A stretch of DNA of 64,000 nt from Verrucomicrobiia bacterium (GTDB lineage Bacteria; Verrucomicrobiota; Verrucomicrobiia; Opitutales; Cerasicoccaceae), in NCBI GenBank assembly GCA_030425485.1, contig JAUIAM010000003.1, positions 62,001 to 126,000 of the forward strand, written 5' to 3'. The notes beneath the pieces are model-generated. The model had not been told where the DNA came from. It saw only the letters and a list, made by a program, of their open reading frames with translations, and ran no database searches. Positions 1-64,000 of this stretch are shown here, one piece after another (the stretch's first letter is position 1; each line of letters starts with the position of its first letter). Made by a program: the position numbers and the translations under genes.

Positions 1-174
1 GAGCTTCTGCAAGATTTGTTAAACTTATCAGGTGCAAATTGGCGAGGGTTCAACGCCAAAAGTGTTCCTGTTTCTGTCTTCTACTGTCATTTAATTGCAG
101 AGATGGTACGTGATTTTCAAGAGAAAGGGCTTCCGATGCCTGCCGTGACAGATTTAAAACCTTGGTTCCTTTGA
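1..174 (+). CDS. C-terminal fragment of an unknown protein upstream of the SIR2-like gene
   Basis: The first reading frame is open from the window edge for 57 codons and ends in TGA at 172-174. It has no recognisable motif and ends in KPWFL. The next gene starts three bases later, so the two are probably cotranscribed. Both are AT-rich compared with the core genes to the right. If the SIR2-like gene is part of a multi-gene defence system, this is its most likely partner, but the visible tail is too short to name. Confidence 0.55.
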   Translation, partial: ELLQDLLNLSGANWRGFNAKSVPVSVFYCHLIAEMVRDFQEKGLPMPAVTDLKPWFL

Positions 175-177
175 GCT

Positions 178-1266
178 ATGAGCACGCGTTCTACCGATAT
201 TATATTATTGTTGGGTGCTGGGGCTAGTGTTGAGGCAGAAATACCAGCATCTGCAAGTATGATTTCTAAAATCGAAAAAAAGCTCCACGAGCATGACGAT
301 TGGAAATGCCACTTGGGGTTATACAACCATGTTAAGAGTGCCATATTCTACTCTTGTGGCTTGAAGGGGGTGTTTGATGCTGATGTACAATTTAATATTG
401 AGACATTGGTCAATACTCTGTACGAGCTTGAACGGAACGAGGAACATCCGCTATATCCCTTTATTGCATCATGGAATTCTAGGTTCGTTAGTTTGGCGGA
501 TAACGACTTTGGAAAGGTTCGTGCATTTAGGCGGTTAATTCTGAATGAATTGAAAAAGTGGATATGCCCTGAAAGTAGTTCAAAACGCGATTATTTTGCT
601 GGATTGAAGAACCTCCAAGAAGGACTAGGATTTCCTCTCAATATTTTTTCACTCAATTACGATCTCTGTGTTGAGAGCCTTCATTCGAGTGAGTTCCGGG
701 TCGAAACTGGGTTCGATGGATATGGGCCTGAACACTATTGGAGTTGGGAGCGATTTGATCCTACTGATGGCGCTGCAATCAGTGATCGAGAAGCCTTTCT
801 CTATAAGCTTCATGGATCAATAAATTGGAAGCGCGACGATGATAAAAATTTGTTTTCTGTGGAGCAAGTGGAGGCGGTCGATGCCGACAAAATGGACATT
901 ATATTTGGCCGTGACTTCAAGCTGGATGCAGCAGACCCATACCTGTTTTATGCATACCAATTCCGGCGATTGACGATGGATGCTAAATTAATTCTTGCCA
1001 TCGGATATAGCTTTGCCGATGCGCACATCAACAAGATGATTACGCAGGGGTTGCGATTAAACGAGAAGAAGAAAATTCACATCGTTACTTATTTTCTTGA
1101 AAAACCGGAATGTGACAAACTGAGGCAAGAAGTAGCCGGTAAGCTGGATGTAAAAGAATCACAAATTTCTGTTGAGCATTGTGGAGCAAGCGCGTTTTTG
1201 ATGAATGCCGATATTGCCGAGATCGTTACTGGACTCGTGCCAAATACTGAGGATGCACCGTTCTAA
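178..1266 (+). CDS. SIR2-like domain protein, putative NAD-degrading defence effector
   Basis: The 362-residue protein has the pattern of the SIR2_2/SIR2-like family. There is an N-terminal Rossmann loop LLGAGAS (residues 11-17), a FSLNYD block (157-162), KLHGSINW (210-217) and GYSFADAHIN (276-285) near the C-terminus. Known members of this family act as NAD+ hydrolases in several anti-phage systems. That role is family knowledge here and not shown by the sequence. No membrane segment or signal peptide is visible. The gene follows the end of another ORF by 3 bp, so it is probably the second gene of an operon. Its base composition is clearly more AT-rich than lexA and nrdD to the right, and it lies on the 3' side of tRNA-His, which fits horizontal acquisition. 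Confidence 0.8.
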   Translation: MSTRSTDIILLLGAGASVEAEIPASASMISKIEKKLHEHDDWKCHLGLYNHVKSAIFYSCGLKGVFDADVQFNIETLVNTLYELERNEEHPLYPFIASWNSRFVSLADNDFGKVRAFRRLILNELKKWICPESSSKRDYFAGLKNLQEGLGFPLNIFSLNYDLCVESLHSSEFRVETGFDGYGPEHYWSWERFDPTDGAAISDREAFLYKLHGSINWKRDDDKNLFSVEQVEAVDADKMDIIFGRDFKLDAADPYLFYAYQFRRLTMDAKLILAIGYSFADAHINKMITQGLRLNEKKKIHIVTYFLEKPECDKLRQEVAGKLDVKESQISVEHCGASAFLMNADIAEIVTGLVPNTEDAPF

Positions 1267-1552
1267 GGAATGTCCACGATCTTCTTCCTCAAAACTCTCC
1301 CTCGCTGTATCTGATAGCTTTGCTCCATTTGTTGCATTGCTACTGGGTAGTTCCGTGAGAGTACACCCAGCATACCCCAGACCTCCAAAACTGTTGATTT
1401 AGCTGGGGCGATTCTGAGGGCGTTTTCAGAAAAAGGGCCTGGATTTTTGGCGGGGGCGTCGGGTCTGCGGAAGGGGCCGATTCTGGTGGTTGGAACTCAG
1501 AAAACGGCCATTCACGGCGGGGTTGCGTAACCTTTTGCTGGCAGCCACTTAC
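1267..1552. other. Intergenic stretch between the SIR2-like gene and the tRNA-His terminator
   Basis: No credible gene is seen in these 286 bases. Base composition changes here from the AT-rich SIR2 gene to GC-rich core DNA. The small ORFs that cross it are chance frames, and one runs through the tRNA. It may hold the junction of an island inserted beside tRNA-His, but I could not find a copy of the tRNA 3' end in the visible part. Confidence 0.4.
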
Positions 1553-1588
1553 AAAAAATCCCGCTCGGTGTGCGAAGCGGGATTTTTT
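1553..1588 (-). terminator. Rho-independent terminator downstream of tRNA-His
   Basis: An inverted repeat with arms TCCCGCT and AGCGGGA encloses a short loop and is flanked by A-tracts on one side and T-tracts on the other. It can therefore act in both directions. It lies about 40 bp past the 3' end of the minus-strand tRNA-His. Confidence 0.8.
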
Positions 1589-1627
1589 GTGGCGGGACGG
1601 GGCGGTGCGCCCGCGACAGGGAAAAAA

Positions 1628-1705
1628 TGGGGTGGCTAACCGGATTCGAACCGGCGACCCTCGGTACCACAAACCGATGCTCTAACCAACTGAGCTATAG
1701 CCACC
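1628..1705 (-). tRNA. tRNA-His (GUG), CCA encoded
   Basis: The reverse strand folds as a full cloverleaf. It has the extra G at -1 and C73 typical of bacterial tRNA-His, acceptor GTGGCTA paired with TAGCCAC, anticodon loop TTGTGGT giving GTG, T-loop TTCGAAT, and an encoded CCA. Its 3' end points to the AT-rich SIR2 region, the usual side for an island inserted at a tRNA. Confidence 0.95.
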
Positions 1706-1833
1706 ACTTGTAGAAGCGGATAAGGAAGCCAATGCTGGGCGGTCTTGTCAATCTTTTGCCGCGAGAAAAAAACGAAAATTCCTGCGTCTCCTACCCGTGT
1801 GTGTCACTCACCTAAGCTTAGTACACACACTGC

Positions 1834-2466
1834 CTAGAGGCTGCGCACGACGGCCTTGGCTATACCCTGGATGACCAGTTCCGAGACGGGGTTGAGCTCC
1901 GGGTAGTCGGGGTTTTCCGCCTTGAGGTAAGGTGGGTGGCCGGGGCGCTGCATGAAGCGCTTGAGGGTGGTTTCGTTGTCGATGAGCGCGGCCACGACAT
2001 CGCCGTGCTTGGGCAGGCCGGGCTCAAGGATGACGATATCGCCGTGGTGGATGCCAGCGTCGATCATGCTCTCGCCGCGGACTTTCAGCGCGAAGGCGCG
2101 TTGGTTGCGGCGCACGCCCGCGGTGTCGATGTCGATCTGCAGGCGGCCGATTTCGCCCCCGGTTTCGACCCCGTCGGGGTAGCCGGCGGCGATACTGCCG
2201 TAGATGGGGATGTCCACGACTTCGGCACTGCCCTCGGGGGCGACTTCGCCCTCATCGTAGGTAACGCGGAAGGCGCGGGCCTGGCCGGGGACGCGGCTGA
2301 TAAAGCCCTTACGCTCGAGCGCACGCAGATGACCCATGACGGCGTTCGTGCTGGCAAAGCCGAAATGCGTCTGGATCTCCCGGATGCTGGGCCAGAAGTT
2401 TTCCTGACGAAAGTGGAGCTGGATGAAGCCCAGGATCTCGTGCTGCCGCGTCGTTAGCTCTTTCAT
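1834..2466 (-). CDS. lexA: LexA repressor
   Basis: SOS-response repressor with autoprotease activity. The N-terminal winged helix (about residues 1-70) starts MKELTTRQHEIL. A hinge leads to the cleavage site SIAAGYPD (Ala94-Gly95). The peptidase S24 domain has the catalytic Ser133 in GESMID and Lys169 in TTLKRF. Length (210 residues) is usual for the family. I chose the ATG at 2466; a GTG two codons upstream is also in frame. The upstream strand has a reasonable -35 (TTGACA) about 50 bp before the start. It stands alone between tRNA-His and nrdD. Confidence 0.95.
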   Translation of the reverse strand: MKELTTRQHEILGFIQLHFRQENFWPSIREIQTHFGFASTNAVMGHLRALERKGFISRVPGQARAFRVTYDEGEVAPEGSAEVVDIPIYGSIAAGYPDGVETGGEIGRLQIDIDTAGVRRNQRAFALKVRGESMIDAGIHHGDIVILEPGLPKHGDVVAALIDNETTLKRFMQRPGHPPYLKAENPDYPELNPVSELVIQGIAKAVVRSL

Positions 2467-2644
2467 GTACACATGAGTAGCATGAAAATCTGTTCACTGT
2501 CAAGGCGAGATGCTGATTTTTGCTTCTCACTTTAAGGTGAAGTGGAGCAAGCACTTGGGTTGTTGGTCGGGTAACATCGCTTGGTTGTTGGCCCTATCAG
2601 TTACTTTTTTGGGCTAGAGCAGGCGGGCTTCTAGATGGCTTCCA

Positions 2645-2691
2645 ATACTACATCTAGTTTGATTTTGAAAAATAGCCCCTAATTGTAGGGG
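2645..2691 (+). promoter_or_regulatory. Tandem NrdR-box-like sites before nrdD
   Basis: Two 16-bp sites, ATACTACATCTAGTTT (2645-2660) and CCCCTAATTGTAGGGG (2676-2691), share the core CTAnnTnTAG. Their cores start exactly 31 bp apart, three helical turns. NrdR, the global repressor of ribonucleotide reductase genes, is known to bind pairs of boxes with consensus close to ACACWATATATWGTGT at this spacing. The sites are degenerate, so this rests on core match plus spacing plus the gene behind them. The second box abuts the nrdD start codon. Confidence 0.65.
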
Positions 2692-2692
2692 T

Positions 2693-4942
2693 ATGGTTAA
2701 GGTACTCCATCCAGAACTCCCCCTTGAGGCGGCAGCGGATCGCTCGACGATCCAAGCTTACCTCAGTGCCCATACGCCGACTATCACCAAGGTTAAAAAA
2801 CGCGATGGCCGCACGGTGGTCTTCGATACGGAGCGCATCCTGTCGGCGCTGACCAAGGCGGGCAAAGCGACGGGCGAGTATGGGGCGGAAGTGGCGCTCA
2901 AGCTCGCCCTGCAGGTGGTTGAGTATTGCCAGAGCGCGATCGAGGCAGACTCGCCTTCTGTTGAGGCGATACAGGACATTTGCGAGGACGTGCTCCTGCG
3001 CTCGCCATACCGCCGTACGGCCAAGGCCTTCATCATCTACCGTGACCAGCAGGCGCGCCGCCGCGACATTCAGCACAAGGCCCGCACGGAGATTGTTAGC
3101 CAGTACTTGAAAAAGCTAGACTGGGAGGTGCGGGAAAACAGCAACATGGCCTATTCGCTCCAGGGGCTGAACAACTACATCTCCTCGGGGGTGAGCAAGA
3201 GCTTTTGGATGAAGGAGGTCTACACGCCTCAGGTGGAAGCGGCCCACGAGGGCGGCGATTTTCACATCCACGATACGAACCTGCTCAGCGTGTACTGCGT
3301 GGGCTGGGACCTGTACCAACTGCTGCGCGAGGGCTTTCGCGGGGTGCCGGGAAAGGTCGAGTCCGCTCCGGCCAGGCATCTGCGTAGCGCGCTCGGCCAG
3401 GTGGTGAATTTTTTCTACACCCTGCAAGGGGAGGCCGCCGGGGCGCAGGCTTTTAGCAATTTCGACACCCTGCTCGCGCCCTTCGTGCGCTACGACGGGC
3501 TGGCCTACGAAGAGGTGCGCCAGATCATCCAGGAGTTCCTCTTCAACGTCAATGTGCCCACGCGGGTGGGCTTTCAGTCGCCTTTTACCAACATCACGCT
3601 CGACCTGCAGTGCCCCTCGCACTACCGGGACCAGCCCGTGCTCTGCGGTGGTGAGTTTATGCCGGAAAAGTATGGCGAGTTTCAGGCCGAGATGGATCTG
3701 CTCAACCGTGCCTTTTTCGACGTGATGACAGCGGGCGATGCGGGCGGGCGCATTTTCTCCTTCCCCATTCCGACCATCAATCTGACGCGTGACTTCGACT
3801 GGGAGAACCCCAACCTCGACGGCCTTTGGGAGATGACGGGAAAGTACGGCATCCCGTACTTTTCCAACTTCATCAACTCGGACATGAGCCCCGACGACGC
3901 CCGTTCGATGTGCTGCCGCCTGCGCATCGACAACACCCAACTGGAGAAGCGCGGGGGAGGACTCTTCGGGGCGCATCCGCTCACGGGTAGCGTCGGGGTG
4001 GTCACGATCAACATGGCGCGTCTGGGCTACCGGGCCAAGACGATCAAGGGCTTTAAGCGGCGGCTCGCGCACTTGATGGATCTCGCACGGGACAGCCTGG
4101 AGACCAAGCGAAAGCTGCTCGAAGAGCTGACCGACGCCGGGCTCTACCCCTATACCAAGCACTACCTGCGCGACATGAAGCAGCGCTTTGGTGTGTATTG
4201 GAAAAACCACTTCAGTACCATCGGGCTCAATGGCATGAACGAGGCCTGCCTGAATCTCTTTGGTAAGGACATCGGCTCGGACGTGGGGCGGACCTTTGCC
4301 GCCGATGTGCTCGAGTTCATGCGGGAGCGGCTCGTTAGCTACCAGCAGGAGACGGGTAACAACTACAACCTCGAAGCTTCGCCCGCTGAGGGCACTTCCA
4401 TGCGGCTCGCGCTCAAGGACCGCGCATTGTACCCGCACTGCGCCATTGCCAATCCGCGTGAGGTGGAGCGTGGCGCCCAGCCCTACTATACGAACAGCAC
4501 GCACCTGCCGGTCAACTTCAGCGACGACCCCTACGAGGTACTCGACTTGCAGGAGGAAACCCAGTGCAAGTACACGGGCGGCACGGTCATCCACCTCTTC
4601 CTGGGTGAGCGCGTGAGCGACATCCGCACCGTGCGCGAGTTTGTCCGCAGCGTGGCGGAGAGCTACGCCATCCCGTACTTCTCACTCACGCCGACCTTTT
4701 CCGTCTGCCCCGTGCATGGCTACCTCGAAGGCGAGCACCCGGAGTGCCCGCACTGTGGAGAGGAGGCCGAGGTGTACTCGCGCATCGTGGGCTATTTGCG
4801 CCCCGTCTCACAGTGGAACGACGGCAAGCAGAGCGAGTTTGGCCTGCGCCGGAGCCTGCGGCTGGATAAGGGAGAGCGGCTGCGCCCGCGCCCGGAAAGG
4901 AGTGAGCAATGCAGCTTGCCGGTTTGCAACGATGCTCCCTAG
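2693..4942 (+). CDS. nrdD: Anaerobic (class III) ribonucleoside-triphosphate reductase
   Basis: Makes deoxyribonucleotides without oxygen, using a glycyl radical. An ATP-cone regulatory domain begins near ITKVKKRDGR (about residue 31) and is followed by the catalytic barrel. Near the C-terminus lie a zinc site (CPVH...CPHC) and the radical loop SRIVGYLRPVSQWNDGKQ, with the radical Gly near residue 700. Length 749 is a little above the E. coli enzyme (712). The chosen ATG is the only in-frame start before the ATP cone. It lies directly against an NrdR-like box, with AGGGG as the only possible ribosome site. The activase gene overlaps its 3' end. Confidence 0.95.
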   Translation: MVKVLHPELPLEAAADRSTIQAYLSAHTPTITKVKKRDGRTVVFDTERILSALTKAGKATGEYGAEVALKLALQVVEYCQSAIEADSPSVEAIQDICEDVLLRSPYRRTAKAFIIYRDQQARRRDIQHKARTEIVSQYLKKLDWEVRENSNMAYSLQGLNNYISSGVSKSFWMKEVYTPQVEAAHEGGDFHIHDTNLLSVYCVGWDLYQLLREGFRGVPGKVESAPARHLRSALGQVVNFFYTLQGEAAGAQAFSNFDTLLAPFVRYDGLAYEEVRQIIQEFLFNVNVPTRVGFQSPFTNITLDLQCPSHYRDQPVLCGGEFMPEKYGEFQAEMDLLNRAFFDVMTAGDAGGRIFSFPIPTINLTRDFDWENPNLDGLWEMTGKYGIPYFSNFINSDMSPDDARSMCCRLRIDNTQLEKRGGGLFGAHPLTGSVGVVTINMARLGYRAKTIKGFKRRLAHLMDLARDSLETKRKLLEELTDAGLYPYTKHYLRDMKQRFGVYWKNHFSTIGLNGMNEACLNLFGKDIGSDVGRTFAADVLEFMRERLVSYQQETGNNYNLEASPAEGTSMRLALKDRALYPHCAIANPREVERGAQPYYTNSTHLPVNFSDDPYEVLDLQEETQCKYTGGTVIHLFLGERVSDIRTVREFVRSVAESYAIPYFSLTPTFSVCPVHGYLEGEHPECPHCGEEAEVYSRIVGYLRPVSQWNDGKQSEFGLRRSLRLDKGERLRPRPERSEQCSLPVCNDAP

Positions 4943-5598
4943 TGGATTACCCGGGGCAGCCCTGTTGCACGGTCTTCACCCAAGGGTGCAACCTGCGCTG
5001 TCCGTGGTGCCATAATGCGCGTCTCATCGGCGAGTACGCGGCTGATCCCATCCCGCTGGAGGCATTCTGGGCGCTGCTGAAACGGCGTCAGGGGCGCATC
5101 CGCGCGGTGACCGTGACGGGGGGCGAGCCGACCGAGCACGCGGACTTGCCGACGTTTTTGGCTGAGATCAAGGCCCGGGGTTTCGTGGTTAAATTGGACT
5201 CAAATGGCACCCGGCCCGGTGTATTGGAAAAACTGATACGTGAAGGGGCGGTTGACTGCGTGGCCATGGATGTCAAAGCGCCGCTGGATGCGCGCTATTC
5301 GCATGCCGCGGGTACCAGTGTATCCATTGAGTCGATACGCGAAAGCATCGGTGTGCTCAAGGCGGCATCTGGCATCGCGGTCGAGTTTCGCACGACTGTC
5401 ATTCCGGCCTTGCACCTGGAGGACGACATCGAGGAAATCGCGCAGTGCCTGCAGGGAGCGAGTTGCTACTACCTGCAAGCCTTTCAACCCACGCACGCGC
5501 TCAGCCCACGCTACCGCGAGAGCCCGGTGCCGCGCCCTGAGTTTATGGAAGCCTGCCGCAGGCGGGCCAGCCAGTGGGTTCCGACGCAGGTGCGCTGA
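4909..5598 (+). CDS. nrdG: Anaerobic ribonucleotide reductase activating protein (radical SAM)
   Basis: Generates the glycyl radical on NrdD from S-adenosylmethionine. The 4Fe-4S cluster motif CNLRCPWC (Cys27, Cys31, Cys34) and a glycine-rich SAM-binding TVTGGEPTEH stretch are present. Length (229 residues) fits the longer NrdG subgroup. Its start overlaps the end of nrdD by 34 bp in another frame, so translation of the two is coupled. Confidence 0.93.
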   Translation: MQLAGLQRCSLVDYPGQPCCTVFTQGCNLRCPWCHNARLIGEYAADPIPLEAFWALLKRRQGRIRAVTVTGGEPTEHADLPTFLAEIKARGFVVKLDSNGTRPGVLEKLIREGAVDCVAMDVKAPLDARYSHAAGTSVSIESIRESIGVLKAASGIAVEFRTTVIPALHLEDDIEEIAQCLQGASCYYLQAFQPTHALSPRYRESPVPRPEFMEACRRRASQWVPTQVR

Positions 5599-5740
5599 TA
5601 GTGGAAAGGGATATCTGATCGGGCGCTTGGAAAGCGAAGCGTGGCTTAATTCTTCGATAAGATAAGCTTAAACAGATGGCTCTAGCTAGAAGCTTGTTGC
5701 ATGGACTGGGTGGCGCTGATACTGAATCTCAGTATAAGTT

Positions 5741-7207
5741 ATGCCGGTAAAACATCCAGGACAAGCGCCCGTAGCAACGCCATCACTCGACCGCCCCGCA
5801 GGGCAAGGGGCTCATCCGCATGCACCGCTTCTGGGGGGCAGTCGGGGATCTGGAGGTGCTCTGCCGGAAGGGGCTCTGGCCCGGGTAGGGGAGTGCGAGT
5901 TGGGGGCGATCTTTGAGGCGGGCGCGCCGAAGGCGAACCACCGTCCGCATGGCAGCGGTGGCCCGCCGGCTCGTATGCAGGAGCCTTTTGAGAATTGGGC
6001 GCCGCGTGTCTTTATGGCCCGAGAGGATGCGCCGCTGGGTTTGTACTTCCATGTTCCGTTTTGCCACCACCGCTGCACCTTTTGCCCCTTCTTTCAGAAC
6101 ACTACGCGGGAGGGCTTTAGCTCCGAGTACGCGGGCTTACTGCGGCGGGCGGTGGCGTCGATGGCTGCGGCGTTAGGGAAGGATCGTTACGAGCGCGAGG
6201 TGCAGACGCTGTATTTTGGCGGGGGCACACCGAGCGACATGGAGGCGGCGGACCTGGCCTCGGTCGTGCGCCTGGCTCGCGAGCAGTTTGCTTTTTCTCC
6301 CGAGGCGGAGGTCACGGTCGAGGGGCGGGTGCGCGGCTTTACGGCGGAGAAAGCCCGGGTCTGGATGGAGGCGGGCGTGAACCGCTTTTCGCTCGGACTG
6401 CAAAGCAGCGATACCCGCTTGCGGCGTTCGCTGGGGCGTCTGGCCGACCGAGAGGAAATCGTCCGCAACCTCAACGCGCTTTCGGAGCTGGGGGCGATCG
6501 TCATCGTCGATTTAATCTACGGTCTACCGGGCCAGAGTCTCGACATGGTGCGCGAGGACATTCGCTTTCTGGCCGAGGAAACACGCATCGACGGCCTCGA
6601 CCTGTACGCGCTCAAGCCTTTCCCCGGCAGCCCGATGATGAAGGCGGTCCAGGCGGGCCGCTTGCCGGAGCCGACCGATGCCGTGGGCCGCGGGCAGATG
6701 TATGTGGCTGCCAGCGATGCCCTCGCGGGCTATGGTTTTGAGCACTTTACCCCGCAGCACTGGCGTCGGTCCGCACGTGAACGCTCGGCCTACAATCGGC
6801 TGGCCAAGGTCGACGCAGACATCCTGCCCTTCGGGTGTTCTGCGGGGGGACATCTCGGGCCCGTGGCCATGATGAACGAGCGCGACCTGGGGCGCTACCG
6901 CCAACGCATCGAGGTGGAAAGCGTCCCGGCCATGATGATGGGGGACCCGGCTAATGTGGGGTATGGCAAAGCCTTTCGACTTGTGCTGGCCGATGCTTTG
7001 GAAGAACGGAGCCTGCCGCCCTTGGATGCGTGGCCGCAGGTAACGCAGGGCTTGGGGGCCAAGCTCCTCGCTAACTGGATGGCCGCAGGCTTGGTCGAGG
7101 CACAGCGTGGGGATGAGCTGCGCTTGACCCGGGCCGGCTGCTTCTGGGCCAGCCATTTGCAGAAGCTGCTCCTCGGGCTCGTGGCAGGGAGTGCCTCTGC
7201 TGGCTGA
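5741..7207 (+). CDS. ChuW/HutW-like radical SAM protein, anaerobic haem degradation
   Basis: A HemN-related radical SAM enzyme. The cluster motif is CHHRCTFCPFFQN (Cys108, Cys112, Cys115). FGGGTP and LIYGLPGQ follow, as in coproporphyrinogen-oxidase-like proteins. The CxFCxFFQN form is what I know from ChuW/HutW, which open the haem ring without oxygen by radical methyl transfer. The protein could instead be another HemN paralogue. The first 80 or so residues are low in complexity and rich in Gly, Pro and Ala. An ATG at 5975 is an alternative start, though the family normally has a leader before the radical SAM core. It follows nrdDG by 142 bp in the same direction. No haem uptake genes are adjacent. 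Confidence 0.72.
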   Translation: MPVKHPGQAPVATPSLDRPAGQGAHPHAPLLGGSRGSGGALPEGALARVGECELGAIFEAGAPKANHRPHGSGGPPARMQEPFENWAPRVFMAREDAPLGLYFHVPFCHHRCTFCPFFQNTTREGFSSEYAGLLRRAVASMAAALGKDRYEREVQTLYFGGGTPSDMEAADLASVVRLAREQFAFSPEAEVTVEGRVRGFTAEKARVWMEAGVNRFSLGLQSSDTRLRRSLGRLADREEIVRNLNALSELGAIVIVDLIYGLPGQSLDMVREDIRFLAEETRIDGLDLYALKPFPGSPMMKAVQAGRLPEPTDAVGRGQMYVAASDALAGYGFEHFTPQHWRRSARERSAYNRLAKVDADILPFGCSAGGHLGPVAMMNERDLGRYRQRIEVESVPAMMMGDPANVGYGKAFRLVLADALEERSLPPLDAWPQVTQGLGAKLLANWMAAGLVEAQRGDELRLTRAGCFWASHLQKLLLGLVAGSASAG

Positions 7208-7230
7208 ATACGTCGCCAGTATGGTTGTGC

Positions 7231-8625
7231 TTAGCCCTTCATGTCTTCGAGCTCCACGCCCTTAGTCTCGTGGACAAACTTCAGAATGAAGAAGGCCGAT
7301 ACGAGGGCGAAAAATGCGTAGATGCCATAGGTGATCCCCAGGCCGATGCTGACCAGCATGATGGGGAATGTCATGGTGATGGCGAAGTTGCTCAGCCATT
7401 GGACCAGGCCGCTGATCGATAGCGCCGAGCCGCGAAGTTGATTGGGGAACATCTCCCCCAGCATGACCCACATGACCGGACCCCAGGAAAAGTTGAAGAA
7501 GATCACGTAGAGGTTGGCTGCTACCAGCGCGGTGATGCCCGCATTGTTGCCCAGTTGGAGCTTTCCGTCGGCATCGAGTGTGCCTGTAAAGAAGGCCGCG
7601 CAGACCGCGCCGAGCGTCAAGGCCATGCCGATGGAGCCAATCAGGAGAATCGGTTTGCGTCCGATCTTATCGATGACAGCCATCGTGACCAGACAGGCGG
7701 CGATGCTCACGCCCCCGCTGATGATGTTGATCAGCAGGGAGTCGCTTTCGTTAAAGCCCACTGCCTGCCAGAGCACGGCGCCGTAGTAAAAGACGACGTT
7801 GATCCCCACGAGTTGCTGAAATGCGGCCAGCCCCACGCCGACCCAGACGATGGGGCGCAGACCAGTGCCCTTGGCAAAACTGTCTGATATGCGCGGCGGG
7901 TGGTCGGTGGCCAGCGAGGCTTTGATCGCGGTGTGCTTTTCTTTGGCCTTCGCGCCCATGAGTGAGGAGAGCACGCTCAGGGCATGCTCGTGCTTGCCGC
8001 GGGCTACGAGGTAGCGCGGGCTCTCGGGGATGAAGCACAGCCCGATGAGAAAGACGACCGCCGGGAGCAGCTCTACCCAGAACATCCAGCGCCATGCTTC
8101 GTAGTCGAGCCAGAGGATGTTGGTGGATGCGCCCGCAATGTCGGCGATGAAGTAGTTACTGACGAAGGAGGTGAACAGGCCGACGATGATGGCGATCTGC
8201 TGGATGGAAGAAAGCCGTCCCCGTATGTGGGCGGGTGCAATTTCGCAGATGTAGGCTGGGGCCAGTACACTGGCCGCCCCTACGGCTAGTCCGCCGATAA
8301 TGCGGTAAACAATGAACTCGCTCGATCCTCCGGCAATGCCCGATCCCCACGAACTGATGATGAAGAAGACGGCCGAGATCATCAGGATGCTGCGGCGGCC
8401 AAAGGTGTTGGCCAGGTTGCCCGCAAAGAACGCTCCCACGGCGCAACCCAGGAGCATGGAGGCGACGTTGAATCCTGTCCCGATGTCGTCGGCCTGAAAG
8501 GCTTCCTGCAGGCCTTTAACCGTTCCGTTGATGACTCCGCTGTCGAAGCCGAAGAGGAAGCCGCCAATGGTGGCGACGAGTGCGATGAGGAGGGTACGGC
8601 CAAAGTGGCCCTTGGGTTCTGTCAT
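7231..8625 (-). CDS. MFS sugar porter (sugar:H+ symporter)
   Basis: A 464-residue inner-membrane transporter of the sugar porter family with twelve predicted helices. Family signatures are seen: GFLFGFDSGVING in helix 1, the loop GRRS, RGRLSS after helix 4, PESPRYL after helix 6, QQLVGINVV in helix 7 and GRKP after helix 8. This layout resembles XylE/GlcP/AraE carriers of pentoses or hexoses; the substrate cannot be read from the sequence. It ends at KGVELEDMKG and has no sugar-metabolic partner nearby. The orphan gene at 8681-9724 lies upstream on the same strand. Confidence 0.92.
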   Translation of the reverse strand: MTEPKGHFGRTLLIALVATIGGFLFGFDSGVINGTVKGLQEAFQADDIGTGFNVASMLLGCAVGAFFAGNLANTFGRRSILMISAVFFIISSWGSGIAGGSSEFIVYRIIGGLAVGAASVLAPAYICEIAPAHIRGRLSSIQQIAIIVGLFTSFVSNYFIADIAGASTNILWLDYEAWRWMFWVELLPAVVFLIGLCFIPESPRYLVARGKHEHALSVLSSLMGAKAKEKHTAIKASLATDHPPRISDSFAKGTGLRPIVWVGVGLAAFQQLVGINVVFYYGAVLWQAVGFNESDSLLINIISGGVSIAACLVTMAVIDKIGRKPILLIGSIGMALTLGAVCAAFFTGTLDADGKLQLGNNAGITALVAANLYVIFFNFSWGPVMWVMLGEMFPNQLRGSALSISGLVQWLSNFAITMTFPIMLVSIGLGITYGIYAFFALVSAFFILKFVHETKGVELEDMKG

Positions 8626-8680
8626 GGGGTAATATAATGCTGGTGGGGGGGGATGGTTGGCCGTCGGCCAAAGTAGATTG

Positions 8681-9724
8681 TTAATGCAGGCCCATTTCTG
8701 CGGCGACCGAGAGGCAGTATTCGATGTGGGTAAAGACGACTTCGCCCATGGTGACGCAATCGAGGAAGGCCTTGCTCTCGTGATAGTCGGCCAGTTCCTG
8801 CTTGAGCTGGTGGATCTTGTCCTCCTCGGAGAGGTTATCCTCGCACATGCAGACTTTGAGGTTGTTTAGGCGGTAGGGGGCGGTGTTCGCGCGGCGGGCG
8901 ATGAGCGCGCGCTCTTCGTTCTGGTACTGCACCATGGTCTCGTAGTTAAGGAGCCCGGTGCAGAGCTCGACCACGGGGAGGTTGTCCTTGAAAAACTGCG
9001 GCAGGTAGAGGGTGCGTCGCCCCTCGTAGCTCTGCTGGTCGAAGTCGATCGGGCGCACGCGGTACTGCTCGTCCTCAAAGTCTGGCGTCACGCGCACGAC
9101 GTAGTTGTACGCGCGCATGTCGCCCAGCAGGCGCACGAAGCAGCGCTCGTTGAACTTGATAAACTCCTTGGCCACGCGAACCTTGTTCAGCTCGGGCTTG
9201 ACGAAGTAGTCGCGGATAAAGGCATCCCCGGGGATACCTACGATGTGCTGCTCGATGAGGGTGTTATTGCAGACGAGAAAGTTGATCGAGTTCGGCGATA
9301 GGAGCTCCTCCAGTTCGAGGCCGTAGATGCGCGAGGCGTCGGCCTTTTTGACGTAAAAGTAGTCGTAGTTGTCGTTGAACTGGTTGACGATGCGGATGCG
9401 AAAGGGGCAGCTGTTGCCAAAGACGCAGAAGTCCACCCGGTCCACCAGCAGGTGCTCCATGACTCCGGTGTTTCCGGCGGCCTTGAGCTGGGCGTAGATG
9501 CGCACGAGCCCGTCGTTGACGCTCTTGAAGGTGTGCGGGTCGTAGAAGACGGTCTCCCACAGGGTGTCCTTGCCGTTGCGGTCATGCAGGGGGAAGGCCT
9601 CCTGGAACTGCATCAGGTCCTCGTATTCCACGGGCAGTTCGGTGTCACGACTGTACTGGCGCAGGTACGAGCGAAAGTCCCGGCTGATGGGAAAAGATGG
9701 CTTTTTCTTGGAAATCGCTTTCAT
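8681..9724 (-). CDS. Unrecognised conserved-looking protein with protein-kinase-like motifs
   Basis: A soluble 347-residue protein without a signal peptide. I do not recognise the family. Residues 201-231 read GDMRAYNYVV and then RPIDFDQQ, the spacing and order of a kinase catalytic loop (D...N) and a DFx metal-binding motif. FYVKKADAS (about 123-131) could supply the ATP-binding lysine, and LIEQHIVGIPGD (about 156-167) could be the hinge. This suggests a divergent protein-kinase-like or aminoglycoside-phosphotransferase-like fold, but it is motif reading only. I chose MKAISKKK (9724) as start; 28 further upstream codons are open but look like promoter sequence. The gene precedes the sugar porter on the same strand. 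Confidence 0.6.
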   Translation of the reverse strand: MKAISKKKPSFPISRDFRSYLRQYSRDTELPVEYEDLMQFQEAFPLHDRNGKDTLWETVFYDPHTFKSVNDGLVRIYAQLKAAGNTGVMEHLLVDRVDFCVFGNSCPFRIRIVNQFNDNYDYFYVKKADASRIYGLELEELLSPNSINFLVCNNTLIEQHIVGIPGDAFIRDYFVKPELNKVRVAKEFIKFNERCFVRLLGDMRAYNYVVRVTPDFEDEQYRVRPIDFDQQSYEGRRTLYLPQFFKDNLPVVELCTGLLNYETMVQYQNEERALIARRANTAPYRLNNLKVCMCEDNLSEEDKIHQLKQELADYHESKAFLDCVTMGEVVFTHIEYCLSVAAEMGLH

Positions 9725-9862
9725 GCAGTAGCGCGTGCTTGCGGTATAGTGGACAGTACCGATCCGCGAGTGTGAAGTCAAGGCGCGGGCTGGCCCCGTG
9801 TCTGGCATTTAAAAATCGCAGTATGCAAATAAGTGCTATTAAATATGAGAAGAATGTTGCAT

Positions 9863-9880
9863 TAACAAAACTGATTGTTA
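9863..9880. promoter_or_regulatory. Palindrome upstream of the CoA-transferase gene
   Basis: TAACAA-N6-TTGTTA lies about 32 bp before the start codon, in an AT-rich stretch between divergent genes. Its size and place suit an operator, but the regulator is unknown. Confidence 0.35.
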
Positions 9881-9912
9881 GTTTGTCTGGATAAAGTTTT
9901 AATTATCGAAAA

Positions 9913-11430
9913 ATGGCCAGCACAAACGACACCACTCCATCGAAACTACCGTTTCCTGTGCTGACGGCCGAGGAGGCCGCCGCGCAGGTGCAGGACAGCC
10001 AGATCATTGGCTTCAGCGGTTTTACCCCGGCGGGAGCGGCCAAGGCCATCCCGCGTGCCATCGCGGCTAAAGCGAGGACCGAGCACGAGGCCGGACGGCC
10101 GTTCAAGATCGGGGTCATCACCGGCGCATCCACCGGTGAATCGCTCGACGGCGAGCTGGCCAAGGCCGATGCGGTGCTCTTCCGCACGCCCTACCAGTCT
10201 GATAAGCATCTGCGCGAGCAGATCAACCAGGGTAAGGCCGGGTTCTTCGACATGCACCTGTCCATCGTGCCGCAGTACGTGCGCTATGGTTTTCTCGGTA
10301 AGCTGAGCTGGGCCATCGTCGAGGCCTGCGACGTCACCGCCGAGGGCGAGATCGTGCTCACGACCTCCGTGGGCGCCTCGCCGACATTCCTCAAGTGCGC
10401 GGACAAGGTCTTTGTCGAGATCAACCGCAAGCACCCGGCCTCCTTGCGCGGACTGCACGACATTTACGAGCCGCTCGACCCGCCGCACCGCCGTGAGATC
10501 CCGATCTACAAGGCCAGCGACCGCATCGGTTCGCCCGTGGTAAAAATCGATCCGGCCAAGATCGCCGGTATCGTTTACACCGATGTGGACGACGAGACGA
10601 AGCCCTTCCGCGAATCTGACGAAGTGACCAAGCAAATCGGGGCCAATGTGGCGGAGTTCCTCGCTGCCGAGCTTCACGCCGGACGCATCCCGAAGGAGTT
10701 TCTGCCCATCCAGTCTGGCGTGGGCAACATCGCCAATGCCGTGCTCGGAGCCATCGGAGCACACCCGGACATTCCGGAGTTTGAGCTCTACTCGGAGGTG
10801 ATTCAGGACTCGGTCATCGACCTCATGCTGGAGGGAAAGATCAAGTTTGCCAGCGGCACGTCGCTCACCCTGAGCGCGGAAAAGCTCAAGCTTGTTTACG
10901 ATAACTTCGAGGAGTTTCGCGACAAGCTCGTGCTGCGTCCGCAGGAGATTTCCAACAGCCCGGAGGTTGCTCGCCGCATCGGCGTTATCTCGATCAACAC
11001 CGCAATCGAGGTGGATATCTTCGGCAACGTCAACAGCACGCACATCATGGGGCGGAACCTCATGAACGGCATCGGCGGCTCGGGTGACTTTACCCGGAGC
11101 GCATATATATCGGTCTTCACCTGCCCCTCCGTGGCCAAGGGAGGCAAGATCAGCACCATCGTGCCGCAGTGCTCCCACATGGATCACAGCGAACACTCCG
11201 TGCAGGCGGTCATCACCGAACAGGGTTGTGCCAACCTGCACTGTCTCGACCCGAAGACCCGCGCGCAGACGATCATCACCAACTGCGCCAATCCGATCTA
11301 CCGCGAGGGGCTGCAGGCCTACTATGCCAGTGCCAAGGGAGGCTACACCCCGCAGACCCTGAACCTGGCCTTTGCCATGCACCAGAAATTCCTCGAAACG
11401 GGCGACATGCGCGACGTCAAGTGGGACTAG
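9913..11430 (+). CDS. Acetyl-CoA hydrolase/transferase family protein, probable succinate:acetate CoA-transferase
   Basis: Moves CoA between carboxylic acids such as succinate and acetate, used in fermentation or acetate handling. It is a cytoplasmic 505-residue protein of the Cat1/AarC type. The CoA-binding GVGNIANAV (269-277) is present. The expected catalytic glutamate is Glu295 in YSEVIQDS. The C-terminal GSGDF and TEQGCANLHCLDP blocks are also there. The exact acid pair cannot be read from the sequence. It stands alone, divergent from the kinase-like gene, with a palindrome about 32 bp upstream. Its stop codon overlaps the first copy of a CTAGGCTGTGT word that recurs in this region. Confidence 0.9.
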   Translation: MASTNDTTPSKLPFPVLTAEEAAAQVQDSQIIGFSGFTPAGAAKAIPRAIAAKARTEHEAGRPFKIGVITGASTGESLDGELAKADAVLFRTPYQSDKHLREQINQGKAGFFDMHLSIVPQYVRYGFLGKLSWAIVEACDVTAEGEIVLTTSVGASPTFLKCADKVFVEINRKHPASLRGLHDIYEPLDPPHRREIPIYKASDRIGSPVVKIDPAKIAGIVYTDVDDETKPFRESDEVTKQIGANVAEFLAAELHAGRIPKEFLPIQSGVGNIANAVLGAIGAHPDIPEFELYSEVIQDSVIDLMLEGKIKFASGTSLTLSAEKLKLVYDNFEEFRDKLVLRPQEISNSPEVARRIGVISINTAIEVDIFGNVNSTHIMGRNLMNGIGGSGDFTRSAYISVFTCPSVAKGGKISTIVPQCSHMDHSEHSVQAVITEQGCANLHCLDPKTRAQTIITNCANPIYREGLQAYYASAKGGYTPQTLNLAFAMHQKFLETGDMRDVKWD

Positions 11431-11478
11431 GCTGTGTCTTCAAGCCTCCTTCAGGTCTACATTTTGCATATTCTTCTT

Positions 11479-11643
11479 TAACCGCAGAGACGCAGAGCAC
11501 AATGGGTCTGCGCCTCCCGTAGATATACTATCTCTAAAAATGCTCTGCGTACTTTGCGCGCTTTGCGTGAGAAAAATCTAGGCTGTATTTTTGCTAAAAG
11601 CGGAGAGTGATTTTCACGCAAAGACGCGAAGGCGCAAAGAGGT
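11479..11643. repeat. Dispersed intergenic repeat of CGCAAA/TTTGCG words, copy 1
   Basis: This noncoding stretch is built from ACCGCAGAGACGCAGAG, CTTTGCGCGCTTTGCGTG and CACGCAAAGACGCGAAG words arranged in both orientations, so it can fold on itself. Related stretches occur at 19493-19613 and 26052-26143. It fills most of the 328-bp gap between the CoA-transferase and the DUF2237 gene; no gene is seen there. Two direct CTAGGCTGT copies start at 11427 and 11578. Confidence 0.7.
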
Positions 11644-11758
11644 CAGCGGGAGCATAAGAGCTAACATAGTATTTCTCAATGCACTTGGCTGCTTCGTTGA
11701 AAAATGCGTGATGCGTAAGCATCACAGGTGAAGGACTATGTCCTTCCTGTGTCCATCT

Positions 11759-12139
11759 TCAGCTCTGGTAGGCGTGGGCCTGGAGTTCCTCCAGCGTGAC
11801 GAATTCCAGTGCGCTGATGTGGCAGGCTTCGAGTACAACGGGTGGGGCCACCTCAGCCAGCAGGGCTTCCTGCCAGCGCTGGACGCAGAGGCACCAGCGA
11901 TCCCCCGGCTTAAGTCCGGGGAAACCGAAGCTCGGCTGCGGGGTGGAGAGATCATTGCCCATCTGGCGGCTGAACATGAGAAAGGCCTGAGTCATGACAG
12001 CGCAGACGGTGTGCATGCCGCGGTCGTCAGGGCCGGTCTGGCAATAGCCGTTGCGGTAGAAGCCGGTTACGGGGTCCATGCAACAGGACTGGAGCTTGCC
12101 GCCGAGGACGTTGGTTAGTTCAGAAGGGTCGCGTGGCAT
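11759..12139 (-). CDS. DUF2237 family protein
   Basis: A small cytoplasmic protein of 126 residues. The pattern NVLGGKLQSCC...GFYRNGYCQTGPDDRGMHTVCA...MTQAFL...FPGLKPGDRWCLC...APPVVLEACHISAL is that of DUF2237, a widespread family of unknown function. Several conserved cysteines (in SCC, YC, VCA and CLCV) suggest metal or redox chemistry, which is inference. It lies just past the end of the acetolactate decarboxylase gene on the same strand, with 35 bp between them. Confidence 0.85.
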   Translation of the reverse strand: MPRDPSELTNVLGGKLQSCCMDPVTGFYRNGYCQTGPDDRGMHTVCAVMTQAFLMFSRQMGNDLSTPQPSFGFPGLKPGDRWCLCVQRWQEALLAEVAPPVVLEACHISALEFVTLEELQAHAYQS

Positions 12140-12174
12140 GGTGAGGAATGGGCAGTCAAAAGGTTTTGGGTGTG

Positions 12175-12969
12175 CTATTGTGGCTTACCGCTTTCGACTT
12201 CGTGTATGAGCAATTCGCGGCTGAAGTCAAAGTTGGCGTTGAAGAATTCATTTTCGCGGGGCAGAAGCAGCTCGAAGCGCATCATTTCCATGTAGGCCAC
12301 CTCGATGTCGCCGATGCTGTAGTCCAGCACGTGACCACCCTGTGTTTTGTCCTTGGAGATAAAGTGCATGTGCCAGCCGCTGACGTTGAGCCCCGAGATA
12401 AACTTCGGGCACCAGAAGCCTACCATGGTGCCCTCGATGTTCTCAAACTCGAATACAGCCTGCCCTTCGATAACATCGGAAATGGGCTTGTAGGGTCGCT
12501 CCTGTTTGTGGGGGCTGCGTGCCTTGACCTTGGTAAAGGTGCCCTCAAACTTCACCGCGTAGAAGATGTTGCCAATTTTAAACAGTCGACCTTCGAGTGA
12601 GGCCCGGACTTCATTCATCGTGGCGGGTCCAGTCAGGCGAATCGTCTGCGTCGGCTCGAAGTAGCACATCGTGACGAAGGGGGTGTTCAACTCGTCGGGG
12701 GCGATGCTTGTCTTGCCCTCGGCGGGGAGCTGGTAAACGACGCCGTCAAGCATAAGCAACTCGCCATCGAGTCCGTTAAACGTGCCCAGGCCAAAGTCGC
12801 CGTGCTGCTTGAGCTCGGCCACGCTCATGCGACCGTCGTAAACGCCAGCCAGCAGCGCATCGATAGTCGAATACTGCGTGAGCTGCTTTTCGCTGTAGGG
12901 GGAATAGTCATCCTGTGCCCACAGCGGAGCAGCAAGAGCGAAGGTCATCAGGGCAATCAGGGCACGCAT
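12175..12969 (-). CDS. budA: Acetolactate decarboxylase with signal peptide
   Basis: Converts alpha-acetolactate to acetoin, the second step to 2,3-butanediol. The fold signature TIDALLAGVYDGRMSVAEL is clear. The zinc ligands expected for the family are seen as His200, His202 and His213 (GWHMHF and GGHVLDY), with Glu70 in GLDGE as a likely catalytic acid. The first 18-19 residues (MRALIALMTFALAAPLWAQ) form a signal peptide, so the enzyme is probably exported, as in some Bacillus enzymes. No acetolactate synthase is nearby. The family call is firm; the physiological role is inferred. Confidence 0.92.
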   Translation of the reverse strand: MRALIALMTFALAAPLWAQDDYSPYSEKQLTQYSTIDALLAGVYDGRMSVAELKQHGDFGLGTFNGLDGELLMLDGVVYQLPAEGKTSIAPDELNTPFVTMCYFEPTQTIRLTGPATMNEVRASLEGRLFKIGNIFYAVKFEGTFTKVKARSPHKQERPYKPISDVIEGQAVFEFENIEGTMVGFWCPKFISGLNVSGWHMHFISKDKTQGGHVLDYSIGDIEVAYMEMMRFELLLPRENEFFNANFDFSRELLIHEVESGKPQ

Positions 12970-13009
12970 GGAGGACGAGCCTACTCGGCCACTCGTACGG
13001 AATGCGACC

Positions 13010-15580
13010 TTAAAACAAACCGAGCTGGTTGTCGTCTGCCGCGGGGGGGCGCTTGCGAGTGGCAGGCTTGGCCAGAGGTTCGGCGTTGGGCTCGCTCAGG
13101 TGCTCCTGCACGGCGCTGCCTTCGTTCTCCAGCTCTTCGAGAATGGTGGTGGCCCGCTCGATCACACTACCGGGGAGCCCGGCCAAACGCGCAACCTGGA
13201 TACCGTAGCTGCGGTCGGCTGCGCCGGGGATGACGGTGTGCAAAAAGCTGATTTCATTGGCCCACTCCTTGACCGAGACGGAGTAGTTGCGCAGGCGAGG
13301 CAGGCTCTTCTCCAGCTGGGTGATCTCGTGGTAGTGGGTGGCAAAGAGCGTGCGCGGGCCCTTGTCTGCGTCGCCGTGCAGGTGCTCGATGACCGCCCAA
13401 GCGATGCTGAGCCCATCGTAGGTGCTGGTGCCGCGCCCGATCTCGTCCAGGATGATAAGGCTCTGCGCGGTGCAGTTGTTCAAAATGTTGGCCGTTTCGT
13501 TCATCTCGACCATGAAGGTCGAGTTGCCGCGGGCGAGTTCGTCGCTGGCCCCGACGCGGGAAAAGATGCGGTCCACCAGCCCGAGGTGGCAACGCCGGGC
13601 CGGGACCCAGCACCCAACCTGGGCCATGAGCGTAAGCAGGGCAACCTGACGGATGAAGGTCGATTTACCAGCCATGTTGGGACCCGTGATGAGCGCGATC
13701 TGCTCGCCGCTGGAGCTGAGAAAGGTATCGTTGGGGACGAAGCTCTGGGTGGTGGCAAAGCCGCGTAGCTCGGTCTTGAGCATTTGTTCGACCACGGGGT
13801 GGCGGCCCTGCTCGATGTCGAGCACGTCGGACTCGTCCAGCTCGGGGCGGCAGTAGTCCCACTCGCGGGCGAGGGTAGCCCAGCCGAGGAAAAGGTCCAG
13901 TTCGGCCAGGGCCTCGGAGGTGGAGGCGAGTGCGTTGGCCTCGTCGAGGATGCGGGCAATGACCTGTTGGAACAGCTCGTCCTCGCGGGTGAGGGATTTT
14001 TCCTGCGCGTGGACGATTTCTTTCTCCTTCTGGCGGAGTTCCTCGGTCACAAAGCGCTCGGCGTTGACCATCGTCTGGCGGCGGATGTAGTGCTCGGGTA
14101 CGTTGGCGAGGTTTGATTTCGTGACCTCGATGAAGTAGCCAAAGGCGCCGTTGTACTTGACCTTGAGGTTCTTGATTCCGGTCTTCTCCTGCTCGTCGCG
14201 TTCGAGGTCGCTGATCCAGGTCTTGTTGTCCCGGGTCAGGCCGCGCAGGCGGTCAAGCTCCTCGTCGAAGCCCGCGCGGATGACGTCGCCGTCGGCCACG
14301 TTGCCGGGGAGGTCGTCGTTGAGCGCGGAAGCGAGGTATTCCTGTAGTGTATCGAAATTTTCAATACGCGCCGCCAAAGCGGAAACGAGGGGGCTGTCAA
14401 ACTGGCCGAGTAGCTCGCGCACGCCGGGGAGCTGGTCGAGGGTGTCGCGCACGCCGCCAAGCTCGCGCGGATTGCGGAGGCGGTTTTGCAGGCGGCCCAG
14501 AATGCGGGCGATGTCGCGCACCTGTTTTAGATTTTCCTGCAAGGTCGCAGCCGGGGTGGGGGCGGCGATAAAGGCACCGACGGTGTGCTGGCGGCGTTGG
14601 AGTTCTTCCAAGTCAAGCAGCGGGGCAGCCAGCCATTGCTCCAGCAGGCGGGCTCCAGCCGCGGTCACGGTGTGGTCGAGCGCGCCGAGAAGCGATCCCT
14701 TGCGGGTGCCTTGGGCGGACTTGAAAATCTCAAGGTTGCGCAGGGTGGCCGGGTCGAGCAGGAGTGAGCCGCCGCTGCGGTACTCGCGGAGCTGGCGCAG
14801 GTTTTGCGGTTTTGCGCAGAGATTGTCCGTGGCGTAGGCGATGAGCGCGCCCGCCGCACCGAGGGCGGGGTGTGCCTTGTCCAGACCGAAGCCGTTCAAG
14901 TTGTGCACGCCGAGGGTTTCGATGACGAGCCGTGCGCCGTCCTCGGTGGCGAACTGGAAGTCCGGCACGTAGCTGAGCGGGCGCTCGGTGCAGTAGCGGT
15001 CGAAGGCCTCGTGCCAGTCGCGCAGGTCCTCGCGGTGGGCCCAGCCGGGGGAAATGCCCTCGGGCAGGATGAGCTCGCGCGGGTCGATGGCGTTAAAGAC
15101 GGGGAGCAGGCGGCGCGGGTCGGACTCGGTGGTGAGCTGGAAATCGCCCGTGGAGAGGTCGAGCCAGGCGGCGTGAAAGCCCTTCTTGGACGAAGTCAGC
15201 GCGAGCAGGTAGTGGTTGCTGCGGGCTTCGAGTTGGTTTTCCTCAATCTGGGTGCCGGGGGTGAGGATGCGGGTCAGCTCGCGCTTGACCAGCTTGCCGG
15301 GCTGGGGCGTTTCGACCTGATCGACGATGGCGACTTTTTTCCCGGCAGCGAGGAGCTTGGGCAGGTAGTTGTCCTTGGCGTGGTAGGGGATGCCCGCCAT
15401 GGGGTAGTTGCTGCGCTTGGTCAGCGTGATGCCCAGGATGCGCGCGCCCTCCTCGGCGTCGGCGTGAAACATCTCATAAAAGTCCCCCAGACGAAAGAGC
15501 AGCAGGGCGTCCTCGGGAATCTCCTCCCGGTACTTCCAGTACTGCTGCATCATCGGGGTTTCTTTGGCGGCCTTGGGCAT
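13010..15580 (-). CDS. mutS: DNA mismatch repair protein MutS
   Basis: Recognises mismatches and starts repair. The N-terminal mismatch-binding domain has GDFYEMF (about residues 32-38) with the Phe-x-Glu reading head in the usual order. The ATPase domain has Walker A GPNMAGKSTF, Walker B LIILDEIGRGTSTYDG and the ATHYHEI block. The length of 856 residues is normal for MutS1. It ends in a short tail with an LGLF end, a likely clamp-binding peptide. No mutL is adjacent. The 40-bp gap to the decarboxylase gene on the same strand suggests possible read-through. Confidence 0.98.
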   Translation of the reverse strand: MPKAAKETPMMQQYWKYREEIPEDALLLFRLGDFYEMFHADAEEGARILGITLTKRSNYPMAGIPYHAKDNYLPKLLAAGKKVAIVDQVETPQPGKLVKRELTRILTPGTQIEENQLEARSNHYLLALTSSKKGFHAAWLDLSTGDFQLTTESDPRRLLPVFNAIDPRELILPEGISPGWAHREDLRDWHEAFDRYCTERPLSYVPDFQFATEDGARLVIETLGVHNLNGFGLDKAHPALGAAGALIAYATDNLCAKPQNLRQLREYRSGGSLLLDPATLRNLEIFKSAQGTRKGSLLGALDHTVTAAGARLLEQWLAAPLLDLEELQRRQHTVGAFIAAPTPAATLQENLKQVRDIARILGRLQNRLRNPRELGGVRDTLDQLPGVRELLGQFDSPLVSALAARIENFDTLQEYLASALNDDLPGNVADGDVIRAGFDEELDRLRGLTRDNKTWISDLERDEQEKTGIKNLKVKYNGAFGYFIEVTKSNLANVPEHYIRRQTMVNAERFVTEELRQKEKEIVHAQEKSLTREDELFQQVIARILDEANALASTSEALAELDLFLGWATLAREWDYCRPELDESDVLDIEQGRHPVVEQMLKTELRGFATTQSFVPNDTFLSSSGEQIALITGPNMAGKSTFIRQVALLTLMAQVGCWVPARRCHLGLVDRIFSRVGASDELARGNSTFMVEMNETANILNNCTAQSLIILDEIGRGTSTYDGLSIAWAVIEHLHGDADKGPRTLFATHYHEITQLEKSLPRLRNYSVSVKEWANEISFLHTVIPGAADRSYGIQVARLAGLPGSVIERATTILEELENEGSAVQEHLSEPNAEPLAKPATRKRPPAADDNQLGLF

Positions 15581-15622
15581 GGCGGGAGAGTATCGATGAT
15601 TGGCAGCACTCCTGCCAAGTCT

Positions 15623-16951
15623 TTACCGGAAAAATGACTCCGCCGGGTCGGCAGGCCCGGCTTTCAGTAGCCTGACGGAGAGCTGCTTGACTCGCTTCCC
15701 GCCGTCGGGGGCTTCGCCTGCGTCCATACCGCCGGTGATCGGGTGACCGTCAGGCTGGATAGGACCATAGATGGTCGGGCCTGCGTTTACCATGACCACA
15801 AAACCGTCTTTTGTGTGCCTGATGGCATATTTGATGCGCTTGCCGCTTTCGGTCTGGACCCAGCCGGATTGCCTGTCCTGAACGGAGATGAGCACCGTCT
15901 TGGCCGCCTGGTCAAAGGCCTCTTTGCGCCGTTCCTGCCAGTCCTGATAGTCGCTGGGTTTGTCAGGGCCCCAGCCTCTTGGGGGTGAAGGCTCGTTCGG
16001 CGGCTCGGTGAATTCGCCGTAACGCACCTCCAGCACGTAGGGGATGTTGTTTGCTAACCGAAGGTCCACGTGTGGACGCATCTCCGCTTGCCATTGCTCC
16101 CATTGCTCCTTTTGGGTCTGGCTCTCAAATTTCGGCACGAGTTGCCCCGTCTCCTCGTCGAAATCAAAAGACATGGATGTGGGGGCTTGGCGATTGGCAG
16201 TTGCCTTCTGTGACTCCGGTGGTGGCTGAGGCGTTGGCGGTTCTTTGGCAGGGGCTGGTTCAATCGTATTAATTGGAGTGGCTTCCCCGGCTTCAACCAC
16301 GCGTACGGCGTAGATACCCTCGCGCCTTTCTGTCTTGGTGCTGCCGTCCGGCAGGGTGGTAACGTGGTCATATGGGTAGCTTGGCAGGACAAACCATTTG
16401 CCACAGTCATATCCGAAATGTGAGATAAAGTGCCCTGTGCTAGCCTTAAAGAAGATTTGCATACGATATTGGTCATTGTGGTTCAGCTTGATGGCATAAC
16501 TTACCTCTACGGGCAGTTGGATTGCCTCTAACTCGGTCTGCGTGCCGGGTGTGATGAGGGTTTTCCCCTGCTGGTTGGCCGTGGTGTAGATTTGCACAAT
16601 GCTGGCATGCTCCAGAAAGCCTTCGGGCAAAGGCTTAATCTCTGTAAACAGGGTTTTCCGGTATTCTTCGTACTTTTTGGGATCGGCCTCAATTTCTTCT
16701 AAAGTTAGCTTTCCGCTGGCATCGATTTCGCCAATGGCAATCTCCAATCGGTAGGGAAAGGATTGTTCGAGATCGTTGTTCAGCTCGTACACCCATCCCA
16801 TGCCATTGTCTGCGGAGTTGGACTCATCGCTGGTAGGCGGCTCCTGTTCGGGATCGGGTGCGGTGGCGAGGGAGGGGCAAAGGCTAGCCATGAGCATGCA
16901 GCAGGTGAGGGCGGCCTGCCGCAGAAGAGAGGGCTTTTGGGGTATTGGCAT
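15623..16951 (-). CDS. Secreted protein with a duplicated domain, unknown function
   Basis: I do not recognise this 442-residue protein. A signal peptide (about residues 1-30, ending near SLATA) is clear. The body holds two similar halves. Residues from about 65 (YRLEIAIGEI, then KYEEYRK, then SIVQIYTTANQQGK) match residues from about 303 (YVLEVRYGEF, then DYQDWQERRKEAF, then TVLISVQDRQSG). Each half ends in a segment before an RVVEAG or VRLLKAG strand. A Pro-rich linker joins the halves. This suggests an internal duplication of a beta-rich domain. It lies just upstream of mutS on the same strand. Confidence 0.7.
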   Translation of the reverse strand: MPIPQKPSLLRQAALTCCMLMASLCPSLATAPDPEQEPPTSDESNSADNGMGWVYELNNDLEQSFPYRLEIAIGEIDASGKLTLEEIEADPKKYEEYRKTLFTEIKPLPEGFLEHASIVQIYTTANQQGKTLITPGTQTELEAIQLPVEVSYAIKLNHNDQYRMQIFFKASTGHFISHFGYDCGKWFVLPSYPYDHVTTLPDGSTKTERREGIYAVRVVEAGEATPINTIEPAPAKEPPTPQPPPESQKATANRQAPTSMSFDFDEETGQLVPKFESQTQKEQWEQWQAEMRPHVDLRLANNIPYVLEVRYGEFTEPPNEPSPPRGWGPDKPSDYQDWQERRKEAFDQAAKTVLISVQDRQSGWVQTESGKRIKYAIRHTKDGFVVMVNAGPTIYGPIQPDGHPITGGMDAGEAPDGGKRVKQLSVRLLKAGPADPAESFFR

Positions 16952-17006
16952 ACAATATGATTTTCCCGTGGAGGGGGCGAGTCAAGGCGGGACGGATGCT
17001 GTTTTG

Positions 17007-17387
17007 CTAAGATCGGATGACTTCGGTCATGGCGTCGAAGTCGCGGTCGTGGTGGAGCAGGGTAAGCCCGTGGTGCTCGCAGGCCGTGGCGATGATGACG
17101 TCGATGGTCTTGCGAATGGTGATGCCGCGCTTGCGCAGCGTGCGAAAATGGTCGGCGGCCTGAAGCGCGATTGCTCGGCCCCCCAAGTGGTAGAAGGGTA
17201 GCACCTCCAGTGCCTGACGTGCTTGTTGGTAACCTTTCTCAGAGCGAAAGCCTTGAAGGACTTCGGTCAGGATGAGGTCACCTATGGCGACGAGTTCGTA
17301 CTGGAGCAGGTGATCGAGCCGATCAGTTTGCGGAGTGGATTCACCATTGAAGTAGGGAACCCAGACGGAGGTGTCGACGAGGGTCAT
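17007..17387 (-). CDS. vapC: VapC-like PIN-domain ribonuclease toxin
   Basis: Type II toxin of the PIN family; known members cut RNA using a cluster of acidic residues. It starts MTLVDTSVWV (Asp5), with further acidic positions in LILTEVLQGF, IDVIIATACEHH and LLHHDRDFDAM. The 126-residue length is typical. Its ATG overlaps the stop codon of the antitoxin by 4 bp, so the two are coupled. The longer upstream ORF extension is antitoxin sequence in another frame. Confidence 0.9.
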   Translation of the reverse strand: MTLVDTSVWVPYFNGESTPQTDRLDHLLQYELVAIGDLILTEVLQGFRSEKGYQQARQALEVLPFYHLGGRAIALQAADHFRTLRKRGITIRKTIDVIIATACEHHGLTLLHHDRDFDAMTEVIRS

Positions 17388-17578
17388 GAGTCCCGGCGCA
17401 TGGATTCGAGGTCGCCATCCCACGCGAGCTGTCCGCGGAGGGAGCGGACGGCCTGCTGGTCATGCAGACGGACGAGTAAGGCCAGCCCCTCCTCGACGAT
17501 GGCGCGCTTGGTCGCGTCGGGACGAATATGCCGTGCTTTGGCCATGAGCGACTCGTCGATTTCGATATTCGTACGCAT
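17384..17578 (-). CDS. vapB: VapB-like antitoxin
   Basis: A 64-residue antitoxin beginning MRTNIEIDESLMAKARHI, the ribbon-helix start typical of the VapB family that pairs with PIN toxins (TKRAIVEEGLALLVRLHDQ follows). The C-terminal tail LRGQLAWDGDLESMRRDS should wrap the toxin. Start chosen at the MRTNIEID methionine because the family begins there and an inverted repeat lies immediately upstream. Confidence 0.9.
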   Translation of the reverse strand: MRTNIEIDESLMAKARHIRPDATKRAIVEEGLALLVRLHDQQAVRSLRGQLAWDGDLESMRRDS

Positions 17579-17579
17579 G

Positions 17580-17608
17580 ATGTGTATTGTTCTGGTTTTT
17601 GTACACAT
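17580..17608. promoter_or_regulatory. Inverted repeat in front of vapB, likely autoregulatory operator
   Basis: ATGTGTA (17580-17586) and TACACAT (17602-17608) form 7-bp arms separated by 15 bp, starting 2 bp from the vapB start codon. VapB-VapC complexes normally repress their own promoter through such repeats. The site also covers the 5' end of the divergent glycosyltransferase ORF. Confidence 0.55.
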
Positions 17609-19485
17609 TGTCAATGCGCAGTGCTGTTTTTTACTCGGCAAAGGGCGGGTTCTGGGGAAAACTCCACCTTTTTCCCTTGAAGACCTTTATCCGACAATTT
17701 GCTAACGAGTCATTCCTCAAACGCTGGGCTTGGCTCGTCCTTCTCATCGTGGCAATCCTGACCCTGACGGGCGGTGTCTTTGACCTGCCGTTGGTGGATC
17801 GCGACGAGCCCCGCTTCTCCCAGGCCACCATCGAGATGATGGAAACCGAGCAGTGGGTCATCCCGTACTTCAACGGCGAGTACCGCTTCGACAAGCCGCC
17901 GCTGACCTACTGGTGGATGCGCGTCAACTACTGGATTTTCGGGACGACGGAGTTTGCCGCGCGCCTGCACTCGCTGCTGGCGGGGTACTTCTGCGCGTTG
18001 GCCATCTTTGGCTTCGGGTGCCGCCTGTACGATGTGCGGGCCGCCTTCCTCGCCGGGCTGGGCTGGCTGACCTGCCTGCAGGTTATGATCCACTCGCGCA
18101 TGGCGGTGGCCGACATGCCGCTGGTACTGGCCATCATCCTCGTGCAGTGGGCGACCTGGGAACTGCTCAAGGGCAGACGCAAGGTCACCTACGAGAAGCA
18201 TGAAGTGCCGACCGAGGGCGGGGAAATACGCGAGATCGAGGTGCCGCGGCAGGACCCGATCGAGCCGCGGGGTAAATTCAGCAAGTGGTTTTTCGTGCTC
18301 TGGTTTTCCATGGGGCTGGGCTTTTTGGCTAAAGGGCCGCTGATTTTTGCCGTGCCGCTGCTGAGCTGGCTGCTCTGGCGCTGGGTATTCTGGCGCAAGC
18401 ATAAGCAGCCCTGGGGCAAGCTCCAGCTGCTGACGGGGTCGCTCATCGCCTTGTTTATCGTGGCGCTGTGGGGGCTTCCGGCCTTGGTCGAGACGAGCGG
18501 AGCCTTCTGGGATCGCGGGATGGGCGAGCACGTCATCGAGCGCGGCTACAAGTCTTTTAACGACCGCCTCGTGCTCCCGATTTATTATCCGCTGACGGCC
18601 TTCATCAGCCTGATGCCGTGGATCGCCTTTGCCTGGTGGGGCTACGTCAAGATGCGGCGTAACTGGGATGAGCGGGCGGCTTTCCTGCTCTCGTGGTTCA
18701 TCGCGCCGTTCCTGATTTTTACCTTTTACTCGACGCAACTGCCGCACTACACGCTGCCGGGCTTTGCCGCGTTTTTCCTCCTGCTGTTCATGCCCTCGAA
18801 GGAAAAGATCGAGACGGGCAAGTGGGAAAAGCGCTTCTACTGGATCGTCAATGGCGTCTGGATCGTGGTGTTGGGCGCAATTGCCTATCTCGTACTGACG
18901 CAAAACTTCACCGGGCCACGCATTGGTACGTTACGCTTCATCCTGGCCTGCGCGGCCGTGCTCTGGCTCGGCCTGCTCGGGGTGGGCTATAGCTTCCGCA
19001 AGCCGAGTGTGGCTCAGATGGTGTTCGCGCTGTTCGCGATCTACTTTGGCACATGGGGTATGGGCAAGGGCCTGCGCGACGTCTCGCCCGCCGTGGCCTT
19101 GACGCACTTTTTCGAGGACGCCCCCGAGGGCACCCAATGGCGCGGGGTCATTTACCAAGAGCCGAGCCTTGTCTTTTATAGCGGAGACAAGTGGAAGTTC
19201 TTCGGCCACGTGGCGGGCATCCAGACGGAACAAGCCATGCTGGAGGAGGCGCAGGCTCCGACCGGCGTTATCGGCCTGGAAATGGAATGGCGCCTGGAGG
19301 ACTTTGCCAAAACCCTGATCGGCCAGCCGCTCAGCCCGCGTGTGGACCATTCCGCCGAGTGGGAAGAGGCGGGCTACGAGTTTGACGAAGTCTACTACAT
19401 GGAGGGGGTCAACATGGCCCGCATGTCATGGGTGAAGCTCATCATTATCCCGCCGGAGGAACGACCGGGCGATACCGCCGAGTGA
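17587..19485 (+). CDS. Glycosyltransferase family 39 (ArnT/PMT-like) membrane protein
   Basis: Integral membrane transferase that moves a sugar from a lipid carrier to an outer acceptor. The first luminal loop has the family signature VDRDEPRFSQAT with the catalytic acidic pair, then FDKPPLTYW. About ten to twelve membrane helices follow, with a soluble C-terminal part from about residue 500. The true start is uncertain. The first ATG is only 9 bp from the vapB start on the other strand, and ATG 17614 or TTG 17677 are possible. The acceptor (lipid A, protein or another glycolipid) cannot be told. Confidence 0.88.
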   Translation: MFWFLYTLSMRSAVFYSAKGGFWGKLHLFPLKTFIRQFANESFLKRWAWLVLLIVAILTLTGGVFDLPLVDRDEPRFSQATIEMMETEQWVIPYFNGEYRFDKPPLTYWWMRVNYWIFGTTEFAARLHSLLAGYFCALAIFGFGCRLYDVRAAFLAGLGWLTCLQVMIHSRMAVADMPLVLAIILVQWATWELLKGRRKVTYEKHEVPTEGGEIREIEVPRQDPIEPRGKFSKWFFVLWFSMGLGFLAKGPLIFAVPLLSWLLWRWVFWRKHKQPWGKLQLLTGSLIALFIVALWGLPALVETSGAFWDRGMGEHVIERGYKSFNDRLVLPIYYPLTAFISLMPWIAFAWWGYVKMRRNWDERAAFLLSWFIAPFLIFTFYSTQLPHYTLPGFAAFFLLLFMPSKEKIETGKWEKRFYWIVNGVWIVVLGAIAYLVLTQNFTGPRIGTLRFILACAAVLWLGLLGVGYSFRKPSVAQMVFALFAIYFGTWGMGKGLRDVSPAVALTHFFEDAPEGTQWRGVIYQEPSLVFYSGDKWKFFGHVAGIQTEQAMLEEAQAPTGVIGLEMEWRLEDFAKTLIGQPLSPRVDHSAEWEEAGYEFDEVYYMEGVNMARMSWVKLIIIPPEERPGDTAE

Positions 19486-19492
19486 GAAAATC

Positions 19493-19613
19493 GCTCTGTG
19501 CTTCGTCTTTTGCGGATGAAAGGCTATTATAGCCGCAAAAAGGCACAAAAAGCGCAAAAGGTCGATAAGATGACTGAATCACTCTGCGTCTTTGCGCCTT
19601 TGCGTGAAATAGT
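19493..19613. repeat. Dispersed intergenic repeat of CGCAAA/TTTGCG words, copy 2
   Basis: The sequence between the GT39 gene and the PAP2 gene contains CTTCGTCTTTTGCGG, GCCGCAAAAAGGCACAAAA, GCGCAAAAGG and CTTTGCGCCTTTGCGTG. These are the same words as the repeats at 11479-11643 and 26052-26143. No gene is seen in it. Confidence 0.65.
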
Positions 19614-19644
19614 TTAGACAAGAACTAAGCTAACGATGCACTAG

Positions 19645-20337
19645 CTACGACGCCTTCGCCTTCTGTTCTTTGCGGTAGGCGGCACCGAAGAGCACGCCCC
19701 AGAAGGCACCCAGGCCAATGCCGCCCACGATGTCCGCCGGGTGGTGGCGGTTGAGCTGCATGCGGGACCACCCCGCGCTTCCGGCCAGCAGGTAGACCGG
19801 GATGGTGGCCGGTGGGCAGATGATGGCAAAGCTCGTGGCGGTGGCAAAAGCTGTCGTGGTGTGGCCGGAGGGAAAGCTGTGGTAGCCGTGCTCCAGGCTA
19901 AAGGGGTTGATGCCGTCCTCGACGCCCGTGCTGGGGCGTGGGCGCCCGATGCCGGGGCGGAAGATGTTCACCGTGATGCCGCCCCAGAGCGCGGCGAAGA
20001 ACACTGCCAGCACGATGCGCTGCCAGCGCACGCTTTTCAGGATGACGGCCAGCGGCAGGCCGATGCCGAGCAGGATGAGGTTAATTTTAAAGAAATCGCC
20101 CCACTTGCTCAGTTGCTGGGCCAGGCTGTGGAGGTAGGTGAACTCGGCGCTTCCGGCCTTACGCTCGGCCACTTGCAGCTCCTCCAGCCAGACCTTGTCA
20201 TGCGGGAGGATCAGGGCGACGGCGGCCAGGACCACGATGAGCCCGAGCAGGAACCATTTGCCGTTGCGCTTGAAGTGCGTCCAGGCGTCGCGGTGGAGTT
20301 CGACGACGATGCGTCCGAGTTGTTTTAAAAGCTTCAT
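19645..20337 (-). CDS. PAP2-family membrane phosphatase
   Basis: An integral membrane acid phosphatase of the type that dephosphorylates undecaprenyl diphosphate or phosphatidic lipids. The three PAP2 motifs are in order: RPGIGRPRP, YHSFPSGHTTT and SRMQLNRHHPADIVGG. About five to six helices are expected. The start at 20337 (MKLLKQLG) overlaps the stop codon of the upstream protease gene in TGATG, so the two are translationally coupled. Substrate is unknown. A link with cell-envelope glycosylation by the nearby GT39 protein is only a guess. Confidence 0.9.
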   Translation of the reverse strand: MKLLKQLGRIVVELHRDAWTHFKRNGKWFLLGLIVVLAAVALILPHDKVWLEELQVAERKAGSAEFTYLHSLAQQLSKWGDFFKINLILLGIGLPLAVILKSVRWQRIVLAVFFAALWGGITVNIFRPGIGRPRPSTGVEDGINPFSLEHGYHSFPSGHTTTAFATATSFAIICPPATIPVYLLAGSAGWSRMQLNRHHPADIVGGIGLGAFWGVLFGAAYRKEQKAKAS

Positions 20338-21299
20338 CAGGTAGGGCGAGGGCCGGGTTTGAGGACGAGCCAGAGGCAAAACAGGGCCAGGGGTAAGACT
20401 GGGAGCAGGCCGTCGAGCATCGTTTGGCTACCCCAGAACCACTGCGCACTCCCGGCATCAACGACAAAGAACTTCGTGTAGACGACGCGGAAGGCTACCC
20501 AACCCGCATGCACACCGACGCAGGGCCAGAGGCTACCCGAGCGCAAAAAGAGAAGGTTCAGAAAGACTCCGGCGAAGAAGAGGCTGAGGAATTTCCACCA
20601 CTCGGGCTTGAGCACGACGCTGGCGCTGGAATGCCAGGCCACGTCGAGCCCGCTCAGCCAGTGGACTTCCTGCCCCTGCGGCCAGGGCACGCTTTTGAAG
20701 TGAACGTAGGCGAAAAACAGCGCGCTCAGGATGATGGCGGGCCAGGGGCGCATCGCGGTGTAAAACAAGCGCAGGATGACGCCCCGAAAGAGCATCTCCT
20801 CCAGCAGGGCGACGACTAGCCCCGTCAACAGGCCCATGGCCAGCTTTTCCAGAAGATAGCCAGTAGTGAGTTGCGAACTCACGCTAATGCCGACGAAGGC
20901 CCATTGCAGGAGTGCGACCAGGAGCAGCATACCGAGGCCGAGCACGATCCAGCGGCCAACGGTTTTCGTGCCGCTCAGGGGGTGGTCGTAGCCGAGTCGG
21001 TTAAAGGAGAGGAGCCTGGTCCACTTAAAGAGCCAGGGCAAGGCGATCACGACGGGAATCCAGCGCACGCGGTCGAAGTAGCGGGGGAAGTCCTCCGGGG
21101 CCATGCGTGAGCTGAGCCAGCCGGGAATGGTGTCCGGGGAGGCTTCTGCCCAACGGACCACGGCAAAGTAAACCAGCGGACTGAGCAGCCCGGCAAAAAC
21201 CACGGCACCAAAGAAAATCACCGCCAGCGCAAGCACGCCTTTCCAGGAAAAAGCGTTCTCCTTGAGCCCAAAGAGGATGTAGGGGCGTTCGCGTTGCAT
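20337..21299 (-). CDS. CPBP (Abi/CAAX) family intramembrane protease
   Basis: A polytopic membrane protein of 320 residues with the CPBP active-site motifs. LLEEMLFRGVI carries the Glu-Glu and Arg, and HFKSVPW supplies a metal-binding His further on. Family members cleave prenylated or membrane peptides in processing or bacteriocin immunity. The role here is unknown. I chose MQRERPYILF (21299); the longer ORF upstream runs into the start region of the divergent hydrolase. It is coupled to the PAP2 gene by TGATG. Confidence 0.85.
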   Translation of the reverse strand: MQRERPYILFGLKENAFSWKGVLALAVIFFGAVVFAGLLSPLVYFAVVRWAEASPDTIPGWLSSRMAPEDFPRYFDRVRWIPVVIALPWLFKWTRLLSFNRLGYDHPLSGTKTVGRWIVLGLGMLLLVALLQWAFVGISVSSQLTTGYLLEKLAMGLLTGLVVALLEEMLFRGVILRLFYTAMRPWPAIILSALFFAYVHFKSVPWPQGQEVHWLSGLDVAWHSSASVVLKPEWWKFLSLFFAGVFLNLLFLRSGSLWPCVGVHAGWVAFRVVYTKFFVVDAGSAQWFWGSQTMLDGLLPVLPLALFCLWLVLKPGPRPT

Positions 21300-21423
21300 C
21301 AGGTTGTTGCGCGTTCGTGTGTGCGGGGTTAAGAGCGTTATGGTGCCGGGCTGCGAGCGCGTTGCAACCGCATTGTGACGGGATGTTTTGACAAAGTCAT
21401 GGGAGGCGGGCATAGCTGCGGGT

Positions 21424-22215
21424 ATGAAGCTGGCCTATCGCTATTTCGGTGGAGAGGGAAAAGAGCCGCTGGTTATCCTGCACGGCCTCTTGGGCTCGTC
21501 GCGCAACTGGACTAACATTGGTAAGGCCCTGGCTGAGCGTTACGAAGTCTTTGCTCTCGACCTGCGCAACCACGGAGACTCTCCCCACGCGCCGGAGATG
21601 GACTTCGACACCCTGGCCCGCGATGTGGTCGGGTTTTTCGACGAGCAGGGCATCCAGCGGGCGCATCTCATGGGGCATAGCCTGGGGGGAAAGGTGGCCA
21701 TGCACCTGGCGGTTACTTTTTTTCGCCGAGTGGACAGTCTGATCGTAGTAGATATCGCGCCCAAGGACTACCCGCCCTATCATGCGGACGACTTCGACGC
21801 CATGAACGCGCTTGACCTGACCACGCTGGCCAACCGCAAGCAGGCGGACGAGTTCCTGACCGCGCGGGTGCCGGACTTTGGCCAGAGGCAGTTTCTGCTG
21901 ACCAACCTCAAGCGTGAAAAGGACGGCAGCTTGCGCTGGGGCATTAACCTGAATGTCTTAACAGGGAGCCTCGGCACGATGCGGCTCAACTCCCTCATGG
22001 AGCAGGATCGCTTTAGCGGGCCGACCTTGTTTGTGCTCGGCGAGCACTCGCATTTCGTCCGCCAGGAGGACCACGACCAGATCCGTGAGCACTTTCCGCG
22101 CGCTATTATCAAGACCATCGCTGACAGCGGGCACAATCCGCACATCGATCAGCCCAAGGCCCTGCTGGCCACGCTGGAGGATTTTTCCAAGGTGGATTGG
22201 GGCTGCGAGATATAG
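21424..22215 (+). CDS. Alpha/beta hydrolase, YbfF-like esterase
   Basis: A soluble 263-residue hydrolase. The oxyanion block HGLLGSSRNW, nucleophile elbow GHSLGG, an acidic residue in the VLGEHS region and the catalytic His in SGHNPHIDQP are in the normal order. LRNHGDSP is typical of the YbfF/EPHX-like group of small acyl esterases. Start chosen at MKLAYRYFGG. It is divergent from the CPBP/PAP2 pair and alone in its unit. The natural substrate is unknown. Confidence 0.9.
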   Translation: MKLAYRYFGGEGKEPLVILHGLLGSSRNWTNIGKALAERYEVFALDLRNHGDSPHAPEMDFDTLARDVVGFFDEQGIQRAHLMGHSLGGKVAMHLAVTFFRRVDSLIVVDIAPKDYPPYHADDFDAMNALDLTTLANRKQADEFLTARVPDFGQRQFLLTNLKREKDGSLRWGINLNVLTGSLGTMRLNSLMEQDRFSGPTLFVLGEHSHFVRQEDHDQIREHFPRAIIKTIADSGHNPHIDQPKALLATLEDFSKVDWGCEI

Positions 22216-22247
22216 AGACGGTTTTTCGCTGGTAGACCTTGGTCTGA

Positions 22248-22394
22248 CTGCTAGGCCAGTCGGACACCTACACCTCGTTTAATGGGGGCAATGTGATCCA
22301 CTTCTCGGCCACGACTGAAGTCCCGGAAGCTTCCAGCTACGCCCTCATGTTTGGCTTGGCCGGAGCATGCCTCCTGCTGCGCCGTCGCCGCTAG
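22248..22394 (+). pseudogene. Remnant of a PEP-CTERM protein, C-terminal end only
   Basis: A reading frame without a start codon encodes about 48 residues. It ends in VPEASS, a hydrophobic helix and the basic tail LLLRRRR before TAG. This is the cell-surface sorting tail of the PEP-CTERM system, seen intact in the 53776-54675 gene. A stop (TGA 22245-22247) closes the frame upstream and no body of the protein remains. It is a fossil left between the esterase and holB. Confidence 0.7.
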
Positions 22395-22453
22395 CGGCCG
22401 GACATGGGCCAGTTTGCTGCTCCAGCCGGAGTGCAGTGAAGCTGGCTCAGCTT

Positions 22454-23380
22454 CTACCTGCCCCAGGTGCGGAGGGATTTGAGCAGAAAGGCCTCCATAG
22501 CGGCGGCTTCGTTGAAGTTAAGCGCGAGCAGCCCGGCGGCGTGCTCCAGAGCTTTGACCGACTGGGCGAGTTTGGCCGCAGGGACGTCCTCGGTGCTCTG
22601 GAGGGCGAACTGGCGCGTCTGGTGCTCGATCTCGGCCATGAGGCGCGTCCGCAGGCCTTTGGCGTAACCGCTTTCCAGCGCGGTGACCTGCTCGTCGGTC
22701 AGGCCTTCGGGGAGGGTTTCCTTGTAGGTTTTCCAGGCCTCGGCGGACATGTTGGCCAGCACGCCGGTGAAGCGCGTGACCAGCCCGTAAACGGCGAGGA
22801 CACACTCGGAGGCACCGCCGCGCAGGGCGTGCCCGGAGGCAACCATCTGTAGCCACTCCGTGTAGTCGGCCAGCCATTGTTGCCAATCGGGTGAGCTGAT
22901 GCGGTCGAGCTCCAGCGGGAGGCGCAGGGTGACACAGCGGCTGCGGATCGTAGGCAGCAGGTCGTAGGGACGGGTGCTGAGGAGGAAAATCGTGGTGTCC
23001 GCCGGGGGCTCCTCCAGCGTCTTGAGAAAGGCGTTGGAGGCGGCGGTGTTCATGCGGTCCGCCTCGTAAACGATGGCCACCTTGGCCCCGCCTTGATTGG
23101 ATGAGTGCTGGATGTCGCGGATGAGTTCGCGGGTGTGTTCGGCGTTGATCTGCCGCATCTTGTTGGCCGGGCGGATGCTGAAAAGGTCGGGGTGCTTCTG
23201 TGGGGAGGCGGCCTTGAGCAGTTCTCCGGCAAAGGCCAGCGCGATGGCCTCCAGCCCCTCCAGCGATGCGCCTTGGAGCAAGATGGCGTGCGGGAGCCGT
23301 CCACGCTCAAGGGACTGGCGCAGGACGACTGCCGGGCGGCTCTGGGCTAAATCTTCGGGCAGGGCGCTGAGCAGGCTCAT
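22454..23380 (-). CDS. holB: DNA polymerase III delta-prime-like clamp loader subunit
   Basis: A 308-residue AAA+-type subunit of the clamp loader. Typical blocks are RLPHAILLQG, KVAIVYEADRMN, NAFLKTLEEPPADT and RPYDLLPTIRSRC. The phosphate-binding loop is degenerate (LQGASLEGLEA, no GKT), as expected of a subunit that does not bind ATP itself. A zinc site is absent. Its start overlaps the end of tmk by 4 bp, and tmk-holB pairs are a common arrangement in bacteria. Confidence 0.88.
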   Translation of the reverse strand: MSLLSALPEDLAQSRPAVVLRQSLERGRLPHAILLQGASLEGLEAIALAFAGELLKAASPQKHPDLFSIRPANKMRQINAEHTRELIRDIQHSSNQGGAKVAIVYEADRMNTAASNAFLKTLEEPPADTTIFLLSTRPYDLLPTIRSRCVTLRLPLELDRISSPDWQQWLADYTEWLQMVASGHALRGGASECVLAVYGLVTRFTGVLANMSAEAWKTYKETLPEGLTDEQVTALESGYAKGLRTRLMAEIEHQTRQFALQSTEDVPAAKLAQSVKALEHAAGLLALNFNEAAAMEAFLLKSLRTWGR

Positions 23381-24012
23381 AGGGAAAGGGACTCCTGGGT
23401 GGCGGTGAGGATGGCGGCGGCGGCAATGGTTGAGTCTACCTTGGCGTCAATCACTCGGAAGCGGGCGGGCTCGGCTTGCGCTAAATCAAGGAAGCCCTGC
23501 CTAACTTTTCTGTAAAAGGAGAGGGCCTCCTGTTCCATGCGGTCTGGTTTAGTGCCTGTCTGGGACCGGGCTCGCGCGAGCCCGTCAGCGGCGGGGAGGT
23601 CGAGGACAAAGGTCAAGTCGGGCAGGGTGCCCTGAGTGGCAAAGGCGTTTATCCAGGCCACCTGCTCAGGGGCGAGGGCGCGGGCCACGCCCTGGTAAAC
23701 CGTGGTGGAGTCGCAGTAGCGGTCGCATAGGACGATCTTGCCCGCGGAGAGGGCAGGCGCGATGACCTCGCGCACGTGCTGGGCGCGGTCAGCGGCAAAG
23801 AGCAGCAACTCCGTCTCCGGGCACATGCCGTGGCCTTCCTTGGCGTGCATGAGTAACTCGCGAATCGAGGTGCCCAGCGGGGTGCCACCCGGCTCGCGGG
23901 TGGTGAGGACATCGTAGCCTGCACTCCGGAGAGACTCCGCCAATATGTAGGCTTGAGTGGTCTTTCCGCCGCCCTCGCTGCCCTCAAAGCTGATGAATTT
24001 CCCCCGGTCCAC
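23377..24012 (-). CDS. tmk: Thymidylate kinase
   Basis: Phosphorylates dTMP to dTDP. P-loop FEGSEGGGKTT (residues 9-19), the TTREPGGTPLG block, DRYCDSTTVYQG and the LID region ARARSQTGTKPDR are all present. Length 211 is normal. It overlaps holB by 4 bp and lies 3 bp after the PfkB kinase stop codon on the same strand, so the three genes are likely one operon. Confidence 0.97.
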   Translation of the reverse strand: MDRGKFISFEGSEGGGKTTQAYILAESLRSAGYDVLTTREPGGTPLGTSIRELLMHAKEGHGMCPETELLLFAADRAQHVREVIAPALSAGKIVLCDRYCDSTTVYQGVARALAPEQVAWINAFATQGTLPDLTFVLDLPAADGLARARSQTGTKPDRMEQEALSFYRKVRQGFLDLAQAEPARFRVIDAKVDSTIAAAAILTATQESLSL

Positions 24013-24015
24013 GGC

Positions 24016-25137
24016 TTATTCGTGCGAGTCCCAGCCGCGGATGAAGTTGGCGATGTCGCTCAGGCTCGGGCTCTTGGCCGTGCGGACGTAGGAGCCGGAG
24101 AAGCTGACTGCGATGGTGAGGCAGGCCTCTGGGCTCATCCCAAGCGTCATGCCGGTCATGAAGCCGGCGTTGAAGTGGTCCCCGGCGCCGGTGGTAATCT
24201 TCGGGCTTTCGCAGTACGGGCCTTCGATGAAATACGTGCCATCGCGTGTGGCACAGGCAGCGCAGCGGGTGGGGTGGACGACAACACAGGACAGGTCCAG
24301 CTCCTGGCGGATGGTCTGGGCCATGAGCTTGAGGTCGTCTTCGTCGGTGCCGACCTTCTCATGTCCGAGTACCTTGTAAATCTGCTGGGCTTCGCTCAAG
24401 TTGAGCCCGAAGGTGACCGCGCCGTAGTTCTGGAAGCGGCTGATGATCTTAATGACCGTTTTGATGTCGCCCTCGGAGCGCTTGGCCGGGTCGGCCAGGT
24501 CAAAGAAGAAGTGGCGGTTCTCATGCGGAGGCAGGCTGGGCAGGGCCTTGTCCAACAGATCGTTAAAGACCTGGGTCAGGTAGGGGAGCATGGTCCAGTT
24601 GACCATGGCGATCAGGTCCGCGCGTGAGAGCATGTCCATGAAGACACCTTCGCCAGCCGAGGCCAGCATGTGGTCGTAGGTGACCTCATCGAGTGCGGCC
24701 ATGTTACCGAGCATGATCTTGCCGTCCTTAAACTCGGCTGCGGTGGTGATGCCGGGGTCGGTCACGGAGATGGCCTGTGTCTTTTCGGCAAAGTCCTGAA
24801 ATACCGGGTGGATGGCCTGCTTGCCCAGGGCACCGATGTAGCGCGTGGGCAGGCCGGCGGCGACGAGGGCGTTGGCCATAATGGGGCCGTTGCCGCCCAG
24901 CTTTTCCATTTGCTGGTAGAGCTCGATATTGGCGCTTTTACCCGCAGCGGCGGAGATGCGACTGCCGAACTCTGCGATCGTCTCGATGGCCTGAAAGTCG
25001 TCACCCGGACCAAAGCGCTGGTCTACGGGGTGGACGATCTTGTCCACAAATCCGTCAAAGCCAACGAGGGTATTTTTCGAGGATGCGGTAGCTGCCTTGT
25101 CAGCAAGCTGGTCGAGTGTCTTTTCCAGGTAGTTCAT
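24016..25137 (-). CDS. PfkB-family carbohydrate/nucleoside kinase
   Basis: A ribokinase-like kinase of 373 residues. The N-terminal LVGFDGFVDKIVHPVD and KLGGNGPIMANALVAAGL give the substrate-binding side, and the C-terminal TTGAGDHFNAGFMTG is the PfkB signature with the catalytic Asp. Family members phosphorylate fructose phosphate, ribose, adenosine or related sugars; the substrate cannot be read. It is first in an apparent operon with tmk and holB. Confidence 0.88.
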   Translation of the reverse strand: MNYLEKTLDQLADKAATASSKNTLVGFDGFVDKIVHPVDQRFGPGDDFQAIETIAEFGSRISAAAGKSANIELYQQMEKLGGNGPIMANALVAAGLPTRYIGALGKQAIHPVFQDFAEKTQAISVTDPGITTAAEFKDGKIMLGNMAALDEVTYDHMLASAGEGVFMDMLSRADLIAMVNWTMLPYLTQVFNDLLDKALPSLPPHENRHFFFDLADPAKRSEGDIKTVIKIISRFQNYGAVTFGLNLSEAQQIYKVLGHEKVGTDEDDLKLMAQTIRQELDLSCVVVHPTRCAACATRDGTYFIEGPYCESPKITTGAGDHFNAGFMTGMTLGMSPEACLTIAVSFSGSYVRTAKSPSLSDIANFIRGWDSHE

Positions 25138-25281
25138 GATTCCTAAGCAGGCACTATTTGCCGTAGACGGGGCAGAAAGGCAAGAACATCGCGCCCGGGC
25201 AGATTAAATCTTTGAAACCGGGCCGTTTTCCGCTTTTCCTATGAACAGTCACGCCCGCAAGGCGTCGAACAGATTAACCTT

Positions 25282-26010
25282 ATGCATACTTTAAGCGGAT
25301 GGCACTTCCTCGCCCAGACCGAGGAGGCAAATATTTTTACCTACTTCGGGAACTCAAACCTCGCCGGGCAGACCATTGTCGCATGCCTGCTCTTGTTCAG
25401 TCTGGTCGCCTGGACGATCATGATCGGCAAGTACCTTGACCTCTCCCGCCTGCGCAACCTGAACCTCAGCTTTGAGGGACGGCTGAACCAGCAGCGCAAC
25501 GTGCTCAGCCTCAATCTCGGGAGCAAGGCCGACGCCCTCGGGCCCTACGCTGTGCTGGTCGATGACGGTATCGACGCCTTTCACCGCTACGAGGGCGGGG
25601 CCAACGAGCGCAGCCTGCGCGTGCGCATGGGCCACGTGGAGAACGCCCTCCAGCGTGGCGTCGCCCAGCAGACCATCAAGTACGAGTCGAAGATGATCCT
25701 CCTCGGTTCCATCGTGACCGGTGCGCCTTTCCTTGGGCTACTCGGCACGGTCTGGGGGGTGATGGACGCCTTCGGTTCGATGGCCCTGCAAACTTCCGCC
25801 ACCCTGCAAAACCTCGCCCCGGGCGTTTCCGGCGCGCTGCTCACGACCGTCGCGGGCTTGCTGGTGGCCATCCCCTCGGTTTTCGGCTACAACTTCCTCC
25901 TCACCCAGAGCAAGCTGCTCATCACCGAGCTGGAGAACTTCGCCAGTTCCCTGGCCGACCGCATCGAGCTCGAGATGGAGACCGCTCTCGACCAGGACGA
26001 AGAAGAATAA
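25282..26010 (+). CDS. exbB: ExbB/TolQ/MotA-type proton channel
   Basis: Inner-membrane proton channel that powers an outer-membrane energy transducer. A first helix (LAGQTIVACLLLFSLVAWTI, about 30-50), a cytoplasmic loop, and two later helices holding GAPFLGLLGTVWGVMDAF and SGALLTTVAGLLVAIPSV are in the ExbB order. It is followed by exbD and a tonB-like gene, but a 153-bp gap with a dispersed repeat separates it from exbD. Confidence 0.92.
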   Translation: MHTLSGWHFLAQTEEANIFTYFGNSNLAGQTIVACLLLFSLVAWTIMIGKYLDLSRLRNLNLSFEGRLNQQRNVLSLNLGSKADALGPYAVLVDDGIDAFHRYEGGANERSLRVRMGHVENALQRGVAQQTIKYESKMILLGSIVTGAPFLGLLGTVWGVMDAFGSMALQTSATLQNLAPGVSGALLTTVAGLLVAIPSVFGYNFLLTQSKLLITELENFASSLADRIELEMETALDQDEEE

Positions 26011-26051
26011 CTTAGTGATGAATGCTGAGTGCTGAGTGATGAACAATTTCT

Positions 26052-26143
26052 CTAACCACGAAGAGCACAAAGAACACAGAGGATGAAAGTACAGTTTTGC
26101 ATTAACGGTAGTGACTTTGCGCGCTTTGTGTTCTTTGCGGTAA
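26052..26143. repeat. Dispersed intergenic repeat, copy 3, inside the exbB-exbD gap
   Basis: AACCACGAAGAGCACAAAG and the inverted CTTTGTGTTCTTTGCGGT flank a short centre that includes GACTTTGCGCGC. The word set matches copies 1 and 2. It lies between two genes that should be cotranscribed, so it would be read into the mRNA as a hairpin. Confidence 0.65.
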
Positions 26144-26163
26144 ATAAACTTTAGTGAACAAAC

Positions 26164-26580
26164 ATGGCTCGGACTTTCAGGCGTAAACAAGGCATGACGG
26201 CGGTATCGGAGATCAACGTGACTCCGCTCATCGACCTTGCCTTTGCCCTGCTGATTATCTTCATGATCACGACTCCGCTGCTGGAGCAGACCATCCCTCT
26301 GGAGCTGCCCCTGGAGTCGCAGAGCTCGCAGGCGAGCTCACAGGACGTGGAGTTTCAGGTCATCTCCATCGACCGCGCCGGGCAGGTCTTTTGGGGCGAA
26401 GATCCCGTCACGCTGCCCAAGCTGAACGACCTCCTCAATGGCCTTGCCGCCAGCGGCAATCCGCCCGTGATCAAGCTCCGGGCCGACCGTACCTTGCGCT
26501 ACCAGAAGGTGGTCGAGGTGCTCGACATGATAAAGGGTAACAAGCTCACCCGCATCAACCTCGACACGCAGGCAAAATGA
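26164..26580 (+). CDS. exbD: ExbD/TolR biopolymer transport protein
   Basis: A 138-residue protein with a short cytoplasmic start and the single membrane helix VTPLIDLAFALLIIFMITTPL. This helix carries the conserved proton-carrying Asp in PLIDLAF. A periplasmic domain follows. It stands between the channel gene and the tonB-like gene, whose start codon overlaps its stop by 4 bp. It completes a TonB/Tol-type energy module. Confidence 0.93.
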   Translation: MARTFRRKQGMTAVSEINVTPLIDLAFALLIIFMITTPLLEQTIPLELPLESQSSQASSQDVEFQVISIDRAGQVFWGEDPVTLPKLNDLLNGLAASGNPPVIKLRADRTLRYQKVVEVLDMIKGNKLTRINLDTQAK

Positions 26581-27395
26581 GCACGCAGGGTACCAACAAA
26601 GGCTTCTGGGCGTCGGTTTTCGTGCACGTGCTGTTCTTTGGTGCGCTCGCTCTCATGGTGGCCTGGGACCACTTCAAGCCCGAGGAGCCCGAGCCCGTCA
26701 TCTTCGAAATGGTGGAGATTCCTGCCGACGCCACTCCCGCCCCGCCGCAACCCGTCGAGCCCGACATGCCCGCCATCGACGCGCCCGACATCGCCCAGCC
26801 CGAAGCGGTAGAAATCCCCGACCTGAACATCCCCGAGCCCGAGCCGGAGCCTGTGGTGGAAACGCCTCCGCCGCCCGCGCCTGAACCTAAACCAGTCGAG
26901 ACACCCAAGCCCAAGCCAGAGCCAAAACCTGAACCGAAGCCGCAGCCCAAGACCATCTCGGCGGACGACTTTTTCAAGCAGCACGGCAAGCCCACACCTG
27001 CGCCGACGCGAACCGTTAAGCCGACGCCCGCGCCGAAGATCAACGTCGATACGTCTGACTCACTTGAGCGGCTGCTCAACGATACGTCGAGCATCCAGTC
27101 GGCCACGCCTGCTCAGCAGAAGGCCTTGCTGGATTACATCGCCAAGTTGCGCCGCCAGATCGAACTGGCCTGGAACAAGCCCACCGCCGTCGCGGGCAGC
27201 GAGGCCGTAGCCCGTGTGCGCGTCACCGTGCAGCCCAACGGCAGCCTGAACCCCGTGTTGCTCATCCAGTCCAGCGGCAGCGCAGCCTTTGACAAGTCGA
27301 TCATGGACGCCGTCAAGCGGGCTCGTACCATCGGCGCACCCCCCACCGGACGCGCCGAGACGATCAACTACACCTTTCGCATCACCGAGCGCTAG
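26577..27395 (+). CDS. TonB/TolA-like energy transducer
   Basis: Spans the periplasm to pass energy from ExbB/ExbD to the outer membrane. An N-terminal helix (about residues 10-30), a long Pro/Glu/Lys-rich spacer (about 35-150, with PKPEPKPEPKPQP), and a C-terminal domain with YIAKLRRQIELAWNKP and VTVQPNGSLN...SSGSAAFDKSIMDAV are in order. The C-terminal pattern is of the TonB/TolA kind and could be either. It overlaps exbD by 4 bp. No receptor gene is adjacent. Confidence 0.88.
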   Translation: MSTQGTNKGFWASVFVHVLFFGALALMVAWDHFKPEEPEPVIFEMVEIPADATPAPPQPVEPDMPAIDAPDIAQPEAVEIPDLNIPEPEPEPVVETPPPPAPEPKPVETPKPKPEPKPEPKPQPKTISADDFFKQHGKPTPAPTRTVKPTPAPKINVDTSDSLERLLNDTSSIQSATPAQQKALLDYIAKLRRQIELAWNKPTAVAGSEAVARVRVTVQPNGSLNPVLLIQSSGSAAFDKSIMDAVKRARTIGAPPTGRAETINYTFRITER

Positions 27396-27429
27396 GTTGT
27401 GCATGCAAACCTCGCGGGACTGTGAGGCG

Positions 27430-27594
27430 CTAGGCCGTGTTTTCAAATTCATCAAGGTCGGTAGAAAAGGGTCTTTTCGCGTCTTTTTCCGTTTACTCAG
27501 TTCATGAATCTGGATTCACACCACTTCGAAAGCCGAAAAAATCCTCAAAATTACCTCTTTTTCCCTCGTTTCTTAATTTGAAAACACAGCCTAG
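27430..27594. mobile_element. Putative MITE-like element with 20-bp terminal inverted repeats
   Basis: CTAGGCCGTGTTTTCAAATT at 27430-27449 is repeated in inverted form at 27575-27594 with one mismatch (19 of 20). The element is 165 bp, AT-rich and without a gene. Both ends carry CTAG, which may be a duplicated 4-bp target. Partial copies of the same end, CTAGGCTGTGTCTTCAAG and CTAGGCTGTAT, start at 11427 and 11578, and CTAGGTTGTG starts at 27392. It fills the 301-bp gap before the oxidoreductase gene. Confidence 0.6.
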
Positions 27595-27696
27595 GCATGT
27601 TTGCCTCTTAGTTGAAGCCTCCTTCGCAGTCTTAGGATGCACTAAATGTGAGGCTTGTGACAAGAGTGCCGCTTTGAGAGCTTTGCCCTACGGTCC

Positions 27697-28710
27697 CTAA
27701 GCATCGCAATCGTAGCGCAGGCCGATGGCTTCGCGCCACAGGTCCAGCGCGCGCATGTTGCCCAGGGTATCGCCCCAGGTCATGTTGGGGGCTTCGCGCT
27801 CGGCCAGGTATTTTGACACCGCCTCGACTTCGTAGATGGCCAGCGGACGTGAGGTGTCGGAGGGGAGCGGAGGCGTCGCGTGTGGTTTGTTTATCAGCTC
27901 GATCTCCCCTTCGCAGTTGAAGCAGTTATGCATGACGAGCATGCCCTTGCTGCCGTAAATTTTCAGTTCTGCAGACTTGTCGATCTGGATGCTGCAAAGG
28001 AGTTCAACGCGGATTTTACCTTCGTAGCTCATTACTGCGGAGCTGGTGACATCGACGCCGGTTTCCGGGTCAAACGTTGCGCTGCCCTCCAGCTCGGTGG
28101 GATCGGCGAAGGGCATCCCCAGGGCTATGCCCGCCACTCGCCGCGCTATGGACATCGGGTAGCAGCCGATGTCGAGCAGGGCTCCGCCGCCGAGGGCCTT
28201 GTTGTATAGGCGTCCGTCCGGGTCGCGCTCGGATTTGAAGCAGAAGTGCGCTTCTATCTGAAACACGTCACCGATGACGCCGCTAGCGAGCATATCTGTC
28301 AGCTTGATAAACTGTGGGTGCCAGCGGTACATGAAGGCTTCCATGAAAAAGACATCGTGGGTACGTGCGGCCGCGACCACGCGTTCGGCCTCGGTGGTAT
28401 TCATGGTGACGGGCTTTTCGCACAGGATGTGCTTGCCGGCCTCTGCCGCCTTGATGGCCCATTCGGCGTGCTCTGGGTGGACCGTAGCGATATAGACCGC
28501 TTCGACTTCGGGATTGGCCAGCAGTGTTTCGTAGCTGCCGTGGGCATAGGGGAGGGAGTAGTCCTCGGCAAAGGCATCCGCGCGCCCCTGATCGCGACTG
28601 GCAATGGCGATCAGCCTGGCCGTGGATGAGGTTTGCATGGCGTGGGCGAGCTTGTGGGCGATGCGGCCGCAGCCAAGGATGCCCCAGCGCAGGGAAGGTG
28701 TGGCAGACAT
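27697..28710 (-). CDS. Gfo/Idh/MocA family NAD(P)-dependent oxidoreductase
   Basis: A soluble 337-residue dehydrogenase. The dinucleotide-binding start is WGILGCGRIAHKLA, followed by YIATVHPEHAEWA, the catalytic-region lysine in LCEKPVTMN, and the GGGALLDIGCYPM segment of the C-terminal domain. MEAFMYRWHPQ resembles dimeric dihydrodiol dehydrogenase and xylose dehydrogenase-like members. Substrate is most likely a sugar or polyol, but it is not known. It stands alone between the MITE-like element and tRNA-Ala. Confidence 0.92.
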   Translation of the reverse strand: MSATPSLRWGILGCGRIAHKLAHAMQTSSTARLIAIASRDQGRADAFAEDYSLPYAHGSYETLLANPEVEAVYIATVHPEHAEWAIKAAEAGKHILCEKPVTMNTTEAERVVAAARTHDVFFMEAFMYRWHPQFIKLTDMLASGVIGDVFQIEAHFCFKSERDPDGRLYNKALGGGALLDIGCYPMSIARRVAGIALGMPFADPTELEGSATFDPETGVDVTSSAVMSYEGKIRVELLCSIQIDKSAELKIYGSKGMLVMHNCFNCEGEIELINKPHATPPLPSDTSRPLAIYEVEAVSKYLAEREAPNMTWGDTLGNMRALDLWREAIGLRYDCDA

Positions 28711-28835
28711 GGTGTCACTCTAGTTCTAGCTTGGGCGGGAGCGCAGCAAAAACTTTTTCACAGATGCCGAATTTTGCCCACGAAAAGGGGTTGACTTGTA
28801 TGATCGGGGTGATTTGCTTTTCCGTTTTCCCGTAT

Positions 28836-28911
<76 letters not shown>

Positions 28912-28920
28912 TTACCTTTC

Positions 28921-28950
28921 GCCCTCCCTGTCCGGGAGGGCTTTATTTAT
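28921..28950 (+). terminator. Terminator of tRNA-Ala
   Basis: GCCCTCCC and GGGAGGGC form a stem around TGTCC and are followed by a T-rich run (TTTATTTAT). A variant copy lies at 62619-62648. Confidence 0.75.
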
Positions 28951-29136
28951 GCCTAAATCGCGACACCTAAGCGATTTACGGTAGGTTTTGGCAGGCACTG
29001 CTTCGCAGTCAACTTCAGCTGGTTACAGCGAGTTTCAAGGATTTCTTGCAACTAACGTACAACCAACTATACAACTAAAAAACAACTAAGGCTCCACCCG
29101 ATTCGGGCGAGGCCCGGTTGAATCCTCTCTGAAGTC

Positions 29137-30243
29137 ATGTCCAAGGTCACCAAAGAAAAGCGTCCGGGGCGAAAATCCCCTTGGGGAGCCGTCTGGAAGG
29201 ACTCCGAAGGCAAGCGGAAGTCCAAGTTCTTTCGCACCCAGGATAAGCGGGACGCCTATGCCAAAGACCTGGAGGAGCGGCTGAATAAGCACGGCACCAC
29301 TGCCTTGGATGTAGATGTGGCCAAATGGGGACGCTACCGTGAGTTGGAGGAGAAGCTTGGCGGCATTCCGCTGGAGGTGGCGGTAGATTACTACATCAAA
29401 CATCAGCGTCCGCAGGCCACCCGTCCGATCGACGAAGTGGTCAAAGCTTTTATCGAAGACCGCGAGTTGGCTGGGGTGAGCGAGGATTATCTTCGCCATG
29501 TAAGAAAGGAGTTAGAGCGATTCCGCATCGCTTTTTCCGGCCAGCCCATTGCGCTGATCGGCACACCGGAACTTACGAAATGGATTTACGCGCTCCCTTA
29601 TGTGCCGGAAACGAAAGGCAACTACCGCAAGCGCCTTCATGCCCTCTGGAGGTTTGCCATGCTGCAGGGCTGGATCAGTGATAATCCGGTGCAGGCGGTT
29701 CCCGTGCCCAAGATCACTCGTCCGGAGCCGGTCATCTACAACCTCGAAGAAGTGCGTCAAATCCTGACCAAAGCCTGGGAGACGGACCGGGAACTCATCG
29801 GCTATCTGGCGCTCGCTTTCTTTGCGGGCATGCGCGGGACGAATTTGGAGCGCGTGGATTTCGAGGAAATCCACTTTGAGGACAAGTGTATCGTCATCCC
29901 GGCCAAAAAAGCAAAAGGCGGTCGTCGGACGGTCATCCAGCACTTGCCGCAGAACTTGTGGCCCTGGCTCAAGCCGCTCAAAAAATCCGCGTTTACAATC
30001 AGCAAGCGCGATTACTACAAACGCCGGGAGCGGGTGTTACTGCGTGCGGAGATCCCCGCCAAGCGCAACGCCTTCCGGCATTGTTTTGCGAGTTATCATG
30101 TCAACTGGCGCGGCAACGCCAACCAGACGGCCCTCATTTTGACCCACGAAGGCAGCACAAAAACTCTCTTTAAACACTACCACCAAGCCGTCAAAAAGAA
30201 GGACGCGGTGCAGTATTTCAAACTCCTTCCGCCCAAGGAATGA
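29137..30243 (+). CDS. int: Tyrosine recombinase / integrase
   Basis: Site-specific recombinase of 368 residues. An N-terminal arm-binding-like part leads to a core-binding SAM-like domain (about 95-180) and the catalytic domain. Catalytic residues: Arg233 in FAGMRGTNL, a Lys in PAKKAKGG, Arg314 in NAFRHCFAS (the first position of HxxR is Asn311), His337 in LTHEGS and the nucleophile Tyr348 in FKHYHQA. It starts about 225 bp after tRNA-Ala and reads away from it. That gap contains AAC-rich words (ACAACCAACTATACAACTA, 29060-29078) that could be arm-type sites. It should integrate and excise the element that ends near 62.6 kb. Confidence 0.93.
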   Translation: MSKVTKEKRPGRKSPWGAVWKDSEGKRKSKFFRTQDKRDAYAKDLEERLNKHGTTALDVDVAKWGRYRELEEKLGGIPLEVAVDYYIKHQRPQATRPIDEVVKAFIEDRELAGVSEDYLRHVRKELERFRIAFSGQPIALIGTPELTKWIYALPYVPETKGNYRKRLHALWRFAMLQGWISDNPVQAVPVPKITRPEPVIYNLEEVRQILTKAWETDRELIGYLALAFFAGMRGTNLERVDFEEIHFEDKCIVIPAKKAKGGRRTVIQHLPQNLWPWLKPLKKSAFTISKRDYYKRRERVLLRAEIPAKRNAFRHCFASYHVNWRGNANQTALILTHEGSTKTLFKHYHQAVKKKDAVQYFKLLPPKE

Positions 30244-30301
30244 GCCCGACCGCGTGGTTTCACGCGCTTGCCTTGGCGGCTGAGTTCCCCATGCTCAGGG
30301 C

Positions 30302-31222
30302 ATGGCCAAAAAGAAACTGCCGTATTATTATGGGCATCGCCCGGTGGTTGCTTTTGGGGTACTGGAGGCGATAGACCGTGCAGTGCCAGACCATCCGAAA
30401 CCCGATGAATTACTGACCAAGTTTTTCGAATTCGCGCAATTGCTGGCCTTTCAGGACGAACGCTTTTGCCGGCTGGTTCAAGAGGTGCGCCCCCATGAGG
30501 TTCTCCGTGTCTCCCGGCGAACGGAAGATTATATCGGTGCTATCGCCGACTGCATGAAGCAGCACGATTTGCGGACCAAGTTCAAAGAACTGATGCAGCT
30601 TCTTCTGGAAAACAATCTGGACTTAGACTACGCCATCACCGAGGAGTTGAAAAAGTGCATTAAGGTGAGTTGGCCGCTGACGCATGAATTACTCGTGTCT
30701 TTTCCCAAATATCTTTCCAGCCAATCCGATGCAAAATTAGTCCTGCGCATCAAGTACATTCACACTATCTATCAGCATGCCCGCAATTGGGACAAGCAGG
30801 TTAAAGCGCTGCGCTCCACCATCGCGAAAATGAATGTCGAGCATGCCGGGTTGGAAATACGCATGAAGCAATGCTCACTGGCGGAGCGTCTGGATCTTGA
30901 ACCTCGATACAAAGAGCTGGACAAGGAATTGACCGAGCTAATAAAGCTCCGCAAGGGCTACGAACTCTTGCAAGCAGCCAGTGAAATGAACACGGACAGC
31001 AAATCCTGGGTGCGAGGACTTCGGAATTTTATCGAATATTCCCGAGCTTACCGTGGCGTTGCCAATCCCGAGACTCGTGTCACCGATACGATCGAGCTTT
31101 TACCGAAAGCGATCGAGTCGCAGGAGCTGGATTTGCTTTTGAGCAGCACGTATATTTACCAACTCTTGGACGAAATGGAAGAAGAGGACCAGCGGCTGTA
31201 TGACTGCGGATACCTGGACTAG
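30302..31222 (+). CDS. Unrecognised element-borne protein, helical
   Basis: A 306-residue cytoplasmic protein that I do not recognise. It is rich in charged residues and likely all-helical. A possible coiled coil lies at about 158-220 (LRSTIAKMNVEHAGLEIRMK onward). No enzymatic motif is seen. It follows the integrase by 58 bp on the same strand and precedes the HTH gene, so it belongs to the left module of the element. It might help integration, entry exclusion or maintenance, but nothing in the sequence shows which. Confidence 0.6.
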   Translation: MAKKKLPYYYGHRPVVAFGVLEAIDRAVPDHPKPDELLTKFFEFAQLLAFQDERFCRLVQEVRPHEVLRVSRRTEDYIGAIADCMKQHDLRTKFKELMQLLLENNLDLDYAITEELKKCIKVSWPLTHELLVSFPKYLSSQSDAKLVLRIKYIHTIYQHARNWDKQVKALRSTIAKMNVEHAGLEIRMKQCSLAERLDLEPRYKELDKELTELIKLRKGYELLQAASEMNTDSKSWVRGLRNFIEYSRAYRGVANPETRVTDTIELLPKAIESQELDLLLSSTYIYQLLDEMEEEDQRLYDCGYLD

Positions 31223-31318
31223 AAACACGCCTGTCAAGTAAAATGCCCTCAGCGTGCCATAAATACCACTGAGGGCAGATCGGTTTATTTCATTCGAAGG
31301 GTGTGGTTGTATGTAGTC

Positions 31319-31570
31319 ATGTCCAACGGCTCCATAGAAGCCCGGCTTGACCGGATCGAAAACCTGCTTGAGCGACTGCTCAGCGCAGGAGATCGGCCTA
31401 CGCTCAAGCCGGTTCTTCTGAGTGCCAAAGATGTTGGGGATCTCCTCGGCTCTCATGTCGAAACGATCCGCAAGTATCACCGGCAGGGGCAGCTGAGGCA
31501 TGCACGTGGCCATCGCAATCCGCTGAAATTCGACGTCACCGAAGTCGAGCGATTTCGCGAGGGCCGTTAA
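31319..31570 (+). CDS. Small MerR-type HTH DNA-binding protein, possible excisionase
   Basis: An 83-residue protein. The N-terminal half (SIEARLDRIENLLERLL) is a short coiled-coil-like helix. The C-terminal half (LLSAKDVGDLLGSHVETIRK, then RQGQLRHARGHRNPLKF) is the helix-turn-helix of the HTH_17/excisionase family. Such proteins direct excision or regulate element genes. I started at MSNGS (31319). The next gene begins 20 bp after its stop. Confidence 0.82.
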   Translation: MSNGSIEARLDRIENLLERLLSAGDRPTLKPVLLSAKDVGDLLGSHVETIRKYHRQGQLRHARGHRNPLKFDVTEVERFREGR

Positions 31571-31590
31571 CCCAAAAAATAAGGAAAATC

Positions 31591-32313
31591 ATGCCTGATA
31601 ATAATGAAAATAAGACGACTGGCCATGCCCAGTCTTCCAATAAGTCGTCTCGCTCTGAGCTGAGTGAGACATCGAAACAGCGGGTCACGGACTTGATGTC
31701 CCAAAACTCGTTTTCCGCCCTCAATGTCAAGGCCGAGAGCGTTCTGAGCGACAGCAAGAACGAGTTCATCTCGATGATCATGCGGCTGCTTCGCTTCGGC
31801 GACAAGGCACGCCTTGCCCTCGCCTTCCTGCTCCTGAATGCCCGCAAGAAGGGGCACTACCTCCTCTTCGGCTATACCTCGATCGTCGAACTGGCGGTGG
31901 CGGAGTGCATGATGAGTCGCACCAACGTGTATCGCTACCTCAACGCGGCTGAGTCCGGGTTGTTGGTCTGCGAGCAGTATGACGAATTGCCGCTGGTTGT
32001 TCTGGAACACCTGTCCAAGGTTACCCAGAAGGATCCGGAGCGTCAGGCTAAGCTCCTTGCCATCCTGGATCGAGCGGCTGAGGAGGAAGGCGGGATCACC
32101 GAGGACAACGTTCTGGACGCCATTAAGGCGCTCGCCCCGACCGGTGGTAACGATGATGGCAAGTCTGAGCGTGTTCGCACGATGGAGGCGGTCATCAAGG
32201 CCAAGGATGCCACGCTCAAGGCCTTGGGCGACCCGAAGTCCTTCGACGAGGCCAAGCGTGCCAAGGTGGACGCGTTCAAGACGGCCGCCCAGGATCTGCT
32301 GAGCGTCTGCTGA
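31591..32313 (+). CDS. Putative DNA-binding protein of the element, unknown role
   Basis: A 240-residue protein not recognised by name. The N-terminus is Ser/Asn-rich and probably disordered. Residues about 85-125 (YTSIVELAVAECMMSRTNVY) could form a helix-turn-helix. The C-terminal part is helical and charged, as in partition or replication accessory proteins. It follows the small HTH gene closely and is closed by a strong terminator at 32336. Assignment to plasmid-like maintenance is inference from position only. Confidence 0.55.
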   Translation: MPDNNENKTTGHAQSSNKSSRSELSETSKQRVTDLMSQNSFSALNVKAESVLSDSKNEFISMIMRLLRFGDKARLALAFLLLNARKKGHYLLFGYTSIVELAVAECMMSRTNVYRYLNAAESGLLVCEQYDELPLVVLEHLSKVTQKDPERQAKLLAILDRAAEEEGGITEDNVLDAIKALAPTGGNDDGKSERVRTMEAVIKAKDATLKALGDPKSFDEAKRAKVDAFKTAAQDLLSVC

Positions 32314-32335
32314 GTATCCGCAAGGTCCCCATACG

Positions 32336-32376
32336 ATCCGGGCGGAACACAAACCCTGTTCCGCCCGGATTTTTTG
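32336..32376 (+). terminator. Strong rho-independent terminator
   Basis: Arms ATCCGGGCGGAACA and TGTTCCGCCCGGAT (14 bp, perfect) enclose a 7-base loop and are followed by TTTTTG. It ends the integrase-side operon just before the oriT-like region. Confidence 0.9.
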
Positions 32377-32404
32377 TCCCAACCCGGGACGCTTTTCCTC
32401 TCCT

Positions 32405-32470
32405 GCAAGCGGCCCGCATGTGGCTACGCCACATGCGCCGCTTGGCAAGGGGGAAAAGTCCCCCCTTCGC
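32405..32470. other. Candidate origin of transfer (oriT) hairpin region
   Basis: A long inverted repeat joins GCATGTGGC (32416-32424) and GCCACATGC (32428-32436) around TAC. The arms extend outward to CAAGCGGC/GCCGCTTG with a 2-base bulge. A second inverted repeat follows (AAGGGGG...CCCCCTT), then a C-rich/T-rich tract. The region is noncoding, lies between a terminator and the mobilization genes, and has the form of relaxase recognition sites in mobilizable elements. No nick site is known. Confidence 0.6.
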
Positions 32471-32495
32471 TATCCCCCTTTTTCCGGCTTCGCCT

Positions 32496-32882
32496 GTGAA
32501 CCTTTCTGACAACCTGCCCAAGCGTGACCGCACCATCCCTCGCGTGCGGGTCACTGCCGCCGAGCTCGCAGCCATTCGCAAGCTCTATGGCCCACTGGAC
32601 CTCTCGCATAACATCCGGCTTCGCCTCCTGAAGGCCAGCCCGGGGAGGCCTCGTCGCGCGGTTACTGTCTTCGATCCACAGGTGCAAACCACTATCAACG
32701 CCTGCCTGAGCGAACTGGAATCTATCAGCCGAACCCTCGCCGAACACCGATATTCTCCGGCTCTGGCTCCATTCATCGCGGCAACTTTGGCCGCCATCGA
32801 GAAACATCTCATAACCATGATCGATGCTCATCAAATACCTGCGGATGACGATCGCCTACCTGCTCGGAGACCACGACAGTGA
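32496..32882 (+). CDS. MobC-like relaxosome accessory protein
   Basis: A small protein of about 128 residues. RDRTIPRVRVTAAELAAIRK and LDLSHNIRLRLL resemble the ribbon-helix-helix DNA-binding start of MobC-like proteins, which bind oriT and aid the relaxase. I chose GTG 32496. The longer ORF that begins at 32418 would place the oriT-like hairpin inside the coding sequence. Its 3' end overlaps the relaxase start by 59 bp in another frame, a usual relaxosome arrangement. Confidence 0.65.
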   Translation: MNLSDNLPKRDRTIPRVRVTAAELAAIRKLYGPLDLSHNIRLRLLKASPGRPRRAVTVFDPQVQTTINACLSELESISRTLAEHRYSPALAPFIAATLAAIEKHLITMIDAHQIPADDDRLPARRPRQ

Positions 32883-33990
32883 AGGCAATAAAAGACACAC
32901 ACCACCCGTTGTGCTTCGGGGGAACCCGGACTTTGCGCAACGCCTTGCGGATCAGCTCACCGGAGGCGACCGCTACACATCCTTCGTCTTCATGGACACC
33001 ACGGATTGGGAGACCTTCGGTGGCCGGGACGAGTTCGAGCGTTTTGCCAATACCGTTGAGCGTGACATTTTTGCGGGTATGGAGAAGCACGAATACCACG
33101 CCCTTTGGGTTGGTCATCCGCGTAAAGACGGCAAAACCGAAGTCAATCTGTACATCCCCAACGTCCACCTGCCCACCGGCAAAAAGCTCAAATCCTACTA
33201 TGCGCCGGTGGACAAACGACGCCTCCAGGACCTTATGGAAATTTATTCGCGGGAACGCGGATTATCCTGCGCGCGCGATCCTCGGCGTCGCCAGGCCTGC
33301 ACCCATAAGGATCATCTCCCCGAGAACCGCAAACAGGCACTGGAAATTATTACCAAAGATGTGGTCAAAGCGATCTACCACGGGCAGATCCGGGACCGCA
33401 GCGACGTTGTATGCTATCTGGAGGGGCAAGGCTACACATTGGCCAGGAAAAAGAAGGTGCTCTCCATCAAGTCGGACAAAGGCAAAAATCTCCGTCTGCA
33501 CGGATGGCCCTTCGACCCAGACTTTGACGCGAGCAAACGTCACAAAGATATCCGGCAGGCCTACAGCGCCTACTGCCTCAAGGATGAAGAACAGCTACGC
33601 CAACTGCGCTGGCGCTATGCGCGTCAACTCGTCAAACGCCGACGCCGACACCGCGAACGCTACCACAACAAATCCACTGACTCAAATAAACTGAAAGGAC
33701 TTCCCGAACACACGGATCACCATGAAAAGTTTACTGGATACCTTAGTCAGTTCATCCGCAAACTTGGAAAGCGACTTGCCGCCGTCCAAGCCAACGCTAC
33801 GCCTGAGCCCGACTCCCAACCTCACACGGTTCCTGCCCAAGGATTTTTTGGGCACCTGCGACGTCTATGGGCCCGTGGACCGCTGGCCCGATCCTTACGA
33901 CACCCGACGAAATCCAGACGGGCATGGATGCTTGGTCATCGTCCATCTGATGCCATCCGGCAGTGGCCAGATCGTGATCTTGATCGATAA
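32824..33990 (+). CDS. Relaxase/mobilization nuclease, HEN-type
   Basis: Nicks oriT and leads the transferred strand. Typical relaxase sequence is seen in residues 90-125: YHALWVGHPRKDGKTEVNLY followed by IPNVHLPTGKKLKSYY. The metal site is His98...Glu106-x-Asn108, like the HEN triad of ColE1 MbeA instead of the three-histidine form. A conserved cysteine/histidine group (SCARDPRRRQACTHKDH) follows near 150. The C-terminal third is basic and overlaps the next gene by 269 bp in another frame. MLIKYL is a normal relaxase start; ATG 32845 is an alternative. Confidence 0.8.
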   Translation: MLIKYLRMTIAYLLGDHDSEGNKRHTPPVVLRGNPDFAQRLADQLTGGDRYTSFVFMDTTDWETFGGRDEFERFANTVERDIFAGMEKHEYHALWVGHPRKDGKTEVNLYIPNVHLPTGKKLKSYYAPVDKRRLQDLMEIYSRERGLSCARDPRRRQACTHKDHLPENRKQALEIITKDVVKAIYHGQIRDRSDVVCYLEGQGYTLARKKKVLSIKSDKGKNLRLHGWPFDPDFDASKRHKDIRQAYSAYCLKDEEQLRQLRWRYARQLVKRRRRHRERYHNKSTDSNKLKGLPEHTDHHEKFTGYLSQFIRKLGKRLAAVQANATPEPDSQPHTVPAQGFFGHLRRLWARGPLARSLRHPTKSRRAWMLGHRPSDAIRQWPDRDLDR

Positions 33991-34201
33991 GTCGTCCCCA
34001 TACACCAGAGGTGCGGCACAGATGGAGCAGCGTCTGAAAGACGCCAAGAGTTTCGACCCCCTAGCCCACGCTCTAACACTGGCCGAGTTGCTGGCCTCTG
34101 GGGCACCCAACATTGATTGCCTGGAGAGCTGGGCAGATTTACCTGGCTGCGGAATCCAAATAATCTCACCGGGAGAGGGTTTTCCGGATCTGACACGCTG
34201 A
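33722..34201 (+). CDS. Small protein overlapping the relaxase gene out of frame
   Basis: A 159-residue ORF whose first 269 bp lie inside the relaxase gene in another frame. It is unrecognised. The part beyond the relaxase (from about residue 90: RGAAQMEQRLKDAKSFDPLA, then HALTLAELLASG) looks like ordinary protein. The GHGCLVIVHLMPSGSGQIVILID block suggests a beta-rich core. ColE1-type plasmids also carry mob genes embedded in the relaxase frame. It could instead be read from a later start. Confidence 0.5.
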   Translation: MKSLLDTLVSSSANLESDLPPSKPTLRLSPTPNLTRFLPKDFLGTCDVYGPVDRWPDPYDTRRNPDGHGCLVIVHLMPSGSGQIVILIDKSSPYTRGAAQMEQRLKDAKSFDPLAHALTLAELLASGAPNIDCLESWADLPGCGIQIISPGEGFPDLTR

Positions 34202-34245
34202 CTCCAAGCCAGTTGTTCTCATGGCTGCGAACTTAAAAAGCAGCC

Positions 34246-36087
34246 ATGAAAGACACACTCGATTCAAAGGGCTTCTTACGATTCACGCGCTGCCCGACGG
34301 CGGCTTATTACGGCTGGAGCGGGCAGCCAACCGGTACCGGGGACGATCCCTTTCTGACTTTCCTTGGGCAGGAGGCAAAGACGATCCGACGCCTTGCCTG
34401 GAGGCTGTTTCCAGACGGCCATCACATTGGCCAAGCCGACCCTGTTCGCGTCGCTACCCTGACACGCAAGCATTTGCAAGAAGGTACAGCGCCTGTCTTC
34501 GGAGGGTGCGTATTGGTCGATAACACCATTGCGCATCCCGACGTTTTGATTCGCAAAGAGCGGGACCTCCACCTGATTACGATCAAATCAAAAGCAGGAA
34601 ACATAGACGCTCACCGGGCGGGTAAGATGCTCGTCACGATGTACGGTGGGATTCGCGCCTGTTGGAAGGACTACGTCTATGAGTTGGCCTTTCAGTGTGC
34701 GGTGCTCAGGCAAGCCTGGCCGGATCTACGCATCGTGCCATGGCTACTGCTGCCCGAATGCAACACCCCGGCGGACGCGGAAGAAATCACTTCAGCCCAA
34801 GCAACTCCTGCACCATTGCCGGAGGAACATGATGACGAGATTACGCGCAGGCGCCGCCGCTCTGTCCTGAAGTTCTTCCCGGCCAGCAAAGCCGTCGATC
34901 TTATCGCGGATGAAGTTGATGCTGCCATGCGCGAGATGAAGAAGCTCTGGCGTTCCGGCGAGCGCCCGGTCTCGCCCCTGAAGTATGCCTGCCGCAATTG
35001 CGAATTCAGGTCCGGTAACGGACGGGATGAAACAGATGGCTTTCACGCCTGCTGGGGCAAGCTGGCCAGGCCCCGTCCACATCTCTTCGACTTATACCAA
35101 TTGTACAGCCTGAAGCAGCCCGGTCATCGGCAGGCACTGTTGGCTGATGCCAAAATTGAAGCCGGGCAGACGGCGCTCTTCGACATTCATGAAGACGAGT
35201 TGCAGGGCGAGCATGCTGCCCGCCAGCGTATGCAGTTACGGGGGCTGCGCGAGAACCGCGAAATCATCGACCCGCGCCTGAGCGAACGCATAGCCGAACT
35301 CCGCTGGCCAGTCGCCTTTTTGGATTTTGAAACCACCCTGTCGGCCATTCCCCGCCATCCGGGGCTGAAGCCTTACCAGACGTTGCCGTTCCAGTTTTCG
35401 TGCCACGTTTTGCACGCAGATGGTTCCTGCGAGCACCGCGAGTGGCTCAACACCGAAAACCGCGTGCCAACCCTCCCGTTCATTCGTGCTCTCATGAGAG
35501 CGTTGGCCGATGTTGGCAGCATTTGCGTCTATACCGATTACGAGAACCGCATCTTGAAAGAAGCGCTGGGATTTCTCGCCACATTGGACGAAGACACCCA
35601 GACCGAACGCAGTTGGATCTTTGACCTGCTTCATTCCGGTCAAATCGTGGATCAGCACCAGTGGGTCTATGATTACTGCTTCCACCCGCAGATGGACGGC
35701 GGTCGCACCTCGATCAAAAAAGTGCTGCCCACGCTTTGGAAAAGCAACCCTTCGTTGTGGAAACACCCGGTTTTTCGTTCCTACTACCGGGAGCGCAACG
35801 GTGTAGTCCTCGACCCTTACGAAACCTTGCCGGAGCATACGTTTAACGGAGAGTCATTCAGCGTGCGTGAAGGCTGTGCCGCCATGCGGGCCTACCGGGA
35901 AATGCTCTATGGCTCTGGATCAAGTTGTCCGCAAACGCAGGAGGCACTGGCTGCAATGCTGCGGGCGTATTGCAAATTGGATACACTTAGCCAGTGGATC
36001 ATCTTCGAACACTGGCAAGAACGACTACAAATGGGTTCACCACGCCGGGAACATAAAAATGAAGTCGTCGTAGCGGCGGTTTCTTAA
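34246..36087 (+). CDS. DUF2779-type nuclease, Cas4/RecB-like plus DEDD exonuclease-like
   Basis: A 613-residue protein with two parts. The N-terminal half (GFLRFTRCPTAAYYGW, then PDVLIRKERDLHLITIKSKAG) is of the PD-(D/E)XK Cas4/RecB type with a later cysteine pair (YACRNCEF). The C-terminal half begins VAFLDFETTLSAIPRHPGLK and PYQTLPFQFSCHVL, the hallmark of DUF2779, whose DFE looks like the first motif of DEDD exonucleases. Biochemical role is unknown; DNA processing of the transferred element is possible. It leads a five-gene run toward the coupling protein. Confidence 0.78.
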   Translation: MKDTLDSKGFLRFTRCPTAAYYGWSGQPTGTGDDPFLTFLGQEAKTIRRLAWRLFPDGHHIGQADPVRVATLTRKHLQEGTAPVFGGCVLVDNTIAHPDVLIRKERDLHLITIKSKAGNIDAHRAGKMLVTMYGGIRACWKDYVYELAFQCAVLRQAWPDLRIVPWLLLPECNTPADAEEITSAQATPAPLPEEHDDEITRRRRRSVLKFFPASKAVDLIADEVDAAMREMKKLWRSGERPVSPLKYACRNCEFRSGNGRDETDGFHACWGKLARPRPHLFDLYQLYSLKQPGHRQALLADAKIEAGQTALFDIHEDELQGEHAARQRMQLRGLRENREIIDPRLSERIAELRWPVAFLDFETTLSAIPRHPGLKPYQTLPFQFSCHVLHADGSCEHREWLNTENRVPTLPFIRALMRALADVGSICVYTDYENRILKEALGFLATLDEDTQTERSWIFDLLHSGQIVDQHQWVYDYCFHPQMDGGRTSIKKVLPTLWKSNPSLWKHPVFRSYYRERNGVVLDPYETLPEHTFNGESFSVREGCAAMRAYREMLYGSGSSCPQTQEALAAMLRAYCKLDTLSQWIIFEHWQERLQMGSPRREHKNEVVVAAVS

Positions 36088-36106
36088 CTCAAACCACATC
36101 GTTCCC

Positions 36107-36526
36107 ATGAATAAAAAATATAAGAACAATCGCTCCGCACAAGTCGCCCGTCAGGTCAAACGCAACCGCGCCCGCAATCTGCCGCGCCTGGAAAAACTAA
36201 AAGCCTGTGTCGGGTGCATGAAATGCGGCAAATCGATTCCCGGTAAATACCTCGACGCACACCACGTCGATGAGACCCGAAAGTTTCGGAACCTGGCTCA
36301 TCTGGTTGACCGCCGTTGGCTACGGGTCGTTCGCGAAATCTTCGGCATTGACCGCGACGCGCCCCACGGGGGAGGCCCGGTGGAATTTATCTGCCAGCGT
36401 TTTCACGAAGAGCGTCACCAACTCGGCGAAGACGCCCGGACGTGCATTGAGCTGGAGAAAGAAGGCTTCGAGGAGCCTTGGCGCATCCATGCCCGCAACC
36501 CGAAACGCCGTCACACCGAAAACTAA
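36107..36526 (+). CDS. HNH-like zinc-binding protein
   Basis: A basic 139-residue protein. CVGCMKCGKSIPGKYLDAHHVDE has the CxxC pair and the following HH of HNH-type endonucleases; a later FHEERHQ may add ligands. The N-terminus is very Lys/Arg/Asn-rich. Nuclease activity is inferred from the motif and is not certain, since the third HNH element is unclear. It sits 20 bp after the DUF2779 gene and 6 bp before the next gene. Confidence 0.6.
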   Translation: MNKKYKNNRSAQVARQVKRNRARNLPRLEKLKACVGCMKCGKSIPGKYLDAHHVDETRKFRNLAHLVDRRWLRVVREIFGIDRDAPHGGGPVEFICQRFHEERHQLGEDARTCIELEKEGFEEPWRIHARNPKRRHTEN

Positions 36527-36532
36527 AAATCG

Positions 36533-37024
36533 ATGCAAACCTTACTCATACATACCTTCACCCGGCACGAAGTTGAAAAGCTCGATTTTCAGCGCTTCGA
36601 TGCCCTGTTTTCACACTGGCCTCAGCTGTGGGCTCGTGAACTGCGGCCGAAACTGGATAGCCTCGTGCTACTGGTTGACGGCTACAACGATCACCCGGAT
36701 GAGGTTTACCTCATCCCCGAGGTGCGCGCCTTTTTCCGGGCCCTTCACCAACGCTGGCCCTGGTGGTGCTACTTCCTCAACCTTGAAAGTCAGTCCCTGC
36801 AGATGACCTACCTCTGTCTGATCGACTCCGTTCAGTCCATCAAGCGCGACGGCTCGCCAAGTTGTGCCGCCACCTTTGATCCCTCCGAAATCGCCGACAT
36901 TCTCATGGCGGACCTGGGGCGTATGAACTGGCTCTGGGAGCACGCGGGATTGCCGGAATCCGAAAATGACTGCAGGTCGGACCAAATCCTCAACGCCTTT
37001 AACGGAGGAGCTTCCCATGGATGA
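36533..37024 (+). CDS. Unrecognised 163-residue protein before the coupling ATPase
   Basis: A soluble acidic protein rich in Trp, Leu and Phe. No motif or signal peptide is seen, and I do not recognise it. It is in a tight operon: 6 bp after the HNH-like gene, and its end overlaps the coupling-protein start by 8 bp. Translation is therefore probably coupled to that ATPase, which suggests a partner role in transfer. Confidence 0.6.
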   Translation: MQTLLIHTFTRHEVEKLDFQRFDALFSHWPQLWARELRPKLDSLVLLVDGYNDHPDEVYLIPEVRAFFRALHQRWPWWCYFLNLESQSLQMTYLCLIDSVQSIKRDGSPSCAATFDPSEIADILMADLGRMNWLWEHAGLPESENDCRSDQILNAFNGGASHG

Positions 37025-38384
37025 GCCCATTATTAGACTCAATTGCTACGAGCCTGCTGGGACGAGTTTAGATTTTTCCCGGGAGGACTTGCTGGGACAT
37101 ACCCTTGCCATCGGCGGCAGCGGCTCGGGCAAAACCACCCGGCTGGTTTACCCGATGGTCGAGCAGCTCATCCGCCAAAGAGATGTGCCTGCCAGTCTAT
37201 GCATCATTGACACCAAGGCCGATAGTTCCATGCAGGCCATCGTAGAAACGGCCTGCCGAGAGGCGGGACGCGAAAACGACTTCCTTGTCATCGATGGTGC
37301 CCGCGATGCCGCATTGAATATCCTAAATCCGGATATCAGCCTGGACATGGACCGTGTCGATGCTCTGGCAGGCCTGCTCGCTTCTTCGATACCGAGCGAT
37401 AGCCTGAATCGCTTCTGGGAGCAGACCTTCGAAGCTTTGCTGCGGCAAGCCTTGCGCCTGCATGCTTTTAACCCCAAGGCAGAGCCCACCTATACCGGGA
37501 TGGTCAGCCATCTGATGCGCTACCTGCTCCTGCACCGTATCCACGATCCACACTACCTGGAGTTGATCAAGCATCTGTCAGTAACACGCTGTAAGCACGA
37601 GCGTTCGCACCAACTGATAATCGACGAGGTGATCGCCACGCACCAGATGTGGGAGACGCTCGACCATCGCACCCGCACCAACTTGCAAAGCATGGCTGCC
37701 AGTGTGTTGGCTCCGATGAACCACATGGTAACCCACCGGTACTTCGCGGGTAATAACGCCGTGGATATCGGCACCGCCATGAACGCGGGAAAGGTTGTGC
37801 TCATCAGCATTGATGCCTTGCGCCATCCCGAGTGTGCGCGCTTACTGGGATGTATCATCAAAGGACATTTTTATGACAGTGTCCTTGGTGAGACTGGCAG
37901 CAGGCATTTGAAAGGCCTCGTACTTGACGACTGGCCCATCGCGGTGACTGCCGGGCGTAGTAATCGTTACTCCGATGTCGAAGCCCTGTCCATGATCCGC
38001 AGCCGCGGTGGCTTTCTGATCGCTGCCACCCAGAGCCTGGCCGCCCTGGATGTGGCGATTGGAAGACCAGCGCGGGAGGCCGCGCTGGCCAACTTTGCCA
38101 ACTTAGCTTTTTTCCGCAGTCGAGACCCGGAGGTGGATGCCCTCGCCGCTGCCTATCTCGGGCAGAAGAAAGACAAGCTCGTGGACGTATCCCAGATAGA
38201 CCGTCCTCCTTTACCCAATCGTATTGATTATCCGATACGCATTGAACGCGAATTACGCGTGCCTGCCGTGCCGCCCGGTGCATTGGCCCGTCTGGCAACC
38301 GGCGACGCTTACGCGCTCATCGGCCCGAAGGTATTCAATGAGCCACACTGCATGGTTCCCACGTTTATCGCTCAACCTCAATAA
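37017..38384 (+). CDS. VirD4/TraG-like type IV coupling ATPase
   Basis: Couples the relaxosome to a type IV secretion channel. Walker A GGSGSGKTT (33-41) and Walker B LVLDDW (301-306) are present. ATQSLAAL and the C-terminal AALANFANLAFFRSRDPEVD block match TraG/TraD-like sensors. It is short (455 residues) and lacks the N-terminal membrane helices of full VirD4, so it may be a soluble variant. I chose ATG 37017 because GGAGG precedes it at proper spacing; the longer ORF starts inside the previous gene. No VirB genes are in the window. Confidence 0.82.
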   Translation: MDEPIIRLNCYEPAGTSLDFSREDLLGHTLAIGGSGSGKTTRLVYPMVEQLIRQRDVPASLCIIDTKADSSMQAIVETACREAGRENDFLVIDGARDAALNILNPDISLDMDRVDALAGLLASSIPSDSLNRFWEQTFEALLRQALRLHAFNPKAEPTYTGMVSHLMRYLLLHRIHDPHYLELIKHLSVTRCKHERSHQLIIDEVIATHQMWETLDHRTRTNLQSMAASVLAPMNHMVTHRYFAGNNAVDIGTAMNAGKVVLISIDALRHPECARLLGCIIKGHFYDSVLGETGSRHLKGLVLDDWPIAVTAGRSNRYSDVEALSMIRSRGGFLIAATQSLAALDVAIGRPAREAALANFANLAFFRSRDPEVDALAAAYLGQKKDKLVDVSQIDRPPLPNRIDYPIRIERELRVPAVPPGALARLATGDAYALIGPKVFNEPHCMVPTFIAQPQ

Positions 38385-38392
38385 CCATAAAC

Positions 38393-38932
38393 ATGAACGC
38401 ATCTGACTATCATTCTGACGAAGCCACCGCCCATTACGTGGCATACAATAAACTGTCCGAGGAAGAACGGCGAATCGGGCACCTCAACTGCCGGGACTAC
38501 CTCATTGAGTACCACCGGGAGATGGGTGAAACCGCTCCCAGTCCACCGCGCAAGTTGTTCGAAGTGCTCGATGCCATGCCAACCATACGCAGCGATGTGG
38601 CAGAAGCGGACTTGCTGGTGCAGGCCTTTGAAGGCAGTCATTTGGATATCCCAAACGGACTGCTGGAATTGCCACTCATGTGGGCTTATCCGATCCGCGA
38701 AATGATCCTTGATACGCACTGGCCTGCGTATCCGACCTGTCATGTCAAAGACGTGTTTGGCTGGGACATGGTGCTACGGGTGGGGTCTCATCTGCACCTC
38801 ATTTACCCCCAACCGCTTTCTGCTCAAAACTCCCACTGGTGTGAGGTAGGAGCCTTTATCCTGGAGCTTCACCGCCGCTTTGAACCCGGACCATACACGC
38901 CTGCGGGGCGGTTGTGCGAGTTTTCCAGTTGA
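38393..38932 (+). CDS. Unrecognised 179-residue protein after the coupling ATPase
   Basis: Starts 9 bp after the coupling ATPase and closes the operon. No transmembrane helix, signal or known motif is seen. It contains several conserved-looking Trp/His/Tyr positions (HLNCRDYLIEYHREMG; GSHLHLIYP). Its role cannot be told; position suggests a part in the transfer module. Confidence 0.55.
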   Translation: MNASDYHSDEATAHYVAYNKLSEEERRIGHLNCRDYLIEYHREMGETAPSPPRKLFEVLDAMPTIRSDVAEADLLVQAFEGSHLDIPNGLLELPLMWAYPIREMILDTHWPAYPTCHVKDVFGWDMVLRVGSHLHLIYPQPLSAQNSHWCEVGAFILELHRRFEPGPYTPAGRLCEFSS

Positions 38933-38983
38933 TGCTTAAAAACCGTGGTGTTGAAGACCCCGCCGGAAATCTGGTGAGGTCTT

Positions 38984-39721
38984 TTACGTAGGATTCAGTC
39001 TCGGTAGTTGGTGCTTTTGGAAAGCAGCAACTTTGGGCAGGCCGTTGGTCGATAACGTTGAAAAAAGCCCAGCCGCATCCAATTCGAGTTCGGAAATACT
39101 TTTCTTTGCCTGGTCAGTCGTAACGATATCCAGCAACCGTCCAAGGCAGTTAACCAATCCACGTTCGCTACGCTGGCCACCGCGTACGGTTTCCGTCAGA
39201 CCTTTTAGATAACAGGGGATGACCTGAAAGAGGATTCGGACATGTTTTGCATCCTGTCGTCCATCTTGAGAGAGCGTGGCAAGGTTAGCCAATTTGGCCT
39301 GCAATAAGATGACGGGAGAGGGCACTTTGACGGCTACTTGTCCGGTGCCGATCGTAAAAGTAACAGCATCCAGAAAGAGGTCTTCGGTACTGACTCCGTT
39401 CACCCAACGCAGCACTTCAAGGAGCAAGGGTATTTCCGATTCATCTTTAGGCATAATGTAGCCGACTGCGTTGTTCGGTGGCGAAAGGGGAAAATAGTGC
39501 GGTTTGAGGCCTGCAACTTTGGCAATCGATTTCAATGTTTCTCTATCCCCAAAAATATCGACATCTCGCGAGACAAAGGGGGCAAGGGACAGGGTCGCTT
39601 CCTGATAATAAAGCGCCCACAGGTTTACGGCTTGTCCACCCACGATGAGCAGCGGATCTTCGGTAGCCAGGAATCGTGAAAAGTCCTCTGGTGCGCGAAG
39701 GGTAGTCTCGGGAAGTGCCAT
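38984..39721 (-). CDS. Nucleotidyltransferase-fold protein, putative TA toxin
   Basis: A 245-residue protein with the start of a minimal nucleotidyltransferase: LLIVGGQAVNLWA, then SRDVDIFGD, the GG and DxD pattern that binds metal and NTP. Similar proteins act as toxins with small DNA-binding antitoxins, such as the AbiEii-like families. The upstream partner on the same strand is a small basic protein, as expected. The toxin role is inferred. Alternative roles such as antibiotic or RNA modification are open. Confidence 0.65.
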   Translation of the reverse strand: MALPETTLRAPEDFSRFLATEDPLLIVGGQAVNLWALYYQEATLSLAPFVSRDVDIFGDRETLKSIAKVAGLKPHYFPLSPPNNAVGYIMPKDESEIPLLLEVLRWVNGVSTEDLFLDAVTFTIGTGQVAVKVPSPVILLQAKLANLATLSQDGRQDAKHVRILFQVIPCYLKGLTETVRGGQRSERGLVNCLGRLLDIVTTDQAKKSISELELDAAGLFSTLSTNGLPKVAAFQKHQLPRLNPT

Positions 39722-39735
39722 CGCTCAGTGTCCTC

Positions 39736-40113
39736 TTACAGGTGCCCGGTCAAAGCAGGTCGCTTGGGTGACTGGTGAATGGAGTTACGCGTTTGTATCT
39801 CAATCGCATCTTGAAGCCCGAGGTCCAACGCGATCGCATCATATTCTCGCAAGGCTTTCTTATAGCGGGCTACTTGGGCTGGCGATCGCATGCGCTTGGG
39901 CGGCTTTGGCGCATGCGCCAGAAAAATAGAGCGCAGTTGCTGCTCCTGAGATTTGTCCCGGGCATGTCGGCTGACAAGCTCGCGGGCGGCTTGACGGATT
40001 AAATCCGTGGTTGTCATTCCTTCAGCACGGGCAATTTGCTCAAGCAGTGCGAGAACGGCAGTGTGCTCGGCCACCGTTTTGCGTTTTTTTGACGAGGAAA
40101 GCTGGTTGGGCAT
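39736..40113 (-). CDS. Small basic DNA-binding-like protein, putative antitoxin
   Basis: A 125-residue protein. VAEHTAVLALLEQIARAEGM and TTTDLIRQAARELVSRHARD have the pattern of ribbon-helix-helix or helical antitoxins. I started at MPNQLSSS (40113); a TTG 21 bp upstream is in frame. It is directly upstream of the nucleotidyltransferase gene, with a perfect palindrome just before its start. The antitoxin role is inferred from layout. Confidence 0.55.
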   Translation of the reverse strand: MPNQLSSSKKRKTVAEHTAVLALLEQIARAEGMTTTDLIRQAARELVSRHARDKSQEQQLRSIFLAHAPKPPKRMRSPAQVARYKKALREYDAIALDLGLQDAIEIQTRNSIHQSPKRPALTGHL

Positions 40114-40121
40114 TTTTACGA

Positions 40122-40138
40122 AAGGTTGATTCAACCTT
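40122..40138. promoter_or_regulatory. Perfect palindrome between the TA-like pair and the PcfJ operon
   Basis: AAGGTTGATTCAACCTT has 8-bp arms around a single T. It lies 9 bp before the antitoxin start and 63 bp before the divergent PcfJ operon. It is a likely operator for the antitoxin-like protein and could also control the divergent operon. Confidence 0.6.
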
Positions 40139-40200
40139 AATTAAATTTACCGACTCGGCAAGTCTGAAACCCCGATAAGTCCCGCCGTGAACTTGAAAAT

Positions 40201-41334
40201 ATGCAAGTATCACTTAGCGAAGACGGCAGTATCACTATCGAGAATGAACACTATACGCCTTGGCCACGATTCCGCGCGCGCGAAATGAACCATCTTGGAG
40301 GTCGGCTCAACTACAAACACCTTAAGTGGCTAATCGAAGCCGAAGACCTTTTCTGTGATGGATGGCAGCGGTGCATACCATCGGAAATACTGTATGAACT
40401 ACGGTGCTATCCCGAGGGCCACGCCGAGCTGATCGAACTGGCTCAGCTCGACCAGCAAAAATTCGTTCACTTTTCCCGGAGCAATCCAGCCCTGACCGTA
40501 CTCGTTTCGGCATACTGGATCGCATTCGGATGGCGGAGAATCCCTTCAGTTTCCGAACGTAATGCCAGACGGAAAGAACTGCTTGGATTGAAGCCACGCC
40601 TTATCCTTGAAGCACTCGGATTGCCCGCATGCGATGAATGGGCACGTATCTTGAGCAAAATTCCCGTAGAGCATAGCCGCGATTACCATATCCGCCATGT
40701 CATCGAGCTTTGTAATGACAGTAAGGCACGCAGCCGTCTACGACACCTTCCGACGATTACTCAAGAGGTTTCTTGGCTACTACGGATGGAGCGTCCTATC
40801 CTCGATATGGCGTTGCTAGAGTTGGCCGCGAGCCAGCCCGTATACCGGGGACTATGCTTAACCGACATTATTGCCTCGATTATCTCCAAGCGGGAGATGG
40901 CGGTGCGTGAGCCTATCTGGCCCTATGATGGCAGTATCCGCAACTGGGAACAATTGCTGCGTGCGGAAAGGCGCAACGCCCGTAGATGTGGAGATGTTTC
41001 CGAGCAATTTCCAGCTCCCCCGGTGCCGCTGGAGAATATATCCGAAGGTCTGACGCTCGTGCCTCTAACAACTCCGCAGATGGTAAGTGATGAGGCTTCC
41101 GAGATGGGGAACTGTGTGGTCGATTACCTCAAATCCATCCAGTCAGGTGATCATTACCTCTATCGGATGGAAGCACCTGTTCGTGCCAGCGTCTTGCTTC
41201 GTCGAGGACGCTTTTGTTGGGAGTTAGAGGAGTTGGGTCCACCTTTCAACGAGGGGGAAGTTGATGACGAAACCGAGTGGCTGGTGACGCGCTGGATGCG
41301 CGCCAACTACAAGCATCACAAGCTGGGGAACTAA
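40201..41334 (+). CDS. PcfJ-like protein, first of two tandem copies
   Basis: A 377-residue protein with the PcfJ-like C-terminal block: LTTPQMVSDEASEMGNCVVD, then YLKSIQSGDHYLYR and MEAPVRASVLLRRG. PcfJ is known from conjugative plasmid pCF10 as an uncharacterised protein. The N-terminal two-thirds is helical and rich in Trp/Leu, without a known motif. It shares fold and layout with the following gene (8 bp away), so it is an old tandem duplication. The MGNC and Tyr/His positions are conserved between them and may be catalytic or binding residues. Confidence 0.72.
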   Translation: MQVSLSEDGSITIENEHYTPWPRFRAREMNHLGGRLNYKHLKWLIEAEDLFCDGWQRCIPSEILYELRCYPEGHAELIELAQLDQQKFVHFSRSNPALTVLVSAYWIAFGWRRIPSVSERNARRKELLGLKPRLILEALGLPACDEWARILSKIPVEHSRDYHIRHVIELCNDSKARSRLRHLPTITQEVSWLLRMERPILDMALLELAASQPVYRGLCLTDIIASIISKREMAVREPIWPYDGSIRNWEQLLRAERRNARRCGDVSEQFPAPPVPLENISEGLTLVPLTTPQMVSDEASEMGNCVVDYLKSIQSGDHYLYRMEAPVRASVLLRRGRFCWELEELGPPFNEGEVDDETEWLVTRWMRANYKHHKLGN

Positions 41335-41341
41335 AAATTCT

Positions 41342-42472
41342 ATGCTAAAAAATCTCCAGTTATTAAATGACGCTGTAATCCGTATCGACCAGGTGACCCT
41401 GTCCCCCTGGCCGTGCTTCAAAGTTGAAGGTGAGTGCGACAACCTGCCCAGCCTCCTGGCAGAGCTGTTGCTCTCCAATGAGAGCGTTCCACTGCTGTGG
41501 ACTGCAAAGGTTCCCGGCGAGTTGCGGCAGCTTTTGCTGTCGTTCCCCGAAAGCCTCATGCCCGATCTGCTGAAACTTTCGCAGATGTGGCCGGACAAGT
41601 TTGTTGACTGGGCACAGTGGTGCCCAGCCCTGATAACGCTACTTACGCAAACCAAAGCTGAGGATGGCAAACGTTGGGACGACTTTGATCGACTCCGGGC
41701 TATGCAAAGCGGCTGGCGTGAGGTGTTGAAACTAACAGATTGGCCCGTCTCCCACTCAATGCTCAAGCAGCTGAGGAAACTTCCAATCAACCATTGCAGC
41801 CCGCAAAACCTTGGAGCACTCCGAGCACACATCGGTGACCGCCGCAAACTCAAGCTCCTTCGTCATTGCAAACATATCTCCGGGCTCACACTGGAGACTC
41901 TCACACTGCCATCAGAGATGCTGAGCGTCCGGTTGTTGGAGTTCACTGAGAATGATCTTCTGCCACTAGAGGTGGAATCCCTCGTCGAACTCTGTCGAGA
42001 GCTTATTCACTTTCGCCGGGAACTTGGTCAGATGCCGCTCTGGGCCTACGGCCATGGACGCTTTTCTGCGAGGACACTTCATAATGCTGTCCAGCTCAAA
42101 CGGATGCTCATCTGCTGTAAAAAGCGAGGCGGGAAGGCGTGCTTTCCCGTGCCACCACTGCCCTCGATTAAGAGCAGTAAGTTCTGTATCGAACCTGTCA
42201 CTACACTCAGTACTCTTTACCGTGAAGGCAACACTATGCAAAACTGTGTTGTCAGTTATGGAACCCAAGTTTTGCAAGGCACGCATTACGTCTACCGGCT
42301 GAGCAAACCCGAACGCGCCACGGTGCTGCTCCTGCGCAACGGCGATGACTGGTACCCGGCCCAGATTAAAACTTACCGTAATGGTAATCCAAGACCTGAG
42401 ACTATCGAGCTCATCGAAAAGTGGCTTGGTACTACGCTGGAAAAGGAGGTTTCTGATGACTTCCCTTTCTGA
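41342..42472 (+). CDS. PcfJ-like protein, second tandem copy
   Basis: A 376-residue paralogue of the previous gene. It has LSTLYREGNTMQNCVVSYGT, then QVLQGTHYVYR and LSKPERATVLLLRNG, matching copy one in the (M)xNCVV, Y-x-YR and P-x-R-A-x-VLL positions. It also shares the start (LSPWPCFKVE, against YTPWPRFRAR). The bodies have diverged strongly, so the two probably have distinct partners. Its 3' end overlaps the AAA+ gene start by 17 bp. Confidence 0.7.
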   Translation: MLKNLQLLNDAVIRIDQVTLSPWPCFKVEGECDNLPSLLAELLLSNESVPLLWTAKVPGELRQLLLSFPESLMPDLLKLSQMWPDKFVDWAQWCPALITLLTQTKAEDGKRWDDFDRLRAMQSGWREVLKLTDWPVSHSMLKQLRKLPINHCSPQNLGALRAHIGDRRKLKLLRHCKHISGLTLETLTLPSEMLSVRLLEFTENDLLPLEVESLVELCRELIHFRRELGQMPLWAYGHGRFSARTLHNAVQLKRMLICCKKRGGKACFPVPPLPSIKSSKFCIEPVTTLSTLYREGNTMQNCVVSYGTQVLQGTHYVYRLSKPERATVLLLRNGDDWYPAQIKTYRNGNPRPETIELIEKWLGTTLEKEVSDDFPF

Positions 42473-43502
42473 AGATTTCAAAAAGAGGTTACTCGAACCC
42501 ATCGACAAATTGTTCAAGGAGGCGGTGGATGGGCTTGGCCCGGCACCTGCCTCCGGGGGGCGCAACTGGCAAGTACCGGATATGCTCGGTGGTACGCCCG
42601 GGGCGAAGGATCCCAAGCCGGCCAAAACGGTAAAGAAGGCGAAACCGGGCAAGGTCGATGAAACCGCTTTGCGCGAGGCGATGACGGAGCTCAATTCTCT
42701 TATCGGATTGCGCTCGGTCAAACAGGCGCTTGCTCGCCTGACACAGTTCGCCCGTATTGAATCGGAGCGTCGTCGGCTCAAGCTGCCATCCACGGGGATC
42801 ACTTTTCACGCGGTGTTTGCCGGATCTCCCGGAACGGGAAAAACGTCGGTTGCCCGCTTGCTGGGGCAAATTCTCAAGGCGCTCGGACTCTTGGAGCGAG
42901 GGCACACCATCGAAGCATCCAAGTCTATGCTGTGCGGCCAGTTTCTCGGCCAGACTCCACATCTAGTTAAGGAGGCCTTCGATAAGGCTGATGGGGGCGT
43001 GCTGTTTATCGACGAGGCCTATTCTTTGGTTGCGGGCGACGAGGACATGTACGGCAGGGAAGCTATTGACTCGTTGGTCAAATTGATGGAAGACCTGCGC
43101 GACCGTGTCGTCGTCATCGTGGCCGGATACGATGCTGAAATGGGCAAGTTCGTGAACTCCAACCCGGGACTACGTTCACGCTTCACCCGCAACATATTTT
43201 TCCCTGATTACAGTTCCACCGAGCTGCACGCTATTTTGAAGCAAACTTGCATCAGTAAGGGCTTCGATGTTTCCCAGGGCTTTTTGCTCCGATCTGAACT
43301 CATCTGGGAGGAGCTGGTGAAACAGGGCCTGACTGCCGATGCCAATGGCCGACTGGTCCGCACCGCCTTTGAGTGTCTGCTCGAAAACCAGGCCATGCGG
43401 TTGGAGCTACTCAGGCGAACCGAACCGCATCAACTATGCGAACTGCTCCCGGAAGACTGGGACCATGTGGAAGAACGGATAAACGAAAACTGTCATGATT
43501 GA
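42456..43502 (+). CDS. CbbX/SpoVK-like AAA+ ATPase
   Basis: A 348-residue ATPase of the CbbX/SpoVK/EccA-like group. A linker precedes LNSLIGLRSVKQALARL (about 79-95). Then come Walker A GSPGTGKTS (123-131), Walker B GVLFIDEAYSL (181-191), sensor region VVVIVAGYDAEM and arginine finger region PGLRSRF (238-244). Members remodel protein complexes. I chose ATG 42456, which has AAGGAGG at the right distance; the longer ORF begins inside the PcfJ gene. It overlaps the next gene by 8 bp. Confidence 0.85.
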   Translation: MTSLSEDFKKRLLEPIDKLFKEAVDGLGPAPASGGRNWQVPDMLGGTPGAKDPKPAKTVKKAKPGKVDETALREAMTELNSLIGLRSVKQALARLTQFARIESERRRLKLPSTGITFHAVFAGSPGTGKTSVARLLGQILKALGLLERGHTIEASKSMLCGQFLGQTPHLVKEAFDKADGGVLFIDEAYSLVAGDEDMYGREAIDSLVKLMEDLRDRVVVIVAGYDAEMGKFVNSNPGLRSRFTRNIFFPDYSSTELHAILKQTCISKGFDVSQGFLLRSELIWEELVKQGLTADANGRLVRTAFECLLENQAMRLELLRRTEPHQLCELLPEDWDHVEERINENCHD

Positions 43503-44676
43503 AATAACATCCAAACCGTCACCCCAAGCCGCTTCATCTTTTTTCAAGGGGCTTCCGCCCGTCCTTCAAGAACGCGCTTGGCTTTGCTCAGTTGAACGAA
43601 AAGTGCCCGTTGAAATCCCACTCATGGCTGGATTGGCTGCCGCGTCGGCGGCCATCGGTAAAGGGCTGGTCGTTCAGTCTGGTCGACAGCGTGAGACGCG
43701 CGGCAACCTCTTTATACTGTTGGGGACGGCATCCGGCATCGGCAAGAGTGAGGTTTTTCGCGACATGCTGGAGCCCGTCCTGGGATTTGAAAAAGCATTA
43801 CATGACTGGTGGGAGCAGGAGCCGTCCGTGCGTGCCCGTGCTGGAGAGGAACTTTTGAAAGCTCAAATCTCGGGCCTGCGCGGGGTGGTCCGCAAGTTCC
43901 CGCGAGGCAGCTTTGAGGTTTTTAAAAGGCTACGTGATGCCGAGCGGAAAAGACTGATATGCACCCGCTATACTGACTCTCCCTGCCTGCTGGCCGACGA
44001 TGCGACGAGCGAAGCGCTGGGTGACCTCATGGCCCGTTCGGGCGAGACGATCGCGACGGTCAGTGCCGATGCGCGGTATCAGTTGAAGCGCCTTTCGGTC
44101 ACTGACTCAAAAGAAGAATCGTTTTTCTTAAAAGCTTTCTCGGGTGACTTGGCCCTGTCCAGCCGCATCACGCGTCGTGCTGCCCGGCTGCGCTCTCCAT
44201 GCCTGAGCGCCTTGTACCTGACGCAGCACGATGCTTACGGAGCATTCATTAAGAAAGCCGTACATACGCGGTCGGGTCTGTTACCGCGATTCCTCCATGG
44301 AAATTTCACAACCGTCGATGAAGAGGCTCCGAGACTTGATTTGCGCCGCGCCCCCACCATCCGCACTCAATACAGTAAGCGCCTTCAGGAATTGATCGAA
44401 GCTTACCGGTTCGAAGACGAATCGACGCTGGTCAAACCTGCCCAAGAAACAGCTCGCTACCTTGATGCGATTGAGAAGCGCTCCCGTCAAGGCGCCGCCA
44501 GCGACGAGAGCATTCAAGGCGAGATACTCCGTCGCCGGGCGGAGCAATGCTGGCGCGTGGCCCTGTGTCTCCATGCCGCAGAGCACTGTGCCCAATCTTC
44601 CTTGCATGCGCTTTCACTTGAACATGCCCAGTGCGCTGAGGCTATCGTTGAAAAGTTCACCCGCTTGGAAACTTGA
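43495..44676 (+). CDS. DUF3987-like P-loop protein
   Basis: A 393-residue protein. LFILLGTASGIGKSEVFRD gives a P-loop (GxxSGIGKS), then PCLLADDATSEALGDLMAR and LSVTDSKEESFFLKAFSGD follow the DUF3987 pattern, often found in primase-helicase-like proteins of mobile elements. Nucleic-acid or ATP action is inferred. Its ATG overlaps the AAA+ stop codon (ATGATTGA). It ends the main cassette, followed by a small gene 5 bp on. Confidence 0.72.
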   Translation: MIEITSKPSPQAASSFFKGLPPVLQERAWLCSVERKVPVEIPLMAGLAAASAAIGKGLVVQSGRQRETRGNLFILLGTASGIGKSEVFRDMLEPVLGFEKALHDWWEQEPSVRARAGEELLKAQISGLRGVVRKFPRGSFEVFKRLRDAERKRLICTRYTDSPCLLADDATSEALGDLMARSGETIATVSADARYQLKRLSVTDSKEESFFLKAFSGDLALSSRITRRAARLRSPCLSALYLTQHDAYGAFIKKAVHTRSGLLPRFLHGNFTTVDEEAPRLDLRRAPTIRTQYSKRLQELIEAYRFEDESTLVKPAQETARYLDAIEKRSRQGAASDESIQGEILRRRAEQCWRVALCLHAAEHCAQSSLHALSLEHAQCAEAIVEKFTRLET

Positions 44677-44680
44677 AAAC

Positions 44681-44884
44681 ATGAGTATTTCACAACACAT
44701 CGATCATGTCCAAGAGGACTATGAAGCTATTTTGCCCAAGCTGGATGAGATCTTGCACCGCATCCGATGCCTTCGGCGCACAGGCCAGGCAGGCAAAGAG
44801 AACCTCAGGCGTATCCGCCGTCTGGAACTCGACATCCTTGAGCTTCAGGACATTCTCCGCTATCAAGGCTATGCAGTTCAATAG
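44681..44884 (+). CDS. Small helical protein at the end of the PcfJ operon
   Basis: A 67-residue charged protein, probably a helical hairpin (HIDHVQEDYEAILPKLDEIL; RRIRRLELDILELQDILRYQ). The ATG at 44681 lies 5 bp after the DUF3987 gene stop. The longer open frame upstream is a shadow. Its 3' end overlaps the convergent 44878-45258 gene by 7 bp. Unknown function. Confidence 0.6.
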   Translation: MSISQHIDHVQEDYEAILPKLDEILHRIRCLRRTGQAGKENLRRIRRLELDILELQDILRYQGYAVQ

Positions 44885-45258
44885 CCGCGCACTTGTTTTT
44901 CGACTCCGGCATAGCGCGCCGTTACCGATTCACCAGTACGGTGATTGGTGATGCGCAATTTGCTGCCACCGACATAACTCCAGCTTAAAGAATCTTCGTT
45001 TTTCCAGCCCGTGACTTTAATATCAAAAAAGAACTTGTGCCCGTCGGCAGTCATGAATCCATGTGATGCAGGGTGTCCATAAAACGCGTAGGGTCTCAGT
45101 GTAGTTGGAATGTCCTCCAACTGGGCTTTGTCGCCGCTTTCGACCACAACATTCCAGGCACTGGACATTAGTCCGAGTATCTTGCCGCGCGGTGTCTCCA
45201 GCGCGAAAGCCAGCACAATCAGCAGCAGAAAAAGGAAACGTAGGCTGAATAACTTCAT
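44878..45258 (-). CDS. Membrane-anchored or exported small protein, last of the four-gene cassette
   Basis: A 126-residue protein with an N-terminal hydrophobic helix (FSLRFLFLLLIVLAFAL) that may be a signal anchor. The rest is beta-rich (HKFFFDIKVTGW, LSWSYVGGSKLRITNH). I do not recognise it. Its ATG follows directly on the stop of the upstream membrane gene (stop at 45259-45261, ATG at 45258), so all four genes of the cassette are coupled. Confidence 0.6.
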   Translation of the reverse strand: MKLFSLRFLFLLLIVLAFALETPRGKILGLMSSAWNVVVESGDKAQLEDIPTTLRPYAFYGHPASHGFMTADGHKFFFDIKVTGWKNEDSLSWSYVGGSKLRITNHRTGESVTARYAGVEKQVRGY

Positions 45259-45960
45259 TTATGCGTCCCTCAAAAACCAGCGATAAAACAACAGGGCGAA
45301 GCCAAAGGAGTAAAACAAGCACAGCGCCCACCAGAAGGGGGCAAAGCCACCGAAGAAGCCGGTGATATGTCCCGAACTCAGAAACAGAACAACCATGACG
45401 GCTAGACGATACCACCCAGCGGGTGTAAGCAGTAAAGCAATGCCTGAGCGGAATCGGTCCTCGTCGCGTTCGCCGCGCATGACACGATAGGCGAGAATGA
45501 ACACGAGCAGGGGAGCAACCAGAACCAGATACCCAGCGTTCCACGCCTCAATCTCCCAAGGCACGTATTGCCGAGAGCATTCGCCAAGCTTGCTGACTGT
45601 ATTGTTCGCATACCACTGGGCAGTAATCGCCGAACGTTGCCATTTGGGGACTACGCCGGAGTGGATTTCAGAGAGGCGTTGCTGTTCATCCACAGCTATT
45701 TGCCCCAGCCACTCTTGGTAACGAGCTTGCTCCCGTGCGAATCCATCTGGATACTTGGAACGTGCTTCCTCGATTGGCATGACTCCATTTGGGTTCTCGG
45801 GAGTTGGCTCGGTTCCCATGCCGTACCATGCCCAATATTGCTCAAACGAGTAGCGCGTAGTTGGCGCATAATACCGCCGGGAATCCACCGTCAAAAAGGT
45901 GAAGAACCAGGCCGCCATGCCGACCGCAATCAGGATGTTGAGGATTTTTCCCATAAACAC
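45259..45960 (-). CDS. Integral membrane protein of the four-gene cassette
   Basis: A 233-residue membrane protein with about four helices (near residues 5-25, 142-160, 182-197 and 205-226). A large loop after helix one holds YPDGFAREQARYQEWLGQIA and several Trp residues. No homologue is recognised. A GTG at 45960 starts right after the stop of the upstream gene; an ATG two codons later (45954) is an alternative. The tight order suggests a membrane complex with its neighbours. Confidence 0.62.
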   Translation of the reverse strand: MFMGKILNILIAVGMAAWFFTFLTVDSRRYYAPTTRYSFEQYWAWYGMGTEPTPENPNGVMPIEEARSKYPDGFAREQARYQEWLGQIAVDEQQRLSEIHSGVVPKWQRSAITAQWYANNTVSKLGECSRQYVPWEIEAWNAGYLVLVAPLLVFILAYRVMRGERDEDRFRSGIALLLTPAGWYRLAVMVVLFLSSGHITGFFGGFAPFWWALCLFYSFGFALLFYRWFLRDA

Positions 45961-46815
45961 TCAAGAGGCGGGAAGCTCTTTTATCTGCATTTGCCTGACT
46001 TGCTCTTTGAGCACTTCGAGCTCAGTCGCGCTACTTGCGGTAAGCTCGATAAGAAATTGCCGGTCACCTTCTTTACGGTGCAGTCGCCACTGATAGATGC
46101 GTTGGCCATAACGCTCGTAAACCAGAGGCACCGCGACATAAGTCCGCCCGGTTATTTCCACTGCTTCGCGTTGTCCGACCTCGATCAGCTTGTCCCCATA
46201 GAGCGCCCGTGTCAGTCGCGTTTGCTGGGTGGTCAATTCAGCCGAATTGCGCGGAAGCTTGGGCGCGCCTAACTCCGTGATCGGACTGATGGCGACATGG
46301 ATGCTCGGGCGAAAGTTTTGCGAAGCAAGCTCGGGCCCCGCCGCCATGGCGTTGCCTGTGTCTTCGGGTATGATCATCTTTGGCGGGGTCATATTATCCC
46401 TCTCCTCCATCAAATCAGGCCCGGCCACGTGTTGCATCTGACCGTCCCCCGTTCCCACATAGGTGCTACCATCGACATTTACGGCCAGGCCGTAATCCTG
46501 TCCAAATATCAGCCGGTGCAGCAGGAATGTGTCGATCCGACCAGCCTCGGTATACATCTGCGCGATCGCCTCCGTGTTGCGGTGCAGTTGGCGGTCAGCT
46601 TCGTAGACCGCAATGGTATCGGCTCCCATCTGGGCGGGTTTCACTTCACGCGGCGAAACCAACGGGCCAGGCAGAGCCATCGACCAGTTGGCAGAGATCG
46701 GCACCGACACCTCAACTTCGCTGGTGCGCAGTGTCAGGCGTTGCTGTTGCCCTCCCAGGACAGTGGGCACGACAAACAAAAGCAGAAGGCATATATTCAG
46801 CAGGGACGTTTTCAT
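45961..46815 (-). CDS. Secreted protein of the four-gene cassette
   Basis: A 284-residue protein with a clear signal peptide (MKTSLLNICLLLLFVVPTVLG). The mature part begins GQQQRLTLRTSEVEVSVPIS, has LLHRLIFGQDYGLAVNVDGS, and ends in EGDRQFLIELTASS. It is likely beta-rich and periplasmic. I do not recognise it. It is second in the cassette, 4 bp after the 46820-47404 gene, and its stop touches the next start. Confidence 0.6.
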   Translation of the reverse strand: MKTSLLNICLLLLFVVPTVLGGQQQRLTLRTSEVEVSVPISANWSMALPGPLVSPREVKPAQMGADTIAVYEADRQLHRNTEAIAQMYTEAGRIDTFLLHRLIFGQDYGLAVNVDGSTYVGTGDGQMQHVAGPDLMEERDNMTPPKMIIPEDTGNAMAAGPELASQNFRPSIHVAISPITELGAPKLPRNSAELTTQQTRLTRALYGDKLIEVGQREAVEITGRTYVAVPLVYERYGQRIYQWRLHRKEGDRQFLIELTASSATELEVLKEQVRQMQIKELPAS

Positions 46816-46819
46816 AAAG

Positions 46820-47404
46820 CTATTGCCAGTTGGTCAGATCACCGGATCGTGAGCGTGCGTAGAAAATACCAACGACGGCACCGACGATAGCGGCGATGAT
46901 ATAATGCAGGTGTGAGGGTTCCTCGAAAAAGAACCAGGCAACGCCCAGTCCGATCGCCGCAAAGAGCACCGCGCTAATACAACCGCCGATGAAGACCCGG
47001 ATTTTGCGCCGCGCCCGGCCTTTTACCCAGGCGTTCTGCTCGTAGTTCTCCAACTCGATCCGGAGGTTTTCGCGCAGGGTCTCGCGCACATCGATCCCGG
47101 GGCCCTGGTCGGGAGTGGTTTGAAAATTTCGCTCGCTGGCCAACCTGACGCTTTTTACGTTACCGAGAAAGAGAACGGTCTGGGGATGCTCGCGCAGTTG
47201 ATACCAGTCCTCCGAATCCACCGCCGCAACCTCGCAGTCCATTGACAGGTTGTTGTAGTAAAGCAAATCCTGGATATGCGTCTCATGGTAGGGGCCTTTA
47301 AGCGTGCCGTCCGGCAAACGGACTCGCCAGCGACGGGGCAGTTCCTCACCACGCCGGACCAGCTTGGGTTTACGCTTGGGTGGAATGTCGGATTCCGTTT
47401 TCAT
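46820..47404 (-). CDS. GYF-like domain protein with two membrane helices, first gene of the cassette
   Basis: A 194-residue protein. Residues 24-72 (RWRVRLPDGTLKGPYHETHI, then QDLLYYNNLSMDC, then WYQLREHP) match the bacterial GYF_2/DUF4339 module, a peptide-binding domain usually beside membrane helices. Helices follow near 135-157 and 167-183. It may recruit partners to the membrane. It is the head of the cassette and divergent from the XRE gene, with two operator-like inverted repeats between them. Confidence 0.68.
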   Translation of the reverse strand: MKTESDIPPKRKPKLVRRGEELPRRWRVRLPDGTLKGPYHETHIQDLLYYNNLSMDCEVAAVDSEDWYQLREHPQTVLFLGNVKSVRLASERNFQTTPDQGPGIDVRETLRENLRIELENYEQNAWVKGRARRKIRVFIGGCISAVLFAAIGLGVAWFFFEEPSHLHYIIAAIVGAVVGIFYARSRSGDLTNWQ

Positions 47405-47415
47405 AAATGCGAATC

Positions 47416-47481
47416 ATGTGTGGACTACACACACATCCTACGGCCCGGTCTGCTAGAGTCAAGCGTGTGGATATCACACAT
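47416..47481. promoter_or_regulatory. Two inverted repeats between the cassette and the XRE gene
   Basis: ATGTGTG-N7-CACACAT (47416-47436) and GTGTG-N5-CACAC (about 47465-47479) lie in the 79-bp divergent region. Both have a GTGTG/CACAC core. Such paired sites are typical operators for a small XRE repressor controlling both directions. Confidence 0.6.
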
Positions 47482-47483
47482 GC

Positions 47484-47732
47484 ATGAAAAAGACCCAAAA
47501 ACAGCCTCCAAAGAATGAGGCAGGTCCCCGAATCAGGGAAATCCGGCTAGCGGCCAAGGTTGCTATCTCGCAAGAAGACCTGGCAGGTCGGTTGGCCAAC
47601 CAGGGGATTTCGATGGATCGAAGCGCCGTCTCCAGAGTGGAAAACCAAGAACGTTACCTGATGGATTACGAGCTCATCGCGTTTGCGCGGGCTTTGAAGG
47701 TTCCTCCGGCCAAGTTGTTGCCCGAGAAGTGA
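47484..47732 (+). CDS. XRE-family helix-turn-helix regulator
   Basis: An 82-residue DNA-binding protein. The HTH starts at IREIRLAAKVAISQEDLAGR and continues LANQGISMDRSAVSRVENQ; it ends DYELIAFARALKVPPAKLLP. It probably represses its own gene and the divergent four-gene cassette through the inverted repeats in the gap. The family is firm; the target is inferred. Confidence 0.88.
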   Translation: MKKTQKQPPKNEAGPRIREIRLAAKVAISQEDLAGRLANQGISMDRSAVSRVENQERYLMDYELIAFARALKVPPAKLLPEK

Positions 47733-47768
47733 GTAAGGAGATGCGACCTCCCAGCAAGAGCGGGCCTA

Positions 47769-48350
47769 TTAAACAGATAGTCTTGCTGCTTCGGCTGCAA
47801 TATGACCAGCAAATGAAGTAACAAAAGTTTTTAGGCAAGTCATACTGGAAAGCCCTGAAAAGTTACCACTTTGTGCTGCATTTCTGGGTGATGTTAGCAG
47901 CGAAGCTGTGGAGTATAAGCCTTCCTTCATCAGCTTCTGACACAGTAAATCGTAGCGTTCTAGATAGGACGCACCATCAAACTCTTTGAATACGTTAAAA
48001 TGAGGTGAATCCGCCCTAACTGGTTTTCGAGATTGTGCGGCGTCCTCGACAAGCATCAGCTAACCGACAAAAGGACGGGGCTGCCTGTCAAAGGCCCTTT
48101 CTCGATAGGCGGTCCCAAAATCATGTGCGGTACCAATTGCTTCTTCTGTTCGGTTGTTGAAATTGTTGCCAAACGATGGCCCAACCTGGCTTTTTAGCTT
48201 AACCGCAGCTATTAATTCGCTATTCTGAATCACCAATAAGTCCCAGAGTTTAGTTGGCCCGAAAAATCCCGGAAGCGTTAGGACTTCCCGCTCAAGATGT
48301 ATCTCTGCCTTGGGCAGGCCATTGACTTGCACGATGAACTCGCCGGTAGC
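47769..48350 (-). pseudogene. Inactivated PaeR7I/XhoI-type restriction endonuclease
   Basis: Two reading frames, 48060-48332 and 47769-48056, are one gene broken by a nonsense codon (TAG where the family has Trp, between PFVG and LMLVED). The sequence is that of the PaeR7I family: [41 protein letters not shown] and [17 protein letters not shown]. The catalytic Glu expected in ELKSQ is Lys (AVKLKSQ), and about 60 N-terminal residues are missing. No methylase remains. It is dead by at least three lesions. Confidence 0.85.
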
Positions 48351-49043
48351 TTACGTGGAGACCACGATGCTGCTTAGTATTTACTTTTTGAGAGCAAAGG
48401 ATTTCTCGCAGGGGCTACCGCTCATCCAATATGTCATTACTCATTACAATGAGACTAGTTCGGTCAAAGAACGCCGACTCTGGCAACGGGATTATATTGA
48501 GCGCTTGCAGCACGAGGCCATTCTAGCTCATATGATAGTACCCGGGGCAGAATCGTTACAGTCCGAGGATGTGGAAGCCAAAACTGCTGAGCTGATTAAT
48601 CAGAATATCAACGAAGTCTATAATACGCTGGGAAATGCGTTGCCGGGCGAAGTCAAGCAAATGATGCTTGATGTAACGGACACCACAGTGCCTTTACTGA
48701 CTACCGAAGACCAATTGGCGCTCTCTGGAGCAGTCAAAGGTCCTGAGCAAATAGCTAATAAGAAACGGGTGGTGGTGACCCTGCGTGAGCTTGGTTGGCG
48801 ACTGGTCTGCGACCCCGACGCGATTCCTTACAAACAGTGGGTAAGTATCCAAAGTTGTTTTACAGTGTTGATTCTGCTCACGCCACCGCTCTCTTTAATG
48901 CATGGGGAATGCCCACAATTCTTTTTGCTGGAGGAGTGGCATCAGAAATTCTACGCTTCCAAACCAAAGTTTTCTACGCGAACAATGTACCCACCACACG
49001 ATTCGTTGAGCGTAAGAGTTTCGCCAAAAAGAACAAGAAATAA
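48337..49043 (+). pseudogene. Frameshifted unknown gene
   Basis: The first frame (from [11 protein letters not shown], 48337) is good protein until about 48840. Sense then continues in the -1 frame as GKYPKLFYSVDSAHATALFN and AWGMPTILFAGG, to a stop at 49043. A one-base loss in a G run (cagtggg, about 48837-48841) explains it; a sequencing error would look the same. The restored protein has about 235 residues. The family is not recognised. Its start region overlaps the broken restriction enzyme. Confidence 0.55.
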
Positions 49044-49100
49044 CACCACTTCACTGTATTAGCATCTACGAACACTCTTAGCTCTACGAACATCAATCTT

Positions 49101-49424
49101 ATGGCCTGCGTTCAACCTAGTGTTCGGCTGCCTTACGGTGTTAAATCGGGGAAATTGGTTCACGCCACCGAAACCGCACGTGGCTTAGCCTGTGGTTGCA
49201 CCTGCCCGGGTTGCGGTGCTCGCCTTGTTGCACACCAAGACTCCAAAGTCTCGGGACATTTCAAGCACCATCAGGCCCACGAGTGCACCATTGGGCTAGA
49301 AAGCACCCTACATCTGCTAGCCAAGGAATTATTGAAAGAGCACTGTTCAATCAACAGGCACAAACTCTACACGCCAGTCGAAATACAATTGAAGGCGTTC
49401 TCTTGGAAACAATGGCTCATCTAG
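49101..49424 (+). pseudogene. Truncated CoiA-like protein
   Basis: LPYGVKSGKLVHATETARGL, ACGCTCPGCGARLVAHQDSK and HFKHHQAHECTIGLESTLHL match the N-terminal zinc-finger part of the competence protein CoiA-like family. The family continues with a nuclease domain, but here the frame ends after 107 residues and runs into the convergent prepilin-type gene (78-bp overlap). It is probably cut by the junction of the polysaccharide cluster. Confidence 0.65.
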
Positions 49425-50081
49425 TAAAATGTCAGTCCACCCAGCATTCGGATTTCCATTGCCTTTGTCGATTGCGCTTATGGCCCAGATACTGGGATCG
49501 ACTTCGCCTACTACTCGGATCATGGAGATGGGAGAAGTACCCTCTCCTTGGGCTTGGGACGCGCTTTCATAGCCCCAAGGATTCACGTATTCTCCACTGC
49601 TGGATAAATTTACCCGATTGTTCATAAGATAGGCCGGTGTCTCAGGGCTTGGACGCATATCCTCAAATAATGGACTGCTCAAAAGAGGAAAATCGCGTTT
49701 AGTTCCATCAGGCTCTGGCAAACCAGCATAGACTGCGATATAATTACCCAGAATGCGACTACTACTATTCGCCTGAGGCGAAATGCCGTAATACGGTCTT
49801 TGGGCACTCCATAATGGGCCAGGTAAATAACCGTTATTATCCTGAGCGTAAAGCTGAATGGCAACTCCGACTTGGCGTAGATTGCTGGACGCGACAACCT
49901 TCTGTGATGAAATGCGAACCCGTTGCGTTCCAAGTATGAGGATAGAGACCAGAATGGCCACGACTGTGATTGAGGCCAATATCTCAATTAAGGTGAATGC
50001 TGGTGGCCGGTTGAAACGGTTCGTAGAAGTTCTGGGCAAGACGATAGTCAACATTAATGTACTCCTCAATTCAGGATTCAT
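49347..50081 (-). CDS. Prepilin-type (pseudopilin) secreted protein
   Basis: A 244-residue protein with the type II/IV pilin start PPAFTLIEIL followed by ASITVVAILVSILIL. Its cleavage site is Ala-Phe where Gly-Phe is usual. A globular part with SSNLRQVGVAIQLYAQDNNG (the DUF1559-like prepilin pattern) follows. Verrucomicrobia carry many such orphans. The ATG overlaps the end of the lyase gene by 11 bp, so it is coupled to it. Confidence 0.85.
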   Translation of the reverse strand: MNPELRSTLMLTIVLPRTSTNRFNRPPAFTLIEILASITVVAILVSILILGTQRVRISSQKVVASSNLRQVGVAIQLYAQDNNGYLPGPLWSAQRPYYGISPQANSSSRILGNYIAVYAGLPEPDGTKRDFPLLSSPLFEDMRPSPETPAYLMNNRVNLSSSGEYVNPWGYESASQAQGEGTSPISMIRVVGEVDPSIWAISAIDKGNGNPNAGWTDILLDEPLFPRERLQLYFDWRVEFVPVD

Positions 50082-52176
50082 TCGACGCAGACTCTATCTT
50101 TGGTTCATCTGGGGTAAACCGGACTTGAATAAACGCGTTTTCCGTTGCTTCTTCCAAGTAAATGCCTAAGCGCTTGATGCCGCGAGATGGCTTGGTGGCA
50201 AAGCCGGTAACCGGGGTAACGGAAAATGAGAATGGCTGCTTTCCAGTATCGATTTGTGCAAAGACTGATGCGCCTTTGTAACTCAATTCGACCGTGTTTC
50301 TACTTAGAATCTTGATCTCGCCCAAAGTTACCAGAGCGGTAGAAAAGGCCACTGGTTTACTCGCTTGCATCTGATCGCGAATCTCGATGAAGGAGTCCTG
50401 CTTTTGTGTGCGTCGGCCGTAGTGGACAGTTCGGGTAAGCTTGACCAGACCGGGAGAGCGATAGGCGTGAGTCAAGTCTATGACCATGATGTCACTTTCT
50501 TTACTCATGTGAGTGGATTCAACCGTGCCGTAAGCATCGGCGCCGGTTTTCTGCATACGGTTCGCTACCAGAGGAACCGGATGGCCGAATGAGTTGGTCA
50601 TATCGCTCTCGTAGCGATGTGATCCGAAAGACTTTTTGGTATAGCGTTCCATGCCCGGATCGACCAGTACTGGCACACCTCCACGAACGACTACAAAGCT
50701 CCCAATGTCATTGTGATTGTGAGACTCGCCGTTATTACCAACCCGTATGGCCAATCCGAGGCCATCAGGGTCTTCGTCACTTGGGCGAAAGATGAATATT
50801 TCACTGCTGGTAAACCAACTACGTAATGCTATGTTATCTTCTTCCTCGGGGGTATGCGTGAAATACTGAACAGTTGGGGCATTGGCGCCAAAGGTAGAAA
50901 GAATCAGTGAGTAGAGCTGGGGGGAGAGTGGATGGCGAAATCCCTTGCTGATAATGTCGAAGTGCGATGACGGGGAAAGGGGTAAGCCATAACGCATGGC
51001 GGCAAAGTCCGATAAGAAAAGATTGGCGGACGCATGGATCGGCTGGTCCCCGAATGCGGCGTAAACGCCATCGCCTATTTCCAGATTACGCGGAGATTGA
51101 CTGATAATGAACACCTTAGGATCTTCCAGTAAATCAATCGCGTCCTTGGTTGTTTGACGAATGGCTTCGCTTGCGTAGAGGTAATGGGAAAAGCCGAAAG
51201 CCCAGTAGTTGATTCCCTCTTCGCTAATACCATCGTCGGAAAATCCATCAATGTAGCGAGGAAGCATATCAAGTGCACAGGCAATGAACTCAGCGCGAAC
51301 CTCCGGGTCCTCCTCCAACGTGAGTGCTGTCCCGGTGATCGCACCTACGCAAACAGCCATCCAATTGTTTGGATTCGTCATCCACCACATAGGCCGTCCG
51401 TCGTGAACCGCACTCAAATAAGGATCAAGAACGCGGCGTTCGATTTCACTCTTAATGCGAGCTCGCAAATCTTGAGGCAACTTGTCGGCCAACCAATAGT
51501 CAATCGTTGCCAGCGACCAGGCTAGTTGGCAAGCCGCCAAGTCGACGACGATGCGCTTTCCCTCAAAAACCTCCAAATCTTTACCATGCGCAGGCACGCT
51601 CCATGCCCCTTGATTGAGTATCGCCAGAATGTTTTGCTCTATGGCGAGTAAAAAGCGACCTTGGTATTCTAACGCTTCGCCCAAAGCTAAATCCGCTAAG
51701 CGATTTATCCGTTGGCTGAAAGCATCCTGATAGGCTTTTCTGTCCCCAGTGCGTTCGTAGCACAGCCAAAGCTCACGCGTTAGTTCCGGGATTGGTTGCT
51801 TGAGTGCTTCTTCGGCCGAGGTGATCAGAGTCTGCCCTTGAGGCGTAGCGGTCAGAGGCTCCCATACCTGTCGGTCATAGGCGGGCGCTCCCACCCCTAC
51901 CGGTTTTTCTGTTACCAGGGCAGCGATGCTAGCGATAGTCTCCGCGTCCGGAGCCTTAGGTGGTGGCAAACTCCTTTGATTGTTACTGTTGCCCGAGGTA
52001 TCATCGCCAATCGCGGGCAAGGGCGACGGGGGCGTGAAGACTGTCTTCGAGGCCTCTGGGCCTGTTCGTACCGGTTTCTCCGTGGTTTGTTGAGGAGATT
52101 CCGGTTCGCGGCATCCGCCGAGGCCAACGACCAGCAGCGACATCAGTAAGCAGGGAAACAGGGTGTGAAATTGCAC
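50071..52176 (-). CDS. Heparinase II/III-like polysaccharide lyase, lipoprotein
   Basis: A 701-residue exported protein. The lipobox LGGC (Cys22) predicts anchoring as a lipoprotein. The N-terminal alpha/alpha barrel (about 100-400, with WWMTNPNNWMAVCVGAITGT) and the C-terminal beta domain with NNGESHNHNDIGSFVVVRGG and PGMERYTKK are of the heparinase II/III type, which cleaves uronic-acid-containing polysaccharides. The polymer is unknown; nearby sulfatases suggest a sulfated one. The start is GTG. The LacI gene lies 156 bp upstream. Confidence 0.88.
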   Translation of the reverse strand: MQFHTLFPCLLMSLLVVGLGGCREPESPQQTTEKPVRTGPEASKTVFTPPSPLPAIGDDTSGNSNNQRSLPPPKAPDAETIASIAALVTEKPVGVGAPAYDRQVWEPLTATPQGQTLITSAEEALKQPIPELTRELWLCYERTGDRKAYQDAFSQRINRLADLALGEALEYQGRFLLAIEQNILAILNQGAWSVPAHGKDLEVFEGKRIVVDLAACQLAWSLATIDYWLADKLPQDLRARIKSEIERRVLDPYLSAVHDGRPMWWMTNPNNWMAVCVGAITGTALTLEEDPEVRAEFIACALDMLPRYIDGFSDDGISEEGINYWAFGFSHYLYASEAIRQTTKDAIDLLEDPKVFIISQSPRNLEIGDGVYAAFGDQPIHASANLFLSDFAAMRYGLPLSPSSHFDIISKGFRHPLSPQLYSLILSTFGANAPTVQYFTHTPEEEDNIALRSWFTSSEIFIFRPSDEDPDGLGLAIRVGNNGESHNHNDIGSFVVVRGGVPVLVDPGMERYTKKSFGSHRYESDMTNSFGHPVPLVANRMQKTGADAYGTVESTHMSKESDIMVIDLTHAYRSPGLVKLTRTVHYGRRTQKQDSFIEIRDQMQASKPVAFSTALVTLGEIKILSRNTVELSYKGASVFAQIDTGKQPFSFSVTPVTGFATKPSRGIKRLGIYLEEATENAFIQVRFTPDEPKIESASNES

Positions 52177-52332
52177 GTGAAAGAGGTAATTAAGCGTTTT
52201 GCCAAGAAAGTCATTCCGAGCTAGCGGACTTTCGCCAAGCTAACCTTTTTGCTTTAAGGGCGGCAAGCAGCCTGTCTTTCATACTTATGGATTCGGTGTC
52301 GCTGTTAGAGATAAATATTTATATCCAGAAGC

Positions 52333-53391
52333 TTACGTGCTTGTCTCGGATTTTCTGATACTCTGGCCTGATTTCCAAACTCCCTCGACATGCAGCATGC
52401 GTCTGATTGGAGGTGCTCCAAATTCCCGACGGCGGAGGGTTCCAACCAGCAAGTCCACCGCCGCAGCACCAATATAGGGAGAATTTTCATAAATTCCGGC
52501 AAAATGCTTCTCCTTGCTGGGGCGAAAAAGAAGGGCCAAACCTACGTCGTCGGGCGAGCGAACGCCTATTTTCTCAAACGCATCGACGACAAAGTCGATG
52601 TGTTCCACATTCACCAGCACCGCATCAGGGCGATAACGGCGAAACCAATCCTGCAAGGCTTTGCGATGTTCGGCCACATTGTCGGTGATCCTGAATATCG
52701 GGATAAAATCCGATGAATCTGTTGTCGATGTCATCGTCTCTACCCCATGTGACCATAAGTGTAGGTTAAGGCGTTCAGATTTGTCCAAAGTAATTGCGCC
52801 GCCGATACGCCGGTATCCCAAAGAGCGTAGATTTTGGACAGCCTCAATGGCGTTATGATAATGATTTGGGCTCAGGGAATGAAAACGCGGCGAGGTGATT
52901 GACCAGCCAAAAGTAACTGCTGCGAATTGTGACCAGTCCAACTGCGGTGCTATCCCGGGAAACAATTGAGGCGGCAGAAAAACGCCTTCGATACCGCGGT
53001 GGTAGAGAATGTCTGAGAGCCGCCTATGATCTTTGGGATTTATTGGCACTTCGAAACGCTCAACCTTATAGCCATGTTGAGGGGCGTGTGTTTTTGCCCC
53101 CTCATAGTAGTGGAGCCAAACCGAATCCTTATATTGGCTGACGCGCTCAACTCTCGGATCATGGAGCCAGGCCAAGGTTCCATGGTGACTGGCTGATCTC
53201 TGCCTGTCGCGGTACGATGCCAAGGCAGTCAGCATGGGGTCTTTCCGGTAGCCAAGCTGGCGGGCGATACGCAGCACCTGCTCGCGTGTTTTCGCTTTGA
53301 CGCGCGGGTCGCCACGTAAGGCGAGGCTGATCGTGGATTGATCCAAGCCGGCGGCCTTTGCCAGGTCTTTTTGGGTTACAACAGATTTCAT
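52333..53391 (-). CDS. LacI-family transcriptional regulator
   Basis: A 352-residue regulator. The N-terminal HTH is VTQKDLAKAAGLDQSTISLA; the rest is the periplasmic-binding-protein-like effector domain ending in PPIRRMLHVEGVWKSGQSIR. It likely senses a sugar released from the polysaccharide and controls the neighbouring genes. A perfect 18-bp palindrome lies 10 bp upstream of its start, and a similar one stands before the PEP-CTERM gene. Confidence 0.92.
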   Translation of the reverse strand: MKSVVTQKDLAKAAGLDQSTISLALRGDPRVKAKTREQVLRIARQLGYRKDPMLTALASYRDRQRSASHHGTLAWLHDPRVERVSQYKDSVWLHYYEGAKTHAPQHGYKVERFEVPINPKDHRRLSDILYHRGIEGVFLPPQLFPGIAPQLDWSQFAAVTFGWSITSPRFHSLSPNHYHNAIEAVQNLRSLGYRRIGGAITLDKSERLNLHLWSHGVETMTSTTDSSDFIPIFRITDNVAEHRKALQDWFRRYRPDAVLVNVEHIDFVVDAFEKIGVRSPDDVGLALLFRPSKEKHFAGIYENSPYIGAAAVDLLVGTLRRREFGAPPIRRMLHVEGVWKSGQSIRKSETST

Positions 53392-53400
53392 AAATGTCTA

Positions 53401-53418
53401 TTTTCATGTGTATGAAAA
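53401..53418. promoter_or_regulatory. Palindrome upstream of the LacI gene, likely operator
   Basis: TTTTCATGTGTATGAAAA has perfect 7-bp arms around GTGT. It lies 10 bp before the regulator start, a place fit for autoregulation. A further palindrome, ACGCAAGTATGCGT, is at 53430-53443. Confidence 0.6.
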
Positions 53419-53629
53419 GGGAATTGAATACGCAAGTATGCGTTTTGTTGCCCGCTGCATACGTCGATTTACCTCGTACAAACTGCTAGCGCTAAAGGCC
53501 TTATCGACTGCCATGTGGCGATGGGAGACAAGGCAGAGCGAGGTCGGGATAGCTCGGGAATACAGCGAGATCCCCTGGTCTCCGTACGTTCCCCCGTTTT
53601 GGGGCACCAGAGAGCGACTCTTTATTGGG

Positions 53630-53646
53630 ATTCATATGTATGTAAT
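53630..53646. promoter_or_regulatory. Second LacI-like operator, upstream of the PEP-CTERM gene
   Basis: ATTCATATGTATGTAAT shares TTCATRTGTATGWAA with the palindrome at 53401. It lies about 130 bp before the PEP-CTERM start. The rest of the 384-bp divergent gap holds no gene that I can support. Confidence 0.45.
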
Positions 53647-53775
53647 TCGAGATGTTCGACGATCCTTGTGGATATGTTATGAAACTTGAATGCGAAACTG
53701 CTTCGAGGCATCTGCTTTGTTGCGCGATCCACTCGTTGTGGAGACACCCATCATACTAACCTCAATATCAACAAT

Positions 53776-54675
53776 ATGAATAATAGCCGAAAACTCATCT
53801 CTTGCATTACCGCGTCAATCTCCCTTGGGATTTTAGGGTTCACCGCTCAAGCCGCTGACATTTCCTTGCTCAACAATAACACCTCGGGTGAAGACTGGAA
53901 TACGGCAGCGGACTGGTCAAATAATGAAAGTCCCAGTGCCGCCAACAATTATTTCGTAGATGCTCGTATCTTGAGGACACCTGATGTAAATAACAACAGT
54001 TCCACGCCGGTAGTGTTTGGCGGCAACTCCCTGACACTACAAAATACCGCTTCGGCCTCTCAGGACGGTCGCCTTGCCTTGAAAGCTAACTTCACCACGG
54101 TGAACGCACTGACTATGTCGGGAGGGGAGATTTTTAACTCTGGGCCTAATGGCGGCGGAAGCTTCGCGCAGGTTAATGTCGGTAATTTGACTATAGAGGA
54201 TGTAAATAATGTTTATGGCGGGACGACGGCACGTAACGTATATCTCTTCGTCGGTTCGCTGACGGGAAGCGGCGATCTGAGTTTTGGCCTCTCCGGTGAT
54301 TCTTCGCTTGTTTACGGACTGAGCGCTGTTGCTAATAATCCTTTTACCGGGACGATCAACGCAGGGGCTTCGGCTTTCCGTTTGAGAGGAGACGTCAATA
54401 TCAGCAATGGTTCCTTCTGGCTAGGTGAGTCTACGGTTTTGAATTTAGAATCGGGCTCTCTCGCAGTTGCCTCAGCTTCATTCATTTTGGAGAATTCCGA
54501 GCTTACTTTGACGGATGGAACCTACTCGGCGGCTGACTTAAACACTTTCTTCGGTACTTCGCAATTTGAGGGTGAAGGCTTGCTTTACGTTGGCGTAAAC
54601 ATTCCAGAGCCCGGCTCGGCAGCAATGGTTCTGGGATGCGTGGCATTGCTTCTGCTCGTGCGTCGCCGGCGCTAA
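53776..54675 (+). CDS. PEP-CTERM sorting domain protein
   Basis: A 299-residue exported protein. The signal peptide (to about residue 26, ending in TAQA) precedes a Ser/Asn/Thr-rich beta-repeat body of the autotransporter-like kind (GGNSLTLQNTAS, LTMSGGEIFNSG, GSGDLSFGLSGDSS). The C-terminus is IPEPGS, a hydrophobic helix, then VRRRR: the sorting tail cut by an exosortase. I started at MNNSRKL (53776). It lies divergent from the LacI gene. Its role is probably surface display or matrix; the polymer-binding function is unknown. Confidence 0.88.
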   Translation: MNNSRKLISCITASISLGILGFTAQAADISLLNNNTSGEDWNTAADWSNNESPSAANNYFVDARILRTPDVNNNSSTPVVFGGNSLTLQNTASASQDGRLALKANFTTVNALTMSGGEIFNSGPNGGGSFAQVNVGNLTIEDVNNVYGGTTARNVYLFVGSLTGSGDLSFGLSGDSSLVYGLSAVANNPFTGTINAGASAFRLRGDVNISNGSFWLGESTVLNLESGSLAVASASFILENSELTLTDGTYSAADLNTFFGTSQFEGEGLLYVGVNIPEPGSAAMVLGCVALLLLVRRRR

Positions 54676-54955
54676 TTTTTACCTGATGCCAGTTTTTATC
54701 TGAGCCTCGGGCGTGCCGGAGCTTAATCCGGCGCGCCTTTAGGGTCTGGGTAAATGGACTGATGATGCGATTGGGCTGAGGTGCGTCGGGATCATCACTT
54801 ACAGCAATGCGACTTGAGCCGCATTTAAAAACAGTCATCTGAATACTTATTCGGCAGGCAGTCGACCACTTGCGATAGATTCATCTCAAGAGCATCCGTT
54901 TGCCATAATTACTGTGTCGTTTCTTCAGAGAATAAGCGACGCGGCTACATTTCTT

Positions 54956-56431
54956 ATGGAAAATACAAGCAAACCACCAAATATACTTTTTTTATTGGCT
55001 GACCAGTTGCGTTGGGACTTTCTCGGCTGCTACGGTGCAGATTTTCTAAAAACGCCCAATATTGATCGCTTAGCAGCCAGGGGCATACGGTATACCAGGG
55101 CGTATTCAGCACACCCGCTTTGTGTACCCGCGCGAGCTGCATTGGTAACGGGTATGCATGGATTGCGATCTGGTGTGATGACCAACGGTCAATGGGTGCG
55201 TCCAGATTATTCCGCTCAAAAAATAGCTACCTGGCCTCAGCGCTTGAGTGAGCGCGGCTATGAAACCGCAGCGATTGGTAAGATGCATTTCTATCCATGG
55301 ATGGAGCGTATGGGCTTTGACTACAAATCCGTGACGGAGGATAAGCGCTGGCCGCATATTCGTGACGATTACTACCACTTTCTTCGCCGTAATGGTTCTC
55401 GAAAGTATACGGGTCTGGAGCACAAAGATTATCAGAAAAACAAGGGTGCGGTAATCAGTTGTAACCCTTGGGAACTTTCCTGGGATCACTTTGTGGGTGA
55501 AGAGGCTGCCAGCTACCTGGAGCGATTGGATGGGAGCGCGCCTTTCGCTATGATGGTTGGCTTCACTGGACCACACTGTCCCTACGACCCCAATACTGAA
55601 TTTGTGGAGTCTATCGATGAGGAAAAAATTCCAGAACCGGTAGAAGGCAATTCGAAAGATTGTCCTGGAGTAAAGATAAAGAATCATGCTGCTAACCGCC
55701 AAAGGTGGAATGGTATAGAACTCGACGGATGGACGCGTGAGCAGAAGCGGCGGGTGCGCCGTCACTATGCCGGACTGGTGCAACAGATCGACCATGAGGT
55801 AGGGAGGATCCTGCAAGTGCTGGAAAATAAGGGGCAACTCGATAATACGCTCGTTATCTTCAGCAGTGATCATGGCGATTATGTTGGAGACCACGACATG
55901 GCGGGTAAGGGGAGCTTTTACGAAGGCAGTTGTCACATCCCAATGATCGTGTGCGAACCGGGGAGACACTCCCCCGCAGTCTGCGATGATTTGGTTGAAT
56001 TAACGGATATAACTTCAACGATTTTAGTCTCTGCCGGTTGCGATTTGCCCAATTGTCTGGACAGCATCCCATTGCCGGGAATCGGGGTAGGACGGAAAAA
56101 CGGCACTGAGTTTCCGCAGCGAGATTGCGTGATCGGTGCTGTGGCGGACGGCTGTATGTATTTCGACGGCACTTGGAAGTATGCTAAATACGCAACGGGT
56201 GAAATGGTCTTGTTCAACCTCGACGAGGATCCAGAAGAAAGTCGAAACCTCGTGCGGGATCCCGCTCATGTCGAGCGTTTGATTGCCTGTGAAAACGCGC
56301 TGAACACCCGCTACTTCGACCTGATGTTTGCGGGACACCGCGACAAGGTGGTGGATGGAGACAATTCACTTTGGTCGGATCGAGCTTTCGGTAAAGAAGG
56401 CTATCGGCGGACCTATCCTCAGCCTTGGTGA
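54956..56431 (+). CDS. Sulfatase, CxPxR type
   Basis: A formylglycine-dependent sulfatase of 491 residues. NILFLLADQLRWDFLG has the first metal ligands. The activation motif is LCVPARA (Cys56, Pro58, Arg60), and FSSDHGDYVGDHDMAGKGSF holds later ligands. There is no signal peptide, so it acts in the cytoplasm or is exported another way. I chose ATG 54956; a GTG at 54914 is in frame. It likely removes sulfate from imported or released oligosaccharides. Confidence 0.93.
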   Translation: MENTSKPPNILFLLADQLRWDFLGCYGADFLKTPNIDRLAARGIRYTRAYSAHPLCVPARAALVTGMHGLRSGVMTNGQWVRPDYSAQKIATWPQRLSERGYETAAIGKMHFYPWMERMGFDYKSVTEDKRWPHIRDDYYHFLRRNGSRKYTGLEHKDYQKNKGAVISCNPWELSWDHFVGEEAASYLERLDGSAPFAMMVGFTGPHCPYDPNTEFVESIDEEKIPEPVEGNSKDCPGVKIKNHAANRQRWNGIELDGWTREQKRRVRRHYAGLVQQIDHEVGRILQVLENKGQLDNTLVIFSSDHGDYVGDHDMAGKGSFYEGSCHIPMIVCEPGRHSPAVCDDLVELTDITSTILVSAGCDLPNCLDSIPLPGIGVGRKNGTEFPQRDCVIGAVADGCMYFDGTWKYAKYATGEMVLFNLDEDPEESRNLVRDPAHVERLIACENALNTRYFDLMFAGHRDKVVDGDNSLWSDRAFGKEGYRRTYPQPW

Positions 56432-56459
56432 GTCGATAATCCTTACAAAACGAGACAAG

Positions 56460-57938
56460 ATGCCGGCCTCAAAAATGATTCGCCCTAACCTAGTCCTCAT
56501 CATGACGGACCAGCAACGCTGGGACACCATTAGCGCTTGGGGGCATCACTGGATGCACACGCCGAATATGGATCGGCTGGCAGGAGCGGGCGTATCATTT
56601 CGATCGGCATACGTGCCTGCCGCGACCTGCGTGGCCTCACGGGCGGCGATGTTTACAGGAATGTATGCGCACAATACAGGTGCCTACTCCTTTAATAACT
56701 GGAGCCACCAACGCAATTGGGTGGAGGATTTGTCTGATGCTGGATATTGGTGTGTCAATATCGGGAAGATGCATTTCTCTCCTTATTACGATGCACCAGG
56801 GTTCCATGAACGTGTGGTCGTGGAAAATCCGACCAGTCCACCAATGATGGGCAAACAGGGATTGGCGGATGATGCTTGGGGCCATTATTTGAATGCGCAC
56901 GGGGCTCAGCGTCCTTTATTTCGAAATCGCTCTGATCCTGATTGGACAAATAAGATCCAAGCGGTGCCTTGGCATCTGGACGAGCATTTGCACAGTGATG
57001 TTTTTATCGGAAATAACGCCGTTGGTTGGATACGGAACCGACATTACCAGCAGCGTGAGCGACCTTTGTTTTTACAGGTGGGGTTCACCGGGCCACACGA
57101 ACCTTATGACCCGTTGCCAAGACATCTAAAACTCTACGACAAAGCATCTATACCGGCCCCGGTCTTTCGGGACGGAGAGTTCGACGGGAAACCACCGCAG
57201 CACCGGGCTCATCAGGAGAATTTTGCCAGCCGTCCCGGTGAGGGCGTGATCCCGCTTAAGGATGCGTCGATGGACGCGCTTCGAAAGATGCGTAAGCACT
57301 ACTGTGCAAAGATTTCAACGGTGGATGAGCAAGTCGGGCGAATTCTCGATGCATTGGATGAGAACGGTATCCTCGGAAACAGCGTGGTGGCTTTTTGTTC
57401 GGATCACGGAGATTTACTCGGTGACCATCGTTTGCCCTACAAGTGGCTCATGTATGAACCCGTCACACACGTACCGTTTATTCTGTGGGACGCCCGTAAT
57501 GGGCGACAGGGGACTTGTGTGGATTCCCTCGTCAGCCTGATGGATCTGGGGCCGACCTTGCTCGATGCCGCTGGGGTGAGCGTGCCAGCACATCTCGAGG
57601 GCGCATCTTTGCTGCCGTGGACAAGAGGGCAACCATGTCTTGCGCGCGATTTCGTATGCGCGGAAGACAACTATCTGACGATGTTTCGCGAGGCGCGTTA
57701 TAAGATGGTTCTTTATACCGGGGCGTCTTACGGGGAGCTCTACGACTTGGAAGAGGACCCAAACGAACTCGTGAACCGTTGGGATGACCCAACGATGGCG
57801 AGAGAGAAGCAGCGCCTGTTGATCAGACATTCTCAATGGCTGATGGAGAGTTGCTATCGTACTGCAACAATCCGATCCAGGAGTGCTCGGGGGTACCGGA
57901 TGCGACAACCAGAGCCGCCCTATTACCTGCATGGATGA
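56460..57938 (+). CDS. Sulfatase, CxAxR type
   Basis: A second sulfatase of 492 residues, 28 bp after the first. NLVLIMTDQQRWDTIS starts the metal site; the activation motif is TCVASRA (Cys57, Ala59, Arg61), with Ala where Pro is usual, a form accepted by anaerobic sulfatase-maturating enzymes. CSDHGDLLGDHRLPYK gives later ligands. I chose ATG 56460; the longer frame starts inside the previous gene. No signal peptide is seen. No maturase gene is in the window. Confidence 0.92.
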   Translation: MPASKMIRPNLVLIMTDQQRWDTISAWGHHWMHTPNMDRLAGAGVSFRSAYVPAATCVASRAAMFTGMYAHNTGAYSFNNWSHQRNWVEDLSDAGYWCVNIGKMHFSPYYDAPGFHERVVVENPTSPPMMGKQGLADDAWGHYLNAHGAQRPLFRNRSDPDWTNKIQAVPWHLDEHLHSDVFIGNNAVGWIRNRHYQQRERPLFLQVGFTGPHEPYDPLPRHLKLYDKASIPAPVFRDGEFDGKPPQHRAHQENFASRPGEGVIPLKDASMDALRKMRKHYCAKISTVDEQVGRILDALDENGILGNSVVAFCSDHGDLLGDHRLPYKWLMYEPVTHVPFILWDARNGRQGTCVDSLVSLMDLGPTLLDAAGVSVPAHLEGASLLPWTRGQPCLARDFVCAEDNYLTMFREARYKMVLYTGASYGELYDLEEDPNELVNRWDDPTMAREKQRLLIRHSQWLMESCYRTATIRSRSARGYRMRQPEPPYYLHG

Positions 57939-57992
57939 GCTACAATGCACAACCAGCATTCCGTATGGCACTTGGGGTGAGTTGTTTTTATC

Positions 57993-59762
57993 ATGATTAT
58001 CGAATACACTACATTGGTTGTTTATCTTGGCGTTTTGCTCGCACTGGGTATGCTCTTTGCACGCTTCAACAAGAATCTGAGTGATTTTGCCAGAGGGGGA
58101 GGACGGGGCACTTGGTGGTTGGTGGGCAGCAGCATCCTCATGTCGGCCATCAGCGCGTTTACTTTTACCGGAAACGCTTCGGCGGCGTACGAGGCCGGGC
58201 CGTCCCTTTTGGTCATCTATTTGGCCAATTGCTGTGGATTTGCGGTTGGCGGTCTGTGGCTCGGTCCGTGGCTGCGTCAGACCAGGGCATATACGACCGC
58301 CGATGTGATTCGAGGGCGCTTTGGTACGCCGGTAGAACAATTGTTCGCCTATACGGGCTTGTTTCTGGGACCGATTACCGCCGCGATTCAGTTGTATGCT
58401 CTGTCGCTCTTCGTTGGTACGATTCTGGGGCTTCCGTTAGTGCCTTTGCTCGTGGTTATCGGGGCAATCGTTACATTCTATTCAACGACGGGTGGCAAGT
58501 GGGCGGTCATGGCAACCGATTTGGTACAGGCTACGGTCATGATCGCGATCACGGCATTGGTCTGCTTTCTTGCGTTACGAGCTGTGGGCGGACCAGGGGA
58601 GTTTTTCCGGCATTTTTCGGACCCGGGAATCGCGGAAGACTTTCGTTTTATCAACGAGCCAGGCACGTTTCCGGGGGACCGCTTCACTTGGAAGTGGGCG
58701 ATTGTGGTTTTCTTCATGCAGATAAACACACAGATCAGCCTGTCTGCGTCTGGCCGCTATATCGCTGCGCGAGACGGTCATGAGGCTTCGCGGGCTGCCT
58801 GGTTCGGTTTGATTTTGATGATGATGGGCAGTGCGGTCTGGTTTCTCCCCCCCATGGTAACCCGCTTTCTGTATGAAAGTGAACTGCTGACTACCGGGAC
58901 GGCGAACCCTGCTGAGAGCGCGTATGCCTTTATCGCGATGAAATTGCTGCCGAACGGGATGACTGGCCTGCTGATCGCAGCGATGTTTGCGGCGACGATG
59001 AGCAGTATGGATACCGGACTGAACAATCAGGTGGGCATTCTGGTGAGAAATATCATACCGCGACTTAGAGGAGTTTTGGGCTTCAAGAAGGACTTGGAGC
59101 CGAAGACGGAGATCCGTATTTGCCACTTGGCCAGCCTGTGCCTTGGGGCATTGGTCATTGCCTTCGGGATACTTTTCATCCTGCAAGACAAAGTAGCCTT
59201 GTTTGATGCGTTTTTGACAATCGGTTCCGTGGTTGGGATACCGATGGGCTTCCCCCTGTTGGTGGGGCTTTGGGTGAAGCGTTTGCCTAAATGGGGATAT
59301 TTCCCGATATTTTCAGCCTGCTTGCTGCCATCGCTATGGTCCTTTCTGGACACTACTTTGAATGGAAGCACTTGGACGGTTCAGGACAGGACGCTCTGGA
59401 TATTTGTCTTCGGCATTGGTGCCAGTGCGTTCTGTCGTTTATGGGTCGCTTTGAGGAAAGAGGAGCAGAGTGTGGGCGTTTCCAAGTTCTACGAACGCAT
59501 GCGCGAACCGATTGATTTCGAGAAGGAAATCGGTCGTTCTCCCGTGGACTACGAGCAGTATTTTGTTTTATCGAAAGCGGTCTTGGTGACCGGGTTGCTG
59601 GCCTTGTTGTTGGTGTTGGTTCCGAATCCGCTTTTTGGACGACTGTGCATACTGGCTGTTTCAGCATTCATTTTAGGTATCGGTATCTTATTGGGTTATG
59701 GAGGGCGGCGGGCCAAGAAAACCTACTTACAACGCGTAGCAGAGGAGGCCGCAGATGCCTGA
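57993..59762 (+). CDS. Sodium:solute symporter (SSS family)
   Basis: An integral membrane protein of 589 residues with about 13-14 helices. It begins with an outward-facing helix (YTTLVVYLGVLLALGMLFAR), then DFARGGGRGTWWLVGSSILM as in SSS carriers. Later helices include MTGLLIAAMFAATMSSMDTG, the SSS sodium-site region. It probably imports sugars or uronates freed by the lyase, sulfatases and glycosidase. Its end overlaps the next gene by 8 bp. Confidence 0.93.
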   Translation: MIIEYTTLVVYLGVLLALGMLFARFNKNLSDFARGGGRGTWWLVGSSILMSAISAFTFTGNASAAYEAGPSLLVIYLANCCGFAVGGLWLGPWLRQTRAYTTADVIRGRFGTPVEQLFAYTGLFLGPITAAIQLYALSLFVGTILGLPLVPLLVVIGAIVTFYSTTGGKWAVMATDLVQATVMIAITALVCFLALRAVGGPGEFFRHFSDPGIAEDFRFINEPGTFPGDRFTWKWAIVVFFMQINTQISLSASGRYIAARDGHEASRAAWFGLILMMMGSAVWFLPPMVTRFLYESELLTTGTANPAESAYAFIAMKLLPNGMTGLLIAAMFAATMSSMDTGLNNQVGILVRNIIPRLRGVLGFKKDLEPKTEIRICHLASLCLGALVIAFGILFILQDKVALFDAFLTIGSVVGIPMGFPLLVGLWVKRLPKWGYFPIFSACLLPSLWSFLDTTLNGSTWTVQDRTLWIFVFGIGASAFCRLWVALRKEEQSVGVSKFYERMREPIDFEKEIGRSPVDYEQYFVLSKAVLVTGLLALLLVLVPNPLFGRLCILAVSAFILGIGILLGYGGRRAKKTYLQRVAEEAADA

Positions 59763-61209
59763 TCCGAAACCGAAACACAATATGATCCCGCGCTTTAAAT
59801 GGAAGGGCATGGACTGCGATGGGTACCGATTGGTCGACGCCGCCGGAGTCGTCGTGCCCGAAGACATTGCCGCTTTTCAAATGGGGGCCGACGATGTTTT
59901 CTCCGGGTTGCCGCCCATTTATACTGCTTGGGCGCATCAAGCGATGGATGATGTGCGGCTGAATGTCGTGGAGGAGCGTTACCTCGGAGCTGGTTCTTTT
60001 TTCGGCTCTACAGTATTTACGCGTGACACTGCCTTGTCTGGAGTACTATCGCTCAATCGGCTCCAGCCACAACTCATGCGGGAGAGCTTGCGCTATGACC
60101 GGGAATTACGTCTCAAAATTGGCTGGAAGTCGCTTAGTCATTCCAGTGCGGTAGCTACGGTGCCTGAATTGCCTTTTGAAGATTCTGGTTTGGATGAAAA
60201 AGCCTTTATGGAAACCTACCGGACCAATGAATTCGCCCGCCGGACGGATGATGTGGTATGGATGTGGGGATATTTGGATTGGTTGCGGACGAATGACCCT
60301 GGGATGGAGGAATGGCTCTGGTTTTACGAAACGGGAGGCGAGTGCTTTGAGCGGTTTTATGATTTGTTCCAGGATTTGGCGGATGGTCTCTACCGGGGGC
60401 AATCCTGCTTTGTAGATATTATGATGTGTGGTTATCGCGTGCATCATGGTCCGCCTGTTGCCGGTGATCTGTCACACTTCAAACTGCCTCATATTGATGA
60501 TGCATCAAACCGGGAAAAATGGGATTTACCTTTTACTCCAATCACACTTCGGGACTCCGTTTTGCAAAAAGCCGCTTCAACAAATGCGCTCTATGTGATC
60601 GCGTTGAACGGTTTAGCCGAAGCGGCTGAGCGACTGGGGTTCCAGGAAGCGTCCAGGCAATGGCATGAGCGTGCCCATCGCCTTAGGCAAGCCATGCGAA
60701 AGTGCTTTCTCCAAGGGGATGGCTCGGTTGCGTATACCTTATATGCCGATGGCGAGTTGGACATGCGTTTGCATCCCCTTGCAACCGCATTCTGGGTACT
60801 GGCAGGCGTGCTGGAAGGAGGAGAGGCATACAGGGCCTTGGCTAGGCATCCGCTTGAGTCTTGGGGCGTTCCCCTCTATACTCCGTTTTATGAGGAAAAT
60901 CCTCACTGTTACCATAATCGCTCGGCATGGCCCTTTGTGGATGCCTTCCATTTCCTGGCTCAATGGAGTCTGCGTCCGGATGAAGACGTTTTACGGACAT
61001 GGCTGGTGCTGAACGGGCGTGCTTGCCGAGATCGCCGAGGCTTCCGGGAATTGCTGAACATGGATACGGGCGAGTTGATCGGTTCCGCGCATCAACTATG
61101 GAGTGCGGCTGGATACCTGGGGGCGTTGATGCGGTGGACGGGTATGGAATCAAAGGCATGGCGACGCTCTATTCGGTCGGAGGGGGCATGCCCTTCCAGA
61201 AATAAGTAA
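59755..61209 (+). CDS. Six-hairpin glycosidase-like protein
   Basis: A 484-residue cytoplasmic protein with the (alpha/alpha)6 pattern of GH15/37/63-like enzymes: GSTVFTRDTALSGVLSLNRL, DDVVWMWGYLDWLR, YTPFYEENPHCYHNRSAWPF and GSAHQLWSAAGYLGALMRW. Likely acts on oligosaccharides imported by the SSS carrier. The GH family and the catalytic acids cannot be fixed by eye. The start overlaps the transporter gene stop (ATGCCTGA), so the two are coupled. Confidence 0.75.
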   Translation: MPDPKPKHNMIPRFKWKGMDCDGYRLVDAAGVVVPEDIAAFQMGADDVFSGLPPIYTAWAHQAMDDVRLNVVEERYLGAGSFFGSTVFTRDTALSGVLSLNRLQPQLMRESLRYDRELRLKIGWKSLSHSSAVATVPELPFEDSGLDEKAFMETYRTNEFARRTDDVVWMWGYLDWLRTNDPGMEEWLWFYETGGECFERFYDLFQDLADGLYRGQSCFVDIMMCGYRVHHGPPVAGDLSHFKLPHIDDASNREKWDLPFTPITLRDSVLQKAASTNALYVIALNGLAEAAERLGFQEASRQWHERAHRLRQAMRKCFLQGDGSVAYTLYADGELDMRLHPLATAFWVLAGVLEGGEAYRALARHPLESWGVPLYTPFYEENPHCYHNRSAWPFVDAFHFLAQWSLRPDEDVLRTWLVLNGRACRDRRGFRELLNMDTGELIGSAHQLWSAAGYLGALMRWTGMESKAWRRSIRSEGACPSRNK

Positions 61210-61333
61210 TGGTAAGGCGCATGCGTGGACATCCTGCGTTTTGCATCTGTTGGTGCGGTTTCGGGGCTGACTGGTTGGCCGCTTCAGGAAGCAGTTCGGT
61301 CCAGACAAATACATACACGGCTTCAGCTTTTAT

Positions 61334-62332
61334 ATGATGAGTACAATATCGCCACAAGTTATCTACCTGCTCTCTCCGTTGTCGTACGAGCGTATTTACG
61401 GGGACGACGAGCGTGCCAGTGTCGTCCGTCTTCTCGGTGGGGTGCCTCCGATTGTGGACGCGCGGTTGTGGCACGAACACCCGGATCTTTGCGAGCGTAC
61501 GGAGGTCATCCTTTCTGGCTGGGGCATGGCCGAGATGGATGAAGATTTTCTCCGTTCCTTTCCCTCTCTGAAGCTGGTGCTGTATGGGGCAGGGGAAACC
61601 AAGTGCTTCGTGACAGAAGCGTTCTGGAAAAGTGGTATCGCTATCAGCACAGCGCATGTGGCCAATTCCATCCCGGTCGCTGAGTATACGGTTGCGCAGG
61701 TGGTGCTGTCGCTTAAACAAATGTGGCGGCTTTCCCGTCAGGTCCATGCTTCGAAATCTTTTCCCTCCATGCGCGAACGCGAGTCGATGGGGGCGTATGG
61801 TTCCGTGGTCGGGCTCATTTCACTGGGGGTCATTGGCAGGATGGTTGCCAAGCGCTTGCAGGCATTTGACGTGAAGGTTATCGCCTGCGACCCTTATGTG
61901 GACCTGGAGGTAGCGGCCCGCCTGGGTGTGGAACTATGCGCACTGGAGGATGTTTTCGCCCGGGCGAACGTGGTAAGTTGCCACCTGCCCTGGCTAAAGA
62001 AAACCGAGCGAATGCTGACCCTGCGGCATTTCCTGTCGATGAAACCCGGAGCCGTGTTTATCAATACGGCGAGGGGAGCGGTAGTGGACGAGGCAGGACT
62101 GATTAACGCGCTTAGGGAACGCCCCGACATAGATGCCCTTCTGGATGTGACCTGTCCAGAACCACCCGGCAATGACTCTCTACTCTATACCCTGCCCAAT
62201 GTCACGCTCAGCCCTCACATTGCGGGAAGCATGGGCAGTGAATGTCATCGCCTTGGCCGTGCGATGGTGGAGGAACTTCAACGCTACCTGACGAACAAGC
62301 CCTTAAAGTATGCCGTTTCCTGCGAATGTTAG
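61334..62332 (+). CDS. D-isomer-specific 2-hydroxyacid dehydrogenase family protein
   Basis: A 332-residue NAD-dependent oxidoreductase. The dinucleotide fold GLISLGVIGRMVA has a Gly-rich loop variant. Catalytic positions are seen in FINTARGAVVDEAGL (Arg), the TCPEPP region (Glu) and LSPHIAGS (His). The substrate is probably a sugar- or uronate-derived hydroxy acid. It ends the polysaccharide cluster on the left side of the attachment-site copy. ATG 61337 is an equal alternative start. Confidence 0.9.
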   Translation: MMSTISPQVIYLLSPLSYERIYGDDERASVVRLLGGVPPIVDARLWHEHPDLCERTEVILSGWGMAEMDEDFLRSFPSLKLVLYGAGETKCFVTEAFWKSGIAISTAHVANSIPVAEYTVAQVVLSLKQMWRLSRQVHASKSFPSMRERESMGAYGSVVGLISLGVIGRMVAKRLQAFDVKVIACDPYVDLEVAARLGVELCALEDVFARANVVSCHLPWLKKTERMLTLRHFLSMKPGAVFINTARGAVVDEAGLINALRERPDIDALLDVTCPEPPGNDSLLYTLPNVTLSPHIAGSMGSECHRLGRAMVEELQRYLTNKPLKYAVSCEC

Positions 62333-62586
62333 GATGCGCATCATCGGAACCTGTTCCTTTCGGAGAGGACGACAGCAGCCTGAGTGATAAGCAAATCCTA
62401 TGTGCACTCTGTGAATTGGACCTGTCTATTGATGTGACTGAGGATGACTTGGACAAGCTGCTACGCGCCGCATAGCCGAATCGCAGTTTAGGGATTCTAT
62501 TTTTTCGGAAATCTGTCACCGATTTTTCGGAATATTTATAACTAAACTACAACCTACATTCATAACTATCTCATAGACAACAAACC
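62333..62586. other. Gap between the 2-hydroxyacid dehydrogenase and the right att copy
   Basis: A frame from about 62330 to 62475 (ending SDKQILCALCELDLSIDVTE, then DDLDKLLRAA) reads like a protein tail but has no proper start and overlaps the dehydrogenase gene upstream; it may be a gene remnant. Two direct TTTTTCGGAA words (62501-62510, 62523-62532) and AAC-rich words (62534-62580) resemble binding sites of an integrase or excisionase. Confidence 0.35.
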
Positions 62587-62628
62587 GTTCGATCCCGATC
62601 GGCACCACCATCACTTTTCGCCCTCCCT
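62587..62628 (+). other. Right attachment-site candidate (attR), copy of the tRNA-Ala 3' end
   Basis: Matches 28888-28929 at 39 of 42 positions, with the first 17 identical. It has the T-arm, acceptor strand and CCA of a tRNA but no 5' half, so it is not a gene. Its acceptor base A62604 differs from the intact tRNA. Confidence 0.75.
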
Positions 62629-62648
62629 ACCCAGGAGGGATCTTTTTA
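62619..62648 (+). terminator. Variant copy of the tRNA-Ala terminator
   Basis: CCCTCC and GGAGGG form a stem followed by ATCTTTTT. It corresponds to the terminator at 28921 and is part of the repeated segment. The gap from here to 62908 holds no gene I can support. Confidence 0.55.
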
Positions 62649-62908
62649 TGCCTGGATGCCGCGACGAGGTTGTGTCCAGACGCTTGGAGAACAGTGGGAT
62701 TGCTTGAGCTCTATAGCTAAAAATGCAGCTTCGTGGTGAATTGATGCCCGGTTTACACAAGCTGAGTGAAAGCAGGTTGCGGAAGCAACACTGAGATAAG
62801 CATGGACGAGTCGTGCTACCAGCACACGGGCATACTACCAATTGAGAAAGACCTATAGTGACAGTAGTCTAAAAAACGTAACTTTGGAGAGATAGGGAGT
62901 CGATAAGG

Positions 62909-64000
62909 TCATCCCGTTGACAATTGGGCGCCTTGTCGGAGGAGGATTTGTTGGACGCTTTCATGCGCGACATCCCGGGCGGGAACCTTTTCGTCGTGCG
63001 CCAAGGCGGCTAGGATGCCGCCGGCATGGCCGATGGCCATTGCGATCGGGGTAACACGGAATGCTGCGGAGGCTTCGTGTGTAGCACTGATGCAGCGTCC
63101 TACGACAACGAGGTTTTCCATCTGCTCGGAGAGCAGGCACCGGAGGGGGATCTGGTATATGTCGTCTGGCTTGAGATGCTGCGTGCGTGTCTCGACATCG
63201 TCTGAAGAGTGGATGTCGATGGGGTAGCCTCCTCGCGCGATGACATCATCAAAGTCGTGCTGACCGAGGACCTCTTCGGCGGTCAGCACGTGCAGGCCAC
63301 GGATGTGCCGGCTTTCGCGAACACCGACTTTTGCCGCCGTATCCATGCGGATTGCTTTTTCAAAACCGACGGCATGCTGGCGCAGGAAGCTAAAAATCTG
63401 CATGCACTGCTGGCGGCCGATGCGTTCCGCCTGACTGAGTTGGAAGGGGTCGGTGGGGGCCAGACCGGTGATACGGGAGGTATTTACGATGACGGTTCCC
63501 GGCTCGGCGGTTTCGAAGAACAGCACCTGGTCGCGCGGGACGTCGATCTCGCCCCGTTCCTGCGCCGCTTTCCAGGCATGTAGAAACCCGGCCAGGCTAA
63601 GCCGGGGAGAGGATTTCAAGCGTTCAAGCCCGACATCCACGCCACCATGCCAGAGGAAGTCGTCAGGGTGATTCGTCGCGTATTGGCGTATAGCGGCGGT
63701 GTCGACATTTGCCAGCTTGAGGTTCATTGTCATCGGCTGGATGGCCGAGTCGGCTTCGCGTCCGTAGAAAAAGGGCACGCCGCTGCGGGCGGCGAGGTCG
63801 GCGTCGCCCGTGGCATCGATATAGGTGTGCGCGGGGATAGCGGTTAGTCCGGCCTTGTTGCAGACGATGACTTCGCGGATGCGCTTTCCATCCGTTTGAA
63901 CCGCAGCCAACTGGGTATGGTACAGCACGCTGCCGTCCGCTTCGTCGAGCATGGTTTCCAGCTCGATTTTCAGCGCTTCGCTATCGAAGGGTGTGACCGT
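62909..64000 (-). CDS. FAD-dependent oxidoreductase, N-terminus beyond the window
   Basis: The frame is open to the window edge (364 codons seen) and ends at 62909. THTYIDATGDADLAARSGVP and the closing VVGRCISATHEASAAFRVTP followed by IAMAIGHAGG are of the FAD_oxidored family, common in Verrucomicrobia beside sulfatases and lyases. The N-terminal FAD loop is outside. Function is unknown. It lies beyond the right att copy, so it is probably chromosomal or part of a neighbouring element. Confidence 0.85.
   Translation of the reverse strand, partial: TVTPFDSEALKIELETMLDEADGSVLYHTQLAAVQTDGKRIREVIVCNKAGLTAIPAHTYIDATGDADLAARSGVPFFYGREADSAIQPMTMNLKLANVDTAAIRQYATNHPDDFLWHGGVDVGLERLKSSPRLSLAGFLHAWKAAQERGEIDVPRDQVLFFETAEPGTVIVNTSRITGLAPTDPFQLSQAERIGRQQCMQIFSFLRQHAVGFEKAIRMDTAAKVGVRESRHIRGLHVLTAEEVLGQHDFDDVIARGGYPIDIHSSDDVETRTQHLKPDDIYQIPLRCLLSEQMENLVVVGRCISATHEASAAFRVTPIAMAIGHAGGILAALAHDEKVPARDVAHESVQQILLRQGAQLSTG

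Follow-up and report, generated by a model that had tools for sequence, protein, structure and literature searches.

A putative coupling-and-replication block with PcfJ, AAA+ and DUF3987 genes in a candidate integrative mobilizable element of marine Opitutales

What might two PcfJ-like proteins, an AAA+ ATPase, a DUF3987 protein and a small helical protein do together when their genes follow one another almost without spacing? The locus lies in a 64,000-nucleotide stretch of contig JAUIAM010000003.1 from a Verrucomicrobiia bacterium (Opitutales, Cerasicoccaceae), hereafter the window. An earlier note on this DNA had described the five genes as coupled by overlaps or gaps of a few bases and had proposed a replication, entry or defence module of a mobile element. 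The coupling is as described, since all five ORFs are present and their spacing from PcfJ1 to the small protein is +7, -17, -8 and +4 nt. The genes do appear to belong together functionally within a mobile element, but they make up no more than the final part of a longer conserved block of nine to ten genes, which starts about 6 kb further 5' with the DUF2779 gene at 34246. We think it fairly probable that this block serves coupling and replication as a conserved module of integrative mobilizable elements (IMEs) from marine Opitutales, and that the operon is its distal half. The block reads in this order, G041 and G501 being two related elements:

34246-36087, + strand: DUF2779 nuclease (PF11074, 2.1e-24)
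36107-36526, + strand: HNH-like zinc-finger protein, assigned by motif (51-69% identity in three other elements)
36533-37024, + strand: 163-aa protein with no reliable family match, kept in four of four elements
37017-38384, + strand: VirD4/TraD-like coupling ATPase (T4CP) without a transmembrane domain (SXT_TraD 3e-14; DotL 9.7e-10)
38393-38932, + strand: 179-aa protein, kept in three of four elements
40201-41334, + strand: PcfJ1, homologous to PcfJ2 and to the first copies in G041 and G501 (35-36%)
41342-42472, + strand: PcfJ2, a helical body with a C-terminal GNAT-like half-fold (PF14284, 5.8e-9)
42456-43502, + strand: AAA+ ATPase of the SpoVK/CbbX/EccA clade (SpoVK 6.3e-67, EccA 2e-58, CbbX 7.5e-54, all below the cut-offs)
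43495-44676, + strand: DUF3987 protein, a predicted MCM-like helicase motor (PF13148, 2.9e-32; phrog_2373 DNA helicase, 1.3e-20)
44681-44884, + strand: small helical protein with homologues at the same place in G041 and G501

As the earlier note had suggested, the gene order was sought in other genomes, and it was found in three other elements, together with integrases and relaxases; the order is thus not due to chance. The comparison covers four elements including that of the window, a small sample from a single order, Opitutales. Coraliomargarita sp. SDUM461004 and a Puniceicoccaceae MAG have the same gene order, including the overlaps of 17 and 8 nt, which the window shares exactly with G041 and G501, and Verrucomicrobiae DG1235 has the same block with a single PcfJ gene. 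A relaxase gene stands beside the block in all four copies. The relaxases themselves differ (MbeA in the window, a PF03432-like protein at 1.7e-4, and TrwC at 4.7e-65 and 2.7e-55), as do the recombinases (tyrosine, serine and tyrosine, with none found in the fourth element), which suggests a chassis whose own parts stay constant while relaxases are exchanged. The recurring order tracks with integrases and relaxases. Of the options first proposed, a module for replication or entry is the best supported. No relatives were found among viral contigs. Plasmid records gave no DUF3987 match and, for PcfJ, a single partial match to a Marinomonas plasmid, where no gene of the module lies nearby. AAA+ matches on plasmids are of the SpoVK/CbbX/EccA type and were uninformative, and a Bradyrhizobium 'TraM recognition + AAA' pair looks, by our profile, like one split AAA+ gene.

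The block is part of an island of about 33.7 kb inserted in a tRNA-Ala gene, with repeats of the tRNA 3' end 33.7 kb apart at its borders. The relevant features are as follows:

28836-28911, + strand: tRNA-Ala (GGC), the integration target (ARAGORN)
28888-28954, + strand: left att-like repeat, comprising the tRNA 3' end and a downstream stem (86.6% identity over 67 bp with 62587-62653)
29137-30243, + strand: tyrosine integrase (Pfam Phage_integrase 2.7e-4 and Phage_int_M 2.4e-4, both below cut-off; NCBIfam recomb_XerA_Arch 3.2e-8)
32418-32882, + strand: small protein 5' of the relaxase with no family match, possibly a MobC-like relaxosome accessory protein from its position and appearance
32824-33990, + strand: ColE1/MbeA-type relaxase (NCBIfam NF047848 MbeA, 2.1e-32)
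47484-47732, + strand: XRE-type regulator (HTH_3, 2.3e-5)
62587-62653, + strand: right att-like repeat, whose first 24 nt are the last 24 nt of the tRNA-Ala with one mismatch

Like an IME, the island thus encodes its own relaxase as well as a site-specific recombinase, and direct repeats mark a defined integration site. The relaxase matches 3543 plasmid records, 3378 of them typed as mobilizable, with a best E-value of 8e-32. No T4SS family, as a complete ICE would carry, was found among the main island genes scanned inside the borders. The integrase, the MbeA-type relaxase and the tRNA-3'-end repeats, together with this result, indicate an integrative mobilizable element. A candidate helper is present in the source genome: contig C18 carries a VirB4/VirB10/TrwC cluster that looks like a full T4SS, its main genes being 63-84% identical to those of a G041 cluster, and it holds the only VirB4 match of the genome, on a contig other than that of the island. 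Such helpers were seen in two of the four element-bearing genomes. Neither an oriT nor an origin of replication was identified. The XRE-type regulator has a 57% identical copy in G041, located 3' of the module there, and the cargo of the island consists of sulfatase and heparinase genes. An empty-site comparison with congeners showed that the genes flanking the island belong to large paralogous families.

The T4CP matches TraG-D_C (2.6e-6) and TrwB_AAD_bind, both above cut-off, and has the Walker motifs and TraG/TraD C-terminal region expected of a VirD4/TraD coupling ATPase. No hydrophobic segment that would form an N-terminal transmembrane domain was found in any of the four copies, the maximal 19-residue hydropathy being 1.4-1.6. 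By sequence, the protein fits the TMD-lacking subfamily, for which a small membrane protein encoded just before the T4CP has been described (PMC7434980), and in G501 the gene of an 86-aa hydrophobic protein overlaps the start of the T4CP gene. The missing anchor could also be taken to mean that the block serves replication and maintenance only, as a replicon for the excised circle with an MCM-like helicase, an AAA+ loader and a nuclease, in which the T4CP-like ATPase would pump DNA for segregation rather than conjugation. The overlap of the AAA+ and helicase genes and the frequency of replication genes in IMEs (PMC5704250) fit such a role. Nevertheless, it appears unlikely, given that the T4CP matches are to conjugative coupling proteins, that a relaxase is always nearby, and that G501 encodes the small membrane protein.

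In the coupling-and-replication module that we favour, DNA unwinding would fall to the DUF3987 protein, which passes the Pfam gathering score of PF13148 (112.7 versus 27 bits); a helicase role in mobile elements has been predicted for this family (PMC5862659). Our structural model suggests an ATPase motor fold over residues 18-393 and resembles MCM proteins (VIA Z 15.8-17.6, rmsd 3.6-4.5 over 238-271 residues), which account for all of the top 50 matches, with the LLPRF motif aligned beside LLSRFD of MCM. The protein thus models as an MCM-type helicase motor. By sequence it has no match to Pfam MCM (DUF3987 alone was reported at E up to 1), and nothing useful was found in the PDB; no primase or DNA-binding domain was found in it either. 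A Pfam MCM search of genomes proved uninformative, as all controls gave matches.

At the 5' end of the block are two nuclease-like proteins. The DUF2779 protein has an N-terminal PD-(D/E)XK-like region, whose motif is lost in the window copy and in two of the four copies overall, and DEDD-like exonuclease motifs, of which D360, E362, D469 and D579 are invariant in the alignment. The HNH-like zinc protein keeps C-x2-C, D-x-HH and C-x3-HE. Nuclease-like and ATPase genes in one operon are also what an anti-phage or anti-plasmid defence system would show, in which DUF2779 and the HNH-like protein, with several ATPases, would sense and destroy invading DNA. Toxin-antitoxin-like genes, which lie within the block or adjoin it both in the window and in two related islands, and weak cross-matches of the AAA+ protein to the IetA and TRIP13 models of PADLOC, point the same way. 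However, those cross-matches are all that PADLOC returned for the five operon genes, since PcfJ1, PcfJ2, DUF3987 and the small protein had no match; a relaxase adjoins each of the four copies, DUF3987 and T4CPs are replication and transfer families, and in the related element G414 a homologous T4CP gene, with DUF2779 upstream, is followed after a 4-nt overlap by that of the replicative helicase DnaB. Defence, one of the roles first envisaged, is therefore improbable.

Between the 179-aa protein and PcfJ1 genes, outside the core, an additional gene pair is inserted, which was not found in the other elements:

38984-40134, - strand: inserted pair encoding a GGQAV...DVDIF protein, possibly a nucleotidyltransferase, and an RHH regulator (RHH_1, 6.6e-5)
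40122-40138, no strand: palindrome AAGGTTGA-T-TCAACCTT, at the 5' end of the divergent RHH gene (39736-40134, - strand)

The perfect palindrome that had been noticed before the operon is real, but it belongs to the inserted RHH gene rather than to the module, and it is probably the operator of that gene. The window contains 13 such repeats, versus 6.6 (0-11) in shuffled sequences.

As for the PcfJ pair, PcfJ2 scores above the Pfam cut-off of PF14284 (36.3 versus 25 bits) and PcfJ1 below it (17.6 versus 25 bits); the two align over their full lengths with 27% identity (E 8.8e-22). The NCVV core reported as conserved is exact only in the two copies of the window: the family keeps just the Cys, usually as NC or HC, and relatives have NCIM, NCLI, NCIE, NCTE or HCVA at this site. 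Y-x-Y-R/K, P-x-R-A-T, W and N are also kept. PcfJ-like proteins are carried by many phages, and PcfJ2 had no match in phage records. Elsewhere in the phylum, 17 PcfJ loci have no AAA+, DUF3987 or T4CP gene of the module type nearby, which indicates that PcfJ is not specific to transfer. Searches of the PDB gave no significant match with Foldseek and nothing useful by sequence, and the literature searched for PcfJ concerned C. elegans pCFJ vectors or named PcfJ only in passing, with nothing on function.

The AAA+ ORF starts at the ATG at 42456, not at 42345. The protein has a Pfam match at 2e-17, its PDB sequence matches include CbbX (2.6e-43) and EccA1 (2.5e-38), and an N-terminal extension is conserved in the alignment. 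Its description as CbbX-like holds at the level of the SpoVK/CbbX/EccA clade, but it is not CbbX proper (182.9 bits versus the NCBIfam cut-off of 459.25). The scanned neighbours included neither Rubisco nor type VII secretion genes. The proximity to the protein-remodelling ATPases CbbX and EccA1, the occurrence of PcfJ-like proteins in phages and the AlphaFold2 model of PcfJ2 (pLDDT 90) raise another scenario. Residues 270-374 resemble GNAT acetyltransferases (VIA Z up to 7.1, with GNAT proteins making up almost all of the top matches), so PcfJ1, PcfJ2 and the AAA+ protein might form a protein-modification or remodelling unit apart from DNA handling, acting on host or recipient proteins, for instance as an entry factor. 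We consider this very improbable: a Z below 8 may mean no more than a commonly occurring arrangement, the chain stops after helix three, no R/Q-x-x-G-x-G/A acetyl-CoA loop was seen by eye, and the genes are tightly coupled with those of DUF3987 and the T4CP.

If the block is indeed a coupling-and-replication module, the relaxase would nick the element after its excision, and the soluble T4CP would hand the complex of relaxase and DNA over to a T4SS that a co-resident conjugative element provides. The DUF3987 ring would unwind the element for copying in the donor or the recipient, and the DUF2779 and HNH-like proteins might process DNA ends or intermediates. The AAA+ protein could be a remodeller that threads a protein to load the helicase or to strip the relaxase or integrase complex, for which PcfJ1 and PcfJ2 would serve as adaptors or substrates; of all these steps, those assigned to PcfJ and the AAA+ protein are least certain. 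A bolder proposal, which we make only tentatively, is that the soluble T4CP, PcfJ pair, AAA+ protein, MCM-like DUF3987 and nucleases form a relaxase-independent chassis, retained by the islands as they exchange recombinases and relaxases of unrelated classes, in which PcfJ is the adaptor for an AAA+ protein that loads or recycles the helicase on the transferred strand. Such an adaptor role, if true, would be the first function for the PcfJ family, which is widespread in phages, plasmids and bacteria with no function found; DUF3987, likewise, is a helicase only by prediction. The compact block places both families next to a coupling ATPase and an AAA+ remodeller and so names specific partners with which they can be tested. 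DNA transfer between marine Verrucomicrobiota, here with sulfated-glycan degradation genes, would moreover prove to use a modular chassis with swapped relaxases.

PcfJ of the Enterococcus conjugative plasmid pCF10, a transfer-related element, has a C-terminal PcfJ domain. The PcfJ proteins of the window share this domain and the association with such an element, and differ in forming a tandem diverged pair with a helical N-terminal body and an AAA+ partner, with no PcfK seen. The AAA+ protein belongs by sequence to the clade of the CbbX, SpoVK and EccA ATPases but is far under the cut-offs of all three families and has its own conserved N-terminal extension. With MCM replicative helicases, DUF3987 shares a predicted ATPase-motor fold, whereas it lacks the MCM N-terminal domain, has about 12% identity and is a mobile-element family. 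The T4CP has a VirD4-like core without a membrane anchor and, in G501, a small membrane protein gene upstream, like described T4CPs lacking a TMD (PMC7434980), but its gene overlaps that of the 163-aa protein and is followed by PcfJ, AAA+ and DUF3987 genes. Finally, IMEs with their own relaxase and T4CP, also with replication genes, are known (PMC5704250), and the island resembles them in its tRNA-site integration, integrase, relaxase, T4CP, replication-type genes and lack of any T4SS found. Unlike them, it has a Verrucomicrobiota host and a VirD4/TraD-like T4CP without a TMD instead of TcpA, and its PcfJ-AAA+-DUF3987 set is apparently undescribed for IMEs in the available literature. As far as could be found, the set of parts is thus apparently undescribed, whereas the kind of element that carries it is known.

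The five genes at 40201-44884 that the earlier note read as an operon are borne out as open reading frames (the AAA+ gene begins at 42456), and so is their tight coupling (junctions of +7, -17, -8 and +4 nt). Profile searches assign both PcfJ proteins to PF14284, with only PcfJ2 passing the cut-off, and the AAA+ protein to the SpoVK/CbbX/EccA clade; a DUF3987 protein and a 67-aa helical protein complete the set. PcfJ1 and PcfJ2 are 27% identical over their full length by pairwise alignment. The palindrome proposed to precede the operon sits at the 5' end of an inserted RHH gene. It belongs to a reverse-strand insertion, found in the window only, which lies within a 1.27-kb gap between the gene for a 179-aa protein and PcfJ1:

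38984-40134, reverse strand: genes for an RHH regulator and for a 245-aa protein with GGQAV...DVDIF, interrupting an operon that is otherwise conserved

By eye, the 245-aa protein is nucleotidyltransferase-like, and the two genes are perhaps a toxin-antitoxin pair.

Per-family profiles give a longer order: DUF2779, HNH-like, 163 aa, coupling protein (T4CP), 179 aa, PcfJ, PcfJ, AAA+, DUF3987 and small protein. Homologues in Coraliomargarita sp. SDUM461004 are collinear with the window from DUF2779 (34246) through the small protein. Among 373 genomes of the order, a search yielded three close DUF3987 orthologues, and a scan with the DUF3987 alignment across the genomes of about 85,000 species, a method that may miss distant copies because it requires exact short patterns, returned the same three: Coraliomargarita, Puniceicoccaceae MAG DEBay_Spr20G08_39 and Verrucomicrobiae bacterium DG1235. 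The gene order pointed out earlier thus recurs in the first two; DG1235 has a single PcfJ and no profile match for the 179-aa or small protein. The window, Coraliomargarita and the MAG share identical overlaps of -17 nt (PcfJ2/AAA+) and -8 nt (AAA+/DUF3987). The Coraliomargarita AAA+ gene is frameshifted past its N-terminal extension (L026 near 12807-12813), through sequencing error or decay. HipA-type toxin genes directly follow DUF2779 on the reverse strand in two related islands (L026:5586-6863; L106:3331-4569), and Wadjet jetABCD-like genes, recognised by eye, lie upstream of the block in the MAG (L081:6129-12586).

The conserved block is carried by four mobile elements, next to which the relaxases differ:

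Relaxases adjoining the block
Window: MbeA-type
Coraliomargarita: PF03432-like protein (1.7e-4, below cut-off)
Puniceicoccaceae MAG: TrwC (4.7e-65)
DG1235: TrwC (2.7e-55)

Recombinases are of the tyrosine type in the window and DG1235 and of the serine type in Coraliomargarita; the stretches read of the MAG yielded none. More distant T4CP relatives retain some of the block's neighbours. In genome G414, DUF2779 lies upstream of the T4CP and a DnaB helicase overlaps it by 4 nt; a T4CP paired with a replicative helicase is thus seen a second time, the helicase here being an unrelated one. In G837, two PD-(D/E)XK nucleases flank the T4CP, and there is a homologue of the Coraliomargarita relaxase without its HxH motif.

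We show family and fold assignments for the block proteins and infer coupling, helicase and remodeller roles for them. The T4CP is of the TraD/DotL family, with conserved Walker motifs and no transmembrane segment, and an 86-aa hydrophobic protein gene overlaps it in the MAG; both fit described T4CPs that lack a transmembrane domain and act together with small membrane proteins (PMC7434980). A helicase function has been predicted for DUF3987 on the grounds that it takes the place of RepA, DnaB or MCM domains in primases of mobile elements (PMC5862659). Compared with known structures, our DUF3987 model (pLDDT 84) retrieved MCM motors as the Foldseek matches listed and as all 50 VIA matches listed (Z 15.8-17.6), and its GLLPRF (261-266) resembles, by eye, the MCM LLSRFD. 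In DUF2779 (34246-36087), D360, E362, D469, Y575 and D579 are conserved without exception across six relatives and DEDD-like. The window (ITIKSK) and DG1235 have lost the E-x-K of its PD-(D/E)XK motif, which Coraliomargarita, the MAG, G414 and G386 retain, while the DEDD-like acids stay throughout.

As for the suggested comparison of PcfJ with known folds, the PcfJ2 model (pLDDT 90) had no significant PDB match; residues 270-374 gave VIA matches that were nearly all GNAT enzymes (Z up to 7.1), a model-based resemblance that we take as a lead only. Module copies form one clade of the PcfJ tree (support 99/96), in which the PcfJ1/PcfJ2 split predates that of the window, Coraliomargarita and the MAG, the PcfJ1 side being less supported (80/70). 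Phage PcfJ-like proteins match PcfJ2 at 1e-7. Many PcfJ genes of the phylum stand alone, in diverse surroundings that lack the module's partners (L027-L044).

In the window, a tyrosine integrase gene starts 225 bp past tRNA-Ala, whose last 24 nt and following stem are repeated at 62587-62653 (86.6% identity over 67 bp); the island therefore measures about 33.7 kb. Gene 32824-33990 encodes a ColE1-type relaxase (MbeA model, 2.1e-32), relatives of which occur on 3543 plasmids (3378 typed as mobilizable). A perfect 10-bp inverted repeat with a 3-nt spacer (32415-32437), just upstream of the relaxase region, is a candidate part of oriT. As cargo, the right part of this mobilizable island carries a sulfated-glycan utilization set:

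49347-62332: heparinase-like protein, LacI regulator, PEP-CTERM protein, two sulfatases, sodium:solute symporter (SSF transporter), glycoside hydrolase

No type IV secretion system (T4SS) genes were seen inside the island borders. A possible helper lies elsewhere in the same genome:

Contig C18, 80001-99900 (L125): VirB-type T4SS cluster with VirB4-like PF19044 (8e-12), VirB10/TrbI (6e-16), VirB5-like and TrwC (2e-81)

A ClpB-D2-like AAA+ gene adjoins this cluster, in which no profile match for a T4CP was found. The main T4SS genes of the cluster share 63-84% identity with those of a Coraliomargarita cluster (L133, C86:1-20000), across two Opitutales families; the TrwC reading frame of the latter has 417 aa only. 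Co-occurrence of module and T4SS is suggestive only, since two of the four module genomes have no VirB4 match. The window's genome has a second, membrane-anchored VirD4-like gene on contig C14. It also shares with a congener a near-identical small island (L134, L135) with an integrase-like gene, a TIR-like protein and a membrane-anchored VirD4-like ATPase.

Integrative mobilizable elements carrying their own relaxase and T4CP are a known kind of element (PMC5704250). What is new, as far as we could find, is the composition of the block, in which PcfJ is paired with a SpoVK/CbbX-clade AAA+ protein and an MCM-like DUF3987, together with the way the block persists beside relaxases of different classes.
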